Assembly: GCA_028287765.1 (NCBI GenBank)
Contig: JAQBPA010000229.1
Coordinates: forward strand, 1 to 43,573
Length of the DNA stretch: 43,573 bases
Direction of reading: 5' to 3'
Origin: Bacteriovoracaceae bacterium
Lineage (GTDB): Bacteria > Bdellovibrionota > UBA2394
Numbering within the stretch: the stretch's first letter is position 1; each line of letters opens with the position of its first letter. The position numbers and the translations under genes are program-made. Of the stretch, positions 1 to 43,573 are shown piece by piece. The notes under the pieces were generated by a model. The model ran no database searches. It saw nothing but the letters and a program-made list of their open reading frames with translations, and was not told where the DNA came from.

Positions 1-2
1 AA

Positions 3-77
3 TTACTGCCTGTAGATTCGCGGATTGAGCAACTAGCTCAATTTCTTGGTTTTTTTACCGAATTCTTAAACTTTTGA
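3..77 (+). CDS. Possible 3' end of an upstream gene (partial)
   Basis: Reading from base 3 gives an open frame of 24 residues ending at TGA 75-77, with the C-terminal sequence EFLNF. The 5' part lies outside the window. I do not recognise the family from so short a tail. It is listed because the other two forward frames stop almost at once and because accB begins 44 bases later on the same strand, so an upstream operon member is plausible. Confidence 0.3.
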   Translation, partial: LLPVDSRIEQLAQFLGFFTEFLNF

Positions 78-121
78 TCGACAATCTCTTGAAACAATAG
101 TTTTTTTCATAGATTAGCCTT

Positions 122-640
122 ATGGGAAAGAGACCTTCGATTAAAACGACCAAATCTACTTTTTTAAAGCAAAAGCCTGTGGCCTCTTCGAGTGAAAAAA
201 TTCCTGAGGAAACTATTCGTAAGCTTTCAGAGATCTTGAAGACTACCGATCTTGCTGAAATTGAAATTCGAATCGGTGAGATGACGGTTCGCGTTCGGGC
301 TCGAGAGGAAGTGGTGTCGCATTCTGTTCCTTCAGTAAATTTGGTAAGTGCGACGGCGACCATTGTTCCAAAGGTTCAAAAGGCGCCTGAGGCTGTCTCT
401 GATCTTCATATTGTTCGTTCTCCTTTTATTGGTACTTTTTATCGATCTCCCTCGCCTTCTAGTCCTTCGTTTGTTGAACTCGGGCAAGCGGTTGCTAAGG
501 GACAATCTCTTTGTATTGTTGAAGCGATGAAGCTTATGAACGAAATTGAATCGGATTCGGCGGGGATTATTGAGAAGATTTTTGTGGAGAACGGAAGTCC
601 TGTTGAATTTAATTCTGCACTTTTCGGGATCCGAAAGTAA
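122..640 (+). CDS. accB: Biotin carboxyl carrier protein of acetyl-CoA carboxylase
   Basis: AccB carries the biotin that is carboxylated by AccC and then donates CO2 to acetyl-CoA, the first committed step of fatty acid synthesis. The 172-residue product has the usual two parts. The N-terminal helical segment (residues 28-62, ending in EIRIGEMTVRVRA) resembles other BCCPs. The C-terminal biotinyl domain contains EAMKLMNEI with the biotinylated Lys at 137. A linker rich in Ala, Val, Pro and Ser separates them. Compared with typical BCCPs there is a basic N-terminal extension of about 25 residues, so a later start cannot be excluded; the ribosome site before ATG 122 is weak. Its stop codon overlaps the accC start by one base (TAATG), indicating translational coupling. 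Confidence 0.95.
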   Translation: MGKRPSIKTTKSTFLKQKPVASSSEKIPEETIRKLSEILKTTDLAEIEIRIGEMTVRVRAREEVVSHSVPSVNLVSATATIVPKVQKAPEAVSDLHIVRSPFIGTFYRSPSPSSPSFVELGQAVAKGQSLCIVEAMKLMNEIESDSAGIIEKIFVENGSPVEFNSALFGIRK

Positions 641-1998
641 TGGCTTTTAAAAAAGTCCTCATTGCTAATCGCGGAGAGATTGCTCTTCGCATTCAACGTG
701 CATGCCATGAGCTTGGACTCGCGACCGTATGCGTTTATTCGACGGCCGACGCTGAATCCTTACATGTAAAATTTGCCGATGAATCGGTTTGTATTGGTCC
801 GCCTTCTCCGCGCGAGAGCTATTTAAATATTCACGCTCTTCTTTCTGCTGCAGAAGTGACCGGAGCGGATGCTGTGCATCCGGGTTATGGATTTTTATCA
901 GAGAATGCTCAGTTTGCGCGAGCTTGCCAGGAAATGGGTCTGACCTTTATTGGACCTTCACCGGATGCTATCGAGCGAATGGGTCATAAGATTGTCGCCA
1001 AAGAAACAGTTCACTCTGCCGGAGTTCCGCTTTTTCCGAGTGTGAAACTTGTCGATTCGAAAGGAAAAATTCGCTCGGAAAGTGATTTAAAAAAGAAAGT
1101 AGAAGAGATTGGTTATCCCGTCTTGATTAAAGCTGCCATGGGGGGCGGTGGTCGAGGAATGAAAGTTGTTCGATCGGCGGAGGAACTTCTTCGGGCTCTG
1201 GATGTTGCTCGCTCTGAAAGTAAATCGGCTTTTGGAAGTGAAGAAGTTTATATCGAAAAATATTGTGAACAGCCTCGTCATATCGAATTCCAAATTTTAG
1301 CAGATCAATTTGGTCATATGGTTCATTTGGGAGAGCGAGACTGCTCTATTCAAAGACGTCATCAAAAACTTTTGGAAGAGACGCCGAGTCCTGCACTTAC
1401 ACCGCTGCTTCGAGAAAAAATGGCGGCTGCTTCTCTGGCTGCCGCGAAAGCTGTCAATTATTTTAGCGTCGGGACGATTGAATTCATTTTAGATTCGGAC
1501 CAAAAATTTTATTTTCTGGAGATGAATACGCGAATTCAAGTCGAACATCCTGTCACCGAGATGGTGACGGGAGTGGATCTTGTGCGTGAGCAAATTCTTG
1601 TCGCGCTTGGTGAAAAACTCACTCTCAAACAACCGGACATTAAATTTTCAGGTCATTCGATCGAATGTCGCATTACGGCTGAAGATCCTAAAACCTTTGC
1701 TCCAAGTCCTGGCCGGGTGACGCACTTTCATCCGCCGATGGGAAAAGGCGTTCGGCTGGAATCTTCTTTTTATTCGGATTACTTGGTTTCGCCTTATTAC
1801 GACTCCCTTCTCTGTAAGCTCATCGTTCATGATGAAACGAGACCGCTAGCCATTGCTAGGATGCGAGAAGCATTGAAAGAATTCATTATTAGGGGTGTCA
1901 AAACTACGATACCTCTTCATCTAGAAATCTTGGATTCTCCGGATTTCATCTCCGGAAAATATGATACGCGGTATTTAAGTCTGCCCAGGGCCGCCTAG
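640..1998 (+). CDS. accC: Biotin carboxylase subunit of acetyl-CoA carboxylase
   Basis: This enzyme uses ATP and bicarbonate to carboxylate the biotin on AccB. The 452 residues match the usual length of AccC. Visible landmarks are the N-terminal KVLIANRGEIALR, HPGYGFLSEN around residue 80, the glycine-rich ATP-grasp loop GGGGRGM (168-174), and the metal/active-site segment FLEMNTRIQVEHPVTE followed by TGVDLV. The reading frame opens inside the accB stop codon. The carboxyltransferase subunits accA and accD are not in the window, as is common. A gap of 132 bases follows, in which I see no convincing terminator. Confidence 0.97.
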   Translation: MAFKKVLIANRGEIALRIQRACHELGLATVCVYSTADAESLHVKFADESVCIGPPSPRESYLNIHALLSAAEVTGADAVHPGYGFLSENAQFARACQEMGLTFIGPSPDAIERMGHKIVAKETVHSAGVPLFPSVKLVDSKGKIRSESDLKKKVEEIGYPVLIKAAMGGGGRGMKVVRSAEELLRALDVARSESKSAFGSEEVYIEKYCEQPRHIEFQILADQFGHMVHLGERDCSIQRRHQKLLEETPSPALTPLLREKMAAASLAAAKAVNYFSVGTIEFILDSDQKFYFLEMNTRIQVEHPVTEMVTGVDLVREQILVALGEKLTLKQPDIKFSGHSIECRITAEDPKTFAPSPGRVTHFHPPMGKGVRLESSFYSDYLVSPYYDSLLCKLIVHDETRPLAIARMREALKEFIIRGVKTTIPLHLEILDSPDFISGKYDTRYLSLPRAA

Positions 1999-2130
1999 AT
2001 CTTCTGCCGCAGAGCACCAATTCACAAAAAGTAGTAAAATAAGAAAGTTATAGACGCTCTCGTGACTTCCTAGGGGATATGCAAATTAGTCATTTTTGTG
2101 GGCGTGCTATGAATTTTTTTTGGGGGAAAC

Positions 2131-4695
2131 TTGGACAAGCTTAAGATCTTTGCTGCCGTTGAGAAAGCTATCCAAAAGGGTCAAAGCGATAAAGCCCTTG
2201 AGGGATTGGAGCAAATTCTTAAATCCGATCCTGTCGAATTGAAGGCGCTCAATCGAGCGGCAGATCTTTATCTCAAAGAAGAAAATTTTGAAAAGGCTGT
2301 CGAATACTTGAAGCGAATTGGCGCTGTTTATTCGAAGGATGGCTTTTATAGTAAAGCGGTTGCTGTTTATAAACGAATTTTAAAAATAGATCAGATCACT
2401 TCTAAAACGACAATCATGGCTGTTCATGAGCAGCTTGCAAATCTTTACGGTCAACTGGGTTTGATCTCAGACGCTATGAGCCACTTCTCGATTGTTGTCG
2501 ATTACTATGATCAGTCTGGCGATCAAGTGGCTCTTCTTGAGGCACTCAAAAAAGTTTCTGATCTAGATCCCAATAATATCGAGAGCCAACTTAAACTTTG
2601 CGAATTACTTTTAGCGCAGAATCGAGAAGCCGAGGCGCAAGAGTGTCTAGATCGTTTGACGGAAACAGTGAATTCAAAAAAGAGCACGATCGATATGATT
2701 CGCGTTTACGAGCGTGCGTCTGAATTATTTCCAAAAGATACTTCACGACTCCAATCCGTGACTGAACTTTATATCAAAGCCAATGAGCCGAAGAAGGCTC
2801 TCGCCAAGATTCAAGTTTCGTTTCGGGCAGACTCACGAAATCCAGCCATTTTAGAACTTCTTTCCATGACTTTTTTAGCGATGAAGCAGCCCGATAAATC
2901 AAAAGCAGTGGATGTCGAGCTCATTAAGCTTTATCGCCAGAACGGCGATAACGATAAAATTTTTGCAGTTGAGTCTCGAATTAAAGGCCGTCCACTTGTA
3001 GAAAAATCAACTCCCGAAGCGCAGTCTATGAAAGCTTCTGCACCGGTTGTTGATGAGGCGGTAGATCCGGTTGAATCGTTAATTAAGGCACTGCCTTTGA
3101 GTACGGACGAAAAGAAAATATTATCGGAATGTGAAGTTTACTTTAAGTACGGCCTTGCAGAAAAAGCCTATGAAGTTTTAATGGCTAGGCTTTCGCAATT
3201 CCCCAAATCTCTCATCCTCAGATGGAAGCTCAAGAACAGTACTCAAGAACTCAAGAAGACTGACGAAACGGTCCATCTTTTAAGCGAAATTATTTTGCTC
3301 GCAAAAAGTCAGAATATGGAAATCTGGGCCAATGTCGCAGCTGCAGAATTAAAGTTACTTGATTCAAATCATGCCGCCCTCGCAGGCTTCGTCAACAAAG
3401 CTGCTCCCGCCGTTCCTGCTCCCACAAATGACATTCCAAAAGTGAGCGCAAAAAATCCTCCTGCGTCCAAAAAGGAAAAAGTAGCTGCTGCCGCTGAAGA
3501 GTTTTCTTTCAGTGACTTCGAAAATTCAGAAGTTTCAATCGTCATCGATGAAGAGCTTTCAGAAGACCATTCCGAATTTTCGGAGATTTCATTTCAAGAT
3601 TTAAATCCAGAGCAGGAAAAAAGTAAGAAAAATCGCTTATCAGAAGTTGCGCTAGACTTGACGGAAGAAGTTGTAGAAGAACCCCCAACTCCCGCTCTCG
3701 AAGATAAGTCATTCGAGGTCATGAATGATGAACCCGTTGAAAGCATTTTGTCTGAATCTGATTTTACGGACGATGAATTAAATCAATTGGACGGACAACT
3801 TTCTTCCGAAGATAAGACAGTGAAGGCCGAACCAACTCCGTCGAAGAAAGTCGCAGCCGTTACGGGTAGCGAAGAACTTTCGGCTCCGCTAGATTTAGAA
3901 GCGTATTCCGACGAAAAACCTGAGGTGTTAGCCGACGATGAATTTGAAATTCGTCAGGGAATAGAAGAAATTTCTTTTTTTAGAACACAGGGCTTAAATG
4001 ATGAAGCAGAGACTCTTCTGAAGGGGCTCAAAGATAAATTTCCTCATCATAAAGATTGGAAGGGCGCAGACGCTAGGAGTTCTAATATTTCTCGCAATCC
4101 GAATGGAACAGCTTCCGCTAATAAATTAAATAAAAAGGTTCATGAAGTCGAAACTTTAGGACGCAAAGTAAAACTCTCCGTTCAAGAAGATTCACGACAA
4201 GAAAAAGATGGCGACTTTTTTGATCTCGCCGGAGAACTCGATCGAGAGCTCGCATCAGGAGCGCAACAAGCTCCCGCTGAAATTAAAGAAATTTTTAATG
4301 CGTTTAAAAAAGGTGTTTCTGAGACAATCTCTGCTGATGATTGGCAGGCTCACTTTGATTTGGGAATAGCTTACCGGGAGATGGGACTCTATGACGATGC
4401 TATCGACGAATTTACCCTCGTTTCTCAAATAGCTGAGCAAAAAGTATCAGCTCTTTATCAAATAGGCCTTACGCAAATGTCGATGTCGAAATATCAAGAG
4501 GCTAAAAATTGTTTTGATCAAGCTCTCAAAGAACCTGGAATGGTGAGCCAAGAAAAGTTAAGTGTTTCTTATGAGCTCGGTGAAGTTTTGCTAAAATTAA
4601 ATGCTCGAGATAAAGCCAAAGAACTTTTCGAACAAGTTAAAAAAATAGATCCCGACTTCAGAGAAGTAGAAGAAAAAATCAAAGCTTTGGGCTAA
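2131..4695 (+). CDS. Large TPR-repeat protein with acidic central linker
   Basis: The 854-residue protein has no signal peptide, so it is likely cytoplasmic. The start is TTG at 2131, preceded by a strong GGGGGAAA ribosome site. Residues 1-300 form tetratricopeptide-like helical repeats (for example NRAADLYLKEENFEKAVEYL and the AVAVYKRILKID repeat end). The middle, about 420-640, is low-complexity and rich in Glu, Asp and Ser and is probably disordered. Residues 715-850 again show TPRs (AHFDLGIAYREMGLYDDAID). Similar TPR proteins are frequent in deltaproteobacteria and Bdellovibrio relatives, where they act as protein-interaction scaffolds. The partner and function here are unknown. It ends 12 bases from the convergent 4708-5535 gene. 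Confidence 0.8.
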   Translation: MDKLKIFAAVEKAIQKGQSDKALEGLEQILKSDPVELKALNRAADLYLKEENFEKAVEYLKRIGAVYSKDGFYSKAVAVYKRILKIDQITSKTTIMAVHEQLANLYGQLGLISDAMSHFSIVVDYYDQSGDQVALLEALKKVSDLDPNNIESQLKLCELLLAQNREAEAQECLDRLTETVNSKKSTIDMIRVYERASELFPKDTSRLQSVTELYIKANEPKKALAKIQVSFRADSRNPAILELLSMTFLAMKQPDKSKAVDVELIKLYRQNGDNDKIFAVESRIKGRPLVEKSTPEAQSMKASAPVVDEAVDPVESLIKALPLSTDEKKILSECEVYFKYGLAEKAYEVLMARLSQFPKSLILRWKLKNSTQELKKTDETVHLLSEIILLAKSQNMEIWANVAAAELKLLDSNHAALAGFVNKAAPAVPAPTNDIPKVSAKNPPASKKEKVAAAAEEFSFSDFENSEVSIVIDEELSEDHSEFSEISFQDLNPEQEKSKKNRLSEVALDLTEEVVEEPPTPALEDKSFEVMNDEPVESILSESDFTDDELNQLDGQLSSEDKTVKAEPTPSKKVAAVTGSEELSAPLDLEAYSDEKPEVLADDEFEIRQGIEEISFFRTQGLNDEAETLLKGLKDKFPHHKDWKGADARSSNISRNPNGTASANKLNKKVHEVETLGRKVKLSVQEDSRQEKDGDFFDLAGELDRELASGAQQAPAEIKEIFNAFKKGVSETISADDWQAHFDLGIAYREMGLYDDAIDEFTLVSQIAEQKVSALYQIGLTQMSMSKYQEAKNCFDQALKEPGMVSQEKLSVSYELGEVLLKLNARDKAKELFEQVKKIDPDFREVEEKIKALG

Positions 4696-4707
4696 ACCAA
4701 ATTACTT

Positions 4708-5535
4708 TCACTCTAGAAAAGCTTCTTTAATCCAAACAATTTCACCCTTCGTATTGACGGCAACTGCCTGACGATATCGAGCCCCCATATATCCAGAATC
4801 ACCTTGAAATAGGGTAAGAGGAGCGTTGGTCTCATTCCAAAGCTCATCAGAAGGGCCAAAAGGAATATCTTCATTTGGCTGAAGGGTTGCGGGCGTCGGG
4901 GAGAAACTAATAAACGTATGATTTTTTGACATCAAATAACCTAGAAGCGCCGTTTTTGCTGTCGCGACGTACGCATTTGTGGGGACTTCAACTACTGCAG
5001 GTTGTGGCGACTCAATAGGAAGCCATTTTGTTTTAATTTCAAAATGGTAAGCCTTCGCAGCATCGCTACTAAATTGCATTCTCCCTTCATTATAGAGTTT
5101 AACTTTGCCGAGAAATTCGTATGGCGACGGGTTAAGTTTGTTATAAATCCAAAATCCCGTTTCAGTCTCACCTGTTCTTCTCCATGCCCATCCTGGTTTT
5201 ATGAAAACTTCTGCTTTTAATAGATCATTAGCTGCTGCGTCTTGCCTAATATTTTCAGTAGGAGCTTTGAGTGACATCAGAATCCCGCCTGTTCCTTTTA
5301 GCGTGATGTCATAAAGCGCTCCCTGTCTGGTAGAAAAGGTTTTTGTAACTAGTGGGACGCCAACTTCGTTAAGTACCTTCACTTCCAAAACGTATTCCAA
5401 TTTTCTCGAAGCGATCCAAGGAAGATTATTATAAAAGGCTTTTATTGTTTCCCGACATCCCGCGTCGACAGAAACTGCTGGCGATAAAACAATTGCGCCC
5501 ATGATTGCAAAACTCTTAAAAATAGATGATTTCAT
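4708..5535 (-). CDS. Exported protein of unknown function
   Basis: The 275-residue product begins with a clear Sec signal peptide (basic MKSSIFKS, a hydrophobic stretch, likely cleavage after SVDA), so the mature protein is periplasmic or outer-membrane associated. Start ATG 5535 has an AAGGAAA ribosome site. I recognise no domain; the mature chain contains alternating hydrophobic segments compatible with beta structure. It lies 72 bases downstream of the barrel and LolA-like genes on the same strand and may be the last member of that unit. If so, it would take part in placing or detecting the product of the biosynthetic locus at the envelope; that link is inference from position only. Confidence 0.7.
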   Translation of the reverse strand: MKSSIFKSFAIMGAIVLSPAVSVDAGCRETIKAFYNNLPWIASRKLEYVLEVKVLNEVGVPLVTKTFSTRQGALYDITLKGTGGILMSLKAPTENIRQDAAANDLLKAEVFIKPGWAWRRTGETETGFWIYNKLNPSPYEFLGKVKLYNEGRMQFSSDAAKAYHFEIKTKWLPIESPQPAVVEVPTNAYVATAKTALLGYLMSKNHTFISFSPTPATLQPNEDIPFGPSDELWNETNAPLTLFQGDSGYMGARYRQAVAVNTKGEIVWIKEAFLE

Positions 5536-5607
5536 AGATAATTTCCTTCACGGCGGAATTTACAAGCCAGCTTCGAAGAGTCAATGAAAGACAGATTTCC
5601 AGGCCTT

Positions 5608-6864
5608 TTAAAACGAGAACTTAAATCCCGCCTGAATGGATATTCCTTCTGATAGGGTAAACTCTCTATTTGATTCACCTCGCGGCACCGCTAATTCAGC
5701 CACCGCGAGCATGAAATCGTTTAAAATGATTTCCGTACTTAAAAAGCCAATTCCCGATTGGTCCATGAGTGAATGAAGATAGCGCTCGAGAAGGGTGATT
5801 CTCTTTCCGGGTCCGAGATCATTTATTCGTATGGACTGATAAAGATAATATTTTCCAGGAAGTTCTAATCCGGGATGTAATGCACGGCTCGACTCGACGC
5901 TCGTGAGAGAGCCAGAAAGGAGTGCGGTCTGAAGACTCGAGTTAAATTCACGCTTCGTAAATCCATACGAGTTGATCAAAAATTCTCCTCGAATGTCGAG
6001 CCGTCCATCAAAACGAATTCCTAAATCTGCAAGACTCTCCATTCGAGACGATTCGCTTTTTATTCTTTCTAGACTGATTCCATTTTGCGTCGTTGCCGGA
6101 TAAAAAGCATCGGAGCCGAGCGTGTGCCTCGCGTCTCCATAGACTGAAAGTCCGTCGAGTAAACCGAGACTTGCGTATTCACCGATCCACACGCGCGACT
6201 TATCGCCTTTTCCGCCGGTGAGTCCGATATAGTCGGAGCCTCCCTTTTGAAATTCAATTTTTAAGAGGCCGATATATTTTGAATCGTAGCCAGCAATCCA
6301 ATCGGGAATTTTATTATCGAAGATCTGAGTTAAAGCGATAAGACTAAAATTTTCACCGAGTGAATAATTAATTTTTAAGAGGCCTCGTCCTTTCTCGACC
6401 CAAAAAATACTCTTTTGTCTCGGATCAAAATGGATGAGGGGATTACTCGGCGTCATTAATTCTGCCGGCCCCCATTGAAAATTTTGAACTCCACCTGAAA
6501 AATTTAACGCGTCTGAAAAGGCACAACTCGCATAGAGCTGCGTGAGACTAAAATTTCTCTCAAGTCTAAATTCATTTTTTGTGAGCGGGTGCGGAATCCA
6601 TTGGGGTTGAAGCTCGAAGCGAGGTTCAGCGACGAATTTTAGATCGCGAAACGACATTTTTGCCGAAGGTCGAAGATCTAAATCGCCGGCCCACCGGGGA
6701 CTTTTAAAAACGCGGTTGTCGATATTAATAGTCGACTTTTTTTCAGCGATATATTGACCGAGCGTATAAGTTTCTAGGCCTAACTTAAAATTTAAATCCG
6801 ATACGGCTGACTTCTCTGCCGGTATTTGCAGAAGAAAAATAAATGTGAAAAAAACGGATGGCAC
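5608..6864 (-). CDS. Predicted outer-membrane beta-barrel protein
   Basis: The frame opens with GTG at 6864, three bases after the stop of the LolA-like gene, so the two are almost certainly co-transcribed. The 418 residues start with a hydrophobic signal segment (residues 2-14). The rest alternates polar and apolar residues with many aromatic and Gly positions and ends in AGFKFSF, a terminal Phe typical of outer-membrane barrels. No specific porin family was recognised. LolA-like carriers paired with large barrel proteins occur in operons that move lipids or lipidic metabolites to the outer membrane. By analogy this protein may be the outer-membrane acceptor or conduit for the product of the PKS locus. 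The barrel call is moderately sure; the role is inference. Confidence 0.65.
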   Translation of the reverse strand: MPSVFFTFIFLLQIPAEKSAVSDLNFKLGLETYTLGQYIAEKKSTINIDNRVFKSPRWAGDLDLRPSAKMSFRDLKFVAEPRFELQPQWIPHPLTKNEFRLERNFSLTQLYASCAFSDALNFSGGVQNFQWGPAELMTPSNPLIHFDPRQKSIFWVEKGRGLLKINYSLGENFSLIALTQIFDNKIPDWIAGYDSKYIGLLKIEFQKGGSDYIGLTGGKGDKSRVWIGEYASLGLLDGLSVYGDARHTLGSDAFYPATTQNGISLERIKSESSRMESLADLGIRFDGRLDIRGEFLINSYGFTKREFNSSLQTALLSGSLTSVESSRALHPGLELPGKYYLYQSIRINDLGPGKRITLLERYLHSLMDQSGIGFLSTEIILNDFMLAVAELAVPRGESNREFTLSEGISIQAGFKFSF

Positions 6865-6867
6865 AAG

Positions 6868-7614
6868 CTAACGGGCGAGATTATTGATATTAAATTTACT
6901 TCCCGAAAAATCTTTTTCTTTCGGATTAACATAGGTGATGTCGCTTATGTTCTCGGCAAATTTTGAATCGGTAATTGTCATTCGACTAATAAATTGGATT
7001 TTTTGCCCGCTAGATAAAATGGAATTTCCATATTTAAAAGTCGCCACTTTAAACGGTTCGCCTTCGAGACTTAAAAATTCTGCCTTCATCGCAAGCTTCG
7101 ATTTTTCAGAAATATAATATTTGATTCGGTCGTAAGTAACTTTTTTGTCTTTGGCTTTTAAATCCAAAATAAAAACAGGCTCACCATCGATTTTTGTTTT
7201 ACCTACAATGCTTCCTTCATAATCACGTGAGTAATGGGTGGAGGCGATATCGCCATTTGCAGCCTGACCCGAAAGCCGTTGTCGCGCCGAAATGGAGATG
7301 GGCTTTCGAAGTCCCGGTTTATAAAACCACATATCGCGATCGTTAAAGAGATAGACCTCTCCTTTATTTCGCGCTGGAGAAAGTGCTTCGATGAGGGCGT
7401 CATCACCCTTTGCCTCGATACCAAACTCCCTCTCGGTCGTGCTTCCGGCCTCGATTGTTTTGAGTTGAACTTTCCATTCAAGACCCTTCAAAAGCCCGCC
7501 TCGTGCTCGGTCAGACGCCTTCAAAAGTTCTGTCGGAGAAGTTTCTGCGGCAGTTATGATTCCAGTCCATAAAAACGCGATAGCCGAAAACGCTTTAAAA
7601 TTATTCATTTTCAT
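6868..7614 (-). CDS. LolA-like periplasmic lipid/lipoprotein carrier (outer membrane lipoprotein-sorting family)
   Basis: The 248-residue protein has a signal peptide (MKMNNFKAFSAIAFLW, cleavage near TAA). A single long domain follows, resembling the COG2834-type outer membrane lipoprotein-sorting proteins. Typical features are an N-terminal helix (TELLKASDRARGG), a run of antiparallel strands, and DMWFYKPGLRKPISIS followed by TKIDGEPVFILDLKAK. The ribosome site GGAG lies six bases before ATG 7614. Such proteins shuttle hydrophobic cargo across the periplasm and are commonly encoded with LolCDE/MacB-like ABC exporters; a matching ATPase and two permeases lie at 19211-22592 in the same cluster. 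It is transcribed divergently from the phosphopantetheinyl transferase gene across an 85-base gap. Confidence 0.8.
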   Translation of the reverse strand: MKMNNFKAFSAIAFLWTGIITAAETSPTELLKASDRARGGLLKGLEWKVQLKTIEAGSTTEREFGIEAKGDDALIEALSPARNKGEVYLFNDRDMWFYKPGLRKPISISARQRLSGQAANGDIASTHYSRDYEGSIVGKTKIDGEPVFILDLKAKDKKVTYDRIKYYISEKSKLAMKAEFLSLEGEPFKVATFKYGNSILSSGQKIQFISRMTITDSKFAENISDITYVNPKEKDFSGSKFNINNLAR

Positions 7615-7699
7615 TCATTTCTCCGTTTTTAAAATGATTCTTCCAGCGATATGTTATTTAACACCATTGCCCTCAAATCTGCTATGTTCGGCGCACCCT

Positions 7700-8461
7700 A
7701 TGAGCGCGGTAGCCTCTTTTATTCCTTCTCACTCTTCTTGGCTCGATCGCCTTTCGCAAGAAAAAGTTCATATTTATAGAAGCAAATTTGACGATCTCTC
7801 CGAAGGACTTCTCGAGTACCTTTCACCCTCCGAAAAAATGAGAGCCGTATCAAGTCGGTCCTTTTCGAAAACTCAAAGAGAATTTGGACTGGGTCGCGGA
7901 TGGTTAAGACATCTTCTTTCCCGATATTCAAATATTCCTGCTGCGGAGCTGCGTTTGATTTTTGGAGAGAAGGGAAAGCCAGAGCTCTTTTGTAATCCTG
8001 CGCATCTTTCGTTTAATATTTCACACTCCGGCGACGAAATTTGCGCCATCATCTCTCAAAATTTAGAGGTGGGAATTGATCTTGAAGAGCTAAGCGAAAA
8101 AAAATGGAGCCCAAATCTGGCCGCCGAAATTTTATCGGAGAACGAGATCAGAGAATTCAACACATTGAATGAAAAAGAAAAAATGCGATCCTTTTTTTAT
8201 ATCTGGACGCAAAAGGAAGCTTATTTGAAAGCCATCGGAAGGGGTCTCTCGATTGCGCCGAACACGATCGAGGTGACAGTGAATCCACTTCGTTTGCCGC
8301 AACTCATCAAGAGCCTGTCGGCAGATGAGCCGAAAGAGTGGCAAATGTTTTCTCTCTTCGATTTGAAAGAATTTTACTGCATTGCAGCCGTTCGAACCTC
8401 TTCGAATCAGTTAGAGGCACCGAAAGTTATTCATTGGAAGGCAGACTCATGTCTAGATTAA
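7700..8461 (+). CDS. Sfp-type 4'-phosphopantetheinyl transferase
   Basis: This enzyme transfers phosphopantetheine from CoA to the active serine of carrier proteins, here most likely ACP1 and ACP2 of the neighbouring megasynthase. With ATG 7700 the product is 253 residues, the normal Sfp size. The family motifs are in order: GKPEL (92-96), FNISHS (105-110), VGIDLEE (124-130, Mg-binding Asp127 and Glu129) and WTQKEAYLKAIGRGL (169-183, with Lys172 and Glu173). An in-frame ATG at 7556 would run into the divergent LolA-like gene and add about 48 residues with no family resemblance, so I reject it. The next gene starts 13 bases before this one ends. Confidence 0.93.
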   Translation: MSAVASFIPSHSSWLDRLSQEKVHIYRSKFDDLSEGLLEYLSPSEKMRAVSSRSFSKTQREFGLGRGWLRHLLSRYSNIPAAELRLIFGEKGKPELFCNPAHLSFNISHSGDEICAIISQNLEVGIDLEELSEKKWSPNLAAEILSENEIREFNTLNEKEKMRSFFYIWTQKEAYLKAIGRGLSIAPNTIEVTVNPLRLPQLIKSLSADEPKEWQMFSLFDLKEFYCIAAVRTSSNQLEAPKVIHWKADSCLD

Positions 8462-10086
8462 AAAAAATTTCCAAAGGAGATTTTTTTGAATTTTTGGAAA
8501 ATCTCTCGAAGACTTATAAAAATAATATTGCACTTTCATGTCATCAGTCGAGCGAATGGAAGCTGATTTCTTTTCGTGACCTTCATGAGCAAGTTCTAAA
8601 GACAGCTTCTCGCCTTCAGATGGCAGGCCTTAAAAAGGGCGAGCGTGTCGTTCTGCTCGGAGAGTCTTCGATCGAATGGGTGATTCATTTTTTTGCCGTG
8701 CTTTTGTCTGGCGGCATTGCGATTCCACTTGATATCAAACTTGCGGATACCGAGATGGCGAATATTTTATCGCATTCTGAACCGAGTCTTCTTTTGGCAT
8801 CACTTAAATTTCGTGAGCTCGCAAGAAATTTGCGAACTGTCCCGAAACGTGCGAGCAAAGTTTTAATTTTAAATGACGGACTTTCTGATTCTTTGATTCC
8901 TAGTCTCCCATTTAATCGAGTGAAAGTTTCTCCAGAAGATCCGGTCGTCATTTGTTATACGTCCGGCACCTCGGGATCTCCCAAGGGCGTGATGGTTCCA
9001 CTTCGCACTTTTTTATTTGAGGCGGATGCCATGGCTAATATCAGTCGCGACATTAGCACAAAGGATGTGATGCTTTCGGTTCTTCCACTCAATCATTTGT
9101 TTGGGCTTGGCAGCGGACTTCTTTTTTCGCTCCGCTGTGGAATGGAATTTTGTATGGCCCATGATCTAAGCCCGGATGCGATTGTTTTTTGTTTTAAATC
9201 TCGTCGCGTCACTCATTTTCAAGTCGTTCCGCTTTTTTTGAAACTGATGATGCGTGAAATCCAGCGAAAGTCGCATGAGCGAATGGGTGAACTTAAATTC
9301 CGCTCCATTCTGAAATCAGCGAAGCTTCTAAGATTTAATACGTTAAAAAAAATGGCATTCAAAAAAATTCATGAACCCTTTGGTGGAACGCTGAAACGTT
9401 TTGTGTGCGGCGGCTCGGAACTTGATCCTCAGATTTTTGATTTTTTCTCGGCCATCGGCACGCCTATTTATAACGGCTATGGTCTTACGGAGACCGGCCC
9501 TGTTATTGCGACGAATGCTCCCAAACGGAATCGCCGAGGCTCTGTTGGCCTGCCGCTTCCCGGCGTCAAAGTGAAAATAGCAAACGGCGAAATTATAACC
9601 AAGGGTCCTCATCTCATGCTCGGCTATTACAGAAATTCGGAGCTCAGTCGTGAATCCATGGATGACAAGGGATGGTTTTATACGGGAGATATGGGCTATC
9701 TCGACAAAAAGGGATTTTTATATCTGAACGGTCGTAAAAAAAATCTTGTCGTTTTAAGTAACGGAAAAAAAATTCATCCCGAAGAAGTGGAATCTGCACT
9801 CTCGAAAACTTCCTCCATTAAAGAAATTTGTGTGGTGGGTCTTCCCTCGTCTTCTGAACTCGGGGAAAAAATTGTAGCCATCGTCATTCCTGCTGAGAAT
9901 TCTTCCGAATCGGACGTACGAGCAGAGATCGCGAGACTTTCAAATGACCTTGCGACCTATAAACGTCCGAGTGAGATTATTATTCGTCGCGAATCTTTTC
10001 CAGTTACAGCATCCATGAAAATTAAACGGCATCTGGTCAAAGATGAACTTCTTCAAACAAGTCTTGGAGCACGTAAAGGTGCATAA
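8449..10086 (+). CDS. Fatty acyl-CoA/acyl-AMP ligase (class I adenylate-forming enzyme)
   Basis: The 545-residue enzyme activates a carboxylic acid as acyl-adenylate. Motifs: P-loop YTSGTSGSPKG (170-180), YGLTETGP (344-351), YTGDMGYLDKKGFLYLNGRK (from 411) and the C-terminal catalytic Lys524 in ASMKIKR. I chose ATG 8449 because it overlaps the transferase stop by 13 bases; the longer frame from 8338 would lie inside that gene. In mycosubtilin/iturin synthases an acyl ligase domain is fused to the megasynthase. Here the megasynthase starts directly with an ACP, so this stand-alone ligase is the natural loader of ACP1. Whether it makes acyl-CoA or passes acyl-AMP straight to the ACP cannot be decided by eye. 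Confidence 0.9.
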   Translation: MSRLKKISKGDFFEFLENLSKTYKNNIALSCHQSSEWKLISFRDLHEQVLKTASRLQMAGLKKGERVVLLGESSIEWVIHFFAVLLSGGIAIPLDIKLADTEMANILSHSEPSLLLASLKFRELARNLRTVPKRASKVLILNDGLSDSLIPSLPFNRVKVSPEDPVVICYTSGTSGSPKGVMVPLRTFLFEADAMANISRDISTKDVMLSVLPLNHLFGLGSGLLFSLRCGMEFCMAHDLSPDAIVFCFKSRRVTHFQVVPLFLKLMMREIQRKSHERMGELKFRSILKSAKLLRFNTLKKMAFKKIHEPFGGTLKRFVCGGSELDPQIFDFFSAIGTPIYNGYGLTETGPVIATNAPKRNRRGSVGLPLPGVKVKIANGEIITKGPHLMLGYYRNSELSRESMDDKGWFYTGDMGYLDKKGFLYLNGRKKNLVVLSNGKKIHPEEVESALSKTSSIKEICVVGLPSSSELGEKIVAIVIPAENSSESDVRAEIARLSNDLATYKRPSEIIIRRESFPVTASMKIKRHLVKDELLQTSLGARKGA

Positions 10087-11137
10087 ACTGAAATTTTACT
10101 TCTTCCTTTTTTTGATCGTCATTGGCGTTTATACCGTGAACCTTTTAGTAGATGCGGGAGTCTTCACGAAGCTTCATCCCCATTTTAAAGGACAATGTGT
10201 GTCCTATAATGCGATCGCAGGAGCTGAGGATATGGAGTTCTCGAAGAGCCGTCAGACACTCTTTATTTCGAGCGATTTTCGCCCCGAGAGCGAAGGGGAT
10301 TCGACTCCGAACGGTGAGCTTTATATTTGGACGGCTAATGAAATTTCTCGAGGTGACTCGCCGCCCCATAAATCATCCTGGGGAGCGCCATTTTCTTTTC
10401 ATCCTCATGGACTTGGCCTTTTGGATGGTCCGGAGGGACCACGCCTTTGGGTTGTGAATCATCGAACCGCCGAAGAGACGAGCATTGAAGTCTTTGATTT
10501 TATCAAAGGTCAACTCGTCCATGTGACAAGCATTTTTGATCCGACGCTCACCAATGCAAATGATATCGCACCGGTCGACCGCGAAACTTTTTATGTGACC
10601 CTTGATCATCGCGGGAAGTCTAATTTCCAGAAAAAAATCGAAGACTATTTAAGATTAGGTCTCGGGAAGGTCATTTTCTTCGATGGAAAAAAATTTGAAG
10701 CGAAGGCTTCTGGAATACAGTTTGCGAACGGAATTCAACTCACAAAAGACAGGCTTAAACTTTTTGTGGCGTCGATGACGTCCAAATTTATTTTGATTTA
10801 TCGACGTCATCCCATGACGAATGATCTGGAGTTCATCGAGAAGAAAGAGCTCCCAAGTGCTCCCGATAATTTGACATTGGATGATACAGAAGAGAATTTA
10901 TGGATCGGAGCTCATCCTAAATTACTCGCTCTTGCAAAACAAATGCACCACCATCAAATCCATGCGCCAGCGCAAGTGCTTCGAATGAATCTCAAAAATA
11001 ACTCTCTCATTGAAGAAATATTTCTCGATGACGGAAAGCAAATTTCTTCAACGAGTGTTGCCGTGAAGATCGGAAAAAATCTCATTCTTGGAAGTATTTT
11101 TGGCGACAATATTCTTAAATGCCAGCCGGTGGAATAA
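10043..11137 (+). CDS. Membrane-anchored paraoxonase (PON)-family lactonase/arylesterase
   Basis: The 364-residue protein is a six-bladed propeller of the paraoxonase family. By alignment to human PON1 from memory, the calcium ligands are all present: Glu62-Asp63 (GAEDMEF), Asn173-Asp174 (NANDIAP), Asn229 (FANGIQ) and Asp275-Asn276 (PDNLTLD). The catalytic histidine pair matches His122 (HPHGLGL) and His140 (VVNH), and the structural disulfide matches Cys52 and Cys360. Residues 15-36 form an uncleaved hydrophobic anchor, placing the propeller in the periplasm. PONs hydrolyse or form lactones and aryl esters. The gene overlaps the ligase by 44 bases and overlaps the convergent megasynthase end by 23. 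Role inferred: final lactone/ester processing or self-protection. Confidence 0.88.
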   Translation: MNFFKQVLEHVKVHKLKFYFFLFLIVIGVYTVNLLVDAGVFTKLHPHFKGQCVSYNAIAGAEDMEFSKSRQTLFISSDFRPESEGDSTPNGELYIWTANEISRGDSPPHKSSWGAPFSFHPHGLGLLDGPEGPRLWVVNHRTAEETSIEVFDFIKGQLVHVTSIFDPTLTNANDIAPVDRETFYVTLDHRGKSNFQKKIEDYLRLGLGKVIFFDGKKFEAKASGIQFANGIQLTKDRLKLFVASMTSKFILIYRRHPMTNDLEFIEKKELPSAPDNLTLDDTEENLWIGAHPKLLALAKQMHHHQIHAPAQVLRMNLKNNSLIEEIFLDDGKQISSTSVAVKIGKNLILGSIFGDNILKCQPVE

Positions 11138-14100
11138 TCGATTTTAAGGCGTCTTCCAGAATTTTGGAATAACGATTGGCCCAGACAATTATTTCTTCTG
11201 CTTTAAGTTCATGTGTTTGAAAATCAATTTCGAGATGATAAAAATATTCGAGATCTGTGAGATTGAAACTCAAATCAAATTCAGCAGCCGCAATCGGGTA
11301 TGCGTACATAAAAAGACTGACATCATTAAAGTCGGGAAGTTCAGCAAGAGGCTCCACATTAAAGCTGACGTTAAAAAGTGGAGCATCCAATTTTTCTTTT
11401 AGCTTCTCATAAGGGTGAGACATATTTTGATAGGCCTCAATGAGTTCTGCCTTTACGCGTTTGGTTTGATCCACGAAGGATTCATTTTCTTTTGTCGTAA
11501 ATTGAATCGGAACTAAATTCGCACAATTTCCAATCATTCCTTCTGCGCCGTCTAAATCACGATTGGCTGCAGGAACTCCAATCGTAAGAGTTGAAGATTC
11601 ACTCATTTCTTTTAAGAGCGAGTAGAACGAACTCAAAAGACACATCATCGGTGTCATCTTCCATTCTTTGGCAGCAGCCTTTAACTTTTTATAAATGGCG
11701 TTATCAATCGGAAAGGTGAGTCGCTCAGCCTTGAGAGAAGGAGTTTTCTCATTTTGTGTTTTTGTATTCTTCCACTTTAGAAATTCTGGAGGCTTTTTAA
11801 ATTTTTCTTCCCAATGTTTTTTTGCATTTTCTAGACGACTCACCGGCCCAAAATGATTGGGCGTTTCTAAGAATTTAAAGAATTGCATTTGAGGAACAAA
11901 ATCGAAAGGCTCACTCATATCGATCGCGCGGTAGGCCTTGGCGAGATCTTCGATAAAGCGAGAAATCGCCCAGCCGTCGAGAGCGATATGATGACAAACC
12001 ATCGAGAAGACAGCCGTCTCTTCGGCCACATCATAGAGTCGAAATCGCACAGGCGGTTCTTTCTCGAGAAGAAAAGGCCGCTTACCTTCTTCGAGAAGTC
12101 GAGCGTCAAGCTCCTGCCAGGGAGCTTCGAACGAAGTTAAATCCTCAGAGTCAAAGGGAAGAGATGTCGTTGGATCAAGCCACTGAAGTCCTTTTGTTAA
12201 ATCCACTCGCAGACGAAAGACATCCGAGAGGCTGAGCATTTTAAAAAGTGCTTTTTCGAGAACCGTCTTCTTAAGAGGACCCTTCATTTTTACTGAAAGA
12301 CAAATATGACTCGCCGCTTCGCCGTCAGCGCTTAGAAGGCTCAAGTCTTGAAATCGTTTTTGAGCCGATAGAAATCCTTTCGTATCCGGAGTGTGCTCTT
12401 TCGCCAGATCTTTCGGTTTTAAAAATCCAACATCGATGAGTTCATGCGTGACGTCTTTGACCGTTTGTATAAAAAAGCGAATGTCTTCAGCCGTATGCGC
12501 AGTGGAGAGAAACAGATTTCGACCTTCCCAAATATAAACCCCGCGCAGATTCATATTGTAAAAGAAGAGATCTAAATTGGCAGCCGCCTTAAATCGAAAG
12601 AGCGAGCCAAAATTATTTACTGTAATTTCAAGATTAACGGACTGAAAAAATTCTGTGAGTTCAGTCGCGAGCCCGTGTGTGCGGCGATTGAGATTTTCGA
12701 GAATCTCTTTTCCTTCTGTACTGACTTTTTCAAGAACAGCATTGGCCGAGGCCATTGCGAGGGGATGCTTACTAAAGGTTCCTGCAAAGAACGTCATTTC
12801 AGATTGAGGATAGGTCGTATCTCCGAAGTTCCAGTCACCTCCGTCAATCGAATCCATAAATTTAGAGCTTCCGCCGACGGCCCCGATGGGAAGACCTCCA
12901 CCCAAAATTTTTCCGTAGGACGCAATATCGGCTTTGACTCCGAAATGTTCTTGAGCTCCGCCCGGACAAATACGAAAGCCCGTAATCACTTCGTCAAAAA
13001 TAAGTGCGGTTCCCGATTTTTCCGTAATCGCGCGGACTTCTTTTAAGAAAGCTTGTGGTTGATGCTCGGGGAACCGACTCTGAACTGGTTCTACCAGTAC
13101 AGCTGCGAGAAGATGCGCATTTTGACGAATAATTTCGAGAGACTCTGGAGCTCCGTAGTCTAAAACCAAAACGTCTCGAACAAGACCCTGCGTTACGCCA
13201 GAAGCAACAGGCGTGGTCACTCCGTCAGCAGAGGTTCTCGCGAGTACACCGTCGAAGTGTCCGTGATAGGAACCATCAAAGAGAACAATCTTTTCTCTCT
13301 TCGTCGCTGCTCGCGCAAGGCGAATTGCCGTCATCACGGCCTCAGTACCCGAATTGCAAAATGCAATTCGATCCATGCCCACGAGTTTGGCCATCTTTTC
13401 GGCAACCTGTCCTGCAAGGTAGGACTGCGGTCCGAGACACATTCCGAGTTCGGATTGCTTCATGATCGCCGTATGAATGAAATCGGGATTATGACCGAAG
13501 AGATTTACTCCAAATCCCATCGTAAAATCGACGTAGGAATTTCCGTCGAAATCTTCGAAGCGGCTTCCTTTCGCTTTGTAACAAATGATCGGATAGACGA
13601 CTTCTTTTAAATTGGGACGAAATCCCGCACTCGTTCGATTGTCAGCGAGGAGCTTTCTAAACTTTTGCGTATGCTCTTTTGTTTTAGGCGTACGCGCGTT
13701 GAATTTTTTGATGAGGTCCTCGAGGTAGCGAGCTTTTTGTTCACTCTCTAATTCGCTTCGCTCACGGTCCGCAAAGTTTTTAAAATTCCCGAGAACGCCG
13801 CGTTTTTCGGTCGGCGCGTGTATTCGGATATCGAGTATTCCACCACTGTCGAGAGCAGCTGCTTGGAATTTTTGCGCAGATTCTCGACTGATATGATCGG
13901 CAATTTTTCGAAGGGTCGAGAGATCCTGAAAAATATCGGAGATCGAAATGCTCACATGATATTTATCTTTGATCGCTTGAATGGCATTCAAAAGAAGGAG
14001 GGAGTCTGCACCTAATTCGATGAGCGCTTCATCCACATTTAAATTTTCACTACTAATCTGAAGAAGTTTTCCAACAATTGAAACCAGCTCCGTGAGAATT

Positions 14101-17054
14101 TCTTCGTGAGAATATACTTGATGGAGCTCGCTCGGCGGCAGTTTAGCCGTGATGCTTCGAACGGGATTACTCCAATATTTTGTTTTTTGAAAGACGGTAA
14201 ACGGTAAAGCATCGGACTGCGTTTTATTTTTAGAAGGAGAGGGTTTCCAAAAACCCCAAACCCCAAGTTCAGAAAGTCCCTGATAAAAACTTTCAACCGC
14301 ATCTTGATTACGGGAGAGCAATTTAAATGAACGCGTTTTCTCAAGATTTTCTTTTGAAATGCAGGCCTGCGCCATCGTGATAAGAGTCGGATGCGCTCCG
14401 ATTTCTAAAAAGCCGTTACAGCCAAGAGCTTCCAAGGTTTGCATGCCTTTCAAAAATTGTGTGGGTTCGCGGAGATGCTTCGCCCAGTAGGCAGTCGAAT
14501 AAACATCGGAAGTTGCAATCACGTCTCCCGTAAGACTTGAAACAAGGGGAATCGAAGTATTTGCATACTGAATTTTTTGAATCGCCTTTTCAAAAGGCTG
14601 GAGTACGGAATCCATTTGTCTCGAATGAAAGGCTCGATCCGTTCGGAGTTCTGAGACGCGGATATTTTTATTTTTGAGATCATCTTTTAATTTCTGAATT
14701 TCAGAGACATTTCCGGAAAGAATAAAAAGTTCCGGGCCATTGACGGCGGCGATTTCAAGTGAGAGTTTTTCTTTGTTGAGAGTCGCCTCAATCACGTCTC
14801 GCTTTTCGAAAACAGCGAGCATGGCACCCGCAGAAGTTTCCTGCATGAGTTTTCCGCGCATCGTGACCATGAGGACCGCTTCTTCAAGCTTGATTGCCCC
14901 GCTCACGGTAGCGGCAATACATTCTCCAAGAGAGTGACCGAAGACAGCCGCTGGTACGATTCCAAAATCTTCTTTTAAGAGCTGCGCGAGCGAATAACCG
15001 ACAGAAAAAATGGCAGCCTGTCCGTAATCTGTTTGCGAAAGTGCCTTCGCCTCACTCTCTCCACTTTGACTTACGATCGTATAAAGATCGTTCGGATAAT
15101 ATCGATCAAAAAGTTCGCAGCAATCTTCAAAAGCTTTTCGAAAGGATGGAAACTGCGAATATAGTCCCATCGCCATTCCTGAATATTGCGATCCTTGGCC
15201 TGTAAATAAAAAAGCGAGTTTACGCTGCGGCTTTGTTATCGCTCGACCGTGAGCCCATCCATTTGATGGCTCCCTTAATAAAAAGGATCCGATTCGCTCT
15301 GAAAGTTCTATTCGAGTTTTTCCGTGAACCATCATTCTCTCTGGCAGATCGAGTCGTTGTTCGATGGAAGCGGCCGCCAATTTTAAAAGTTCCGAATCTT
15401 TGATTTCAAGAAGAGATTTTTTTAGAGTCTCAGCACTTTTCCTTAAGCTCTCTTCGTCAGTTGCGGAAAAGGCGAGTAGATTGGAAGGCGTTTTGAGAGT
15501 TTTATCTTGAGCCGTCGAATTTTGATATTCCTCTAAAATTAAATGCGCATTCGAGCCGCCAAAGCCAAAGGAGCTAATGCCAGCCATGCGACTTTTTCCG
15601 TCCCTTTTATTCCAAGCGCTGCCTTCACTTTCAACTTTTAAATTTGTACAGCCCTCTCCAATTTTGGAATTGAGAGATTTGAAATGAAGAGTTTTAGGAA
15701 TCCATTCATGCTTTGCTGCGAGAACGGCCTTGATCACTCCAGCGACTCCCGCTGCCGCTTCGAGATGACCAATATTTGATTTCACGGATCCTACTGCACA
15801 GGGAAGATTTTTTGGCCGATCGCCAAGAACTCGGCTGAGAGATAAATATTCGATTGGATCGCCAAGCGCCGTTCCTGTGCCATGAGCTTCGATATAGGTA
15901 ATTTCTTCTGCAGCCACCTTCGCATCCGCCAAGGCGTGCCGAATCACTCTCTCTTGTGCGACTCCGTTAGGAGCAGTAAGTCCGCTGCTCCTACCGTCTT
16001 GGTTGATCGCAGAACCGCGAATCACAGCGTGAATTCGGTCGCCGTCACGAACAGCATTCGAAAGTTTTTTCAGTACCAAAACTCCTGCGCCCTCGCTTCT
16101 GACGTAACCATTCGCACCTTCTGAAAAACTTTTGCAGCGACCTTCGGGAGATAAAAATCCTCCCTGCGAAAAGGCAGCCGAGATCACGGGGTCGAGAAGA
16201 ATATTTACTCCACCCGCAAGCGCGAGTTCTGAATCTCCATTTTTAAGACTTCGGCAAGCGAGATGAATGGCGGTAAGTGCGGATGAGCAAGCGGTGTCGA
16301 CACTCACACTCGGGCCGGTAAAATTAAAAAAGTATGAAAGTCGATTGGGAGAAATACTGTGGGCGTTTCCGGTGACGTCGTAAACATTAACGGCATCGGA
16401 ATTTTTAACGCCGAGAATCAGATAGTCACTATTACTAATCCCGACAAAAACTCCCGTTCGGCTTTGATCGAGTTGACTGGGAGAATACCCCGCATCTTCA
16501 ATCGCTTCCCAACTGCACTGAAGAAGAAGCCTCTGCTGCGGATCCATTTTTTCTGCTTCGATTTTTGAAAGTCGAAAAGCTTCGGCATCAAATTCTTCAA
16601 TGCCCTGAAGAAATCCACCCCATTTTGGAGATAGATCGGAGTTCCAGCGGTCTGCGGGAATTTCACTAATCGCATCCACGCCGTTTTTAAGAAGATTCCA
16701 AAATTCATCGACTGAGCGCGCTCCTGGAAATCGGCAGCTCATCCCAATGATGGCGATAGGTTCCGAACTTACTTCTGCCCTCGCAAATGTTTCGGCCGCC
16801 TCGTTTGGATTCGCGATATGCTCGGCGAGCTGACGAATCGTCGGGTAGTCAAAAATAATCGTCGGCGCCAGTTTGAGAGTAAGCTTTGAATTCAGATTGG
16901 AAACAATATGAACCGCTTGAAGAGATTCAATTCCCATCTCTGCAAAAGGCTGATCAATATCCATCTCTGTCGTCGGACGACCAGTGACCACCGAAATCTG
17001 AGTGATGATTTCAGAAATAAAGGTGGGAACCGAATCCGACAGAGTTCTGCTCAC
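11115..17054 (-). CDS. Hybrid PKS megasynthase ACP-KS-AT-ACP-aminotransferase-condensation
   Basis: With GTG 17054 the protein is 1979 residues. The start is chosen because TAAGG sits seven bases upstream and the preceding gene stops at 17062; an ATG at 17114 would overlap that gene by 53 bases. Domains in order: ACP1 about 15-80 (Ser44 in GIESL); ketosynthase 98-510 (Cys256 in DTACSS, His391 in EAHGTG, His430 in SNIGH); acyltransferase 613-910 (Ser708 in GHSLGE; AFHS motif points to malonyl-CoA); ACP2 985-1055 (Ser1018 in GADSL); class III PLP aminotransferase 1145-1545 (Lys1382 in SYGKILGGG); condensation domain 1558-1975 (SAQKR, HHIALDG at 1688-1694). No KR, DH or ER is present, so the beta-keto group would go straight to beta-amino, as in MycA/ItuA. 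No adenylation, PCP or TE domain follows the C domain. Confidence 0.93.
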   Translation of the reverse strand: MSRTLSDSVPTFISEIITQISVVTGRPTTEMDIDQPFAEMGIESLQAVHIVSNLNSKLTLKLAPTIIFDYPTIRQLAEHIANPNEAAETFARAEVSSEPIAIIGMSCRFPGARSVDEFWNLLKNGVDAISEIPADRWNSDLSPKWGGFLQGIEEFDAEAFRLSKIEAEKMDPQQRLLLQCSWEAIEDAGYSPSQLDQSRTGVFVGISNSDYLILGVKNSDAVNVYDVTGNAHSISPNRLSYFFNFTGPSVSVDTACSSALTAIHLACRSLKNGDSELALAGGVNILLDPVISAAFSQGGFLSPEGRCKSFSEGANGYVRSEGAGVLVLKKLSNAVRDGDRIHAVIRGSAINQDGRSSGLTAPNGVAQERVIRHALADAKVAAEEITYIEAHGTGTALGDPIEYLSLSRVLGDRPKNLPCAVGSVKSNIGHLEAAAGVAGVIKAVLAAKHEWIPKTLHFKSLNSKIGEGCTNLKVESEGSAWNKRDGKSRMAGISSFGFGGSNAHLILEEYQNSTAQDKTLKTPSNLLAFSATDEESLRKSAETLKKSLLEIKDSELLKLAAASIEQRLDLPERMMVHGKTRIELSERIGSFLLREPSNGWAHGRAITKPQRKLAFLFTGQGSQYSGMAMGLYSQFPSFRKAFEDCCELFDRYYPNDLYTIVSQSGESEAKALSQTDYGQAAIFSVGYSLAQLLKEDFGIVPAAVFGHSLGECIAATVSGAIKLEEAVLMVTMRGKLMQETSAGAMLAVFEKRDVIEATLNKEKLSLEIAAVNGPELFILSGNVSEIQKLKDDLKNKNIRVSELRTDRAFHSRQMDSVLQPFEKAIQKIQYANTSIPLVSSLTGDVIATSDVYSTAYWAKHLREPTQFLKGMQTLEALGCNGFLEIGAHPTLITMAQACISKENLEKTRSFKLLSRNQDAVESFYQGLSELGVWGFWKPSPSKNKTQSDALPFTVFQKTKYWSNPVRSITAKLPPSELHQVYSHEEILTELVSIVGKLLQISSENLNVDEALIELGADSLLLLNAIQAIKDKYHVSISISDIFQDLSTLRKIADHISRESAQKFQAAALDSGGILDIRIHAPTEKRGVLGNFKNFADRERSELESEQKARYLEDLIKKFNARTPKTKEHTQKFRKLLADNRTSAGFRPNLKEVVYPIICYKAKGSRFEDFDGNSYVDFTMGFGVNLFGHNPDFIHTAIMKQSELGMCLGPQSYLAGQVAEKMAKLVGMDRIAFCNSGTEAVMTAIRLARAATKREKIVLFDGSYHGHFDGVLARTSADGVTTPVASGVTQGLVRDVLVLDYGAPESLEIIRQNAHLLAAVLVEPVQSRFPEHQPQAFLKEVRAITEKSGTALIFDEVITGFRICPGGAQEHFGVKADIASYGKILGGGLPIGAVGGSSKFMDSIDGGDWNFGDTTYPQSEMTFFAGTFSKHPLAMASANAVLEKVSTEGKEILENLNRRTHGLATELTEFFQSVNLEITVNNFGSLFRFKAAANLDLFFYNMNLRGVYIWEGRNLFLSTAHTAEDIRFFIQTVKDVTHELIDVGFLKPKDLAKEHTPDTKGFLSAQKRFQDLSLLSADGEAASHICLSVKMKGPLKKTVLEKALFKMLSLSDVFRLRVDLTKGLQWLDPTTSLPFDSEDLTSFEAPWQELDARLLEEGKRPFLLEKEPPVRFRLYDVAEETAVFSMVCHHIALDGWAISRFIEDLAKAYRAIDMSEPFDFVPQMQFFKFLETPNHFGPVSRLENAKKHWEEKFKKPPEFLKWKNTKTQNEKTPSLKAERLTFPIDNAIYKKLKAAAKEWKMTPMMCLLSSFYSLLKEMSESSTLTIGVPAANRDLDGAEGMIGNCANLVPIQFTTKENESFVDQTKRVKAELIEAYQNMSHPYEKLKEKLDAPLFNVSFNVEPLAELPDFNDVSLFMYAYPIAAAEFDLSFNLTDLEYFYHLEIDFQTHELKAEEIIVWANRYSKILEDALKSIIPPAGI

Positions 17055-17061
17055 GATGGCC

Positions 17062-17913
17062 TTACTTCTTCTTAAGGGTTCGTGCGAGATGCATCGTGTT
17101 GTCGGCAAAATCATTCCAGAGATCGAGCCAAATCGTGACTCGCTTCTTCACTTCATCATATCTCTCCGGAACAATCGCTTGCCTAAAAATATACCAAGAA
17201 TCTTCGGAGTGATCGTCGTCAATCGACTCACCGTGCTCATCGTCTACGTGAATCGCGTGATAACCTTCAGAGGTATCGATATCGGTCGAAAGCGAAACAC
17301 TTTTTGCCCACGGCCCCGCGTAGAGAGTAAACACAGTTTCTGCACAGGCGAGTACGGCCGTCAAAAGAACGTAGTCATTATAATGATCCGTGAATGTTTT
17401 TCGTGCAGCTTTGGATGCAGGCGATGGTTTGTAATTTAAAATTTCTGAAGCGCTGGATCCTAAACTCTCAAGCGTTTTTACAAACTGAATATAGTGAGCA
17501 AGAAAAGGTGTCCCCCAGTAGTCGCCCGTCACTTCATCGTTTGGAAAAAAACCAAGCTCATCAAGAAGATTGAGTTGCAAAAGAAATCGTGACGTCACTT
17601 TTCCGGCTGGCCCGAGTCGTGGCTCAAGATCTGCCGACTGCGCCATCGCATGAATGAGGGAGTCGGTAAAAATTTGTGCAAAGCCGTGAGCAAATTCTAA
17701 GTGAATAGCTTTGGTGACTTCGGGGTTTAGTTTTTCGGTATTGAGAACTCCTTTAACCGGATGGCGAGACATTCGATGGGTCGCGATCAAAGCTTTGAGT
17801 TCATCGACATAGGCGACGTTTTTGGCCCAGAGATCGGGAGGAACAGATTGTTCAATTGCGGCACGACAGACTGCTCGAGGTTTGGATTTATCGAAACCAG
17901 TGGTTTTAGCCAT
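17062..17913 (-). CDS. Putative heme-oxygenase-like diiron oxidase/oxygenase
   Basis: The 283-residue cytoplasmic protein appears almost all-helical, with no signal peptide. It has the look of the iron-containing redox enzyme superfamily (UndA, CADD, SznF-type HDO fold): HLEFAH at 71-76, CAETVF with Glu192, and a very His/Asp/Glu-rich stretch at 218-238 (YHAIHVDDEH then IDDDHSED), which resembles the H-x-x-x-D-x-x-H metal-binding helix of that family. The exact ligand set is not certain by eye. It sits 7 bases upstream of the megasynthase start, so it is co-translated with it and probably acts on the carrier-bound or released beta-amino acyl chain (desaturation, N-oxygenation or oxidative cleavage are family precedents). 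Family call is inference, not a clear motif match. Confidence 0.6.
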   Translation of the reverse strand: MAKTTGFDKSKPRAVCRAAIEQSVPPDLWAKNVAYVDELKALIATHRMSRHPVKGVLNTEKLNPEVTKAIHLEFAHGFAQIFTDSLIHAMAQSADLEPRLGPAGKVTSRFLLQLNLLDELGFFPNDEVTGDYWGTPFLAHYIQFVKTLESLGSSASEILNYKPSPASKAARKTFTDHYNDYVLLTAVLACAETVFTLYAGPWAKSVSLSTDIDTSEGYHAIHVDDEHGESIDDDHSEDSWYIFRQAIVPERYDEVKKRVTIWLDLWNDFADNTMHLARTLKKK

Positions 17914-17979
17914 AAAATCTCTCCTTATATATAGACGGTGAAGCCCTTGTTCAGAACGGTCTTAGCGGCAAAGGAAATC

Positions 17980-18735
17980 TTAGACAAAGAAATTCTGCGT
18001 GAGAGACAAAAAAACAGATTTGGCATGTTCGAAGTGATAAAAATGGCCGCCGGGAAAAATTTGGACATCGTGAAGAATCGTGCCAAAGTCGGCCCATTGT
18101 TTGAGTTCTTCGGGTTTCACAGAAGAATCATCTGCTCCGCCAAACACAAGAAGCGGAACAGAGAGAGGTTTTATATCCTCCGTTTCATAAGCTTCCATGA
18201 GAGCGATATCGGCTCTCAAAATTTTTAAAAAATAAGTCCGTGCCGCAGAATCTCTTAAAATTTCTGGCGCAACGGGTGCAAATTGGCTGAGCTTTTCGAT
18301 GAGTTCAGTCTCTGGAAGATGTGCAATTTTTTCTCGCTCTCGAAGATTTTTTTGCGAAGGTGGACGAAAGGAAGAAAGCGCGAGGCCGCGAATTTTTTCT
18401 CGAAAAGGCGAGTGCAGCGCTCGATAGAGTTCAAAAGCGATGAGCGACCCCATGCTATGACCAAAAAAAACGGAGGGAGTATCTCCCTCGGATTCGAAGG
18501 CTGCTTTTAAATCTTCAATAAGACTTTTGAAATTCATCAAAAGTTTTTCACGATGACGAGCGCCGTGCCCCGGAAGTTCAACCACAATAAGTTCCACATT
18601 TTCGGGAGCTAAGTCTCGCCACTTTGAATAAGACAGGGAACTTCCACCGGCGTGCGGAAAAACAAACAATCTCATCTGAGCATGGGGGCGCGGTTTAAGT
18701 CGGTAGAACCAAGGAGACTTCATGGACGATAGCAT
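17980..18735 (-). CDS. Type II thioesterase (GrsT/RifR-like alpha/beta hydrolase)
   Basis: Type II thioesterases remove wrong or stalled acyl groups from carrier proteins and sometimes release product. The 251 residues are the usual size. Motifs: LFVFPHAGGSSLSY at 23-36, nucleophile Ser94 in FFGHSMGS, acid near Asp202-Asp203, and catalytic His231 in PGGHFYHFEH. It is the first gene of the minus-strand unit thioesterase - diiron oxidase - megasynthase. An internal ATG at 18723 (MKSPWFYR) is an alternative start; neither has a good ribosome site. Because the megasynthase has no TE domain, this protein is also the only obvious in-cluster hydrolase for chain release. Confidence 0.9.
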   Translation of the reverse strand: MLSSMKSPWFYRLKPRPHAQMRLFVFPHAGGSSLSYSKWRDLAPENVELIVVELPGHGARHREKLLMNFKSLIEDLKAAFESEGDTPSVFFGHSMGSLIAFELYRALHSPFREKIRGLALSSFRPPSQKNLREREKIAHLPETELIEKLSQFAPVAPEILRDSAARTYFLKILRADIALMEAYETEDIKPLSVPLLVFGGADDSSVKPEELKQWADFGTILHDVQIFPGGHFYHFEHAKSVFLSLTQNFFV

Positions 18736-18755
18736 GCCGGAAGGAGAATTATCTC

Positions 18756-18782
18756 GATAGAAGATAGTTCCGATGATAGTTC
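18756..18782. promoter_or_regulatory. GATAGTTC repeats in divergent intergenic region
   Basis: Between the thioesterase and the membrane-protein gene, GATAGTTC occurs at 18763-18770 and again at 18775-18782 in the same orientation, 12 bases apart, with a shorter GATAG at 18756-18760. A further GATAG lies at 18728, just inside the thioesterase start. Repeats in a 68-base divergent promoter region are what an operator for both units could look like. No regulator gene is linked, so this is a candidate only. Confidence 0.3.
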
Positions 18783-18803
18783 TATTTCTTTAAGGGAGTA
18801 TTT

Positions 18804-19226
18804 ATGACGCATTATGGCGAGCTCAATATCACAACCGGCTGGATCTTTATTTCTCTCGGAATCACGACTGGCTCGATCATCGGGCTTTGGTCGTTTGATG
18901 GACCGTTTCCGACTCCTAAGGGACATACAAATTATACAGATCTTCCCCGCCGCTTAAACCGTCTCGCCCATATCGCTTGTTTTATGTTGCCGCTCATTTC
19001 TATCGTTTACGGCCAATACCTTGATCAGGCGCTGCTGACAGACGCTCAAAAATTGATCGGCGCTTACAGTATGGTCACTTGTATGATTGGTGTTCCGCTC
19101 TTTCTTTTTCTTGCTTCGTTTTATTTGCCTTTCAAATATTTGGAAGTGATCCCGGTAACTGCTGGTTGCGTCGCGCTCTATTTGATGTCGTGGGCACATT
19201 TAAAGATTTTATGTTCATTCAACTGA
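18804..19226 (+). CDS. Four-helix integral membrane protein, function unknown
   Basis: The 140-residue protein has about four hydrophobic segments (near 10-30, 55-72, 85-108 and 113-132) separated by a short loop containing TPKGHTNYTDLPRRLNRLAH. Start ATG 18804 is preceded by AAGGGAG. I do not recognise the family. It overlaps the ABC ATPase start by 16 bases and leads the exporter unit, so an accessory role in the transporter is plausible but is inferred only from position. Confidence 0.75.
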   Translation: MTHYGELNITTGWIFISLGITTGSIIGLWSFDGPFPTPKGHTNYTDLPRRLNRLAHIACFMLPLISIVYGQYLDQALLTDAQKLIGAYSMVTCMIGVPLFLFLASFYLPFKYLEVIPVTAGCVALYLMSWAHLKILCSFN

Positions 19227-19891
19227 AAGAAGTTCGAAAGATTTACGCTCTCGGCGATACCAAAGTGAATGCGCTGAACGGAATTGATCTCACACTCGGT
19301 CGTGGAGAATTTACAGCGCTCGTTGGAACGTCAGGTTCTGGAAAGACCACCCTTCTCAATATGATCGGTTGTATCGATCGACCCACTTCAGGCGATGTCA
19401 TCATTGATGAGGTAAACGTCGTTAAATTAAATGAGGTTGAGCTCAGTGATTTTAGAAATAAAAAACTTGGATTTATTTTTCAGACTTTTAATCTTCTTCC
19501 GGTTTTAAATATTTTCGAAAATATAGAACTTCCACTTCTCATTCAGCGAAATCTTTCGGCTTCAGAGCGAAAAGATCTCGTGATGCAGGCGATTGAGGAT
19601 GTCGAGCTTACAAAATATATTCATCATATCCCGGACCGCCTAAGTGGTGGGCAGCGGCAGAGAGTCGCCATTGCGCGCGCACTTGTCACGAACCCAAGTC
19701 TTATTCTCGCTGACGAGCCCACGGCCAATTTGGATTCCGAGACTGCACATAAAATTTTAGATTTGATGCAATCTCTCAATGAAAAGAGAAAAGTCACTTT
19801 TCTCTTTTCGACTCACGATGAAAAGCTGATGAGCCGAGTGAAGCGAATGATAAGAATTGTAGACGGACATTTCGCTTCGGATCACGCGTGA
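19211..19891 (+). CDS. LolD/MacB-type ABC transporter ATP-binding protein
   Basis: The 226-residue ATPase powers the two permeases that follow. Features: Walker A GTSGSGKT (39-46), Q-loop IFQTFNLLP, signature LSGGQRQR, Walker B LILADEPT and the H-loop in FSTHDE. ATG 19211 is chosen since it gives the usual LolD N-terminus ([12 protein letters not shown]); the longer frame from 19079 lies within the preceding membrane-protein gene. It overlaps that gene by 16 bases and the next by 4 (GTGA). LolD/MacB-type ATPases drive extrusion of lipids, lipoproteins or amphiphiles from the inner membrane rather than import. Confidence 0.95.
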
Positions 19892-21270
19892 AAAAACCAG
19901 ATTTTCATTTCTGGAAGCTCGCCTGGCGAAATCTGTGTCGACATTGGAAGAGAAATCTCTCCACCGGCCTAGCCATTGGCGCTGGATTTGCTGGGATTGT
20001 GCTCCTTGGCGGCTACCTTCTTCGAATGGAATTTTATTTAATCACTCAAAGTGTTTATTTAAATCATGTCGGGCATGTGGCGATTTATAAACCGAATGGC
20101 CTCGATCGGCATTTATCGGATCCTGCTAAATTTAATCTCACGCTCGAAGATCAGTCGAAAATTATGACGGGCATTTCAGAGCTTCGAGAAAAACCGGAAT
20201 TCATCAGTAAATCTCTTGAAGGGCAGGGACTCGTCTCGAATGGCTGTCAGGTTTTTCCTTTTTTAGCTCTGGCTGTGGATTCGAAAATGGAAAGCCAAAT
20301 TCGCAATCATCCAGAAGTTCTCGCCAGAGTTCCAGAGCTTGCTCAGCTCAAAATGGGGCGCGGCTTTTGGGAGACGCCGGAGCTGCCAGATGGAATTTTA
20401 ATTTCAAAAAGACTCGCCGCTCGTTTAAAAAAGCCACTCGTCTCAGGAGGTGCAGGAGAAGTGCCGTCAGCAATGGACGCTCTCATCACCGATTGCGAAA
20501 ATCCTGAATCCGAAAAAATAATTTCCAGTCACTCGGGGCTTCAGCTGATCGGCAGCACTTTCGAGAAAGGCATAGCGGCTACAGATGCGAGAGTGTCGGG
20601 CCATTTCACTACGGGTCTCACACTCTCCGAAGATACCGCCATGCTTATGCCGCTCGCTCTCGCTCAAAAATTTTTTGATACCGATTCGGTGACATTCATT
20701 TCGATTTACCTCCAAAAAGGGTCAAGAAGCTTAGCTACAGACGTCTCGGGCGAACTTCAAAATATTTTTTTGAAGCACGGCTGGGATTTTGACGTCTATC
20801 CTTTTTACGATGAGCGGGTGAGTCCGTATTACGTGGGTGCCATGACGTTTGTTTATGTGATGGCTCTCTTTTTTCTTATTCTCGTCTGTGGTGTGGCCGC
20901 TTTATCGATTTTAAATTCACTACAAATCTCATTTATGGAACGCCGGACAGAAGTGGGAACGCTTCGAGCGATTGGCTACCGACCCGCACAAATTGTCGGC
21001 CTGTTCGCGAGAGAGATCGCTCTTCTTACAGGCATCTCGCTCATCGGCGGGGGAATTGCCGCCGCCTTGATAGCCTTCGCCATTAATGCGGCTGAACTGC
21101 GCTTTTACGTTCCTGGCCTTGCGGGAAGTTTGCATTTTTTACTCAAACCCGGATTTGTTTTTAGTTTGATCGTGGGTGCCATCTTTTTTTCGGTTTGTAT
21201 GGGCGCCGTTTTTGTCACGGGAAGACGTTGGTCTAAAATTAAGGTTGTGGATCTGCTGGAGAATAAATGA
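19888..21270 (+). CDS. FtsX/MacB-like ABC permease, first subunit
   Basis: The 460-residue protein starts with GTG in a GTGA overlap with the ATPase. It has the MacB/LolC-type layout: one N-terminal transmembrane helix (about 24-45, after the basic WRNLCRHWKRNL), a large periplasmic domain (about 50-300) and three C-terminal helices (about 315-340, 365-390 and 420-445) containing SFMERRTEVGTLRAIGY, the FtsX family cytoplasmic coupling segment. It pairs with the next permease, whose N-terminus is similar (RNISRHWKRSLA), so a LolC/LolE-like heterodimer is likely. Inferred cargo is the lipidic product of the adjacent synthase. Confidence 0.9.
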   Translation: MKKPDFHFWKLAWRNLCRHWKRNLSTGLAIGAGFAGIVLLGGYLLRMEFYLITQSVYLNHVGHVAIYKPNGLDRHLSDPAKFNLTLEDQSKIMTGISELREKPEFISKSLEGQGLVSNGCQVFPFLALAVDSKMESQIRNHPEVLARVPELAQLKMGRGFWETPELPDGILISKRLAARLKKPLVSGGAGEVPSAMDALITDCENPESEKIISSHSGLQLIGSTFEKGIAATDARVSGHFTTGLTLSEDTAMLMPLALAQKFFDTDSVTFISIYLQKGSRSLATDVSGELQNIFLKHGWDFDVYPFYDERVSPYYVGAMTFVYVMALFFLILVCGVAALSILNSLQISFMERRTEVGTLRAIGYRPAQIVGLFAREIALLTGISLIGGGIAAALIAFAINAAELRFYVPGLAGSLHFLLKPGFVFSLIVGAIFFSVCMGAVFVTGRRWSKIKVVDLLENK

Positions 21271-22592
21271 AAGCCGATCTCCAAATGTTTTCACGAGTGG
21301 CTCTTCGAAATATTTCTCGTCATTGGAAGAGAAGCCTCGCGGCCATTTTATCTCTCGCTTCTGGGTTCGCTGCCATCAATCTTTTTGAAGGCTATATCGC
21401 GGACGTCGAACATGTTTTTTCTGAGACTTATTCCAAGAGATTAATGTACGGAGATATTTTGATTCAGCGAAAGGAGACACTCACCGATGGTCTTGAAGAG
21501 GGCGAGCGACTCATCCGTCAAGAAGATCAACACCAGCTCGAAGAAATTCTTGAGAAATCTAAAATGGTCAATAATTCTGTTCGATTTTTAAATATTACTG
21601 GCCTGGTGTCGAATGGATCCGCGACGAGTGTGTTTCGGGGTCTCGGATATGATGTCGACGCCGGTCTTAAAATGCGAGAGCCAAATTGGAGTTGGAATGC
21701 ACTAGCGGGAATTCCACTCGATCAAGGCGTACGAAATCCGCAAAATATTTTGATTGGTCAGGGCCTGGGAAGAATTCTTGATTGTAGTCCGACATCGCGA
21801 CCTAAAGAGATGACTTTTTTAAACGGCTATTCGAGGGAATCTCGTCCCATCGTTTGTAAAACTTCCGAACTTGAACTCAATGTGACGAGTGGCACGGGCC
21901 AGATGAATGCGACCAATGTGCATGTACACGGAATGATCGACGCCGTTTATCGAGAGTTTGATGCGCGCTATATTGCCATGTCGCTTGAAAAAGCGCAGGC
22001 ACTTCTCAATACGTCGGGCGTATCGCTTTATAGTGTTCGGCTGAAAGATTCTTCCGATGCAAAAAAATTCATTTCTTATTTGAGCGAAGAGTTCACTCGA
22101 AAAAATTTATCGCTTAAGGCCTTTAAGTGGCAGAACCATTCGTTCGGGGGGCTCTATGTTCAGAGTATTGATTTCTTAAACGTCTTTCGGGATTTTACGC
22201 TGATTGTCGTTTTAATTATTATTTCACTTTCTGTTCTGAGTCAGTTGATGCGCCTCGTTCAGGAGAGAACACGTGAAATCGGGACTCTTCGTTGTCTCGG
22301 ATATATGCCACATCAAATCCGTTCACTTTTTCTAATCGAAGCATTCTTTCTTTCTATTTTTGGAAGTGCTCTCGGTGCTCTGCTTACGGTAGTTCTCGCT
22401 CCCGCTATGAACTCGCTAGGGATTCTTTATAAGGTAGGGATTCTTTCCGAAAAAATCCCTTTTCGAATTAGTATCGTGGGAGTGAACTTCGGCATGAGCG
22501 CTTTCGTTCTTACGGCAATTGCCATGGGTGCCGCCACGATTGCCATTTTAAGAGCACTGCGAAAGAGTATTCCCGACGCTTTAATGCATTAA
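21267..22592 (+). CDS. FtsX/MacB-like ABC permease, second subunit
   Basis: The 441-residue partner permease begins in an ATGA overlap with the first. It shows the same topology: an N-terminal helix (about 18-38), a periplasmic domain, and C-terminal helices with LVQERTREIGTLRCLGY as the coupling segment near 335-351. The two subunits are recognisably homologous at both ends but diverge in the periplasmic part, as expected for a heterodimeric Lol-type complex. With the LolA-like carrier and barrel at 5608-7614 it would make a full inner- to outer-membrane route. Confidence 0.9.
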   Translation: MKADLQMFSRVALRNISRHWKRSLAAILSLASGFAAINLFEGYIADVEHVFSETYSKRLMYGDILIQRKETLTDGLEEGERLIRQEDQHQLEEILEKSKMVNNSVRFLNITGLVSNGSATSVFRGLGYDVDAGLKMREPNWSWNALAGIPLDQGVRNPQNILIGQGLGRILDCSPTSRPKEMTFLNGYSRESRPIVCKTSELELNVTSGTGQMNATNVHVHGMIDAVYREFDARYIAMSLEKAQALLNTSGVSLYSVRLKDSSDAKKFISYLSEEFTRKNLSLKAFKWQNHSFGGLYVQSIDFLNVFRDFTLIVVLIIISLSVLSQLMRLVQERTREIGTLRCLGYMPHQIRSLFLIEAFFLSIFGSALGALLTVVLAPAMNSLGILYKVGILSEKIPFRISIVGVNFGMSAFVLTAIAMGAATIAILRALRKSIPDALMH

Positions 22593-22635
22593 GGAAGCTG
22601 GAAAAAAGACTCGAAATAGTGGCAGATTCAAAGAA

Positions 22636-24171
22636 ATGGGCGATCAAAAAATTTCAAAGGAATTACTTGCTGCCGCGGACCTACTTGAACGGGTAGCGCT
22701 TAATCGCGATTTGCTTTCTGAACTTCCGCTCGAGGATCGCACGCGGCTTTTGAAGGCAGCGGGCGATATTTATTCGCCCGATTTAACGGATCGTCGTCGG
22801 ATGTCTCGCCTTAAAAAAAAGAATCGAAAGCACGAAAAAATAAATCGCGATCAGAATGTTCTTTCAAAAACCGGTATTCGCGTTCTTCGCAGGAAACCCG
22901 TTTTTACGACGCCCAATTTGCCACCTCCTCCAAGCTTTGAAATTCGGGAGGTGAATGACGACGCAGAAAGTTTAAAAGTGGGTGAAGCACAAAATTGTTA
23001 TATTTGTAAAAAAGATTTCTCAAACATCCATCACTTCTACGATCAACTGTGTTCAACTTGTGCAGAATTTAATTTTAAAAAACGGACAGAGCTTGCCGAT
23101 CTGCACGGACGCGTCGCTCTTTTAACTGGCGGGCGAGTGAAGATCGGCTATCAAGCGGGCATCAAACTTCTTCGAGCTGGCGCAGAGCTGATCGTGACGA
23201 CCAGATTTCCGCGAGACTCGGCTGCGCGATATGCAGAAGAGCCGGACTTCGAAGAGTGGGGACATCGCTTAGAAATCTTTGGTCTTGATCTTCGTCACAC
23301 GCCGAGTGTCGAAGCCTTTTGTTGTCATCTCATGAAAACGCGCACACGTTTAGATTTCATCATTAATAATGCGTGCCAAACTGTTCGGCGTCCGCCGGAT
23401 TTTTATCAACATATGATGGCGAATGAAAATGGTGCGCTAAACGACCGGCCGGAGAAAATTAGAAATCTGCTTGGCGCATACGAAGGCCTTCGTGGATACA
23501 ATCTCCTTCCAGAAGGCGAAGCGAAACCAAAAGTATTGGAGCATAAAATTTCAGAAATTGCAGGGCTCACGCACGCCGCTGCACTCTCGCAAATTCCTCT
23601 ACTTCCGGAAGAACTCGCTGCTCAAAAAGATTTATTTCCTGAAGGCCGCCTCGATCAGGATTTGCAGCAAATTGATTTGCGAGAAAGTAATTCATGGCGC
23701 CTTCGAATGTCAGAAGTTCCAGCGGTCGAGCTTCTCGAAGTTCATCTTGTAAATGCGGTGGCACCCTTTATTTTGAACGCACGGCTCAAATCGCTGATGC
23801 TCAGATCGCCAGAGCGCGACAAACATATTGTAAATGTGTCTGCGGTCGAGGGGCAATTCTATAGAAGATTTAAAACTACACGTCATCCCCATACGAATAT
23901 GGCAAAAGCTTCACTCAATATGATGACCAGAACTTCTGCTGCCGATTATCATGCCGACGGAATTCATATGAACGCGGTCGATACGGGCTGGGTGACAGAC
24001 GAAGATCCGGTGCAGCTCGCAGAAAAAAAGATTCTCGAACATCGTTTTCATCCGCCGCTCGACATTGTCGACGGCGCAGCTCGAATCGTTAATCCGATCA
24101 TCGCAGGCTTTAATAGCGGCGAACATATCTGGGGAAAATTTTTAAAGGACTATGTCCCGACGCATTGGTAA
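22636..24171 (+). CDS. Divergent SDR-fold protein with N-terminal zinc-finger extension
   Basis: The 511-residue protein has an N-terminal part of about 155 residues followed by a Rossmann SDR domain. The N-terminal part is helical, then basic, and carries a C-x2-C...C-x2-C set at Cys121, Cys124, Cys139 and Cys142, suggesting zinc binding. In the SDR part, TGGRVKIG (164-171) replaces TGxxxGIG, NNAC (244-247) replaces NNAG, Ser402 is in NVSAVEG, and Lys424 has Thr420 where the catalytic Tyr of YxxxK should be. It is more than twice the size of a classical SDR. It follows the permease gene by 43 bases on the same strand. If catalytic it could act on the polyketide chain; the missing Tyr leaves that open, and it may also be unrelated to the cluster. 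Confidence 0.75.
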   Translation: MGDQKISKELLAAADLLERVALNRDLLSELPLEDRTRLLKAAGDIYSPDLTDRRRMSRLKKKNRKHEKINRDQNVLSKTGIRVLRRKPVFTTPNLPPPPSFEIREVNDDAESLKVGEAQNCYICKKDFSNIHHFYDQLCSTCAEFNFKKRTELADLHGRVALLTGGRVKIGYQAGIKLLRAGAELIVTTRFPRDSAARYAEEPDFEEWGHRLEIFGLDLRHTPSVEAFCCHLMKTRTRLDFIINNACQTVRRPPDFYQHMMANENGALNDRPEKIRNLLGAYEGLRGYNLLPEGEAKPKVLEHKISEIAGLTHAAALSQIPLLPEELAAQKDLFPEGRLDQDLQQIDLRESNSWRLRMSEVPAVELLEVHLVNAVAPFILNARLKSLMLRSPERDKHIVNVSAVEGQFYRRFKTTRHPHTNMAKASLNMMTRTSAADYHADGIHMNAVDTGWVTDEDPVQLAEKKILEHRFHPPLDIVDGAARIVNPIIAGFNSGEHIWGKFLKDYVPTHW

Positions 24172-24195
24172 GCGTTCGAGTTAAATGCCTTCGTT

Positions 24196-24624
24196 TTAGA
24201 AATAGCCGCCAAAAAATTCATTAATCGTAATAGTTGCGCCCTCGGGGACTTCGCAGATTAGCGCGAATTCGCCATAGCACTGAAGAGCAGAAGTATGTCC
24301 ACCCGGTCTTTTTGCTGATTGTCCGGGCTCGCAGTGAGCAGCATTGTGGCGTGGCTTGAGTGTTCCCCGTGCTTTTGAAGGTTTAATAATTTTTCCTACA
24401 GCCTTACAAGCAGCCTCTGCGCTCTCTTTGGCGGTTTTCTCAAGAAGCGGCATCGCACGACTAATGGCCTCACTCTCTCCGAGCCTGAGAACAGTTCCAT
24501 TTTCGATAGCAATTCTGCCCTGTCCCACGATGATAATTTTATTCGTCGAAGATTCGACAGACACTGCCGCATGGACGCTGGCAGAAAGGAATAACCCGCA
24601 AATCAAAGCTAATAATTTTTTCAT
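24196..24624 (-). CDS. Small exported protein of unknown function
   Basis: From ATG 24624 the product is 142 residues with a standard signal peptide (MKKLLALICGLFLSASVHA, cleavage after AHA/VHA). GGAG lies eight bases upstream of this ATG, which decides it over the longer frame starting at 24693. The mature part has four cysteines (AACKA, AAHCEP, LQCYGE, LICEVP) that could form two disulfides and a hydrophobic repeat-free body. No family recognised. It is convergent with the SDR gene, 24 bases apart. Confidence 0.65.
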   Translation of the reverse strand: MKKLLALICGLFLSASVHAAVSVESSTNKIIIVGQGRIAIENGTVLRLGESEAISRAMPLLEKTAKESAEAACKAVGKIIKPSKARGTLKPRHNAAHCEPGQSAKRPGGHTSALQCYGEFALICEVPEGATITINEFFGGYF

Positions 24625-24774
24625 TCGTTGAGCTCCGTAATGTAAAATGTAGTTAATATAAAATGCCGGCTTCGAATACCGTAGTCTGTCCATGCTGTCA
24701 AACTTTACGGCAAAGCAGGGTTTCTCTTGGCTTTGGTCTTATTCATGTAATAAAAATCCAAGGAAAGGGGTTTA

Positions 24775-24924
24775 ATGAGCACAAAACAATCGATTCGATT
24801 TCTTATAAATGTTTTTTCACTTCTGATTTTGGCGGGTAATGCATTTGATTTCAAATCGAGAAAGGGACAGGTTCCAAAAAGGGTCACACGTAACTTGGTA
24901 AATAGCCTTTCCAGTGTACTTTAA
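24775..24924 (+). CDS. Possible 49-residue membrane or exported peptide
   Basis: ATG 24775 follows a strong ribosome site (AGGAAAGGGG). The frame encodes 49 residues with one hydrophobic segment (about residues 9-24, FLINVFSLLILAGNAF) and a basic C-terminal half. Its end overlaps the first palindromic operator of the toxin-antitoxin promoter. It may be a real small protein, or the remnant of a signal-peptide gene cut off when the toxin-antitoxin unit arrived. No homologue recognised. Confidence 0.35.
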   Translation: MSTKQSIRFLINVFSLLILAGNAFDFKSRKGQVPKRVTRNLVNSLSSVL

Positions 24925-24931
24925 AGCGTAC
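24916..24931. promoter_or_regulatory. Operator 1 of the toxin-antitoxin promoter
   Basis: GTACTTTAAAGCGTAC is a near-perfect palindrome. Its reverse complement recurs 36 bases downstream with one mismatch (operator 2). Paired palindromes just upstream of a type II toxin-antitoxin operon are the usual target of autorepression by the antitoxin or the complex. Confidence 0.65.
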
Positions 24932-24941
24932 ATAGGCCCTA

Positions 24942-24970
24942 TTGACACTGTGTACTCTTTAAAGTACATT
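24942..24970 (+). promoter_or_regulatory. Sigma-70-type promoter of the toxin-antitoxin operon with overlapping operator 2
   Basis: TTGACA at 24942-24947 and TACATT at 24965-24970 are separated by 17 bases. Operator 2, GTACTCTTTAAAGTAC (24952-24967), fills the spacer and reaches into the -10 box, so bound repressor would block polymerase. The predicted transcription start is about 24976-24978, which coincides with the toxin ATG at 24975; no ribosome site exists upstream of that ATG. Confidence 0.65.
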
Positions 24971-24974
24971 AATT

Positions 24975-25379
24975 ATGGATATAGAAAATAAAACCGAGAA
25001 ACGTATCAAAGCTGAATTCTTTCGATCCGCTGCTGGAAACGAATCTGTTCGAGAAGAGCTTCTAAATCTTGGCCGGCCTATAAAGACCGTTGTTGGCGAA
25101 GATATTCTGTTCATCGAACAGAACTGGCCATTGGATCGCCCGTATGCAGATCTACTTAAACGGGGGCGCGGTCAAATGGAGCAATCCATTTATGAAGCCC
25201 GACATACGGTAGAGAAGTCGGAGTTTAGAACCTTATTTTTTGTATATGAAGATCGGATGGTGCTGACCCACTTCATAAAAAAGAAAAGCAACAAGACTCC
25301 AAAGGATGCGATTGAACTGGCCTGGAAACGAATGAAATTGTGGATGCAAGCACAAAGAGAATTGGAGAAAGAAAAATGA
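24975..25379 (+). CDS. Gp49/HigB-like (RelE superfamily) toxin
   Basis: The 134-residue protein matches the phage-derived Gp49-like/HigB toxin family (Pfam type PF05973): ARHTVEKSEFRTLFFVYEDR then MVLTHFIKKKSNKTPKDAI and the final helix ELAWKRMKLWM are the diagnostic segments. These toxins are ribosome-dependent mRNA interferases. It has an N-terminal extension of about 30 residues compared with the shortest members. The toxin gene precedes the antitoxin gene, the order typical of higBA, and its stop overlaps the antitoxin start (ATGA). The ATG lies at or within two bases of the predicted transcript start, so translation may be leaderless. Confidence 0.85.
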   Translation: MDIENKTEKRIKAEFFRSAAGNESVREELLNLGRPIKTVVGEDILFIEQNWPLDRPYADLLKRGRGQMEQSIYEARHTVEKSEFRTLFFVYEDRMVLTHFIKKKSNKTPKDAIELAWKRMKLWMQAQRELEKEK

Positions 25380-25675
25380 AAAAAAATAAATACTCTGGAT
25401 CTTCTTTTGATTCTTTCCTTAAAGAGGAGGGCTTAGACGCTGAGGTCGCCGCTCGCGCTGCAAAGCGAACTTTCGTTCATCAACTCGAGATGAAAATGGA
25501 AAAGCAAAAGAAGAATAAAAACGTTTTTAGAAAAGCTTTAAAAAGCCCGTCAACGACTGAACGAGTTTTCAACGAACATACGGGGATTTCCCTAGACACG
25601 ATGGCCAAGGCGGCGTCGCTTGTGAATTGTGTTCTCAATATTCGGCTGGTGCCTCAGGGACATTCGAAGGCATAA
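25376..25675 (+). CDS. HigA-like antitoxin (HTH/XRE family)
   Basis: The 99-residue product begins at ATG 25376, preceded by GGAGAAAG, and is translationally coupled to the toxin. The body is highly basic and helical, and the C-terminal half (ALKSPSTTERVFNEHTGISL then DTMAKAASLVNCVLNIRLVP) matches XRE-type antitoxins of HigB/Gp49 toxins, although the HTH core is degenerate. It would neutralise the toxin by direct contact and repress the promoter through the two palindromes upstream. Confidence 0.75.
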   Translation: MKKNKYSGSSFDSFLKEEGLDAEVAARAAKRTFVHQLEMKMEKQKKNKNVFRKALKSPSTTERVFNEHTGISLDTMAKAASLVNCVLNIRLVPQGHSKA

Positions 25676-25700
25676 CAATAAAATAAAAACTGTGGCGTCT

Positions 25701-26513
25701 ATGGATAAAAAGGATTCGGTATTAAATTTTCCGCTTGGGCCATTAGGTGGATATGATCCAAAGAAACTTTTCGATAAGACGGAGTTTTCTAAGCTTGATG
25801 GTTTTGTCGTATCCCTTGCACTTATCTTCAATGATATGAAGACATTCATTTTGTTGTGGGAGGTCCTCCGAGAAAACTCTCCTGCGCCAGCTAAAGACAA
25901 AAAAGGCAGCAAACATCACGGACAATTTTTTGGTTTCAACCAACATCTTTTTAGACTTCAAGCAAGTGCCTTTAAAGAGCTAACGGAACTAATTGCAAAA
26001 CATCGAGATCTTTTTAAATCTTCTATATGGGAGCGAACTTTAAAAAAATTGAATGCTAAAGATTTGGCACGTTGGGAAAACCTTGTATCTTTAAGTATTG
26101 GAAAAGAAGGCTCAGATAAATGGGCAAAGGAGCTTGGAATTTTTTTGACAAAAATTCGAACCCACGGTGGATTTCACTATCATTATATAAAACCTATCAA
26201 ATCAGCATGGCAGCGTTTTTTTAAGGATTCGGCTCCGCACTCCGAATACGCCTATGTTTGCTATGGAAAGAATTACGAAGAAAGTAGATTCTTCTTCGCG
26301 GATGCAGTTTTTCAAGAGATAGCTGTCGAGCTAAAAAAGGACTTATCAAAGAATTTTGATTTGGAATTTGGCCAATACCTAAGAGATCTACATTTTTCTA
26401 TTAGAGCAGTTGTGGCAAAATATATGAATCGGCGACAAGTTCCGCTAAAGTTTTTCATAACGACTTTTAAGACTTTAAAGCATTCATTTGTGCCAAATTG
26501 TGCCATTTTTTGA
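25701..26513 (+). CDS. Unknown protein, possibly HEPN-like
   Basis: From ATG 25701 the protein is 270 residues, soluble, largely helical and rich in aromatic residues and Lys. I do not recognise it with certainty. The segment KIRTHGGFHYHY (151-162) carries Arg153 and His159 in a local pattern resembling the R-x(4-6)-H catalytic motif of HEPN ribonucleases, often seen as RN...FHY. It lies 25 bases after the antitoxin gene and in front of tRNA-Gly, a typical place for defence cargo. Its base composition is A+T richer than the core genes around it. The stop codon lies in the loop of an inverted repeat. Confidence 0.55.
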   Translation: MDKKDSVLNFPLGPLGGYDPKKLFDKTEFSKLDGFVVSLALIFNDMKTFILLWEVLRENSPAPAKDKKGSKHHGQFFGFNQHLFRLQASAFKELTELIAKHRDLFKSSIWERTLKKLNAKDLARWENLVSLSIGKEGSDKWAKELGIFLTKIRTHGGFHYHYIKPIKSAWQRFFKDSAPHSEYAYVCYGKNYEESRFFFADAVFQEIAVELKKDLSKNFDLEFGQYLRDLHFSIRAVVAKYMNRRQVPLKFFITTFKTLKHSFVPNCAIF

Positions 26514-26531
26514 TGCATTTTATGGCACAAT
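26488..26531. repeat. TTGTGCCA repeat cluster with 10-bp inverted repeat
   Basis: TTGTGCCA occurs at 26488-26495 and 26498-26505 (10 bases apart, one helical turn) and inverted at 26523-26530. The longer inverted repeat ATTGTGCCAT (26497-26506) / ATGGCACAAT (26522-26531) is perfect with a 15-base loop. There is no T-run after it, so I do not call it an intrinsic terminator; phased repeats beside a tRNA suggest protein-binding sites of a recombination system. Confidence 0.5.
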
Positions 26532-26565
26532 GTAGCGCAATTACTCGGACGCGCTTTGAAATTAT

Positions 26566-26594
26566 ATGGGTATTTATGGGTAAAAATATGGGTA
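26566..26594. repeat. Three ATGGGTA direct repeats next to tRNA-Gly
   Basis: ATGGGTA is found at 26566-26572, 26576-26582 and 26588-26594, spaced 10 and 12 bases. Short direct repeats with near-helical phasing close to a tRNA attachment site resemble arm-type integrase or excisionase sites, but no integrase gene is present in the window. Confidence 0.45.
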
Positions 26595-26684
26595 GACACC
26601 GAACTTTTTAAGATCGACCTCCACTCCCCCAGCACCATAAATGTCTCAGTAATCTTTTTGTCTATGGGAACGATTTTAAACAAA

Positions 26685-26756
26685 GCGGGAGACGAGGCTC
26701 GAACTCGCGACCCTCAGCTTGGGAAGCTGATGCTCTACCAACTGAGCTACTCCCGC
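26685..26756 (-). tRNA. tRNA-Gly (anticodon CCC)
   Basis: The minus strand folds as a complete 72-base tRNA without an encoded CCA. The acceptor stem is GCGGGAG/CTCCCGC (7 pairs), the D-arm GCTC...GAGC, the anticodon arm TCAGC-TTCCCAA-GCTGA with anticodon CCC (codon GGG, Gly), and the T-arm GCGAG-TTCGAGC-CTCGT. All stems pair, with one G-T in the T stem. Parts of this gene are copied elsewhere in the window (see the repeats at 26794, 26906 and 30951). Confidence 0.95.
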
Positions 26757-26793
26757 GTTTATGGAAGCACGATACATGAAATGAAGTTTGGCA

Positions 26794-26808
26794 CCAAGCT
26801 GAGGGTCG
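26794..26808 (+). repeat. Inverted 15-bp copy of tRNA-Gly sequence
   Basis: CCAAGCTGAGGGTCG is the exact reverse complement of 26708-26722 inside the tRNA (anticodon-stem 3' side plus variable region). The two arms are 71 bases apart. It lies just upstream of the tRNA's 5' end. Confidence 0.7.
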
Positions 26809-26905
26809 TCGACCCGCCAGTTTATCTGCGCACTTTGTGCGCTATATTTATCGATAGCTGAAATGCTCCGTCGCGTTCGGCTGAAAGCCGTCCTACAGTC
26901 GGACG

Positions 26906-26930
26906 AGCTTGGGAAGCTGATGCTCTACCA
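26906..26930 (-). repeat. 25-bp direct copy of tRNA-Gly D-loop/anticodon arm (att-like scar)
   Basis: These 25 bases are identical to 26716-26740 of the tRNA gene, in the same orientation, 190 bases away. The copy covers the 3' half of the D-arm and the anticodon arm but not the acceptor or T-arm. Anticodon-arm identity blocks are classical tyrosine-integrase crossover sites, so this may be an attachment-site scar or the stub of a decayed second tRNA. Confidence 0.65.
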
Positions 26931-27113
26931 TGAAGTGGCCGAAGAGGCGAGTTTGGCCTCAGAAATTTTTTCTTTTGACGTTGTCGGAACTGTATATTTC
27001 TGCGGCGCGACCTCCAACTTTAGCATTGCTTCCTGCTTCAGCAGCTTCTTCATGGTATTTCTGGAGGTCTTCGTTAATTTTGCAGCTCTTGAGATATCAA
27101 GGGGTTGGAACAT
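26925..27113 (-). pseudogene. Possible remnant of an HTH-containing gene
   Basis: A 62-residue minus-strand frame starts MFQPLDISRAAKLTKTSRNT and continues with a Lys-rich helix. The pattern LDISRAAKLTKTSRNTMKK resembles an HTH with the SRNT element common in IS21-type transposases and resolvase-like proteins. The frame stops at a TAG that is part of the 25-bp tRNA copy (26906-26930), so the gene would have been cut at the recombination junction. Low confidence; the length allows chance. Confidence 0.25.
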
Positions 27114-27180
27114 TGGTGAGCGAGAATTATTCTGACCTTCTGCTCTTCACACGTCGGAATGAATGCAGTATTGGACTCCA

Positions 27181-27696
27181 ATGAATACGAAAACCTTTAT
27201 TTGCGCTGTTACCACCCTTTTCTCGATAGTCTGCATTGATTCCGTCAGGGCCGAAGAGCTTCATAGAATGGAACGAAAATATGGTTTATACACAGGAATT
27301 CTAAGCGATCCAGTTGGCGCCGTTCCCATTTCTTTAGCCGCAAATCTCACCAGCTTTCTAAGAGCAAACATTGGCTTTGCCTACACCCCTGATGTTTGGG
27401 GGAGTAAAGGCGATTTCTTCTCTACTGGTGGGGGAATTAAATTTTTACCAATGAATTCAAATCTCACGCCTGTACTTGGCGGAAACTTCTTCTGGATGCA
27501 TCAAAAAAGCGATAAAGCATCGAATCCTTGGAAAACCGATTGGTTTGATCGGCCGGAACAAAATCAATATATTTTTTACATAAACGCTGGCGGCGAATAT
27601 CAATTTGAAAATGGCTTCAATGTCGGCGTCGGTCTAAATTCTTTTTTGATGAAATGGATGCCATTTCCATATCTAAACCTGGGTTGGTTTTTTTAG
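27181..27696 (+). CDS. Exported small outer-membrane-like beta protein
   Basis: The 171-residue product from ATG 27181 has a signal peptide (MNTKTFICAVTTLFSIVCID, cleavage near VRA). The mature part is rich in Gly, aromatic and alternating residues and ends in LGWFF, a terminal aromatic typical of small eight-stranded outer-membrane barrels. No specific family recognised. An in-frame ATG at 27163 is less likely because it would lengthen the N-region in front of the basic start. It stands alone between the tRNA region and the minus-strand stress genes. Confidence 0.65.
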   Translation: MNTKTFICAVTTLFSIVCIDSVRAEELHRMERKYGLYTGILSDPVGAVPISLAANLTSFLRANIGFAYTPDVWGSKGDFFSTGGGIKFLPMNSNLTPVLGGNFFWMHQKSDKASNPWKTDWFDRPEQNQYIFYINAGGEYQFENGFNVGVGLNSFLMKWMPFPYLNLGWFF

Positions 27697-27739
27697 CAAA
27701 CTTGCGATCCTAGAATAAAAATTTGCCTGTTGGGGAAAT

Positions 27740-28399
27740 TTAAGCTGCGACATCAATATCGAGCTCGTCTTCAACGTCCGTGACGCCAGCTATTGACCAT
27801 GCGGCTCTTTCGGCCTCTACGCGTTCTATATAAGAGCTGACTTTTCCACGAAGGATGATTTTGCTACCCTCCGTGCTCACCTCGATATTTTTTGCATCGA
27901 GTTCGGCGCGATGCTTGATGGCTTCTTCTACCTTTTCCTTCACTTTGGTGGATGAGACACTCGATCTTATTTCGATCAAATTAATGACGCCCTTTACTCC
28001 CGTGAGACTTGCCACGGTTTGTTCAGCCTCATCTTTTTCGAAATTCCAAGTTGTCTCTCCTTCAAGGGTGACCCATCCATTTTCAACTTTGACTTTGATT
28101 TTATCTTCTGGAACTAAAATATTCCATTTCAAGGCAGAAATGGCTGCATGAGCAATATCTGTATCGCTTCGTTCATTTTCAAAAGGAAGCCTCACTTCCA
28201 GCTCGTTAGCGATGGCTTTAATTCCTGGAACACGTTCAACTACTTTTTCGGCAAGTCGCTTTTCATAATAGCTATCCACTTTTCCCGTAAGCGTGGCCAC
28301 TCCGTCTTTTACAGAAACCCCAATTTCTCTGTCTCGTAAAATAGGATCGAATTGGAATTCGTCGATCACTTGTTTTGAAATTTCAGCATCTGTTTTCAT
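27740..28399 (-). CDS. Triple BON-domain protein (OsmY-like)
   Basis: The 219 residues consist of three BON domains at about 3-70, 80-148 and 155-218, each with the DGVATLTGKV / NGWVTLEGET / GSKIILRGKV strand and the VPGI / LTGVKG / IAGVTDVE turn. BON domains are thought to bind phospholipid surfaces and are frequent in osmotic stress proteins. Unlike OsmY there is no signal peptide, so it would be cytoplasmic as encoded. It overlaps the PEBP gene by four bases (ATGA). Confidence 0.9.
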   Translation of the reverse strand: MKTDAEISKQVIDEFQFDPILRDREIGVSVKDGVATLTGKVDSYYEKRLAEKVVERVPGIKAIANELEVRLPFENERSDTDIAHAAISALKWNILVPEDKIKVKVENGWVTLEGETTWNFEKDEAEQTVASLTGVKGVINLIEIRSSVSSTKVKEKVEEAIKHRAELDAKNIEVSTEGSKIILRGKVSSYIERVEAERAAWSIAGVTDVEDELDIDVAA

Positions 28400-28923
28400 A
28401 AAGCGCCATTTCCGTTATCTGAATTTTTCACGGGCAACAACATATCCGAAACGAAAATGCATTCGAGTTCAGATTCGGCGACAACGCAGCCCTCCATATC
28501 TTTTAAAAATTCAGACCGCAGCGCACCCGTCGATAAATTAAGTTTTTTTCCAAGTGCAAAGAGTTTGAATCGATATCGGTGACTCAAGTTTTTTAGTAAT
28601 AAAAAAGGTCCGTCATAACCAATTTTTCCAAACGAGTTCATGCCTTCAAGACTTGCAAAGCTTGTTCCTGAATCATCGGCATAGAGTTCCATGTCCTCTT
28701 CTAATTCACGCACATGCGGCTGAATTTTATAAATGGCCCAGTGGAGAAAAGGTTCACCATCTGAAAGAAGATCAAGATCTTCCATCAAGAGTGCAAATTC
28801 CTTCGCTTCTACGGGTGCATCTGTCCACCGAAGAGCAGGCGAAATATTGTCGCCTGTCTTACTGTGACGCAGAGGAATTTTTTTTCCGGACTCAAGAGAT
28901 GAACTGAAAAGTTTCATGATCAT
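28396..28923 (-). CDS. YbhB/YbcL-type phosphatidylethanolamine-binding (Raf kinase inhibitor-like) protein
   Basis: The 175-residue protein belongs to the bacterial PEBP family. Landmarks are the N-terminal LFSSSLESGKKIP, NISPALRWTDAP, the LLMEDLD segment near the ligand pocket, HWAIYKI, and GYDGPF, with the family's Tyr-Arg-Phe segment HRYRFKLFALG after it. A second ATG two codons later (28917) is an alternative start. It is translationally coupled to the BON-domain gene downstream, suggesting a joint stress or envelope role; its natural ligand is unknown. Confidence 0.9.
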   Translation of the reverse strand: MIMKLFSSSLESGKKIPLRHSKTGDNISPALRWTDAPVEAKEFALLMEDLDLLSDGEPFLHWAIYKIQPHVRELEEDMELYADDSGTSFASLEGMNSFGKIGYDGPFLLLKNLSHRYRFKLFALGKKLNLSTGALRSEFLKDMEGCVVAESELECIFVSDMLLPVKNSDNGNGAL

Positions 28924-28925
28924 TT

Positions 28926-29207
28926 TTACTTTTTATTTTTTAAAGATTTACCTTTATTTTCGATATCCTTTGCAAGGAGTTGATATTCGATAACGACCAT
29001 ATCCCCGACTTTGGGATTTCGAACGCCTGTTGTATTTGGATCTGTATCGATCACTATTTTTTCAGGTCCTTCCTGAATGACAAAACCTCTGTCGGTGACT
29101 TCGATCACGGGTCCCGAAATTTTGTTGCCTGAGGTTTGAGCTGCGAACACAGTGCCAGTATAAAAAAGTATGAGAGTTGACATTAATTTTATAAGAATTA
29201 TTTTCAT
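28926..29207 (-). CDS. Small exported OB-like protein
   Basis: The 93-residue product has a signal peptide (MKIILIKLMSTLILFYTGTVFA) and a mature region of about 70 residues with short strands (GPVIEVTDRGFVIQEGPEKI, then VGDMVVIEYQLL) and a Lys-rich tail. The strand order suggests a small OB-like fold, as in DUF5666 or YgiW-type periplasmic proteins, but I am not sure of the family. Ribosome site AAGGAAAA. It lies two bases upstream of the PEBP gene on the same strand. Confidence 0.65.
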   Translation of the reverse strand: MKIILIKLMSTLILFYTGTVFAAQTSGNKISGPVIEVTDRGFVIQEGPEKIVIDTDPNTTGVRNPKVGDMVVIEYQLLAKDIENKGKSLKNKK

Positions 29208-29332
29208 TTTAATTTTTCCTTTATTTTTTTATATTTGATTTCTCGTTGGTTTTTTGAATGTTTTCAATTCCATCAGTGCTTGCACCTGCTCCACTTCAAA
29301 GCTTACAGCCGACTAGTTTACGATCTACTAAG

Positions 29333-29896
29333 TTAACGTGACATATTTGTAGATGGCGAAAAAGAAGCCAGGCTTAAAAGACTTATCCCGTAAACGATGA
29401 GATCGATTCCAAGGAACAGCCCCGGAATAAAAATTAAACTCATAGGCCAATGCATGATAATGAGTGCAGCAAGAAAGAGTGAAAGTATTCCGCTAAACAA
29501 AGTCCATCCTCGACGCGCGGGCTGCAGCGATACGGCAAAACTAATTCTTGAAAATCCAGAAATAATGAGTAGTACGGTGATTAAGAGGGTCAGCGAGACT
29601 AGTCCCGCTCCGGGAAAAATCCACATCGAAACACCTGCTAAAATCCACAAAATTCCGATGATCGCGTGACCAATAACTTCGCGCCATCGAGTGTTCCGAG
29701 ACGCATGTACTAAAAAGATCACGCCGTCGATCATGAGAATGGCGCCCAGAAACGTTGCAGAAACTAAGCTCGCAAAATAAACATCTGAGAGGAATAAAAT
29801 CCCGCCTAAAATACTGAGAATGGCCAAAACAACCATTCCCCAGCGCGCGGGCCGGACTATTTGGGTTGTATGCAAATGGGATGCTGCGTTTGCCAT
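29333..29896 (-). CDS. HdeD/DUF308 family membrane protein
   Basis: From ATG 29896 the protein has 187 residues and six hydrophobic helices arranged as three pairs, with the family features GILWILAGVSMWIFPGAG and the repeated GxxL / DGVIFL / GIDLIVYG turns of HdeD acid-resistance membrane proteins. An upstream ATG at 29929 would add 11 residues that look random. It heads the minus-strand group with the small exported protein, PEBP and BON genes (125-base gap), a set that looks like an envelope-stress module. Confidence 0.85.
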   Translation of the reverse strand: MANAASHLHTTQIVRPARWGMVVLAILSILGGILFLSDVYFASLVSATFLGAILMIDGVIFLVHASRNTRWREVIGHAIIGILWILAGVSMWIFPGAGLVSLTLLITVLLIISGFSRISFAVSLQPARRGWTLFSGILSLFLAALIIMHWPMSLIFIPGLFLGIDLIVYGISLLSLASFSPSTNMSR

Positions 29897-30037
29897 AATG
29901 AAAATATTCAAACAGGAATTTTTAAACAAGAAATCCGACCTTAGTGCAAGTTCTCATCTAAGTGTGAAAAATGAAGTACGACGAAAGAAAGGTCATAGGA
30001 AACATTTGAAGCCTTTAATTTTCGTGAGGAATAACCC

Positions 30038-30847
30038 CTAGTCATAGTCGTTTTTTTTCGTTTCATCCTCGGCTTCAGCTTTACGTTCATCCTCTTCAGC
30101 TTTGCGTCGATCATTGTCGACGGAGGTCTTGTAAGCCGCAATCATTAATAGGACACGGGGATCTAGCTTATCTTTTTGATATATTTCTATCGCCCAATTA
30201 TCCTTTGGCCAACTCCATGCTCCTCTATGTAAATGGGCCAGATCTTCACCTGAGGAACTGGTCAAATTAAATTCCGTCTCTAACCATTCGGTTTTTTGAG
30301 ACTCGGCAATGATATTGTCATTTGCATCCAGAATTTTATAGGTCGTATAGGGCTTGAAAATGGATTTGAATATTTCTTCCTGAATAGCACCTATTTTTTT
30401 TCCATTCACATCTGTAACGTCAATCTTTACACCCCAGGCGAAGAATTCCTGCTTTGCGTTTGCAATAACTTGCTCGTTTGGATCTTCTAACGAAAACGAT
30501 TTAGTAAAACTGAAAACTTTTTCTCGAACTGTTCCATAAAGATGCCCGTCATCAACGATTCGCAAAGAGTCTCCCACAGTTAAAATATTTTCTTTCACAA
30601 AAAAAGAAGAAGGAAGATCGGGCACTACTGCATCTCCGAAGGTTTCCGCAACCCGCGTTGTTCCGTGTGGGAGTCGATAGTCCTTATATTCTGGACGAAT
30701 ACTAGCTACTCCAGCACCAATGGCGGCGACTAGTCCAAGACAGACAACGGCCTTCACTCTGGTCGGAGTTGTAAACGATCCAGCTTGTACAAGATTTGCA
30801 TGCAGACAAAATACGATCGAAATAATCCCTAATTTTTGTAAGCCCAT
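30038..30847 (-). CDS. Exported or membrane-anchored LURP-one/scramblase-like protein
   Basis: The 269-residue product begins after a perfect AGGAGG site. It has a signal peptide (MGLQKLGIISIVFCLHANLVQA) and then a hydrophobic segment (about 31-49, VKAVVCLGLVAAIGAGVAS). Residues 80-235 show the repeating strands of the LURP-one-related/Tubby-C-like barrel: FFVKENILTVGDSLRIVDDG, GKKIGAIQEEIFKSIFKPYT, YKILDANDNIIAES. The C-terminus (245-269) is a charged Lys/Glu/Asp tail. LOR barrels usually sit in the cytoplasm; export is unusual. Function unknown. Confidence 0.7.
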   Translation of the reverse strand: MGLQKLGIISIVFCLHANLVQAGSFTTPTRVKAVVCLGLVAAIGAGVASIRPEYKDYRLPHGTTRVAETFGDAVVPDLPSSFFVKENILTVGDSLRIVDDGHLYGTVREKVFSFTKSFSLEDPNEQVIANAKQEFFAWGVKIDVTDVNGKKIGAIQEEIFKSIFKPYTTYKILDANDNIIAESQKTEWLETEFNLTSSSGEDLAHLHRGAWSWPKDNWAIEIYQKDKLDPRVLLMIAAYKTSVDNDRRKAEEDERKAEAEDETKKNDYD

Positions 30848-30950
30848 CTGCCTCCTATTTCATTTTTTTGATTAAATGTCCAAGCAGCAATATCGAAAGC
30901 AATAAATGGGCCAGAATGGGTTACTATGCCTTGCGGAAGGCGTTACTTGA

Positions 30951-30965
30951 AAGCTGATGCTCTAC
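30951..30965 (-). repeat. Third partial copy of tRNA-Gly sequence
   Basis: AAGCTGATGCTCTAC matches 26724-26738 of the tRNA gene and the copy at 26906-26930, in the same orientation. It lies in the 156-base gap between the LURP-one-like and the 31004 genes, beside a small hairpin (GCCTTGCGGAAGGC, about 30928-30941). It may mark the far end of an insertion of about 4 kb. Confidence 0.5.
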
Positions 30966-31003
30966 TGTTTGGGTAACACGCTCGAGTAGCTCTTAGATCA
31001 GTG

Positions 31004-31894
31004 CTACTGAATAACGCACGAGATCTCTTGGTAAAGTCGCCGGACTTTTCGCTCGAGCTGATCGTCGTAAGCTTCAACGCCTTCTTTTTCTCCAAAAACT
31101 TTTATCCAGTAGCTCTGATTAATTTTATCATAAGCATCTTGTTCCTGAGTGGTCGGAGTTGGATGCTGTTGAGCCCATTCAAGATAAAGTTGTTTCGCAC
31201 GATCAATCGCGGGAAATAAATCGGTATTTCGACGACATCCAAGTGCGAGCGGTGAGATATCCGAAAGTGTGGGTCCGTCTGGATCTTGATTGATCACCCA
31301 CTCTTCGGAGACGATGCCTCCTCCTGGCGCTTCCGAAACTAAACTCGCGAGCATTCCTGAGTCGCCCGGATGTTTTTTAAAACTTGTGCGAAGACTCCAG
31401 TAGAGATTTTCGGCGGTCGCACCAAAAAACTCGACAGATGTTTTGTCTAAATGTCCTCCCCAGGGTTTAAGCAAATTTTTTGCAAGTGAGAATGGGACTC
31501 TTATTTCGTTTGTTTGGGAATTGATGCTGCAATTAATTTGATTATTTTTTGCAAGTTCTACCAGACGAAGTTCGGCTGATTTTTTTTCTTGAGGAGTGGA
31601 CTTCTCGGAATATCTTATTTGCATATCGGCACTATCGATAGAGGGTCGAAGAACACTCAAAACACACGAAGCGTCCTTTACGTCGAGAACGTCTTTTAAA
31701 TTTTGAGCAGCTAACGCTTCGGCCCATTCAATATTTCGTTCTTTATTTTCAAGAATGAGTTTTAGAAGCTCGAGAGAACTGCTCGCTGTCATTTGAATGG
31801 CGACAGAGGGGGCTATTTCAGCCGCATCTTCTGCGTATAATGAGAATGAAAAAAGGCAGAACGTTGCTGCTATAAAATTAAAATAAAATTTCAT
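31004..31894 (-). CDS. Exported protein of unknown function
   Basis: The 296-residue product starts after a G-rich ribosome site (GGGGGGAA) and has a signal peptide (MKFYFNFIAATFCLFSFSLYA). The mature part is mostly helical with a Cys pair (DASCVLSV, INCSIN) plus two more cysteines (LGCRR, ISCVIQ). I recognise no domain. It is divergent from the large hydrolase gene at 32042 across 147 bases. Confidence 0.65.
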   Translation of the reverse strand: MKFYFNFIAATFCLFSFSLYAEDAAEIAPSVAIQMTASSSLELLKLILENKERNIEWAEALAAQNLKDVLDVKDASCVLSVLRPSIDSADMQIRYSEKSTPQEKKSAELRLVELAKNNQINCSINSQTNEIRVPFSLAKNLLKPWGGHLDKTSVEFFGATAENLYWSLRTSFKKHPGDSGMLASLVSEAPGGGIVSEEWVINQDPDGPTLSDISPLALGCRRNTDLFPAIDRAKQLYLEWAQQHPTPTTQEQDAYDKINQSYWIKVFGEKEGVEAYDDQLERKVRRLYQEISCVIQ

Positions 31895-32041
31895 CTATTC
31901 CCCCCCTGCTTTTGCACTTTCTGAGTCCCCACTCAGAGCTTTCATTAAAAAGCTTATATGATTTTTTTACCTTAAAATTATTTCGATGTGTAGCCTTTCT
32001 TCCAATTGACTCGCTGTTAAGTTTGCATCGACTCTGAAGAG

Positions 32042-34576
32042 ATGAAATTTTTTTTCTTGCCCCTCCTCTCGTTTGTGATTGGCGCGAATTGCCTAACCTA
32101 CGCTAACGATAACTCCATTCCATCTTGGAAGGCTCTTGGTCCGTTTTTGGCCGCGCCTCAAGAAGGTGGAATAGATCACGTTTTTTTTCAAGGCGGGCAA
32201 GAAAATTTGCATCCGACGGATCAGGCTTATAATTCTCAGTTGGCAAAAGGGGGAGTCATCCGTTGGTTCGATGTGCCCGCTAAATCTGGCGATGTAACGG
32301 CGGTTTATCCAGGGGTCGATTGGAAGTTCTTAGGGACGATTGGAGGCCAACCGCTCAGTGTGAATCAAGGTTATTTTTACGCAGAAGTTGATCGTGCAGA
32401 CGATGAAGCGCTTTTGATTGCAACGCGAAGCGTCGGAGAATTTTTTGTGAATGGCAGGCACTTCTTTGGAGAGCCTTACAATTTTACCTTCAATAAGGTG
32501 GCGGTGCCTTTTAAAAAGGGCAAAAACAAAATTCTGCTGAAGGTTTCGTCCTATGGTGATCCAGAATTTCATTTTTCATTTGAAAAACCCCCCGCACAAG
32601 TTTTGATCCTGGATGACGTTACTGCTCCGGATCTGAGGAGTGATCAAGTTTTGAAAGAAGCATGGCTTGGTCTTCCTTTAATCAATACAACTGAAAACTG
32701 GATTCGGAACCTTCGGATTCATATTGTTGGAAATAAATTTTTTGACGAAACGACCGAGCGCATTTCTTTTCCGCTTGCACCACTATCCATCTTAAAAGTG
32801 CCGGTTCACCTGATTCAAAAGACCCTTACTTCCGAAGAAAAATCGTCATCTGTTTTGATTGAAGTCTTCTCAGGCACGGTAAAACTCAGTGAACAAAAAA
32901 TTGAATTGAGAGTGCGAAATATTTCGCATGACGAAAGTATCAAACAAACTTTTAAATCTCGAATCGACGGATCCGCTCAATATTATTCCGTTCTTTTTCC
33001 AAAAAAATTCGATCCAGCAAAATCTTACGATGCCATTATTTCTCTTCACGGTGCGAATGTTGAAGCATCGGAGCTCACTAATCATTTTGCTCCAAAAGAC
33101 TGGGCCTTTGTGATCGGTCCTACCAATCGGCGTCCGCACGGTTTTGCTTATCAGGATACTGGCCGGCTCGACGTTCTTGAAGTGATCGAGGACGCGAAGA
33201 AAAAATTTCCACTTCATTCCGAGTCACTTTACCTCGAAGGTCATTCGATGGGCGGCGAGGGGACTTGGCATTTGGGTCTCCATCATCCATCGATGTTTGC
33301 GGGACTAGCTCCATCAGCGGGATGGAGTAGCTTCCAACTTTATACGCCTTTTGTTTATCAGAAGGCGAATCTTTCCACTCCACCTCAACTTCTCTCCTTT
33401 CGAGATCGCGTTTTAATGGATTCGAATAATCCATATTTTATAGAAAATGCAGAACATCTTCCGATTTACATCACTCAGGCAGAAAAAGATGACAATGTGC
33501 CGGCGATTCACGCACGCCTTTTTTTTGAGCTCGCTAGAAATTTAGGATTGAAGGCTGAATATCGTGAAGTCGACACGGACATTCATTGGTTTACTGAGCC
33601 GCTCAATGAAGATCGAGGGTTCGATTCAATGGACCATCCTGCTCAATATGAGTTTCTTCAAAAAAACAAAGTGTCTGCATTTCCTAAAGATCTAAAATTC
33701 AGACTCATCGATTTGGGAATTGAAAAGAATTTTTATTGGGTGAGAGTAGAAGAGCAAGATAAGATTTTCACTGAAACTGAGCTCGATGTGAATATTAAAC
33801 AAAATAACGTAAAAATGGTGACCAGCAATGTGAAGGCGCTCACTCTTCATCTTTCTCGTGAACTGATTTCTTCAGACTCAGCCCGAATTGAATGGAACGG
33901 ACAAGTTGCTGAAGTCCGCATACCTGCTTCAAGAAAAATTTCATTAGAGATGAGCACAGCGGGTCTCGAAGTAAAAACAAATTATCCGGCGTCAAAACAA
34001 TTAGAGCGGCATTCCATGAAATCGGCTTTCTTTGATCCTTATGTTATTGTTTACGGCACGCTTGGCTCGAAAGAAGAAACTGAAACTCTCTATGAGTCCG
34101 CCAGGCTTTTAAACAACCGTGTTTGGAAAACCGCAAACGGATTTGCGCCTATTTTGCCCGACACCGAAGTAAGTTCTGAGATGATGAAGCAAATGAATTT
34201 AATTCTTTTAGGATCTCCCGATAGAAATTTAATTTCTAAAAAATTGGCTTCAAAACTCCCGATCAAATTTTCCAAGAAGGACATTCGCTTTGGAGTCGAA
34301 AAAATAGAAGCAAGCGATCGTGGCCTTGCGGCTGCGTTTCTTTATCCAAATCCGCTCAGTCCTTCTCATTATATAGCTGTGTTTGGGGGAACGTCAGCTG
34401 AGGCCGAAAAATTTTCTACTTGGTTTCAGCCGTTTTTTGAACGACTAGGGTTTGGAACGCCAGACTTTTTAATTTATTCGGAAGCCGTTCGTTATTCTGG
34501 ATGGGGCGGTGTCAAAGCGGCAGGTCTTTTTTCGAAAGATTGGGATCTTTTGAATCGGGACTACGCTCTTCGTTAA
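32042..34576 (+). CDS. Large exported alpha/beta-hydrolase (prolyl oligopeptidase/esterase-like)
   Basis: The 844-residue protein has a signal peptide (MKFFFLPLLSFVIGANCLTYA). Residues 25-300 are beta-rich with a jelly-roll-like section (VGEFFVNGRHFFGEPYNF). Residues 310-545 form the alpha/beta-hydrolase: oxyanion segment ISLHGAN, nucleophile Ser402 in EGHSMGGEGTWH, Asp483 or Asp484 in AEKDDNVPAIHA, and His515 in DTDIHWF. The C-terminal 280 residues are of unknown type, with beta strands then an alternating part containing GSPDRNLISKKL. Substrate (peptide or ester) cannot be told. Likely periplasmic or secreted, as a degradative enzyme. Confidence 0.8.
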   Translation: MKFFFLPLLSFVIGANCLTYANDNSIPSWKALGPFLAAPQEGGIDHVFFQGGQENLHPTDQAYNSQLAKGGVIRWFDVPAKSGDVTAVYPGVDWKFLGTIGGQPLSVNQGYFYAEVDRADDEALLIATRSVGEFFVNGRHFFGEPYNFTFNKVAVPFKKGKNKILLKVSSYGDPEFHFSFEKPPAQVLILDDVTAPDLRSDQVLKEAWLGLPLINTTENWIRNLRIHIVGNKFFDETTERISFPLAPLSILKVPVHLIQKTLTSEEKSSSVLIEVFSGTVKLSEQKIELRVRNISHDESIKQTFKSRIDGSAQYYSVLFPKKFDPAKSYDAIISLHGANVEASELTNHFAPKDWAFVIGPTNRRPHGFAYQDTGRLDVLEVIEDAKKKFPLHSESLYLEGHSMGGEGTWHLGLHHPSMFAGLAPSAGWSSFQLYTPFVYQKANLSTPPQLLSFRDRVLMDSNNPYFIENAEHLPIYITQAEKDDNVPAIHARLFFELARNLGLKAEYREVDTDIHWFTEPLNEDRGFDSMDHPAQYEFLQKNKVSAFPKDLKFRLIDLGIEKNFYWVRVEEQDKIFTETELDVNIKQNNVKMVTSNVKALTLHLSRELISSDSARIEWNGQVAEVRIPASRKISLEMSTAGLEVKTNYPASKQLERHSMKSAFFDPYVIVYGTLGSKEETETLYESARLLNNRVWKTANGFAPILPDTEVSSEMMKQMNLILLGSPDRNLISKKLASKLPIKFSKKDIRFGVEKIEASDRGLAAAFLYPNPLSPSHYIAVFGGTSAEAEKFSTWFQPFFERLGFGTPDFLIYSEAVRYSGWGGVKAAGLFSKDWDLLNRDYALR

Positions 34577-34653
34577 AATAGACAGACTTTTGGACGGGGA
34601 CCACGATAGCCGAAAGACTCGACAGATCGATGTCGTGAGTGCAGAGTTTTTGC

Positions 34654-35199
34654 ATGCCAACGGAATCAAAACCTATTCAACTAAATACACCTTGTCCGTC
34701 ATTCAATCTTCCGGGTGTCGACGGAAAGAATCACGATCTAAAATCATACGAGAAATCTAAAATATTGGTCGTCGGCTTTACCTGCAATCATTGTCCTTAT
34801 GTGCAGGCTTATGAAAGTCGCCTTAAAGATTTAGCTCAGGATTTTCAAACTAAGGGTGTTTCGTTCGTTTGTATTAATTCGAATGATGCGGAGGCCTATC
34901 CCGACGACTCCTTTGAAATGATGAAAAAGCGTGCAAAGGAACTCGCATTTAATTTCGATTATTTAAGGGACGAAACCCAGGAAGCCGCGAAAAAATTCAA
35001 TGCGGCCTGTACGCCTGAATTCTATGTTTACGATGAAAAGAGAAACCTCCGTTATCATGGTAGGCTCGACGATAATTACAAAGATCCACAGGCTGTGAAA
35101 ACCCGATATTTAAAGGATGCTCTCGAGGATCTGCTATCTAGTAAAGCTCCCCGCGCTCCGCAGACCGCTGCCATCGGTTGCAGCATTAAATGGCGCTGA
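34654..35199 (+). CDS. Thioredoxin-fold (AhpC/TSA-type redoxin) protein
   Basis: From ATG 34654 the protein is 181 residues with the redoxin active site CNHC (44-47) in VVGFTCNHCPYVQAYE, then FVCINSNDAEAYPDD and the cis-Pro region ACTPEFYVYD. It ends in the conserved GCSIKW tail of this thioredoxin-like subfamily. No signal peptide, so it is cytoplasmic as encoded. A possible upstream ATG at 34639 adds five residues only. Role: thiol-disulfide or peroxide metabolism. A second frame (from ATG 35190) begins inside its last codons; see the sigma-54 activator. Confidence 0.88.
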   Translation: MPTESKPIQLNTPCPSFNLPGVDGKNHDLKSYEKSKILVVGFTCNHCPYVQAYESRLKDLAQDFQTKGVSFVCINSNDAEAYPDDSFEMMKKRAKELAFNFDYLRDETQEAAKKFNAACTPEFYVYDEKRNLRYHGRLDDNYKDPQAVKTRYLKDALEDLLSSKAPRAPQTAAIGCSIKWR

Positions 35200-35259
35200 G
35201 GATCATTTTTGGCTCAGTTTCATTGACTGCATTAGAGGCATCGGATAATTCCGTCTGGC

Positions 35260-36306
35260 TTGGGGCGAAGAATAATAACAATCCTTCTTGGGTCACAAAG
35301 AATTTCGTTTCTCGTATGCGCGTTTCTCTATTTAACGACAATTGTTTGTGCTGCTGAAATAGATTCAAGGCAGATCATTGCAAAAACGCTGAGCCCAAGT
35401 GGATGCAATAAGGCGATGTTGGCATTGGCCGAGGAGGTTTGGAAAATTTCTCAGACAGATCTTCGGGTTTTAATTTCGGGGGAGACGGGTACCGGAAAGG
35501 AAGTCGTCGCACGGCTTCTCATGGATCAGGGCCCCAGAAAGGCTCAGTCGAAAGTTCTTATCAACGTCACAACTATTCCTCCGGAACTCGTTGAATCTGA
35601 ACTTTTTGGACATATTAAGGGATCATTTACCGGCGCGATTAGGAATCGAGTGGGTAAGTTCGTTGAGGCACATAAAGGAAGTCTTTTCTTCGATGAAATT
35701 GGAGATATGCCTCTTGCAATGCAGGCAAAGTTACTACGAGTTTTGCAATTCCAGGAGGTGGTGCCAGTAGGCGGATCAGAAGATCGGTTGAAGAAGGTGA
35801 GCGTGCGGATAATCTCGGCCACCAACAAAAATCTTGAAGTAGAAGTTAAAAATCAAAGATTTCGAGAGGATCTTTTTTACCGATTAATTGGCGTGAATAT
35901 TCATATTCCGCCGCTAAGAGATCACCCAGAGGATATTCTTCCACTTGCTAAAATTCTGCTCGATAAGCACGCGGCTGAATCGAACAAAACGTTACCTGGA
36001 TTTACGAGAGAGGCGGCGAAGGCTCTTCAAAACTATCCATGGCCGGGAAATATTCGCGAACTGGATAATATGATGGAGGTACTGGCTGCTCTTTCTGCAA
36101 ATAAGAAAGAGATCCCTGCCGAAAAAATAATCTTTAAGGTGTGGCCAGATGCAGAACCAAAAGGCTTGACGCTTGTGGAGCTCGAAAGGGCACATATTCT
36201 AAAAACCTTAAGGAAAAACGATGGACAACGTGAGATAACGGCGCGTCAGTTGGGAATCGATCCGGCCACGCTTTATCGAAAATTGAAAAGATATGAAAGA
36301 TTGTAG
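35260..36306 (+). CDS. Sigma-54-dependent AAA+ activator with abnormal N-terminus
   Basis: The core is clear: Walker A GETGTGKE (74-81), the sigma-54 contact loop as GSFTGA (121-126, Ser in place of the usual Ala), Walker B GSLFFDEIG (140-148), the arginine region FREDLFYRL, PWPGNIREL, and a Fis-type HTH at the end (ITARQLGIDPATLYRKLKRY). It activates sigma-54 promoters by remodelling RNA polymerase. The N-terminus is odd. The only in-frame start before the AAA+ domain is TTG 35260 without a ribosome site, and it gives a hydrophobic leader (ISFLVCAFLYLTTIVCA) that makes no sense for this enzyme. Another frame from ATG 35190, coupled to the redoxin stop, runs to 35357; a one-base shift near 35340-35357 would join them. 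Confidence 0.8.
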   Translation: MGRRIITILLGSQRISFLVCAFLYLTTIVCAAEIDSRQIIAKTLSPSGCNKAMLALAEEVWKISQTDLRVLISGETGTGKEVVARLLMDQGPRKAQSKVLINVTTIPPELVESELFGHIKGSFTGAIRNRVGKFVEAHKGSLFFDEIGDMPLAMQAKLLRVLQFQEVVPVGGSEDRLKKVSVRIISATNKNLEVEVKNQRFREDLFYRLIGVNIHIPPLRDHPEDILPLAKILLDKHAAESNKTLPGFTREAAKALQNYPWPGNIRELDNMMEVLAALSANKKEIPAEKIIFKVWPDAEPKGLTLVELERAHILKTLRKNDGQREITARQLGIDPATLYRKLKRYERL

Positions 36307-36364
36307 GTTCTGTGCCCATTCGAAATTCGTTTGTGCTCGCATCGGTTTTCGATAAGCTAACGCT

Positions 36365-37402
36365 ATGGATAAAAAGCGGGTTCTATTTCTCATCGGCGGA
36401 AGATCGGGAGAACATGAGATTTCTCTCATCTCCGGAAAAAATATATTAGCAGCGCTCGATCGAAAACTCTTTGAACCGATTCTGGTGATCATTCAAAAAA
36501 ATGGCGAAATGACTTTTGCCGAAGAGAGCGAACTTCAAAAACTTCCTAAGAATCCAAAGGAAATCAAAACTCCCAAGGGAATTCCTATTTCTCTTCGCCC
36601 CTATTCTTTGAAAGGGGCTCAACCGTCTATCTTAGTAAATTCAGAAGTTCATGAATTTGATGTCGCCTTCCCGGTTTTGCACGGACCGGGCGGAGAAGAT
36701 GGAACGATTCAAGGGCTGTTTGAGCTCGCTCAAATTCCAGTTGTGGGCTGCGGCGTGAAAGCATCGGCGATTTGTATGGATAAAGGAATGACCAAGCATC
36801 TCTGCATTCAAGCAGGCCTTCCTGTCATTCCCTTTAAAGAAATCCATCGTGGCGAAAAATGGGAAAAATTCCCGTGGGATTTTCCACTCTTCGTAAAACC
36901 TGCGAGTCTCGGAAGTAGTCTAGGTGTTTCAAAAGTAAAATCGCAGAGCGAACTTGAGAAGGCGATTAAAGAAGCGCTCTCGATGGATGAAAAAATTTTG
37001 GTTGAGCCTGCGATTTCTGGTCGAGAGCTTGAGATCGCGCTTCTTGGAAAAAGAGGCGAGCTCGTCGCAAGTCCTGTGGGCGAGATTAAACCGTGCGCTG
37101 AATTTTATTCTTATGATGCGAAATACGTCGATCCGGACGGAGCGGAACTCATTTTGCCAGCGCCTCTTTCATCCGAAGATCTGAAAAAATTCCAGGAGAT
37201 CGCTAAAAATATTTTTAATGCGCTCGATTGTCGTGGAATGGCACGTATTGATTTTTTTAGAACTGAAAAAGGTGAGTTTTTACTCAATGAAGTGAATACG
37301 ATTCCTGGATTCACTTCGATCAGTATGTATCCGAAGCTTTTGCAGCTGGCGGGGATTTCTTATTCGGATCTCATCACCAAACTTATTCAGCTCGCACATT
37401 AA
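36365..37402 (+). CDS. ddl: D-alanine--D-alanine ligase
   Basis: Ddl joins two D-Ala for peptidoglycan precursors. The 345 residues match the family. Landmarks: GGRSGEHEISLISG (11-24), FPVLHGPGGEDGTIQGLFEL, ATP-grasp KPASLGSSLGVSKVKS, the REIEIALLG-like segment GRELEIALLGK, and the metal site RIDFFRTEKGEFLLNEVNTI then PGFTSISMYPKL. The reading frame starts 58 bases after the sigma-54 activator and is followed by a convergent gene three bases away. Confident assignment. Confidence 0.96.
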   Translation: MDKKRVLFLIGGRSGEHEISLISGKNILAALDRKLFEPILVIIQKNGEMTFAEESELQKLPKNPKEIKTPKGIPISLRPYSLKGAQPSILVNSEVHEFDVAFPVLHGPGGEDGTIQGLFELAQIPVVGCGVKASAICMDKGMTKHLCIQAGLPVIPFKEIHRGEKWEKFPWDFPLFVKPASLGSSLGVSKVKSQSELEKAIKEALSMDEKILVEPAISGRELEIALLGKRGELVASPVGEIKPCAEFYSYDAKYVDPDGAELILPAPLSSEDLKKFQEIAKNIFNALDCRGMARIDFFRTEKGEFLLNEVNTIPGFTSISMYPKLLQLAGISYSDLITKLIQLAH

Positions 37403-37405
37403 AAA

Positions 37406-38464
37406 TTACGGAATAAACTCGGCCGCCAAATCGCCTAAATGGGTTAACATTTCTTCGCCGTCCTCTGTGGCTTCAACACTTTTGGATTTCCATCCCGCTT
37501 GAAAAAAGTTTTTTAACCAGCGTTTACAATAATCGCGAATATCCTCGTCCGGCGCAGAAGCTGCCAATCTGATTTTCCAAATCACATGAAGGATGGCTAG
37601 ATAACTCGGGCGCTGAGAATTGGAGTCCGAAGAGTCCTCGGAATAGGCTGAGTCTGCGGAATATTCAGGCTCATTTGAAAATCCAGGAAGTTCAAACCGA
37701 CGAATATGCATCGCTGCAGAAAGAGAAGGAAAAAACAAACTATCCGTTTCCTGAAAAAGCATTCCATCCCGATGTAACTCTTGAATGTCTTGAAAAAGTT
37801 CTCTCAAACCAAAAGCTTGTTTTGCAAACAGAGGTTTTAAATTTTCAAACTCTTCTTTCCACTCTTCGGTTGTAAGTGAATATTCAGATTGTAAAAGGAC
37901 TACTCCTGGATGAGCTTGCGGCCAGGATTTTTCCATCTTTCGACGAAAGCCCGTGAAGAGAGCGCCAAAGCTAGGGTGAACCTGTGAAGAATCTTCAAGG
38001 GAGCTCGGACTTTCGAGAGAGACTCTGTCTAAATTAATACTGGTCGCGTTTGCTGCGAGTTCTGATAATGCACCTCTTGCTTCCATCGCTTCGAGTGTTG
38101 CCATTCCATATTTATTGGATCTGGAAGCGCGCTCCATTAAATGAAGTGCCTGTAAAATATTATTGGCAATCATCTTCTCTGAAGAAACTCCACTTTCGAT
38201 ATCGTCATCGAAGGTCGAATGTGAAATGAGTTCGTTGGCATGAAATTCGTTCAAATGATGATAAAGAAATTTTAATCCAGCAACGGTCTGCGTTCTTTTA
38301 ATGATCTGATTTTCAAGCTCAATACGTTTCTGCGATTGATCAAGGCTCGCCACAATGAGTCTACAAAACTGTTCGTCCTTGGCTAAAAGTCCTGACGATA
38401 AAACGGCCAAAACAAAGAGTGAAGTGAGAACTCTCGTAAAGATTGGAATTTTAAAGTGAATCAT
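37406..38464 (-). CDS. Exported helical protein of unknown function
   Basis: The 352-residue product has a signal peptide (MIHFKIPIFTRVLTSLFVLAVLSSGLLA) and a mature region that looks almost entirely helical, with a Ser/Asp/Glu-rich low-complexity patch near 275-292 (EYSADSAYSEDSSDSNSQRP). I do not recognise a domain. It faces the lipA operon across 124 bases and ends three bases from ddl. Confidence 0.65.
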   Translation of the reverse strand: MIHFKIPIFTRVLTSLFVLAVLSSGLLAKDEQFCRLIVASLDQSQKRIELENQIIKRTQTVAGLKFLYHHLNEFHANELISHSTFDDDIESGVSSEKMIANNILQALHLMERASRSNKYGMATLEAMEARGALSELAANATSINLDRVSLESPSSLEDSSQVHPSFGALFTGFRRKMEKSWPQAHPGVVLLQSEYSLTTEEWKEEFENLKPLFAKQAFGLRELFQDIQELHRDGMLFQETDSLFFPSLSAAMHIRRFELPGFSNEPEYSADSAYSEDSSDSNSQRPSYLAILHVIWKIRLAASAPDEDIRDYCKRWLKNFFQAGWKSKSVEATEDGEEMLTHLGDLAAEFIP

Positions 38465-38588
38465 GCTCTTGCCCTTTACCTCAAAGCTGTCATTAGCATG
38501 TCAGAGCCAAATTACCAAGCTAGACCGCTTTAAACGCAGCCTCCCGGGCTTGATTGACATGGCGAGATAGTGATTAGATGAGGCTCGT

Positions 38589-39533
38589 ATGCCAAGGCCT
38601 TCTAAACCTCTCAAAGTCTCCGCCGCCGTTCAACAGATGGCAACTTCGGAGCTGAAAAAGCCGGATTGGTTTAAAGTGAAGCTTCAAGAAGGCGATCGTT
38701 ATAAAAAAATTGAAGGTCTTGTAACCGAGCACGGTTTAGCCACGGTTTGTCGGGAAGCGCGCTGTCCTAATATATACGAGTGTTGGAATTCAGGGACGGC
38801 CACTTTTATGCTCATGGGAGAAACTTGCACGCGAGCTTGTAAGTTTTGTCATGTGAAGGGTGGAAAACCTTCCGCTCTTGATCTCTTGGAACCCAAAAAG
38901 ATTGCTGAGAGTGTTAAAACTCTGGGGCTCTCCTATGTGGTTCTCACAAGTGTAAACCGAGATGAACTTGCCGACGAAGGCGCTCAACATTTTGCGGATA
39001 CGGTTTCAGAAATAAAAAAAATGAATTCAAATATTTTAGTGGAAGCTCTGACGCCAGATTTTAGACGCACTCGAGAGCTCGGCATTCAGACCATGCTTGA
39101 TTCGAGTGTTGATGTTCTTGCGCATAATGTGGAGACAGTTCGACGGCTTGTTCCTTCGGTGCGAGATGGCCGCTGTGATCATGATGTTTCTCTGGCCTAT
39201 CATTCCATTTCAAAAAAATTGAAGCCGTCGATTATTAGTAAGTCTTCGATCATGCTCGGTCTTGGAGAAACTCAGGACGAAGTGATTGAATGCATGAAAG
39301 AGCTTCGTTCCGTCGATGTCGATATTTTAACTTTAGGGCAGTATTTACAGCCCACCAAAAATCATTATCCCGTTGTTCGTTACGTGCATCCGGATGAATT
39401 TAAATTTTTGGAATTAAAAGGATTGGAACTTGGATTTAAATTTGTAGCTGCCGGCCCAATGGTGAGAAGTAGTTATAGAGCGGCAGAATTTTTTGTTGAA
39501 CAGATGAAGGTACGAAAGGAAATCGCGTTATGA
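38589..39533 (+). CDS. lipA: Lipoyl synthase (radical SAM)
   Basis: LipA inserts two sulfurs into octanoyl groups on E2 and GcvH. The 314 residues carry both Fe-S motifs: the auxiliary cluster cysteines C54, C59 and C65 (CREARCPNIYEC) and the radical SAM CxxxCxxC at C80, C84 and C87 (CTRACKFC). The C-terminal VRSSYRAAEF provides the serine that ligates the auxiliary cluster. A TTGACA at 38554-38559 could be a -35 element, though the matching -10 is weak. The gene starts the operon lipA - E2 - E3 - lipB and overlaps the E2 start by four bases (ATGA). Confidence 0.97.
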   Translation: MPRPSKPLKVSAAVQQMATSELKKPDWFKVKLQEGDRYKKIEGLVTEHGLATVCREARCPNIYECWNSGTATFMLMGETCTRACKFCHVKGGKPSALDLLEPKKIAESVKTLGLSYVVLTSVNRDELADEGAQHFADTVSEIKKMNSNILVEALTPDFRRTRELGIQTMLDSSVDVLAHNVETVRRLVPSVRDGRCDHDVSLAYHSISKKLKPSIISKSSIMLGLGETQDEVIECMKELRSVDVDILTLGQYLQPTKNHYPVVRYVHPDEFKFLELKGLELGFKFVAAGPMVRSSYRAAEFFVEQMKVRKEIAL

Positions 39534-40759
39534 GTACATTTAAACTTCCTGAACTTGGAGAGGGACTGGCCGAGGGCGAAGTCGTTTCTTGGAAAGTAAA
39601 AGAAGGCGATACGATTCGCGCTGACAGCGCCATGGTGGAAGTGATGACCGATAAGGCGACGGTAGAAGTTCCGGCACCAAGGTCCGGTATTGTTAAAAAA
39701 CTTTATTATAAAGCCGGTGAGATGGCCAAAGTGGGAGCCCCTCTTATTGATATCGAAGAAACGGGCACGGCTTCCGTTGAAACACCCAAGGCTTCTGCGG
39801 CAACTCCGCCAGCACCAAAGGCGGCCGCGACCGCTCCCTCTCAGGCACCAACTCCTGTCGCAGCAAAACCAGCTCAATCTTCCTCAGAACGAGTGCTTGC
39901 TTCTCCAGCAGTCAGAAGAATGGCGCGAGAACTCAGTATGGATCTCTCAAAAGTTCACGGATCGGGCGAAAGAGGTCGAGTACTTCGAACTGATCTGAGT
40001 GTTTCGGGCCAATCCATTCCCAGTCGCGTCACCCAATCAACCGCACTCGAAGAGAGAATTCCTTTTATTGGTATCCGCAGAAAAATTGCAGATCATCTTT
40101 CGAAGTCGATGTTTACAGCCGTGCACTTCACTCACTTTGATGAATGCGACTTTACAGAAATTATAAAACTCCGCGAAGAGGCGAATGATTATGCTCAAAA
40201 AAATAATTTGGGTGTAAAACTGAGTTATCTTCCGTTCTTTATCAAGGGCTCGATTGCCGCGCTTAAAAAATATCCTATTTTAAATTCGTCACTCGACACC
40301 GAAAAAAATGAAGTCGTGATTAAACATTATTATCATTTTGGAATTTCTGTTCAGACGGATAACGGTCTCATGGTCGCGGTCGTTCGCGATTGCGATAAAA
40401 AAGACATCTTTGAAATCGGAAGAGAAATTAAAGAAGTTGCGGACCGCGCGAGAACTGGAAAAGCAAGTCTTCAAGATTTAACGGGCTCAACCATTACGAT
40501 TACGAATCCGGGTAATATCGGCGGTCTTTACGCGACTCCCGTTATTAATTTTCCCGAAAGCGTCATTCTCGGAATGTTTCAGATCAAAAAACGACCGGTC
40601 GTAAAAGAAATCAACGGCCACGATTTAATCGTTTCACGTCCGATGATGTATACGAATATCACTTGTGATCATCGAATCGTAGATGGCGCTCTTGCCGCGG
40701 GCTATTTAAAAACATTTTGCGAGTATATGGAAAATCCAGCTCGAATGGCATTCATTTAG
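39530..40759 (+). CDS. 2-oxoacid dehydrogenase E2 (dihydrolipoamide acyltransferase)
   Basis: E2 transfers the acyl group from lipoate to CoA in pyruvate or branched-chain 2-oxoacid dehydrogenase. The 409 residues contain one lipoyl domain (lipoyl Lys42 in MTDKATVEVPAP), an Ala/Pro-rich linker (about 85-118), the E3/E1-binding domain (ASPAVRRMARELSMDLSKV), and the catalytic domain ending in CDHRIVDGA with His381 and Asp385. A single lipoyl domain fits a PDH or BKDH-type enzyme; the E1 genes are not in the window, so the substrate is open. Coupled to lipA and to lpd (16-base gap). Confidence 0.93.
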   Translation: MSTFKLPELGEGLAEGEVVSWKVKEGDTIRADSAMVEVMTDKATVEVPAPRSGIVKKLYYKAGEMAKVGAPLIDIEETGTASVETPKASAATPPAPKAAATAPSQAPTPVAAKPAQSSSERVLASPAVRRMARELSMDLSKVHGSGERGRVLRTDLSVSGQSIPSRVTQSTALEERIPFIGIRRKIADHLSKSMFTAVHFTHFDECDFTEIIKLREEANDYAQKNNLGVKLSYLPFFIKGSIAALKKYPILNSSLDTEKNEVVIKHYYHFGISVQTDNGLMVAVVRDCDKKDIFEIGREIKEVADRARTGKASLQDLTGSTITITNPGNIGGLYATPVINFPESVILGMFQIKKRPVVKEINGHDLIVSRPMMYTNITCDHRIVDGALAAGYLKTFCEYMENPARMAFI

Positions 40760-40775
40760 AAAAGGAAAACTGAAG

Positions 40776-42245
40776 ATGAAAAAATTTGATGCAGTAGTCA
40801 TTGGTGCGGGACCCGGCGGTTATGTTTGTGCAATTCGCTTGGCGCAACTCGGAAAAAAAACAGCCATCATCGATCGAGATAATCTTGGGGGCACTTGCTT
40901 AAATTGGGGATGTATTCCTTCAAAAGCTTTAATTCACGCGGCCCATTTGTTCGATACGATGAACCATTCGGCAAAAGATATGGGATTTTCTTTCAAAGAT
41001 CTCACTCTCGATTTTAAAAAACTAAATACGTGGAAAAATTCTGTCGTGAATAAACTAACGAGCGGAATCGGTGGACTTTGCAAACGTCACGGCATCGAAG
41101 TTTTTATGGGAACAGCCGAATTCAAATCTCCCAAACAACTTGAAGTGACAATGAATGATTCAAAGACAAAAGAACTGATCGAGTTCGATCAAGTGGTTAT
41201 TGCGACCGGTTCTGAATCTGCGAATTTAAACGGAGTGACTGTGGACGGAAAGCTGATCGTAACCAGTAAAGAAGCTCTCAATTTGCCTGACCTTCCAAAA
41301 AGTTTAGTTCTCATCGGCGGCGGTGTGATCGGTCTTGAACTTGGATCTTTTTATTCTATGATTGGAACCTCGGTCACGGTTCTCGAATATGCCGATCAGC
41401 TTCTTCCCGGAACGGATTTGGATCTCGTTCGTGTCGTTGAAAAATCCCTCGCGAGTCGAGGCGTCAATATCCAAACCAAATTCAAAGTGAGTGGCGCCGA
41501 AGTGAAGGGTAAAAAAGTTTCTGTAAAAGGAACTGACCGCGACGGAAAAGCGGCGAGCTTCGAGGGAGACGTATGTTTAGTGAGCGTTGGAAGACGACCG
41601 TTTGTTAAATTTCTTTCACCCGAAAAAGCGGGTGTGCAAGTGGATGCTCGTGGATTTATTCCGGTGAATAAATCACTTCAGACGAATGTGCCACATATTT
41701 ACGCGATTGGTGATTGTACTCCCGGCCCAGCTCTCGCTCATAGGGCGTCTCACGAAGCCCTGATTGTGGCAGCCCATCTTGCTGGCGATAAAAATTCAGT
41801 TGTGGATTATCGCGTGATTCCAGCCGCCATTTTTACAAGTCCTGAAATTGCTTCCGTCGGACTTTCCGAAAGCGAAGCCAAGGCCAAAAATATTGAAGTT
41901 AAAGTAGGTAAGTTTCCGTTTGCCGCTCTCGGTCGAGCACTTGCGAATAATTCGGCTGAAGGGTTTTGTAAAATTATTGGAAATCCGAAGACGAATGATC
42001 TTCTTGGAATGCATATTGTGGGTCCGGATGCAGGAAATTTAATTGGCGAAGGGGCTCTTGCGATTGAAATGGGAGCTAGTGTTGAAGATCTCGCACTCAC
42101 GATTCATACGCATCCCACATATCCCGAAGCGATTATGGAAGCGGCTGACGCCTATTTCGACCATGCAATTCATATTTATCAAGCAGGGCATAAGGCAGCA
42201 CCTGTTGCAAAGGGAAGTACGACTTCACAGGTTGGGCACGCATAG
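40776..42245 (+). CDS. lpdA: Dihydrolipoamide dehydrogenase (E3)
   Basis: E3 reoxidises dihydrolipoamide with FAD and NAD+. The 489 residues show the FAD site VVIGAGPGGYVCAIRLAQLG (8-27), the redox disulfide Cys41-Cys46 in GGTCLNWGCIPSK, the NAD site VLIGGGVIGLELGSFYS, the second FAD motif YAIGDCTPGPALAHRAS, and the C-terminal dimer catalytic pair in HTHPTYPEA. A polar tail of about 20 residues (AGHKAAPVAKGSTTSQVGHA) extends the end. Ribosome site AGGAAAA. Part of the lipoate/2-oxoacid dehydrogenase operon. Confidence 0.96.
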   Translation: MKKFDAVVIGAGPGGYVCAIRLAQLGKKTAIIDRDNLGGTCLNWGCIPSKALIHAAHLFDTMNHSAKDMGFSFKDLTLDFKKLNTWKNSVVNKLTSGIGGLCKRHGIEVFMGTAEFKSPKQLEVTMNDSKTKELIEFDQVVIATGSESANLNGVTVDGKLIVTSKEALNLPDLPKSLVLIGGGVIGLELGSFYSMIGTSVTVLEYADQLLPGTDLDLVRVVEKSLASRGVNIQTKFKVSGAEVKGKKVSVKGTDRDGKAASFEGDVCLVSVGRRPFVKFLSPEKAGVQVDARGFIPVNKSLQTNVPHIYAIGDCTPGPALAHRASHEALIVAAHLAGDKNSVVDYRVIPAAIFTSPEIASVGLSESEAKAKNIEVKVGKFPFAALGRALANNSAEGFCKIIGNPKTNDLLGMHIVGPDAGNLIGEGALAIEMGASVEDLALTIHTHPTYPEAIMEAADAYFDHAIHIYQAGHKAAPVAKGSTTSQVGHA

Positions 42246-42258
42246 GAATTTTTAACGA

Positions 42259-42954
42259 ATGGCGTTCTCCTCAGAACTAGAATTTATTTCATTCCTCGGA
42301 AAGCCAGAGCTTAGCTATTCGGATATTTGGGAATTTCAAAAAGATCGAGTAGATGCCGTATCGAAGGGAATATCTCCCGAAACGATTATTTTTTGTGAGC
42401 ACGAAAGAGTTTTAACTGCCGGCAGACGTTTTAAATCTGAAAATGTTTTAGATAAGACTTTGCCATTATTTGAAATCGAGCGAGGCGGAGATGTAACTCT
42501 TCATGCTCCCGGACAACTCGTCATTTATCCGATTTTAAAATTAAATTCAGGCCGTTTTCCAGGCGGCCTCCATGAATATTTAAGATTTATCGAACAAGTG
42601 ACGATGGATAATTTAAAGAAATTAGGACTCGAGGCAGGAAGATTCGGCCCAACTGGTGTTTGGATTAAAAACAAAAACGGTGAAGAAAAGAAAATTGCAA
42701 GCCTTGGCATCGCAGTCAGACATTGGATTACTTATCATGGCCTTGCGATTAACGTTTCAAATGATCTCGCGGATTTTCAAAAGCTAAGGCCATGCGATTT
42801 TGAATCTTCCATCATGACCTCGTTAGCAAACGAAGGAGTGACGATCTCTCTACATGCACTCGCTACTGAAATTCAAAACTTGATGGAGGTCGATTTGAAG
42901 AAGCGCTTTGAGATTTTTCAGCCAGCGCTTGATGTGGCTGAAAATTATTATTAA
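42259..42954 (+). CDS. lipB: Octanoyltransferase
   Basis: LipB moves octanoate from ACP to lipoyl domains, the step before LipA. The 231 residues have ERGGDVTLHAPGQ (74-86), RFGPTGVWI, catalytic Lys145 in KKIASLGIAV, HGLAINV and catalytic Cys179 in LRPCDFESS. In the usual motif Pro-Cys is followed by Gly; here it is Asp. It starts 13 bases after the E3 gene. Its last 92 bases overlap the convergent cyclic-nucleotide-binding gene. Confidence 0.95.
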   Translation: MAFSSELEFISFLGKPELSYSDIWEFQKDRVDAVSKGISPETIIFCEHERVLTAGRRFKSENVLDKTLPLFEIERGGDVTLHAPGQLVIYPILKLNSGRFPGGLHEYLRFIEQVTMDNLKKLGLEAGRFGPTGVWIKNKNGEEKKIASLGIAVRHWITYHGLAINVSNDLADFQKLRPCDFESSIMTSLANEGVTISLHALATEIQNLMEVDLKKRFEIFQPALDVAENYY

Positions 42955-43345
42955 GAAGTTGCGCCATTTTCTGACAAATACTTTCGATAAGCTTTAATGA
43001 AATCATAGGAGCCGCACGTTTCATATCTTCCCATTTTTGAAATGGCAGAACCCAAAAAACACAGTCTTTCAAAGCAAACGCACTCACAATTTTATGGGTC
43101 GCATGAACAATCGACATTTCAGCAAATGAGTCACCTTCATGCAGATCAACCTCCGTACCTTCAAACGCAAGCCGAACCGCCCCGCTTTCAATAAAGTAGA
43201 GCATCCGTTCTCCAGATTTTCCCAAAAACACGGTTTCTTTCTCTTCAACTCGAAGCTCTTTCAAAAAATGCGCAAGCGCCGATTGTTCTTCCAGCGACCA
43301 GTTTTTCGTGAGCTGCGCTTTTTCGAGTGCGGTGAATTTACCCAT
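42863..43345 (-). CDS. Cyclic-nucleotide-binding-domain protein
   Basis: The 160-residue protein is a single cNMP-binding domain: jelly-roll strands with FLGKSGERMLYFIESGAVRL, the phosphate-binding cassette-like HEGDSFAEMSIVHATHKIVS, and a C-helix (MISLKLIESICQKMAQLL). There is no DNA-binding HTH, so it is not a CRP-type regulator. The usual Arg-Ser/Thr of the cassette is replaced by His-Lys residues, so ligand binding is uncertain. The tail of about 30 residues is Ser/Gln/Pro-rich and encoded by the strand opposite lipB. Confidence 0.8.
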   Translation of the reverse strand: MGKFTALEKAQLTKNWSLEEQSALAHFLKELRVEEKETVFLGKSGERMLYFIESGAVRLAFEGTEVDLHEGDSFAEMSIVHATHKIVSAFALKDCVFWVLPFQKWEDMKRAAPMISLKLIESICQKMAQLLNNNFQPHQALAEKSQSASSNRPPSSFEFQ

Positions 43346-43451
43346 GATTACTTTTTACTAGCATTGAAAGGTTTTGGGCAAGATTTGATGTCCGCGTGGT
43401 CGGAGGAGTTCCATCAGGTGGGGAAAATCGGGGCCGACACCCTGACGAATG

Positions 43452-43573
43452 TCAGCACCGATTTCCCGTTTTGAATTGGGGTGCCAAGAAACTTCGATGG
43501 GGTGTTTGCGTGTGGTAGAACCGGTGATGGGCACTGCAGAGGGTGATGAGGTTTTCGATTTGATTTTGTCCGC
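43452..43573 (-). CDS. HNH endonuclease, C-terminal end (cut by window edge)
   Basis: Reading the minus strand from 43571 gives GQNQIENLITLCSAHHRFYH and 19 more residues before TGA at 43454-43452. The string ENLITLCSAHHRFYH is the classical second half of the HNH motif (Asn, then His of the N-x-H part, with the zinc Cys). The 5' part, with the first H, lies beyond the window. The ORF continues past the usual end with HTQTPHRSFLAPQF. The 106 bases between this gene and the cyclic-nucleotide gene hold no other feature I can support. Confidence 0.65.
   Translation of the reverse strand, partial: GQNQIENLITLCSAHHRFYHTQTPHRSFLAPQFKTGNRC

Follow-up and report, generated by a model that had tools for sequence, protein, structure and literature searches.

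The window, by which we mean the whole 43.6-kb stretch of DNA analysed here, encodes a polyketide synthase (PKS)-aminotransferase-condensation protein of about 1979 aa on the reverse strand (11115..17054), identified by Pfam and by six homologues of the same length. The mechanical open reading frame is longer (11115-17114, reverse strand, 1999 aa), and its extra N-terminal stretch is absent from the aligned homologues. Because the homologues lack this stretch and GTAAGG lies just 5′ of a GTG at 17054, position 17054 is a better start than 17114 and this GTG the probable start codon, in line with the gene limits proposed in an earlier note on this DNA.

Within the longer frame, Pfam places the domains in the order ACP-KS-AT-ACP-AMT-C, all far above the cut-offs and all on the reverse strand. 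ACP1 (16815..17012, aa 35-100; PF00550) carries MGIESLQ and is followed by the ketosynthase (15369..16763, aa 118-582; PF00109/PF02801/PF16197) with DTACSS, EAHGTGT and SNIGHLE. The acyltransferase (14259..15212, aa 635-952; PF00698) has the malonyl-type motifs GHSLGE and AFHS, and ACP2 (13881..14114, aa 1001-1078; PF23297/PF00550) has GADSL. A class III, HemL-like aminotransferase (12441..13595, aa 1174-1558; PF00202) contributes the PLP lysine in YGKILGGG, unchanged in the alignment of all seven proteins, and the terminal condensation domain (11142..12368, aa 1583-1991; PF00668) reads HHIALDG at 11973-11996. All diagnostic PKS, aminotransferase and C-domain motifs are intact in the window protein, and Pfam matches no KR, DH or ER in the frame. 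The domain order, intact catalytic residues and lack of reductive domains read earlier from the sequence thus agree with Pfam and motif analysis.

The protein extends 12 residues beyond the C-domain profile match, and across the whole window Pfam detects no A domain, PCP or NRPS gene; that nothing follows the C domain had also been observed before. A truncated-contig artefact is out, as the PKS gene is internal to the contig and six other genomes encode a protein of the same length and end. We also weighed whether a 511-aa SDR-like gene (22636-24171) might supply a concealed ketoreductase, and set it aside because none of the other clusters yielded a homologue. Its product contains a cysteine-rich, CxxC-type stretch, and its SDR profile matches are split in two.

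Neighbouring genes and distribution in the phylum

When the AMT-C part of the window PKS is searched against 369 genomes from its phylum, six other frames of about 2000 aa with a full AMT-C are recovered (G241, G112, G123, G283, G252 and G118). These represent four families besides that of the window genome (G000), for a total of seven genomes in five families. Genes for a thioesterase, an acyl ligase, a 283-aa protein and a 140-aa membrane protein, TM140, recur beside the PKS gene in all seven clusters. TM140 is the most conserved member, at 54-63% identity, and the 283-aa protein shows 47-54%. A profile of the 283-aa protein, searched in the same 369 genomes at E <= 1e-10, matches in eight. 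TM140 and the PKS accompany it in every one of these; the G251 contig ends inside the PKS gene and holds only its N-terminal part. The distribution is patchy, because close family members of the window genome (G001-G004) lack the cluster.

Among the matches listed from a scan of the whole collection, at least two named records belong to the clade: L063, a MAG of the Silvanigrellales, and L107, an Oligoflexus MAG. They suggest, without proving it, an origin of the window in Bdellovibrionota or near relatives. The Silvanigrellales genome carries the TM140 and 283-aa genes side by side, on a contig separate from the PKS. In the Oligoflexus record (5981-8596) AMT-C is split over separate frames, and the genome has neither the 283-aa protein nor TM140; the pathway may be decaying together there, or the assembly may be faulty. 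The literature searched, on terminal C domains with beta-amino PKSs and on heme-oxygenase-like dimetal oxidases (HDOs) with beta-aminoacyl chains, describes no such cluster, including in what appears to be the phylum concerned, that of Bdellovibrio and Silvanigrella relatives.

The earlier note had listed no thioesterase, which is incorrect: a type II thioesterase (17980..18735, reverse strand; PF00975, 5.7e-31) lies two genes upstream of the PKS gene on the same strand. Between the two is the gene for the 283-aa diiron-oxidase-like protein (17062..17913, reverse strand), assigned from homologues, a structural model and Foldseek. Divergent from these three genes is that of TM140 (18804..19226, forward strand; assigned by homologues), followed by an ABC ATPase and two FtsX-type permeases (19079..22592, forward strand; PF00005, PF02687). 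The 283-aa protein and TM140 had been overlooked, like the thioesterase. On the other side of the PKS gene, a paraoxonase/arylesterase-like gene (10043..11137, forward strand; PF01731) adjoins its 3′ end and is found in six of the seven clusters (the exception being the short G283 contig), as well as in L063 and L107. The acyl-AMP/CoA ligase is, as previously noted, a separate gene (8338..10086, forward strand; PF00501, 2.9e-72), with a likely internal start near 8446. A 4′-phosphopantetheinyl transferase gene (7556..8461, forward strand; PF01648) precedes it and is also close to the cluster in G241, G283 and G252 and on the Silvanigrellales contig.

Next come two genes on the reverse strand, both conserved in G241, for a LolA-like protein (6868-7614; PF17131) and a 418-aa putative outer-membrane barrel (5608-6864), the latter recognised by the appearance of its sequence, with no Pfam match. 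Both are likely export partners. The export genes differ between clusters: the window and G241 share the ABC ATPase/FtsX set with the LolA-like and barrel genes, whereas G123, G118 and G252 have an MMPL exporter near the cluster, accompanied in G252 by a LolA-like gene; the FtsX pair is also present in L107. Elsewhere in the window (24975-25675), a Gp49/HigB-like toxin gene (PF05973) is followed by a small gene, perhaps for the antitoxin, and the two likely form a pair.

The diiron-oxidase-like protein and TM140

The window copy of the 283-aa protein has no Pfam match at the default cut-off, and its HDO fold was recognised through its homologues and an AlphaFold model (pLDDT 84). PF14518 (iron-containing redox enzyme) is matched by six of the seven, at best with 1.8e-7, the window copy being the exception, and Foldseek with the model returns BesC (E 2e-4), CADD (TM-score to target 0.82), PolF, UndA and HrmI. 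As modelled, the protein has a heme-oxygenase-like helical fold. Known HDOs use the ligand series E-H-E-H-(D/E)-H (PMC11363339), and the aligned homologues have the invariant residues E119, H140, E192, H222, D232 and H235 in this order, which could supply the metal ligands. The protein shares the fold of UndA, BesC, CADD, PolF and HrmI and has, judged by sequence, a candidate ligand series, but its sequence similarity is marginal (BesC profile E 0.004), and its E-to-H segment and core alpha-3 both carry inserts. Most known HDOs have fatty acids or amino acids as substrates (PMC13108848). A fatty acid with a beta-amino group would belong to both kinds, and the protein probably acts by a predicted diiron/O2 reaction on the beta-amino fatty part of the product.

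TM140 has four transmembrane helices and an invariant His56. Its model aligns with styrene oxide isomerase at a TM-score of 0.70, the best among the top matches, with a weak Foldseek E of 0.075; neither profile-profile comparison nor shuffled alignments give any signal against the sequence of PDB 8pnu. The catalytic network of styrene oxide isomerase lies in helix 3 and comprises D95, N99 and Y103 (PMC11374702). These have no invariant counterpart in TM140, in which the invariant residues of helix 80-104 are limited to K83, C93, M94, G96, P98 and L101. The invariant histidine is near the start of helix 2, roughly at the position of the heme ligand H58 of the isomerase. With no sequence signal and no helix-3 network, styrene oxide isomerase is kept as a lead only.

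TM140 homologues also occur in a second, different cluster, represented by L193 (G263, 80-3385) and L194 (G302, 1280-5129). The neighbouring genes there encode an acyl ligase, a B12-binding radical SAM protein (DUF4070) and a stand-alone ACP, and neither PKS nor oxidase is present. The role of TM140 therefore seems to extend to acyl-derived products made by more than one chemistry.

The terminal condensation domain

The ACP-KS-AT-ACP-AMT-C order, free of reductive domains, is shared with MycA and ItuA of mycosubtilin and iturin biosynthesis and with puwainaphycin-type PKS-NRPS proteins. Among the matches listed, AMT and C are about 36-41% identical over their full length to Bacillus/Paenibacillus and cyanobacterial loci. 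In MycA and ItuA, however, the ligase is fused at the N terminus, and A-PCP and further NRPS modules follow the C domain. Because both the fused ligase and the downstream A-PCP are absent here, we do not place the cluster in the MycA/ItuA family, from which it also differs by its diiron-oxidase-like protein, TM140 and exporter.

In a tree of 122 C domains (a quick tree without bootstrap, with long branches elsewhere and no characterised starter-C set), the nine terminal domains, those of the seven clusters plus L063 and L107, form one clade with an SH-aLRT of 100. This clade sits inside the branch that holds most of the C domains that come after aminotransferases. On this grouping, the best fit would be a clade that arose once, from a MycA-like hybrid that then lost its peptide part.

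The earlier note had asked whether the HHxxxDG core might be inactive in all homologues. It does not appear so, as the second His and the DG are unchanged in the alignment of all seven. The first His is replaced by Q in G112 and by N in G252, which gives a family motif of (H/Q/N)HxxxDG. These two replacements, together with a faster divergence of the C domain than of the aminotransferase (27% versus 57% identity to L063), would fit a C domain that survives only as a degenerating remnant of an assembly line of the MycA type, with release left to the thioesterase alone. We consider this improbable, since the catalytic His and DG persist throughout, GNCxN-like and FNxEP-like motifs are shared between families and the reading frame is intact in all seven.

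Canonical elongating C domains of NRPSs have the same catalytic second His and DG, but they work with an acceptor carrier, which is normally located downstream of the C domain. We find no such partner here. A condensation search of the window genome returns a single domain, the C at the end of the PKS, and each of the six other cluster genomes likewise has exactly one, in the same position. In G000, G241 and G252 there are three carrier domains each, namely the two PKS ACPs and an AcpP flanked by FabF- and FabG-like genes, and nothing beyond these could serve as acceptor carrier for an elongating-type C. The additional carriers of the remaining cluster genomes are stand-alone frames of 77-132 aa, and AcpP-like carriers are present in all seven. 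An NRPS partner elsewhere in the genome, a search for which the earlier note had proposed, is ruled out by these genome-wide condensation and carrier searches, and an NRPS-type acceptor is excluded about as well as draft genomes allow. Extended to the relatives, these searches back both the beta-amino acyl reading and the orphan status of the C domain far better than one contig could.

The window genome is only 76% complete, which leaves room for an A-PCP protein or NRPS partner that supplies the acceptor from the missing parts of the genome. Five of the six relatives, however, are 98-99% complete and have the one condensation domain each, and the carriers of G241 and G252 are all accounted for by the PKS and AcpP; a missed partner is highly improbable. 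The condensation search, run as a control on the genomes of Fischerella L086 and Streptomyces L084, returns 22 matches in each. Their PKS-AMT-C proteins, like that of Streptomyces L089, end in a C domain and were considered as the same system, but not retained; L084 and L086 are set apart from the window cluster because of these 22 matches each and the lack of TM140. In Fischerella L086 (6608-13927), the PKS-AMT-C gene is followed on that strand by small genes and a gamma-glutamyltranspeptidase gene, not by an NRPS gene.

Proposed pathway

We propose that the cluster makes an exported, oxidised beta-amino lipid, with C-domain release onto a free nucleophile, a reading to which we give an even chance. 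The ligase would activate a fatty acid and probably loads it onto ACP1, and KS-AT would add one malonyl unit to give a beta-ketoacyl chain on ACP2. Since there is no KR, the beta-ketoacyl chain is predicted to be transaminated directly to beta-aminoacyl-ACP2, as in MycA and ItuA and consistent with the domain order and intact residues. The terminal C domain would then condense the chain with a free nucleophile and so release it; the head group of a lipid, or a small amine or alcohol that diffuses freely, is the most likely candidate. This choice of acceptor is suggested because the genome holds no carrier-bound NRPS acceptor. The thioesterase would edit stalled chains, and the diiron-oxidase-like protein and TM140 would modify the product before or after release. 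Transfer to the outer membrane would fall to an exporter of the ABC/FtsX or MMPL type, together with the LolA-like and barrel proteins. As a type II thioesterase, oxidase-like, membrane and paraoxonase-like proteins and an exporter belong to the gene set, further oxidation of the product and its export are probable.

C domains that use free amines are known. VibH and SchH do so, and the terminal module of glidonin biosynthesis adds putrescine (PMC10587159), while OaaC joins acyl-ACP to diffusible amines (PMC13142362). VibH, SchH, glidonin C13 and OaaC all take a diffusible amine with no acceptor carrier (PMC10587159, PMC13142362), and the absence of a carrier-bound acceptor here is consistent with their type, although the window C domain differs in being fused to a beta-amino PKS. 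The C domains of the FAA/OaaC type are free-standing and carry DHxxxDS, whereas that of the window is fused and belongs to a family with (H/Q/N)HxxxDG; this difference in motif counts against release onto a free nucleophile.

The strongest rival to a free nucleophile is a self-condensation of two ACP2-bound chains. The C domain would join two beta-aminoacyl chains, the amine on one ACP2 attacking the thioester of another, to give dimers, oligomers or a cyclic diamide that the thioesterase releases. The ACP2-bound chain is the only evident carrier-bound amine in G000, G241 and G252, and the thioesterase is part of all seven clusters. Donor and acceptor would, however, come from the same kind of carrier, and we regard this alternative as unlikely.

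The amine on ACP2 could also be the target of N-acylation by a starter-C-like activity with a fatty acyl-ACP or acyl-CoA donor, after which the thioesterase would free an N-acyl beta-amino acid. Starter-type C domains take acyl-CoA donors (PMC13142362), and both the AcpP-like carriers and the thioesterase are conserved. Against this, the tree, which contains no characterised starter-C, groups the domains with post-aminotransferase C domains, for which the chain on the upstream ACP is the donor. N-acylation accordingly seems distinctly unlikely.

The compact stand-alone beta-amino lipid pathway of the earlier note is incomplete, the gene set being wider. The observation in that note is partly confirmed and the interpretation partly supported. 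The cluster probably makes a new kind of modified amino lipid. More specifically, and as one tentative joint proposal that we consider possible but on balance doubtful, the product would be a new class of exported lipid in which a C-released beta-amino chain is attached to a non-peptide head group, remodelled by the oxidase and handled by TM140. Candidate oxidase chemistries under this proposal are N-oxygenation, desaturation/decarboxylation and azetidine-type C-N ring formation, and TM140 would handle acyl-derived products as a new type of membrane enzyme or carrier.

How a C domain functions when there is no carrier-bound NRPS acceptor can be studied here in a natural test case that recurs in several families within the phylum. 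The cluster also links a beta-amino PKS with heme-oxygenase-like oxidases of an uncharacterised group. The small, self-contained set of about a dozen genes makes heterologous expression practical, and mass spectrometry could reveal the product. One lineage has an enlarged version of the cluster. In G252 (L059, 8547-13110), two fatty acid desaturase genes, a cyclopropane-synthase-like methyltransferase gene and one more gene lie between those of TM140 and the oxidase-like protein, and at the corresponding place in G251 (L192, 4061-8657) lie four frames that match these genes in size. The insert suggests that this lineage decorates its lipid chain in another way.

Follow-up and report, generated by a model that had tools for sequence, protein, structure and literature searches.

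A heme-oxygenase-like oxygenase encoded beside an aminotransferase-containing polyketide synthase, with a beta-amino acyl chain as its probable substrate

In a 43,573-nucleotide contig of a Bacteriovoracaceae bacterium (phylum Bdellovibrionota; JAQBPA010000229.1, here called the window), a gene for an oxygenase related to the heme-oxygenase-like diiron enzymes (HDOs) stands directly ahead of an AMT-type polyketide synthase (PKS), a synthase with a class-III aminotransferase domain (AMT). Comparison with related loci suggests an HDO that oxidises a beta-amino product, a beta-amino acyl chain being a substrate not yet described for the family. As judged from sequence, the AMT-HDO pairing is the constant element of these loci, whereas the release domain may be C or TE and neither the loading part nor the membrane partner is constant. 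Because the pair stays constant while the release domain changes, a beta-amino acyl chain is the likely substrate, and we consider it probable that the HDO acts on the beta-amino product of its partner synthase, whatever the reaction. Since AMT and HDO alone are retained, the beta-amine, ACP-bound or already released, would be the shared chemical handle. The occurrence of an HDO is predicted by a single AMT group, also in Azospirillum sp. B4, Pseudomonas japonica DSM 22348 and Variovorax sp. OV700, and this rule could serve genome mining for oxidised beta-amino lipids. As the genomes themselves supply the likely substrate, a new HDO reaction becomes directly testable.

The oxygenase gene (P0001, 283 aa) occupies positions 17062..17913 of the minus strand and was recognised from its open reading frame, its relatives, its modelled fold and the conservation of its candidate ligands. 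It starts with ATG and has an AAGGAG ribosome-binding site immediately 5′; the plus strand across 17062..17913 is interrupted by stops. The stop codon ends at 17062 and the probable GTG start of the megasynthase lies at 17054, a spacing of exactly 7 bases. The original prediction of a 283-residue protein encoded seven bases ahead of the megasynthase was thus borne out, on the minus strand and with the GTG start; the ATG start given by the ORF tool (17114) would overlap the HDO gene. Since seven other genomes of the phylum encode a homologue with 47–55% identity, sequence comparison indicates that this is a real gene, beyond a chance ORF. The residues singled out beforehand, namely Glu192, HLEFAH (residues 71–76) and a His/Asp-rich stretch at 218–238 (YHAIHVDDEHGESIDDDHSED), are all present in the translation. 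The host genome is a 2.84-Mb assembly, 76% complete.

The megasynthase (11115..17054, minus strand, with the GTG start inferred) comprises 1,979 residues, ordered ACP-KS-AT-ACP-AMT-C according to Pfam. Its AMT domain (12531..13595, minus; PF00202, E 4.5e-54) belongs to the HDO-linked AMT group and is a class-III aminotransferase placed between an ACP and the release/condensation domain, as in AMT-type PKS modules. The C-terminal condensation domain (11142..12368, minus) is followed by neither an A nor a PCP domain, and Pfam detected no KR, DH, ER, A or TE domain in the megasynthase. The active-site motifs TACSS, GHSLGE, GADSL and HHIALDG are kept, the last in the condensation domain, and the aminotransferase lysine was read by eye in SYGKILGGG. 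A type II thioesterase gene (17980..18735, minus; PF00975) has a homologue in the clusters of the seven other phylum genomes. It is followed by P0003 (18804..19226, plus), a 140-aa protein with no family match, judged by eye to be a membrane protein and present in 8/8 HDO genomes of the phylum. On the other side of the synthase lie an AMP-forming acyl ligase (8338..10086, plus), a probable starter loader whose true start is probably further in, a 4′-phosphopantetheinyl transferase (7556..8461, plus) assigned by family match and phylum comparison, and an arylesterase/SMP-30-like protein (10043..11137, plus), which several clusters of the phylum have close to the end of the megasynthase. An ABC ATPase and two FtsX-like permease ORFs, named by eye, follow one another on the plus strand (19079–19891, 19888–21270 and 21267–22592; 19079..22592 overall) and have homologues in G227 and at locus L030. 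A LolA-like outer-membrane lipoprotein-sorting protein (6868..7614, minus; PF17131, E 1.1e-30) and an ORF without family match flank the cluster (5608–7614), again with homologues in G227.

A search of 368 genomes of the phylum gave matches to the HDO in 9, of which 8, including the window, were accepted. The remaining match, in G364 (41% identity over residues 168–208, E 0.005), was dropped; its contig carries no other window homologue. Among the nearest 39 genomes, own genome included, only the own copy was found, and a one-sequence scan of the genome collection contigs gave no match. A profile built from the phylum members detected 12 loci in this collection: six were the same phylum members and six were further loci, in a Silvanigrellales MAG (44% identity), Azospirillum sp. 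B4 (41%), a Deltaproteobacteria MAG (40%), Pseudomonas japonica (36%), Variovorax sp. OV700 (34%) and a Ramlibacter MAG (33%). A second Ramlibacter copy came from a whole-genome search. In a sample of 249 genomes from the genus to which P. japonica belongs, its own was the only one with this HDO.

Within the phylum, the HDO gene is directly upstream of the synthase in 8/8 genomes, with gaps of −10 to 28 bases, and the order ACP-KS-AT-ACP-AMT-C could be followed through AMT and C in 7/8; the contig of the eighth (G237) ends within the synthase. Domain identity in the phylum is highest for AMT (59–64%), followed by KS (47–54%), AT (33–41%) and C (23–37%). In Azospirillum, the HDO lies beside a single protein that reads ligase-KS-AT-ACP-AMT, has a second ACP and enters a TE before the contig breaks off. 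At the loci of P. japonica, Ramlibacter and Variovorax, a protein of the order ACP-AMT-C comes first, next a small membrane protein and then the HDO; the second Ramlibacter copy adjoins KS-AT and ACP-AMT-C genes. The C domain is a weak Pfam match in P. japonica and visible in the alignment only in Variovorax. Of the 11 C domains compared, every one has the H and DG of xHxxxDG, and six show the complete HHxxxDG.

The small membrane protein of the last three loci (about 210 aa; L033:9337-9972, L034:9327-9962 and L035:9325-9957) is encoded immediately upstream of the HDO. An MsrQ-like match was obtained for the Ramlibacter and Variovorax proteins (E 0.0032 and 0.31) and none for that of P. japonica; for Ramlibacter a PhnE model scored better (E 0.0011). 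These values give only a hint of an MsrQ-like identity in Ramlibacter and Variovorax, and a role of the protein as heme-b electron donor is possible.

An AMT match was found in 34/368 phylum genomes, 7 with and 27 without HDO, and similarly in 14/250 genomes of the Variovorax family, one of them with HDO. The 27 phylum genomes without HDO belong mostly to one family (f9) and indicate that the phylum has a second type of beta-amino polyketide. As AMT-PKSs without HDO are common, the HDO appears as an add-on. In a maximum-likelihood tree, 12 HDO-linked AMTs were separated from 34 others by a split with 100/100 support, and a second AMT carried by the Variovorax genome itself fell on the non-HDO side. 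No synthase was found near the HDO at the loci of the Silvanigrellales and Deltaproteobacteria MAGs; in both genomes a different contig encodes an AMT synthase (59% and 49% identity). In the extended tree, 14/14 AMTs of HDO genomes lay on one side (100/100) and all 34 others on the opposite side. Genomes with no HDO match account for 33 of these 34 rows and the second Variovorax AMT for the other; 20 of the 27 phylum AMT genomes without HDO are in the trees (G045, G046, G047, G119, G134, G152 and G159 were left out), as G237 was, its contig ending inside the PKS. The tree was rooted at the midpoint and therefore shows a split, not strictly a clade. AMT and HDO trees agree in part: Azospirillum goes with the Deltaproteobacteria MAG in both, and P. 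japonica, Ramlibacter 1 and Variovorax are together in both. Hypergeometric values, which ignore relatedness and serve as a guide only, were 2e-7 for AMT in at least 7/8 HDO genomes and 6e-15 for P0003 in 8/8. Synteny and the AMT tree strongly support the predicted coupling to an AMT-type PKS, which proved tighter than the original prediction had supposed.

Several observations count against the oxygenase acting on the beta-amino product. Its inheritance may follow the synthase as a whole and have nothing to do with the amine, AMT-PKSs without HDO are frequent, and the AMT-linked members do not form one group in the HDO tree (3 changes), the two odd rows being the genomes with AMT on another contig. 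Homologues also occur in the absence of an AMT-PKS. In the plasmid collection, 9/72,556 records match, eight from Acinetobacter (32–39% identity, tblastn) and one partial in Moraxella. The Acinetobacter homologues (L036-L040, from plasmids and an A. baumannii chromosome) show the same ligand pattern in the five aligned and adjoin a TetR-family regulator, several with an integrase; these stand-alone homologues appear mobile. No synthase was found near them, and the one whole Acinetobacter chromosome searched had single-enzyme aminotransferases (35% at best) and no AMT-PKS. Hence the family does not need AMT. In the HDO tree, the Acinetobacter branch is apart from the synthase-linked group (100/100), and the AMT partnership may therefore be a later recruitment.

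Such homologues without a PKS, together with UndA, which takes free fatty acids (PMC13108848, in the text available), would fit an enzyme whose substrate is the free fatty-acid starter, upstream, or some unrelated small molecule, its place in the operon having other reasons. We regard this as quite improbable: across class and phylum boundaries the HDO goes with a single AMT group, despite changes in both the release domain and the membrane partner, and AMT synthases of other groups are without HDO. Action on the beta-amino product is thus retained as the preferred reading.

The fold of the oxygenase was modelled from an alignment of 13 sequences (pLDDT 90.3, pTM 0.89); a single-sequence model (pLDDT 42) was discarded. 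Foldseek returned CADD, BesC and PolF as first matches of the model. VIA-align gave Z 22.5 for both HrmI (rmsd 2.4, 220 aligned) and CADD (rmsd 2.3, 210 aligned), followed by PolF (Z 21.6, rmsd 3.4, 244 aligned), BesC (Z 20.1, rmsd 2.7, 217 aligned), FlcD (Z 19.9, rmsd 2.5, 214 aligned; also as entry 3bjd under another title) and UndA (Z 19.7, rmsd 3.2, 231 aligned). TenA and PqqC fell mostly below the HDO structures, with Z of about 16–18. The model thus has the seven-helix heme-oxygenase fold and is nearer to HDOs than to other users of this fold. With Z of about 20–22 to HDO structures, the proposed heme-oxygenase-like fold was recovered, and an unrelated fold, the outcome named beforehand as fatal to the proposal, did not appear in either structural search of the model.

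Sequence-based family searches gave a weaker signal. Pfam PF14518 (‘iron-containing redox enzyme’) matches 7/8 phylum members at E up to 1, with 1.8e-7 as the best value. The window protein itself has no match to it at this threshold, which also counts against the preferred reading, and reaches PF03070 at E 0.037. A phmmer search of the protein against PDB sequences gave no match, and a profile search of the same sequences matched only BesC (E 0.0019) and p-aminobenzoate synthase sequences (E 0.02), including CADD (E 0.044). The BesC equivalog model NF042919 scored 16.7 bits against a curated cut-off of 500. The PF03070 value and the TenA and PqqC matches would be in line with a metal-free TenA/PqqC-like protein or an otherwise non-oxidative member of the fold. 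We hold this for highly improbable in view of the better scores of HDO structures, the presence of PF14518 in most relatives and six invariant candidate ligands.

These six residues, E119, H140, E192, H222, D232 and H235, were invariant in 20/20 sequences and, by their positions, would make up a candidate 3-His/3-carboxylate set. Among 27 positions tabulated over the 20 sequences, D118, Y218, D233, D238 and W240 were likewise unchanging. In alignments to PDB sequences, H140 and E192 fall on H88 and E142 of CADD, which we take to be metal ligands, and D232/H235 fall on the DxxH pair of PDB 9pj4. Accordingly, H140, E192, D232 and H235 are predicted ligands backed by these alignments, while E119 and H222 are candidates placed by spacing and conservation. 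The first carboxylate ligand could be either E119 or E73. The latter position is Glu or Asp (Asp in three relatives) and is also a candidate for the seventh ligand of the SznF-like 3H/4C subgroup, in which an auxiliary helix supplies this ligand as a Glu. Within the phylum H71 and E73 are conserved, whereas many relatives have Y, F, N or A in place of H76. HLEFAH, put forward as a notable motif, was therefore a wrong lead and is rejected as an ExxH ligand motif. D225 was considered as an alpha-3 ligand and is less likely than D232, being T, Q or N in three relatives.

The alpha-3 region (residues 218–240, 17194..17262, minus strand) contains H222, D232 and H235 together with an extra loop. H222 and D232 are separated by 10 residues, by 9 in two relatives and by 12 in the Acinetobacter copies (counted by eye); the window HDO does not have the usual alpha-3 motif, in which the Asp comes four residues after the first His. 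In MboA, the reported ligands are E86, H89, E143, H172, D176 and H181 (PMC13185094, available part). The other intervals are close to those of MboA: 54 residues for H89-E143 and 52 for H140-E192, 29 for E143-H172 and 30 for E192-H222. Given 10 residues against the 172/176 pair of MboA, the window HDO is, by its sequence, an alpha-3 variant and not a usual HDO member; this deviation is a further point against the preferred reading. Residues 221–230 have a mean pLDDT of 63, and the model, of low confidence here, shows the extra loop interrupting the alpha-3 helix; a mobile alpha-3 is known in HDOs (PMC13108848, available text). About 20 residues separate E119 from H140 and were modelled with two short strands.

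The domains present lead us to the following tentative route. The acyl ligase would load a fatty acid onto the first ACP; KS-AT would extend it by a single malonyl unit, so that the second ACP carries a beta-keto chain, left unreduced in the absence of KR, DH and ER, and the AMT, by analogy with its family, would convert the beta-ketone to a beta-amine. The HDO would bind two metals through E119/H140/E192/H222/D232/H235, hold the amine near metal 1, activate O2 and oxidise the amine or the neighbouring carbon. The chain might be released through the C domain in the window and through the TE in Azospirillum, and the LolA-like protein with the ABC/FtsX set may carry the lipid product to the outer membrane.

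N-oxygenation, to a hydroxylamine, oxime or nitro group, is our leading reaction, held with less than even confidence. In known HDOs the substrate is held via its amine or carboxylate on Fe1, according to the available parts of three sources (PMC13108848, PMC12614342, PMC13185094). A C domain would mask the acid and leave the amine as handle, hence an N-oxygenation as in HrmI is favoured; if the acid is set free by a TE, cleavage, desaturation or ring closure of a chelated beta-amino acid would also be conceivable. The fold is silent on this choice, since HDOs for N-oxygenation, C-C cleavage and ring formation differ in Z by no more than about 3 units. Our ranking, with N-oxygenation before desaturation/cyclisation, C-C cleavage third and the remainder elsewhere, is a judgement and not a result.

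PolF is among the top structural matches and, as MboA, provides a precedent for desaturation or ring-type chemistry on amino substrates (PMC13108848, PMC13185094, both in part). The HDO might similarly desaturate the chain or close an N-heterocycle, giving an unsaturated amine or an azetidine. With no further sign of a ring, we find this somewhat unlikely. BesC, the nearest characterised sequence by profile, and UndA, which shares the fold, would instead suggest a cleavage of a C-C bond of the beta-amino chain to an alkene, enamine or ketone, with loss of the carboxyl carbon or the amine-bearing part; the Azospirillum TE could free an acid to ligate iron, as fatty acids do in UndA (PMC13108848, available text). 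However, the BesC similarity is confined to short stretches and far below the equivalog cut-off, most clusters have a C domain, so that the acid would be amide-masked, and making an amine in order to remove it would be wasteful; cleavage is in our opinion unlikely. Returning to N-oxygenation, a wider proposal, plausible to us but on balance doubtful, is that AMT and HDO form a portable two-enzyme unit that moved between phyla while release domains changed: the amine would be installed and its nitrogen then oxidised to beta-hydroxylamino, oxime, nitro or even N-N bonded lipids, by an enzyme whose alpha-3 metal helix is remodelled and whose membrane partners (P0003, MsrQ-like) differ between lineages.

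The closest known systems share some features with the window HDO and differ in others. The CADD/PabS p-aminobenzoate synthases share the fold and the aligned H140/E192/D232xxH235, but differ by a self-sacrificing Tyr chemistry, a shorter protein and, in CADD, the usual alpha-3 spacing. BesC, a 4-chloro-allylglycine synthase, likewise has an amine substrate, yet overall similarity is very low and its C-C cleavage takes place on chlorolysine. Mycosubtilin/iturin-type AMT modules are the same kind of beta-amino fatty acyl module and their C domain leads into further NRPS modules, whereas in the window the assembly line ends after the C domain and an HDO stands alongside. We know of no PKS partner for the lysine N-oxygenases HrmI/BelK, which have the same fold, HrmI with the joint top Z, and no sequence match to the window HDO in PDB searches. 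They oxidise an amine (PMC13108848, available text). Their substrate is free lysine. A fatty-acyl-type substrate, as expected for the window HDO, is used by the fatty acid decarboxylase UndA, which differs in giving no sequence match, in taking the free acids and in having no AMT synthase. The acetylenase MboA is an HDO with a 3-His/3-carboxylate set and a dedicated redox partner protein, MboB (PMC13185094, available part). Unlike the window HDO, it acts on a peptide; the window enzyme has about 20 residues between E119 and H140 and an H222-D232 link six residues longer.

A 2026 review of the HDOs counts about a dozen characterised members and names the deorphanising of the rest as key; its available text mentions neither polyketide nor beta-amino (PMC13108848). 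We found no AMT-HDO pairing in the literature searched, which covered mostly titles and abstract starts within PMC, with preprints outside PMC and most subscription papers beyond its coverage. The group is apparently a new, undescribed HDO subfamily, with a known fold and ligand set as predicted from model and alignment, an altered metal helix and a partner undescribed for any HDO within that literature.

Some minor features of the loci were also recorded. P0003 as redox partner of the HDO alone is a weakened candidate, since it also occurs in G249 and G289, where no HDO was found. In these two fragmentary genomes (L059:80-3385 and L060:1280-5129), its neighbours are an acyl ligase, a small ACP-like protein and a protein resembling, by eye, a B12-binding radical SAM enzyme; these loci are perhaps an O2-independent counterpart of the HDO pathway. 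In Ramlibacter, a PEP mutase (L034:19314-20243; PF13714, E 2.9e-56) is encoded about 8.5 kb past the HDO, and the following ORF resembles, by eye, phosphonopyruvate decarboxylase; the C domain there might take a phosphonate amine as its partner. In the Deltaproteobacteria MAG, the HDO comes after a flavoprotein with tryptophan-halogenase similarity (L031:8236-9951; PF04820, E 2.3e-11).
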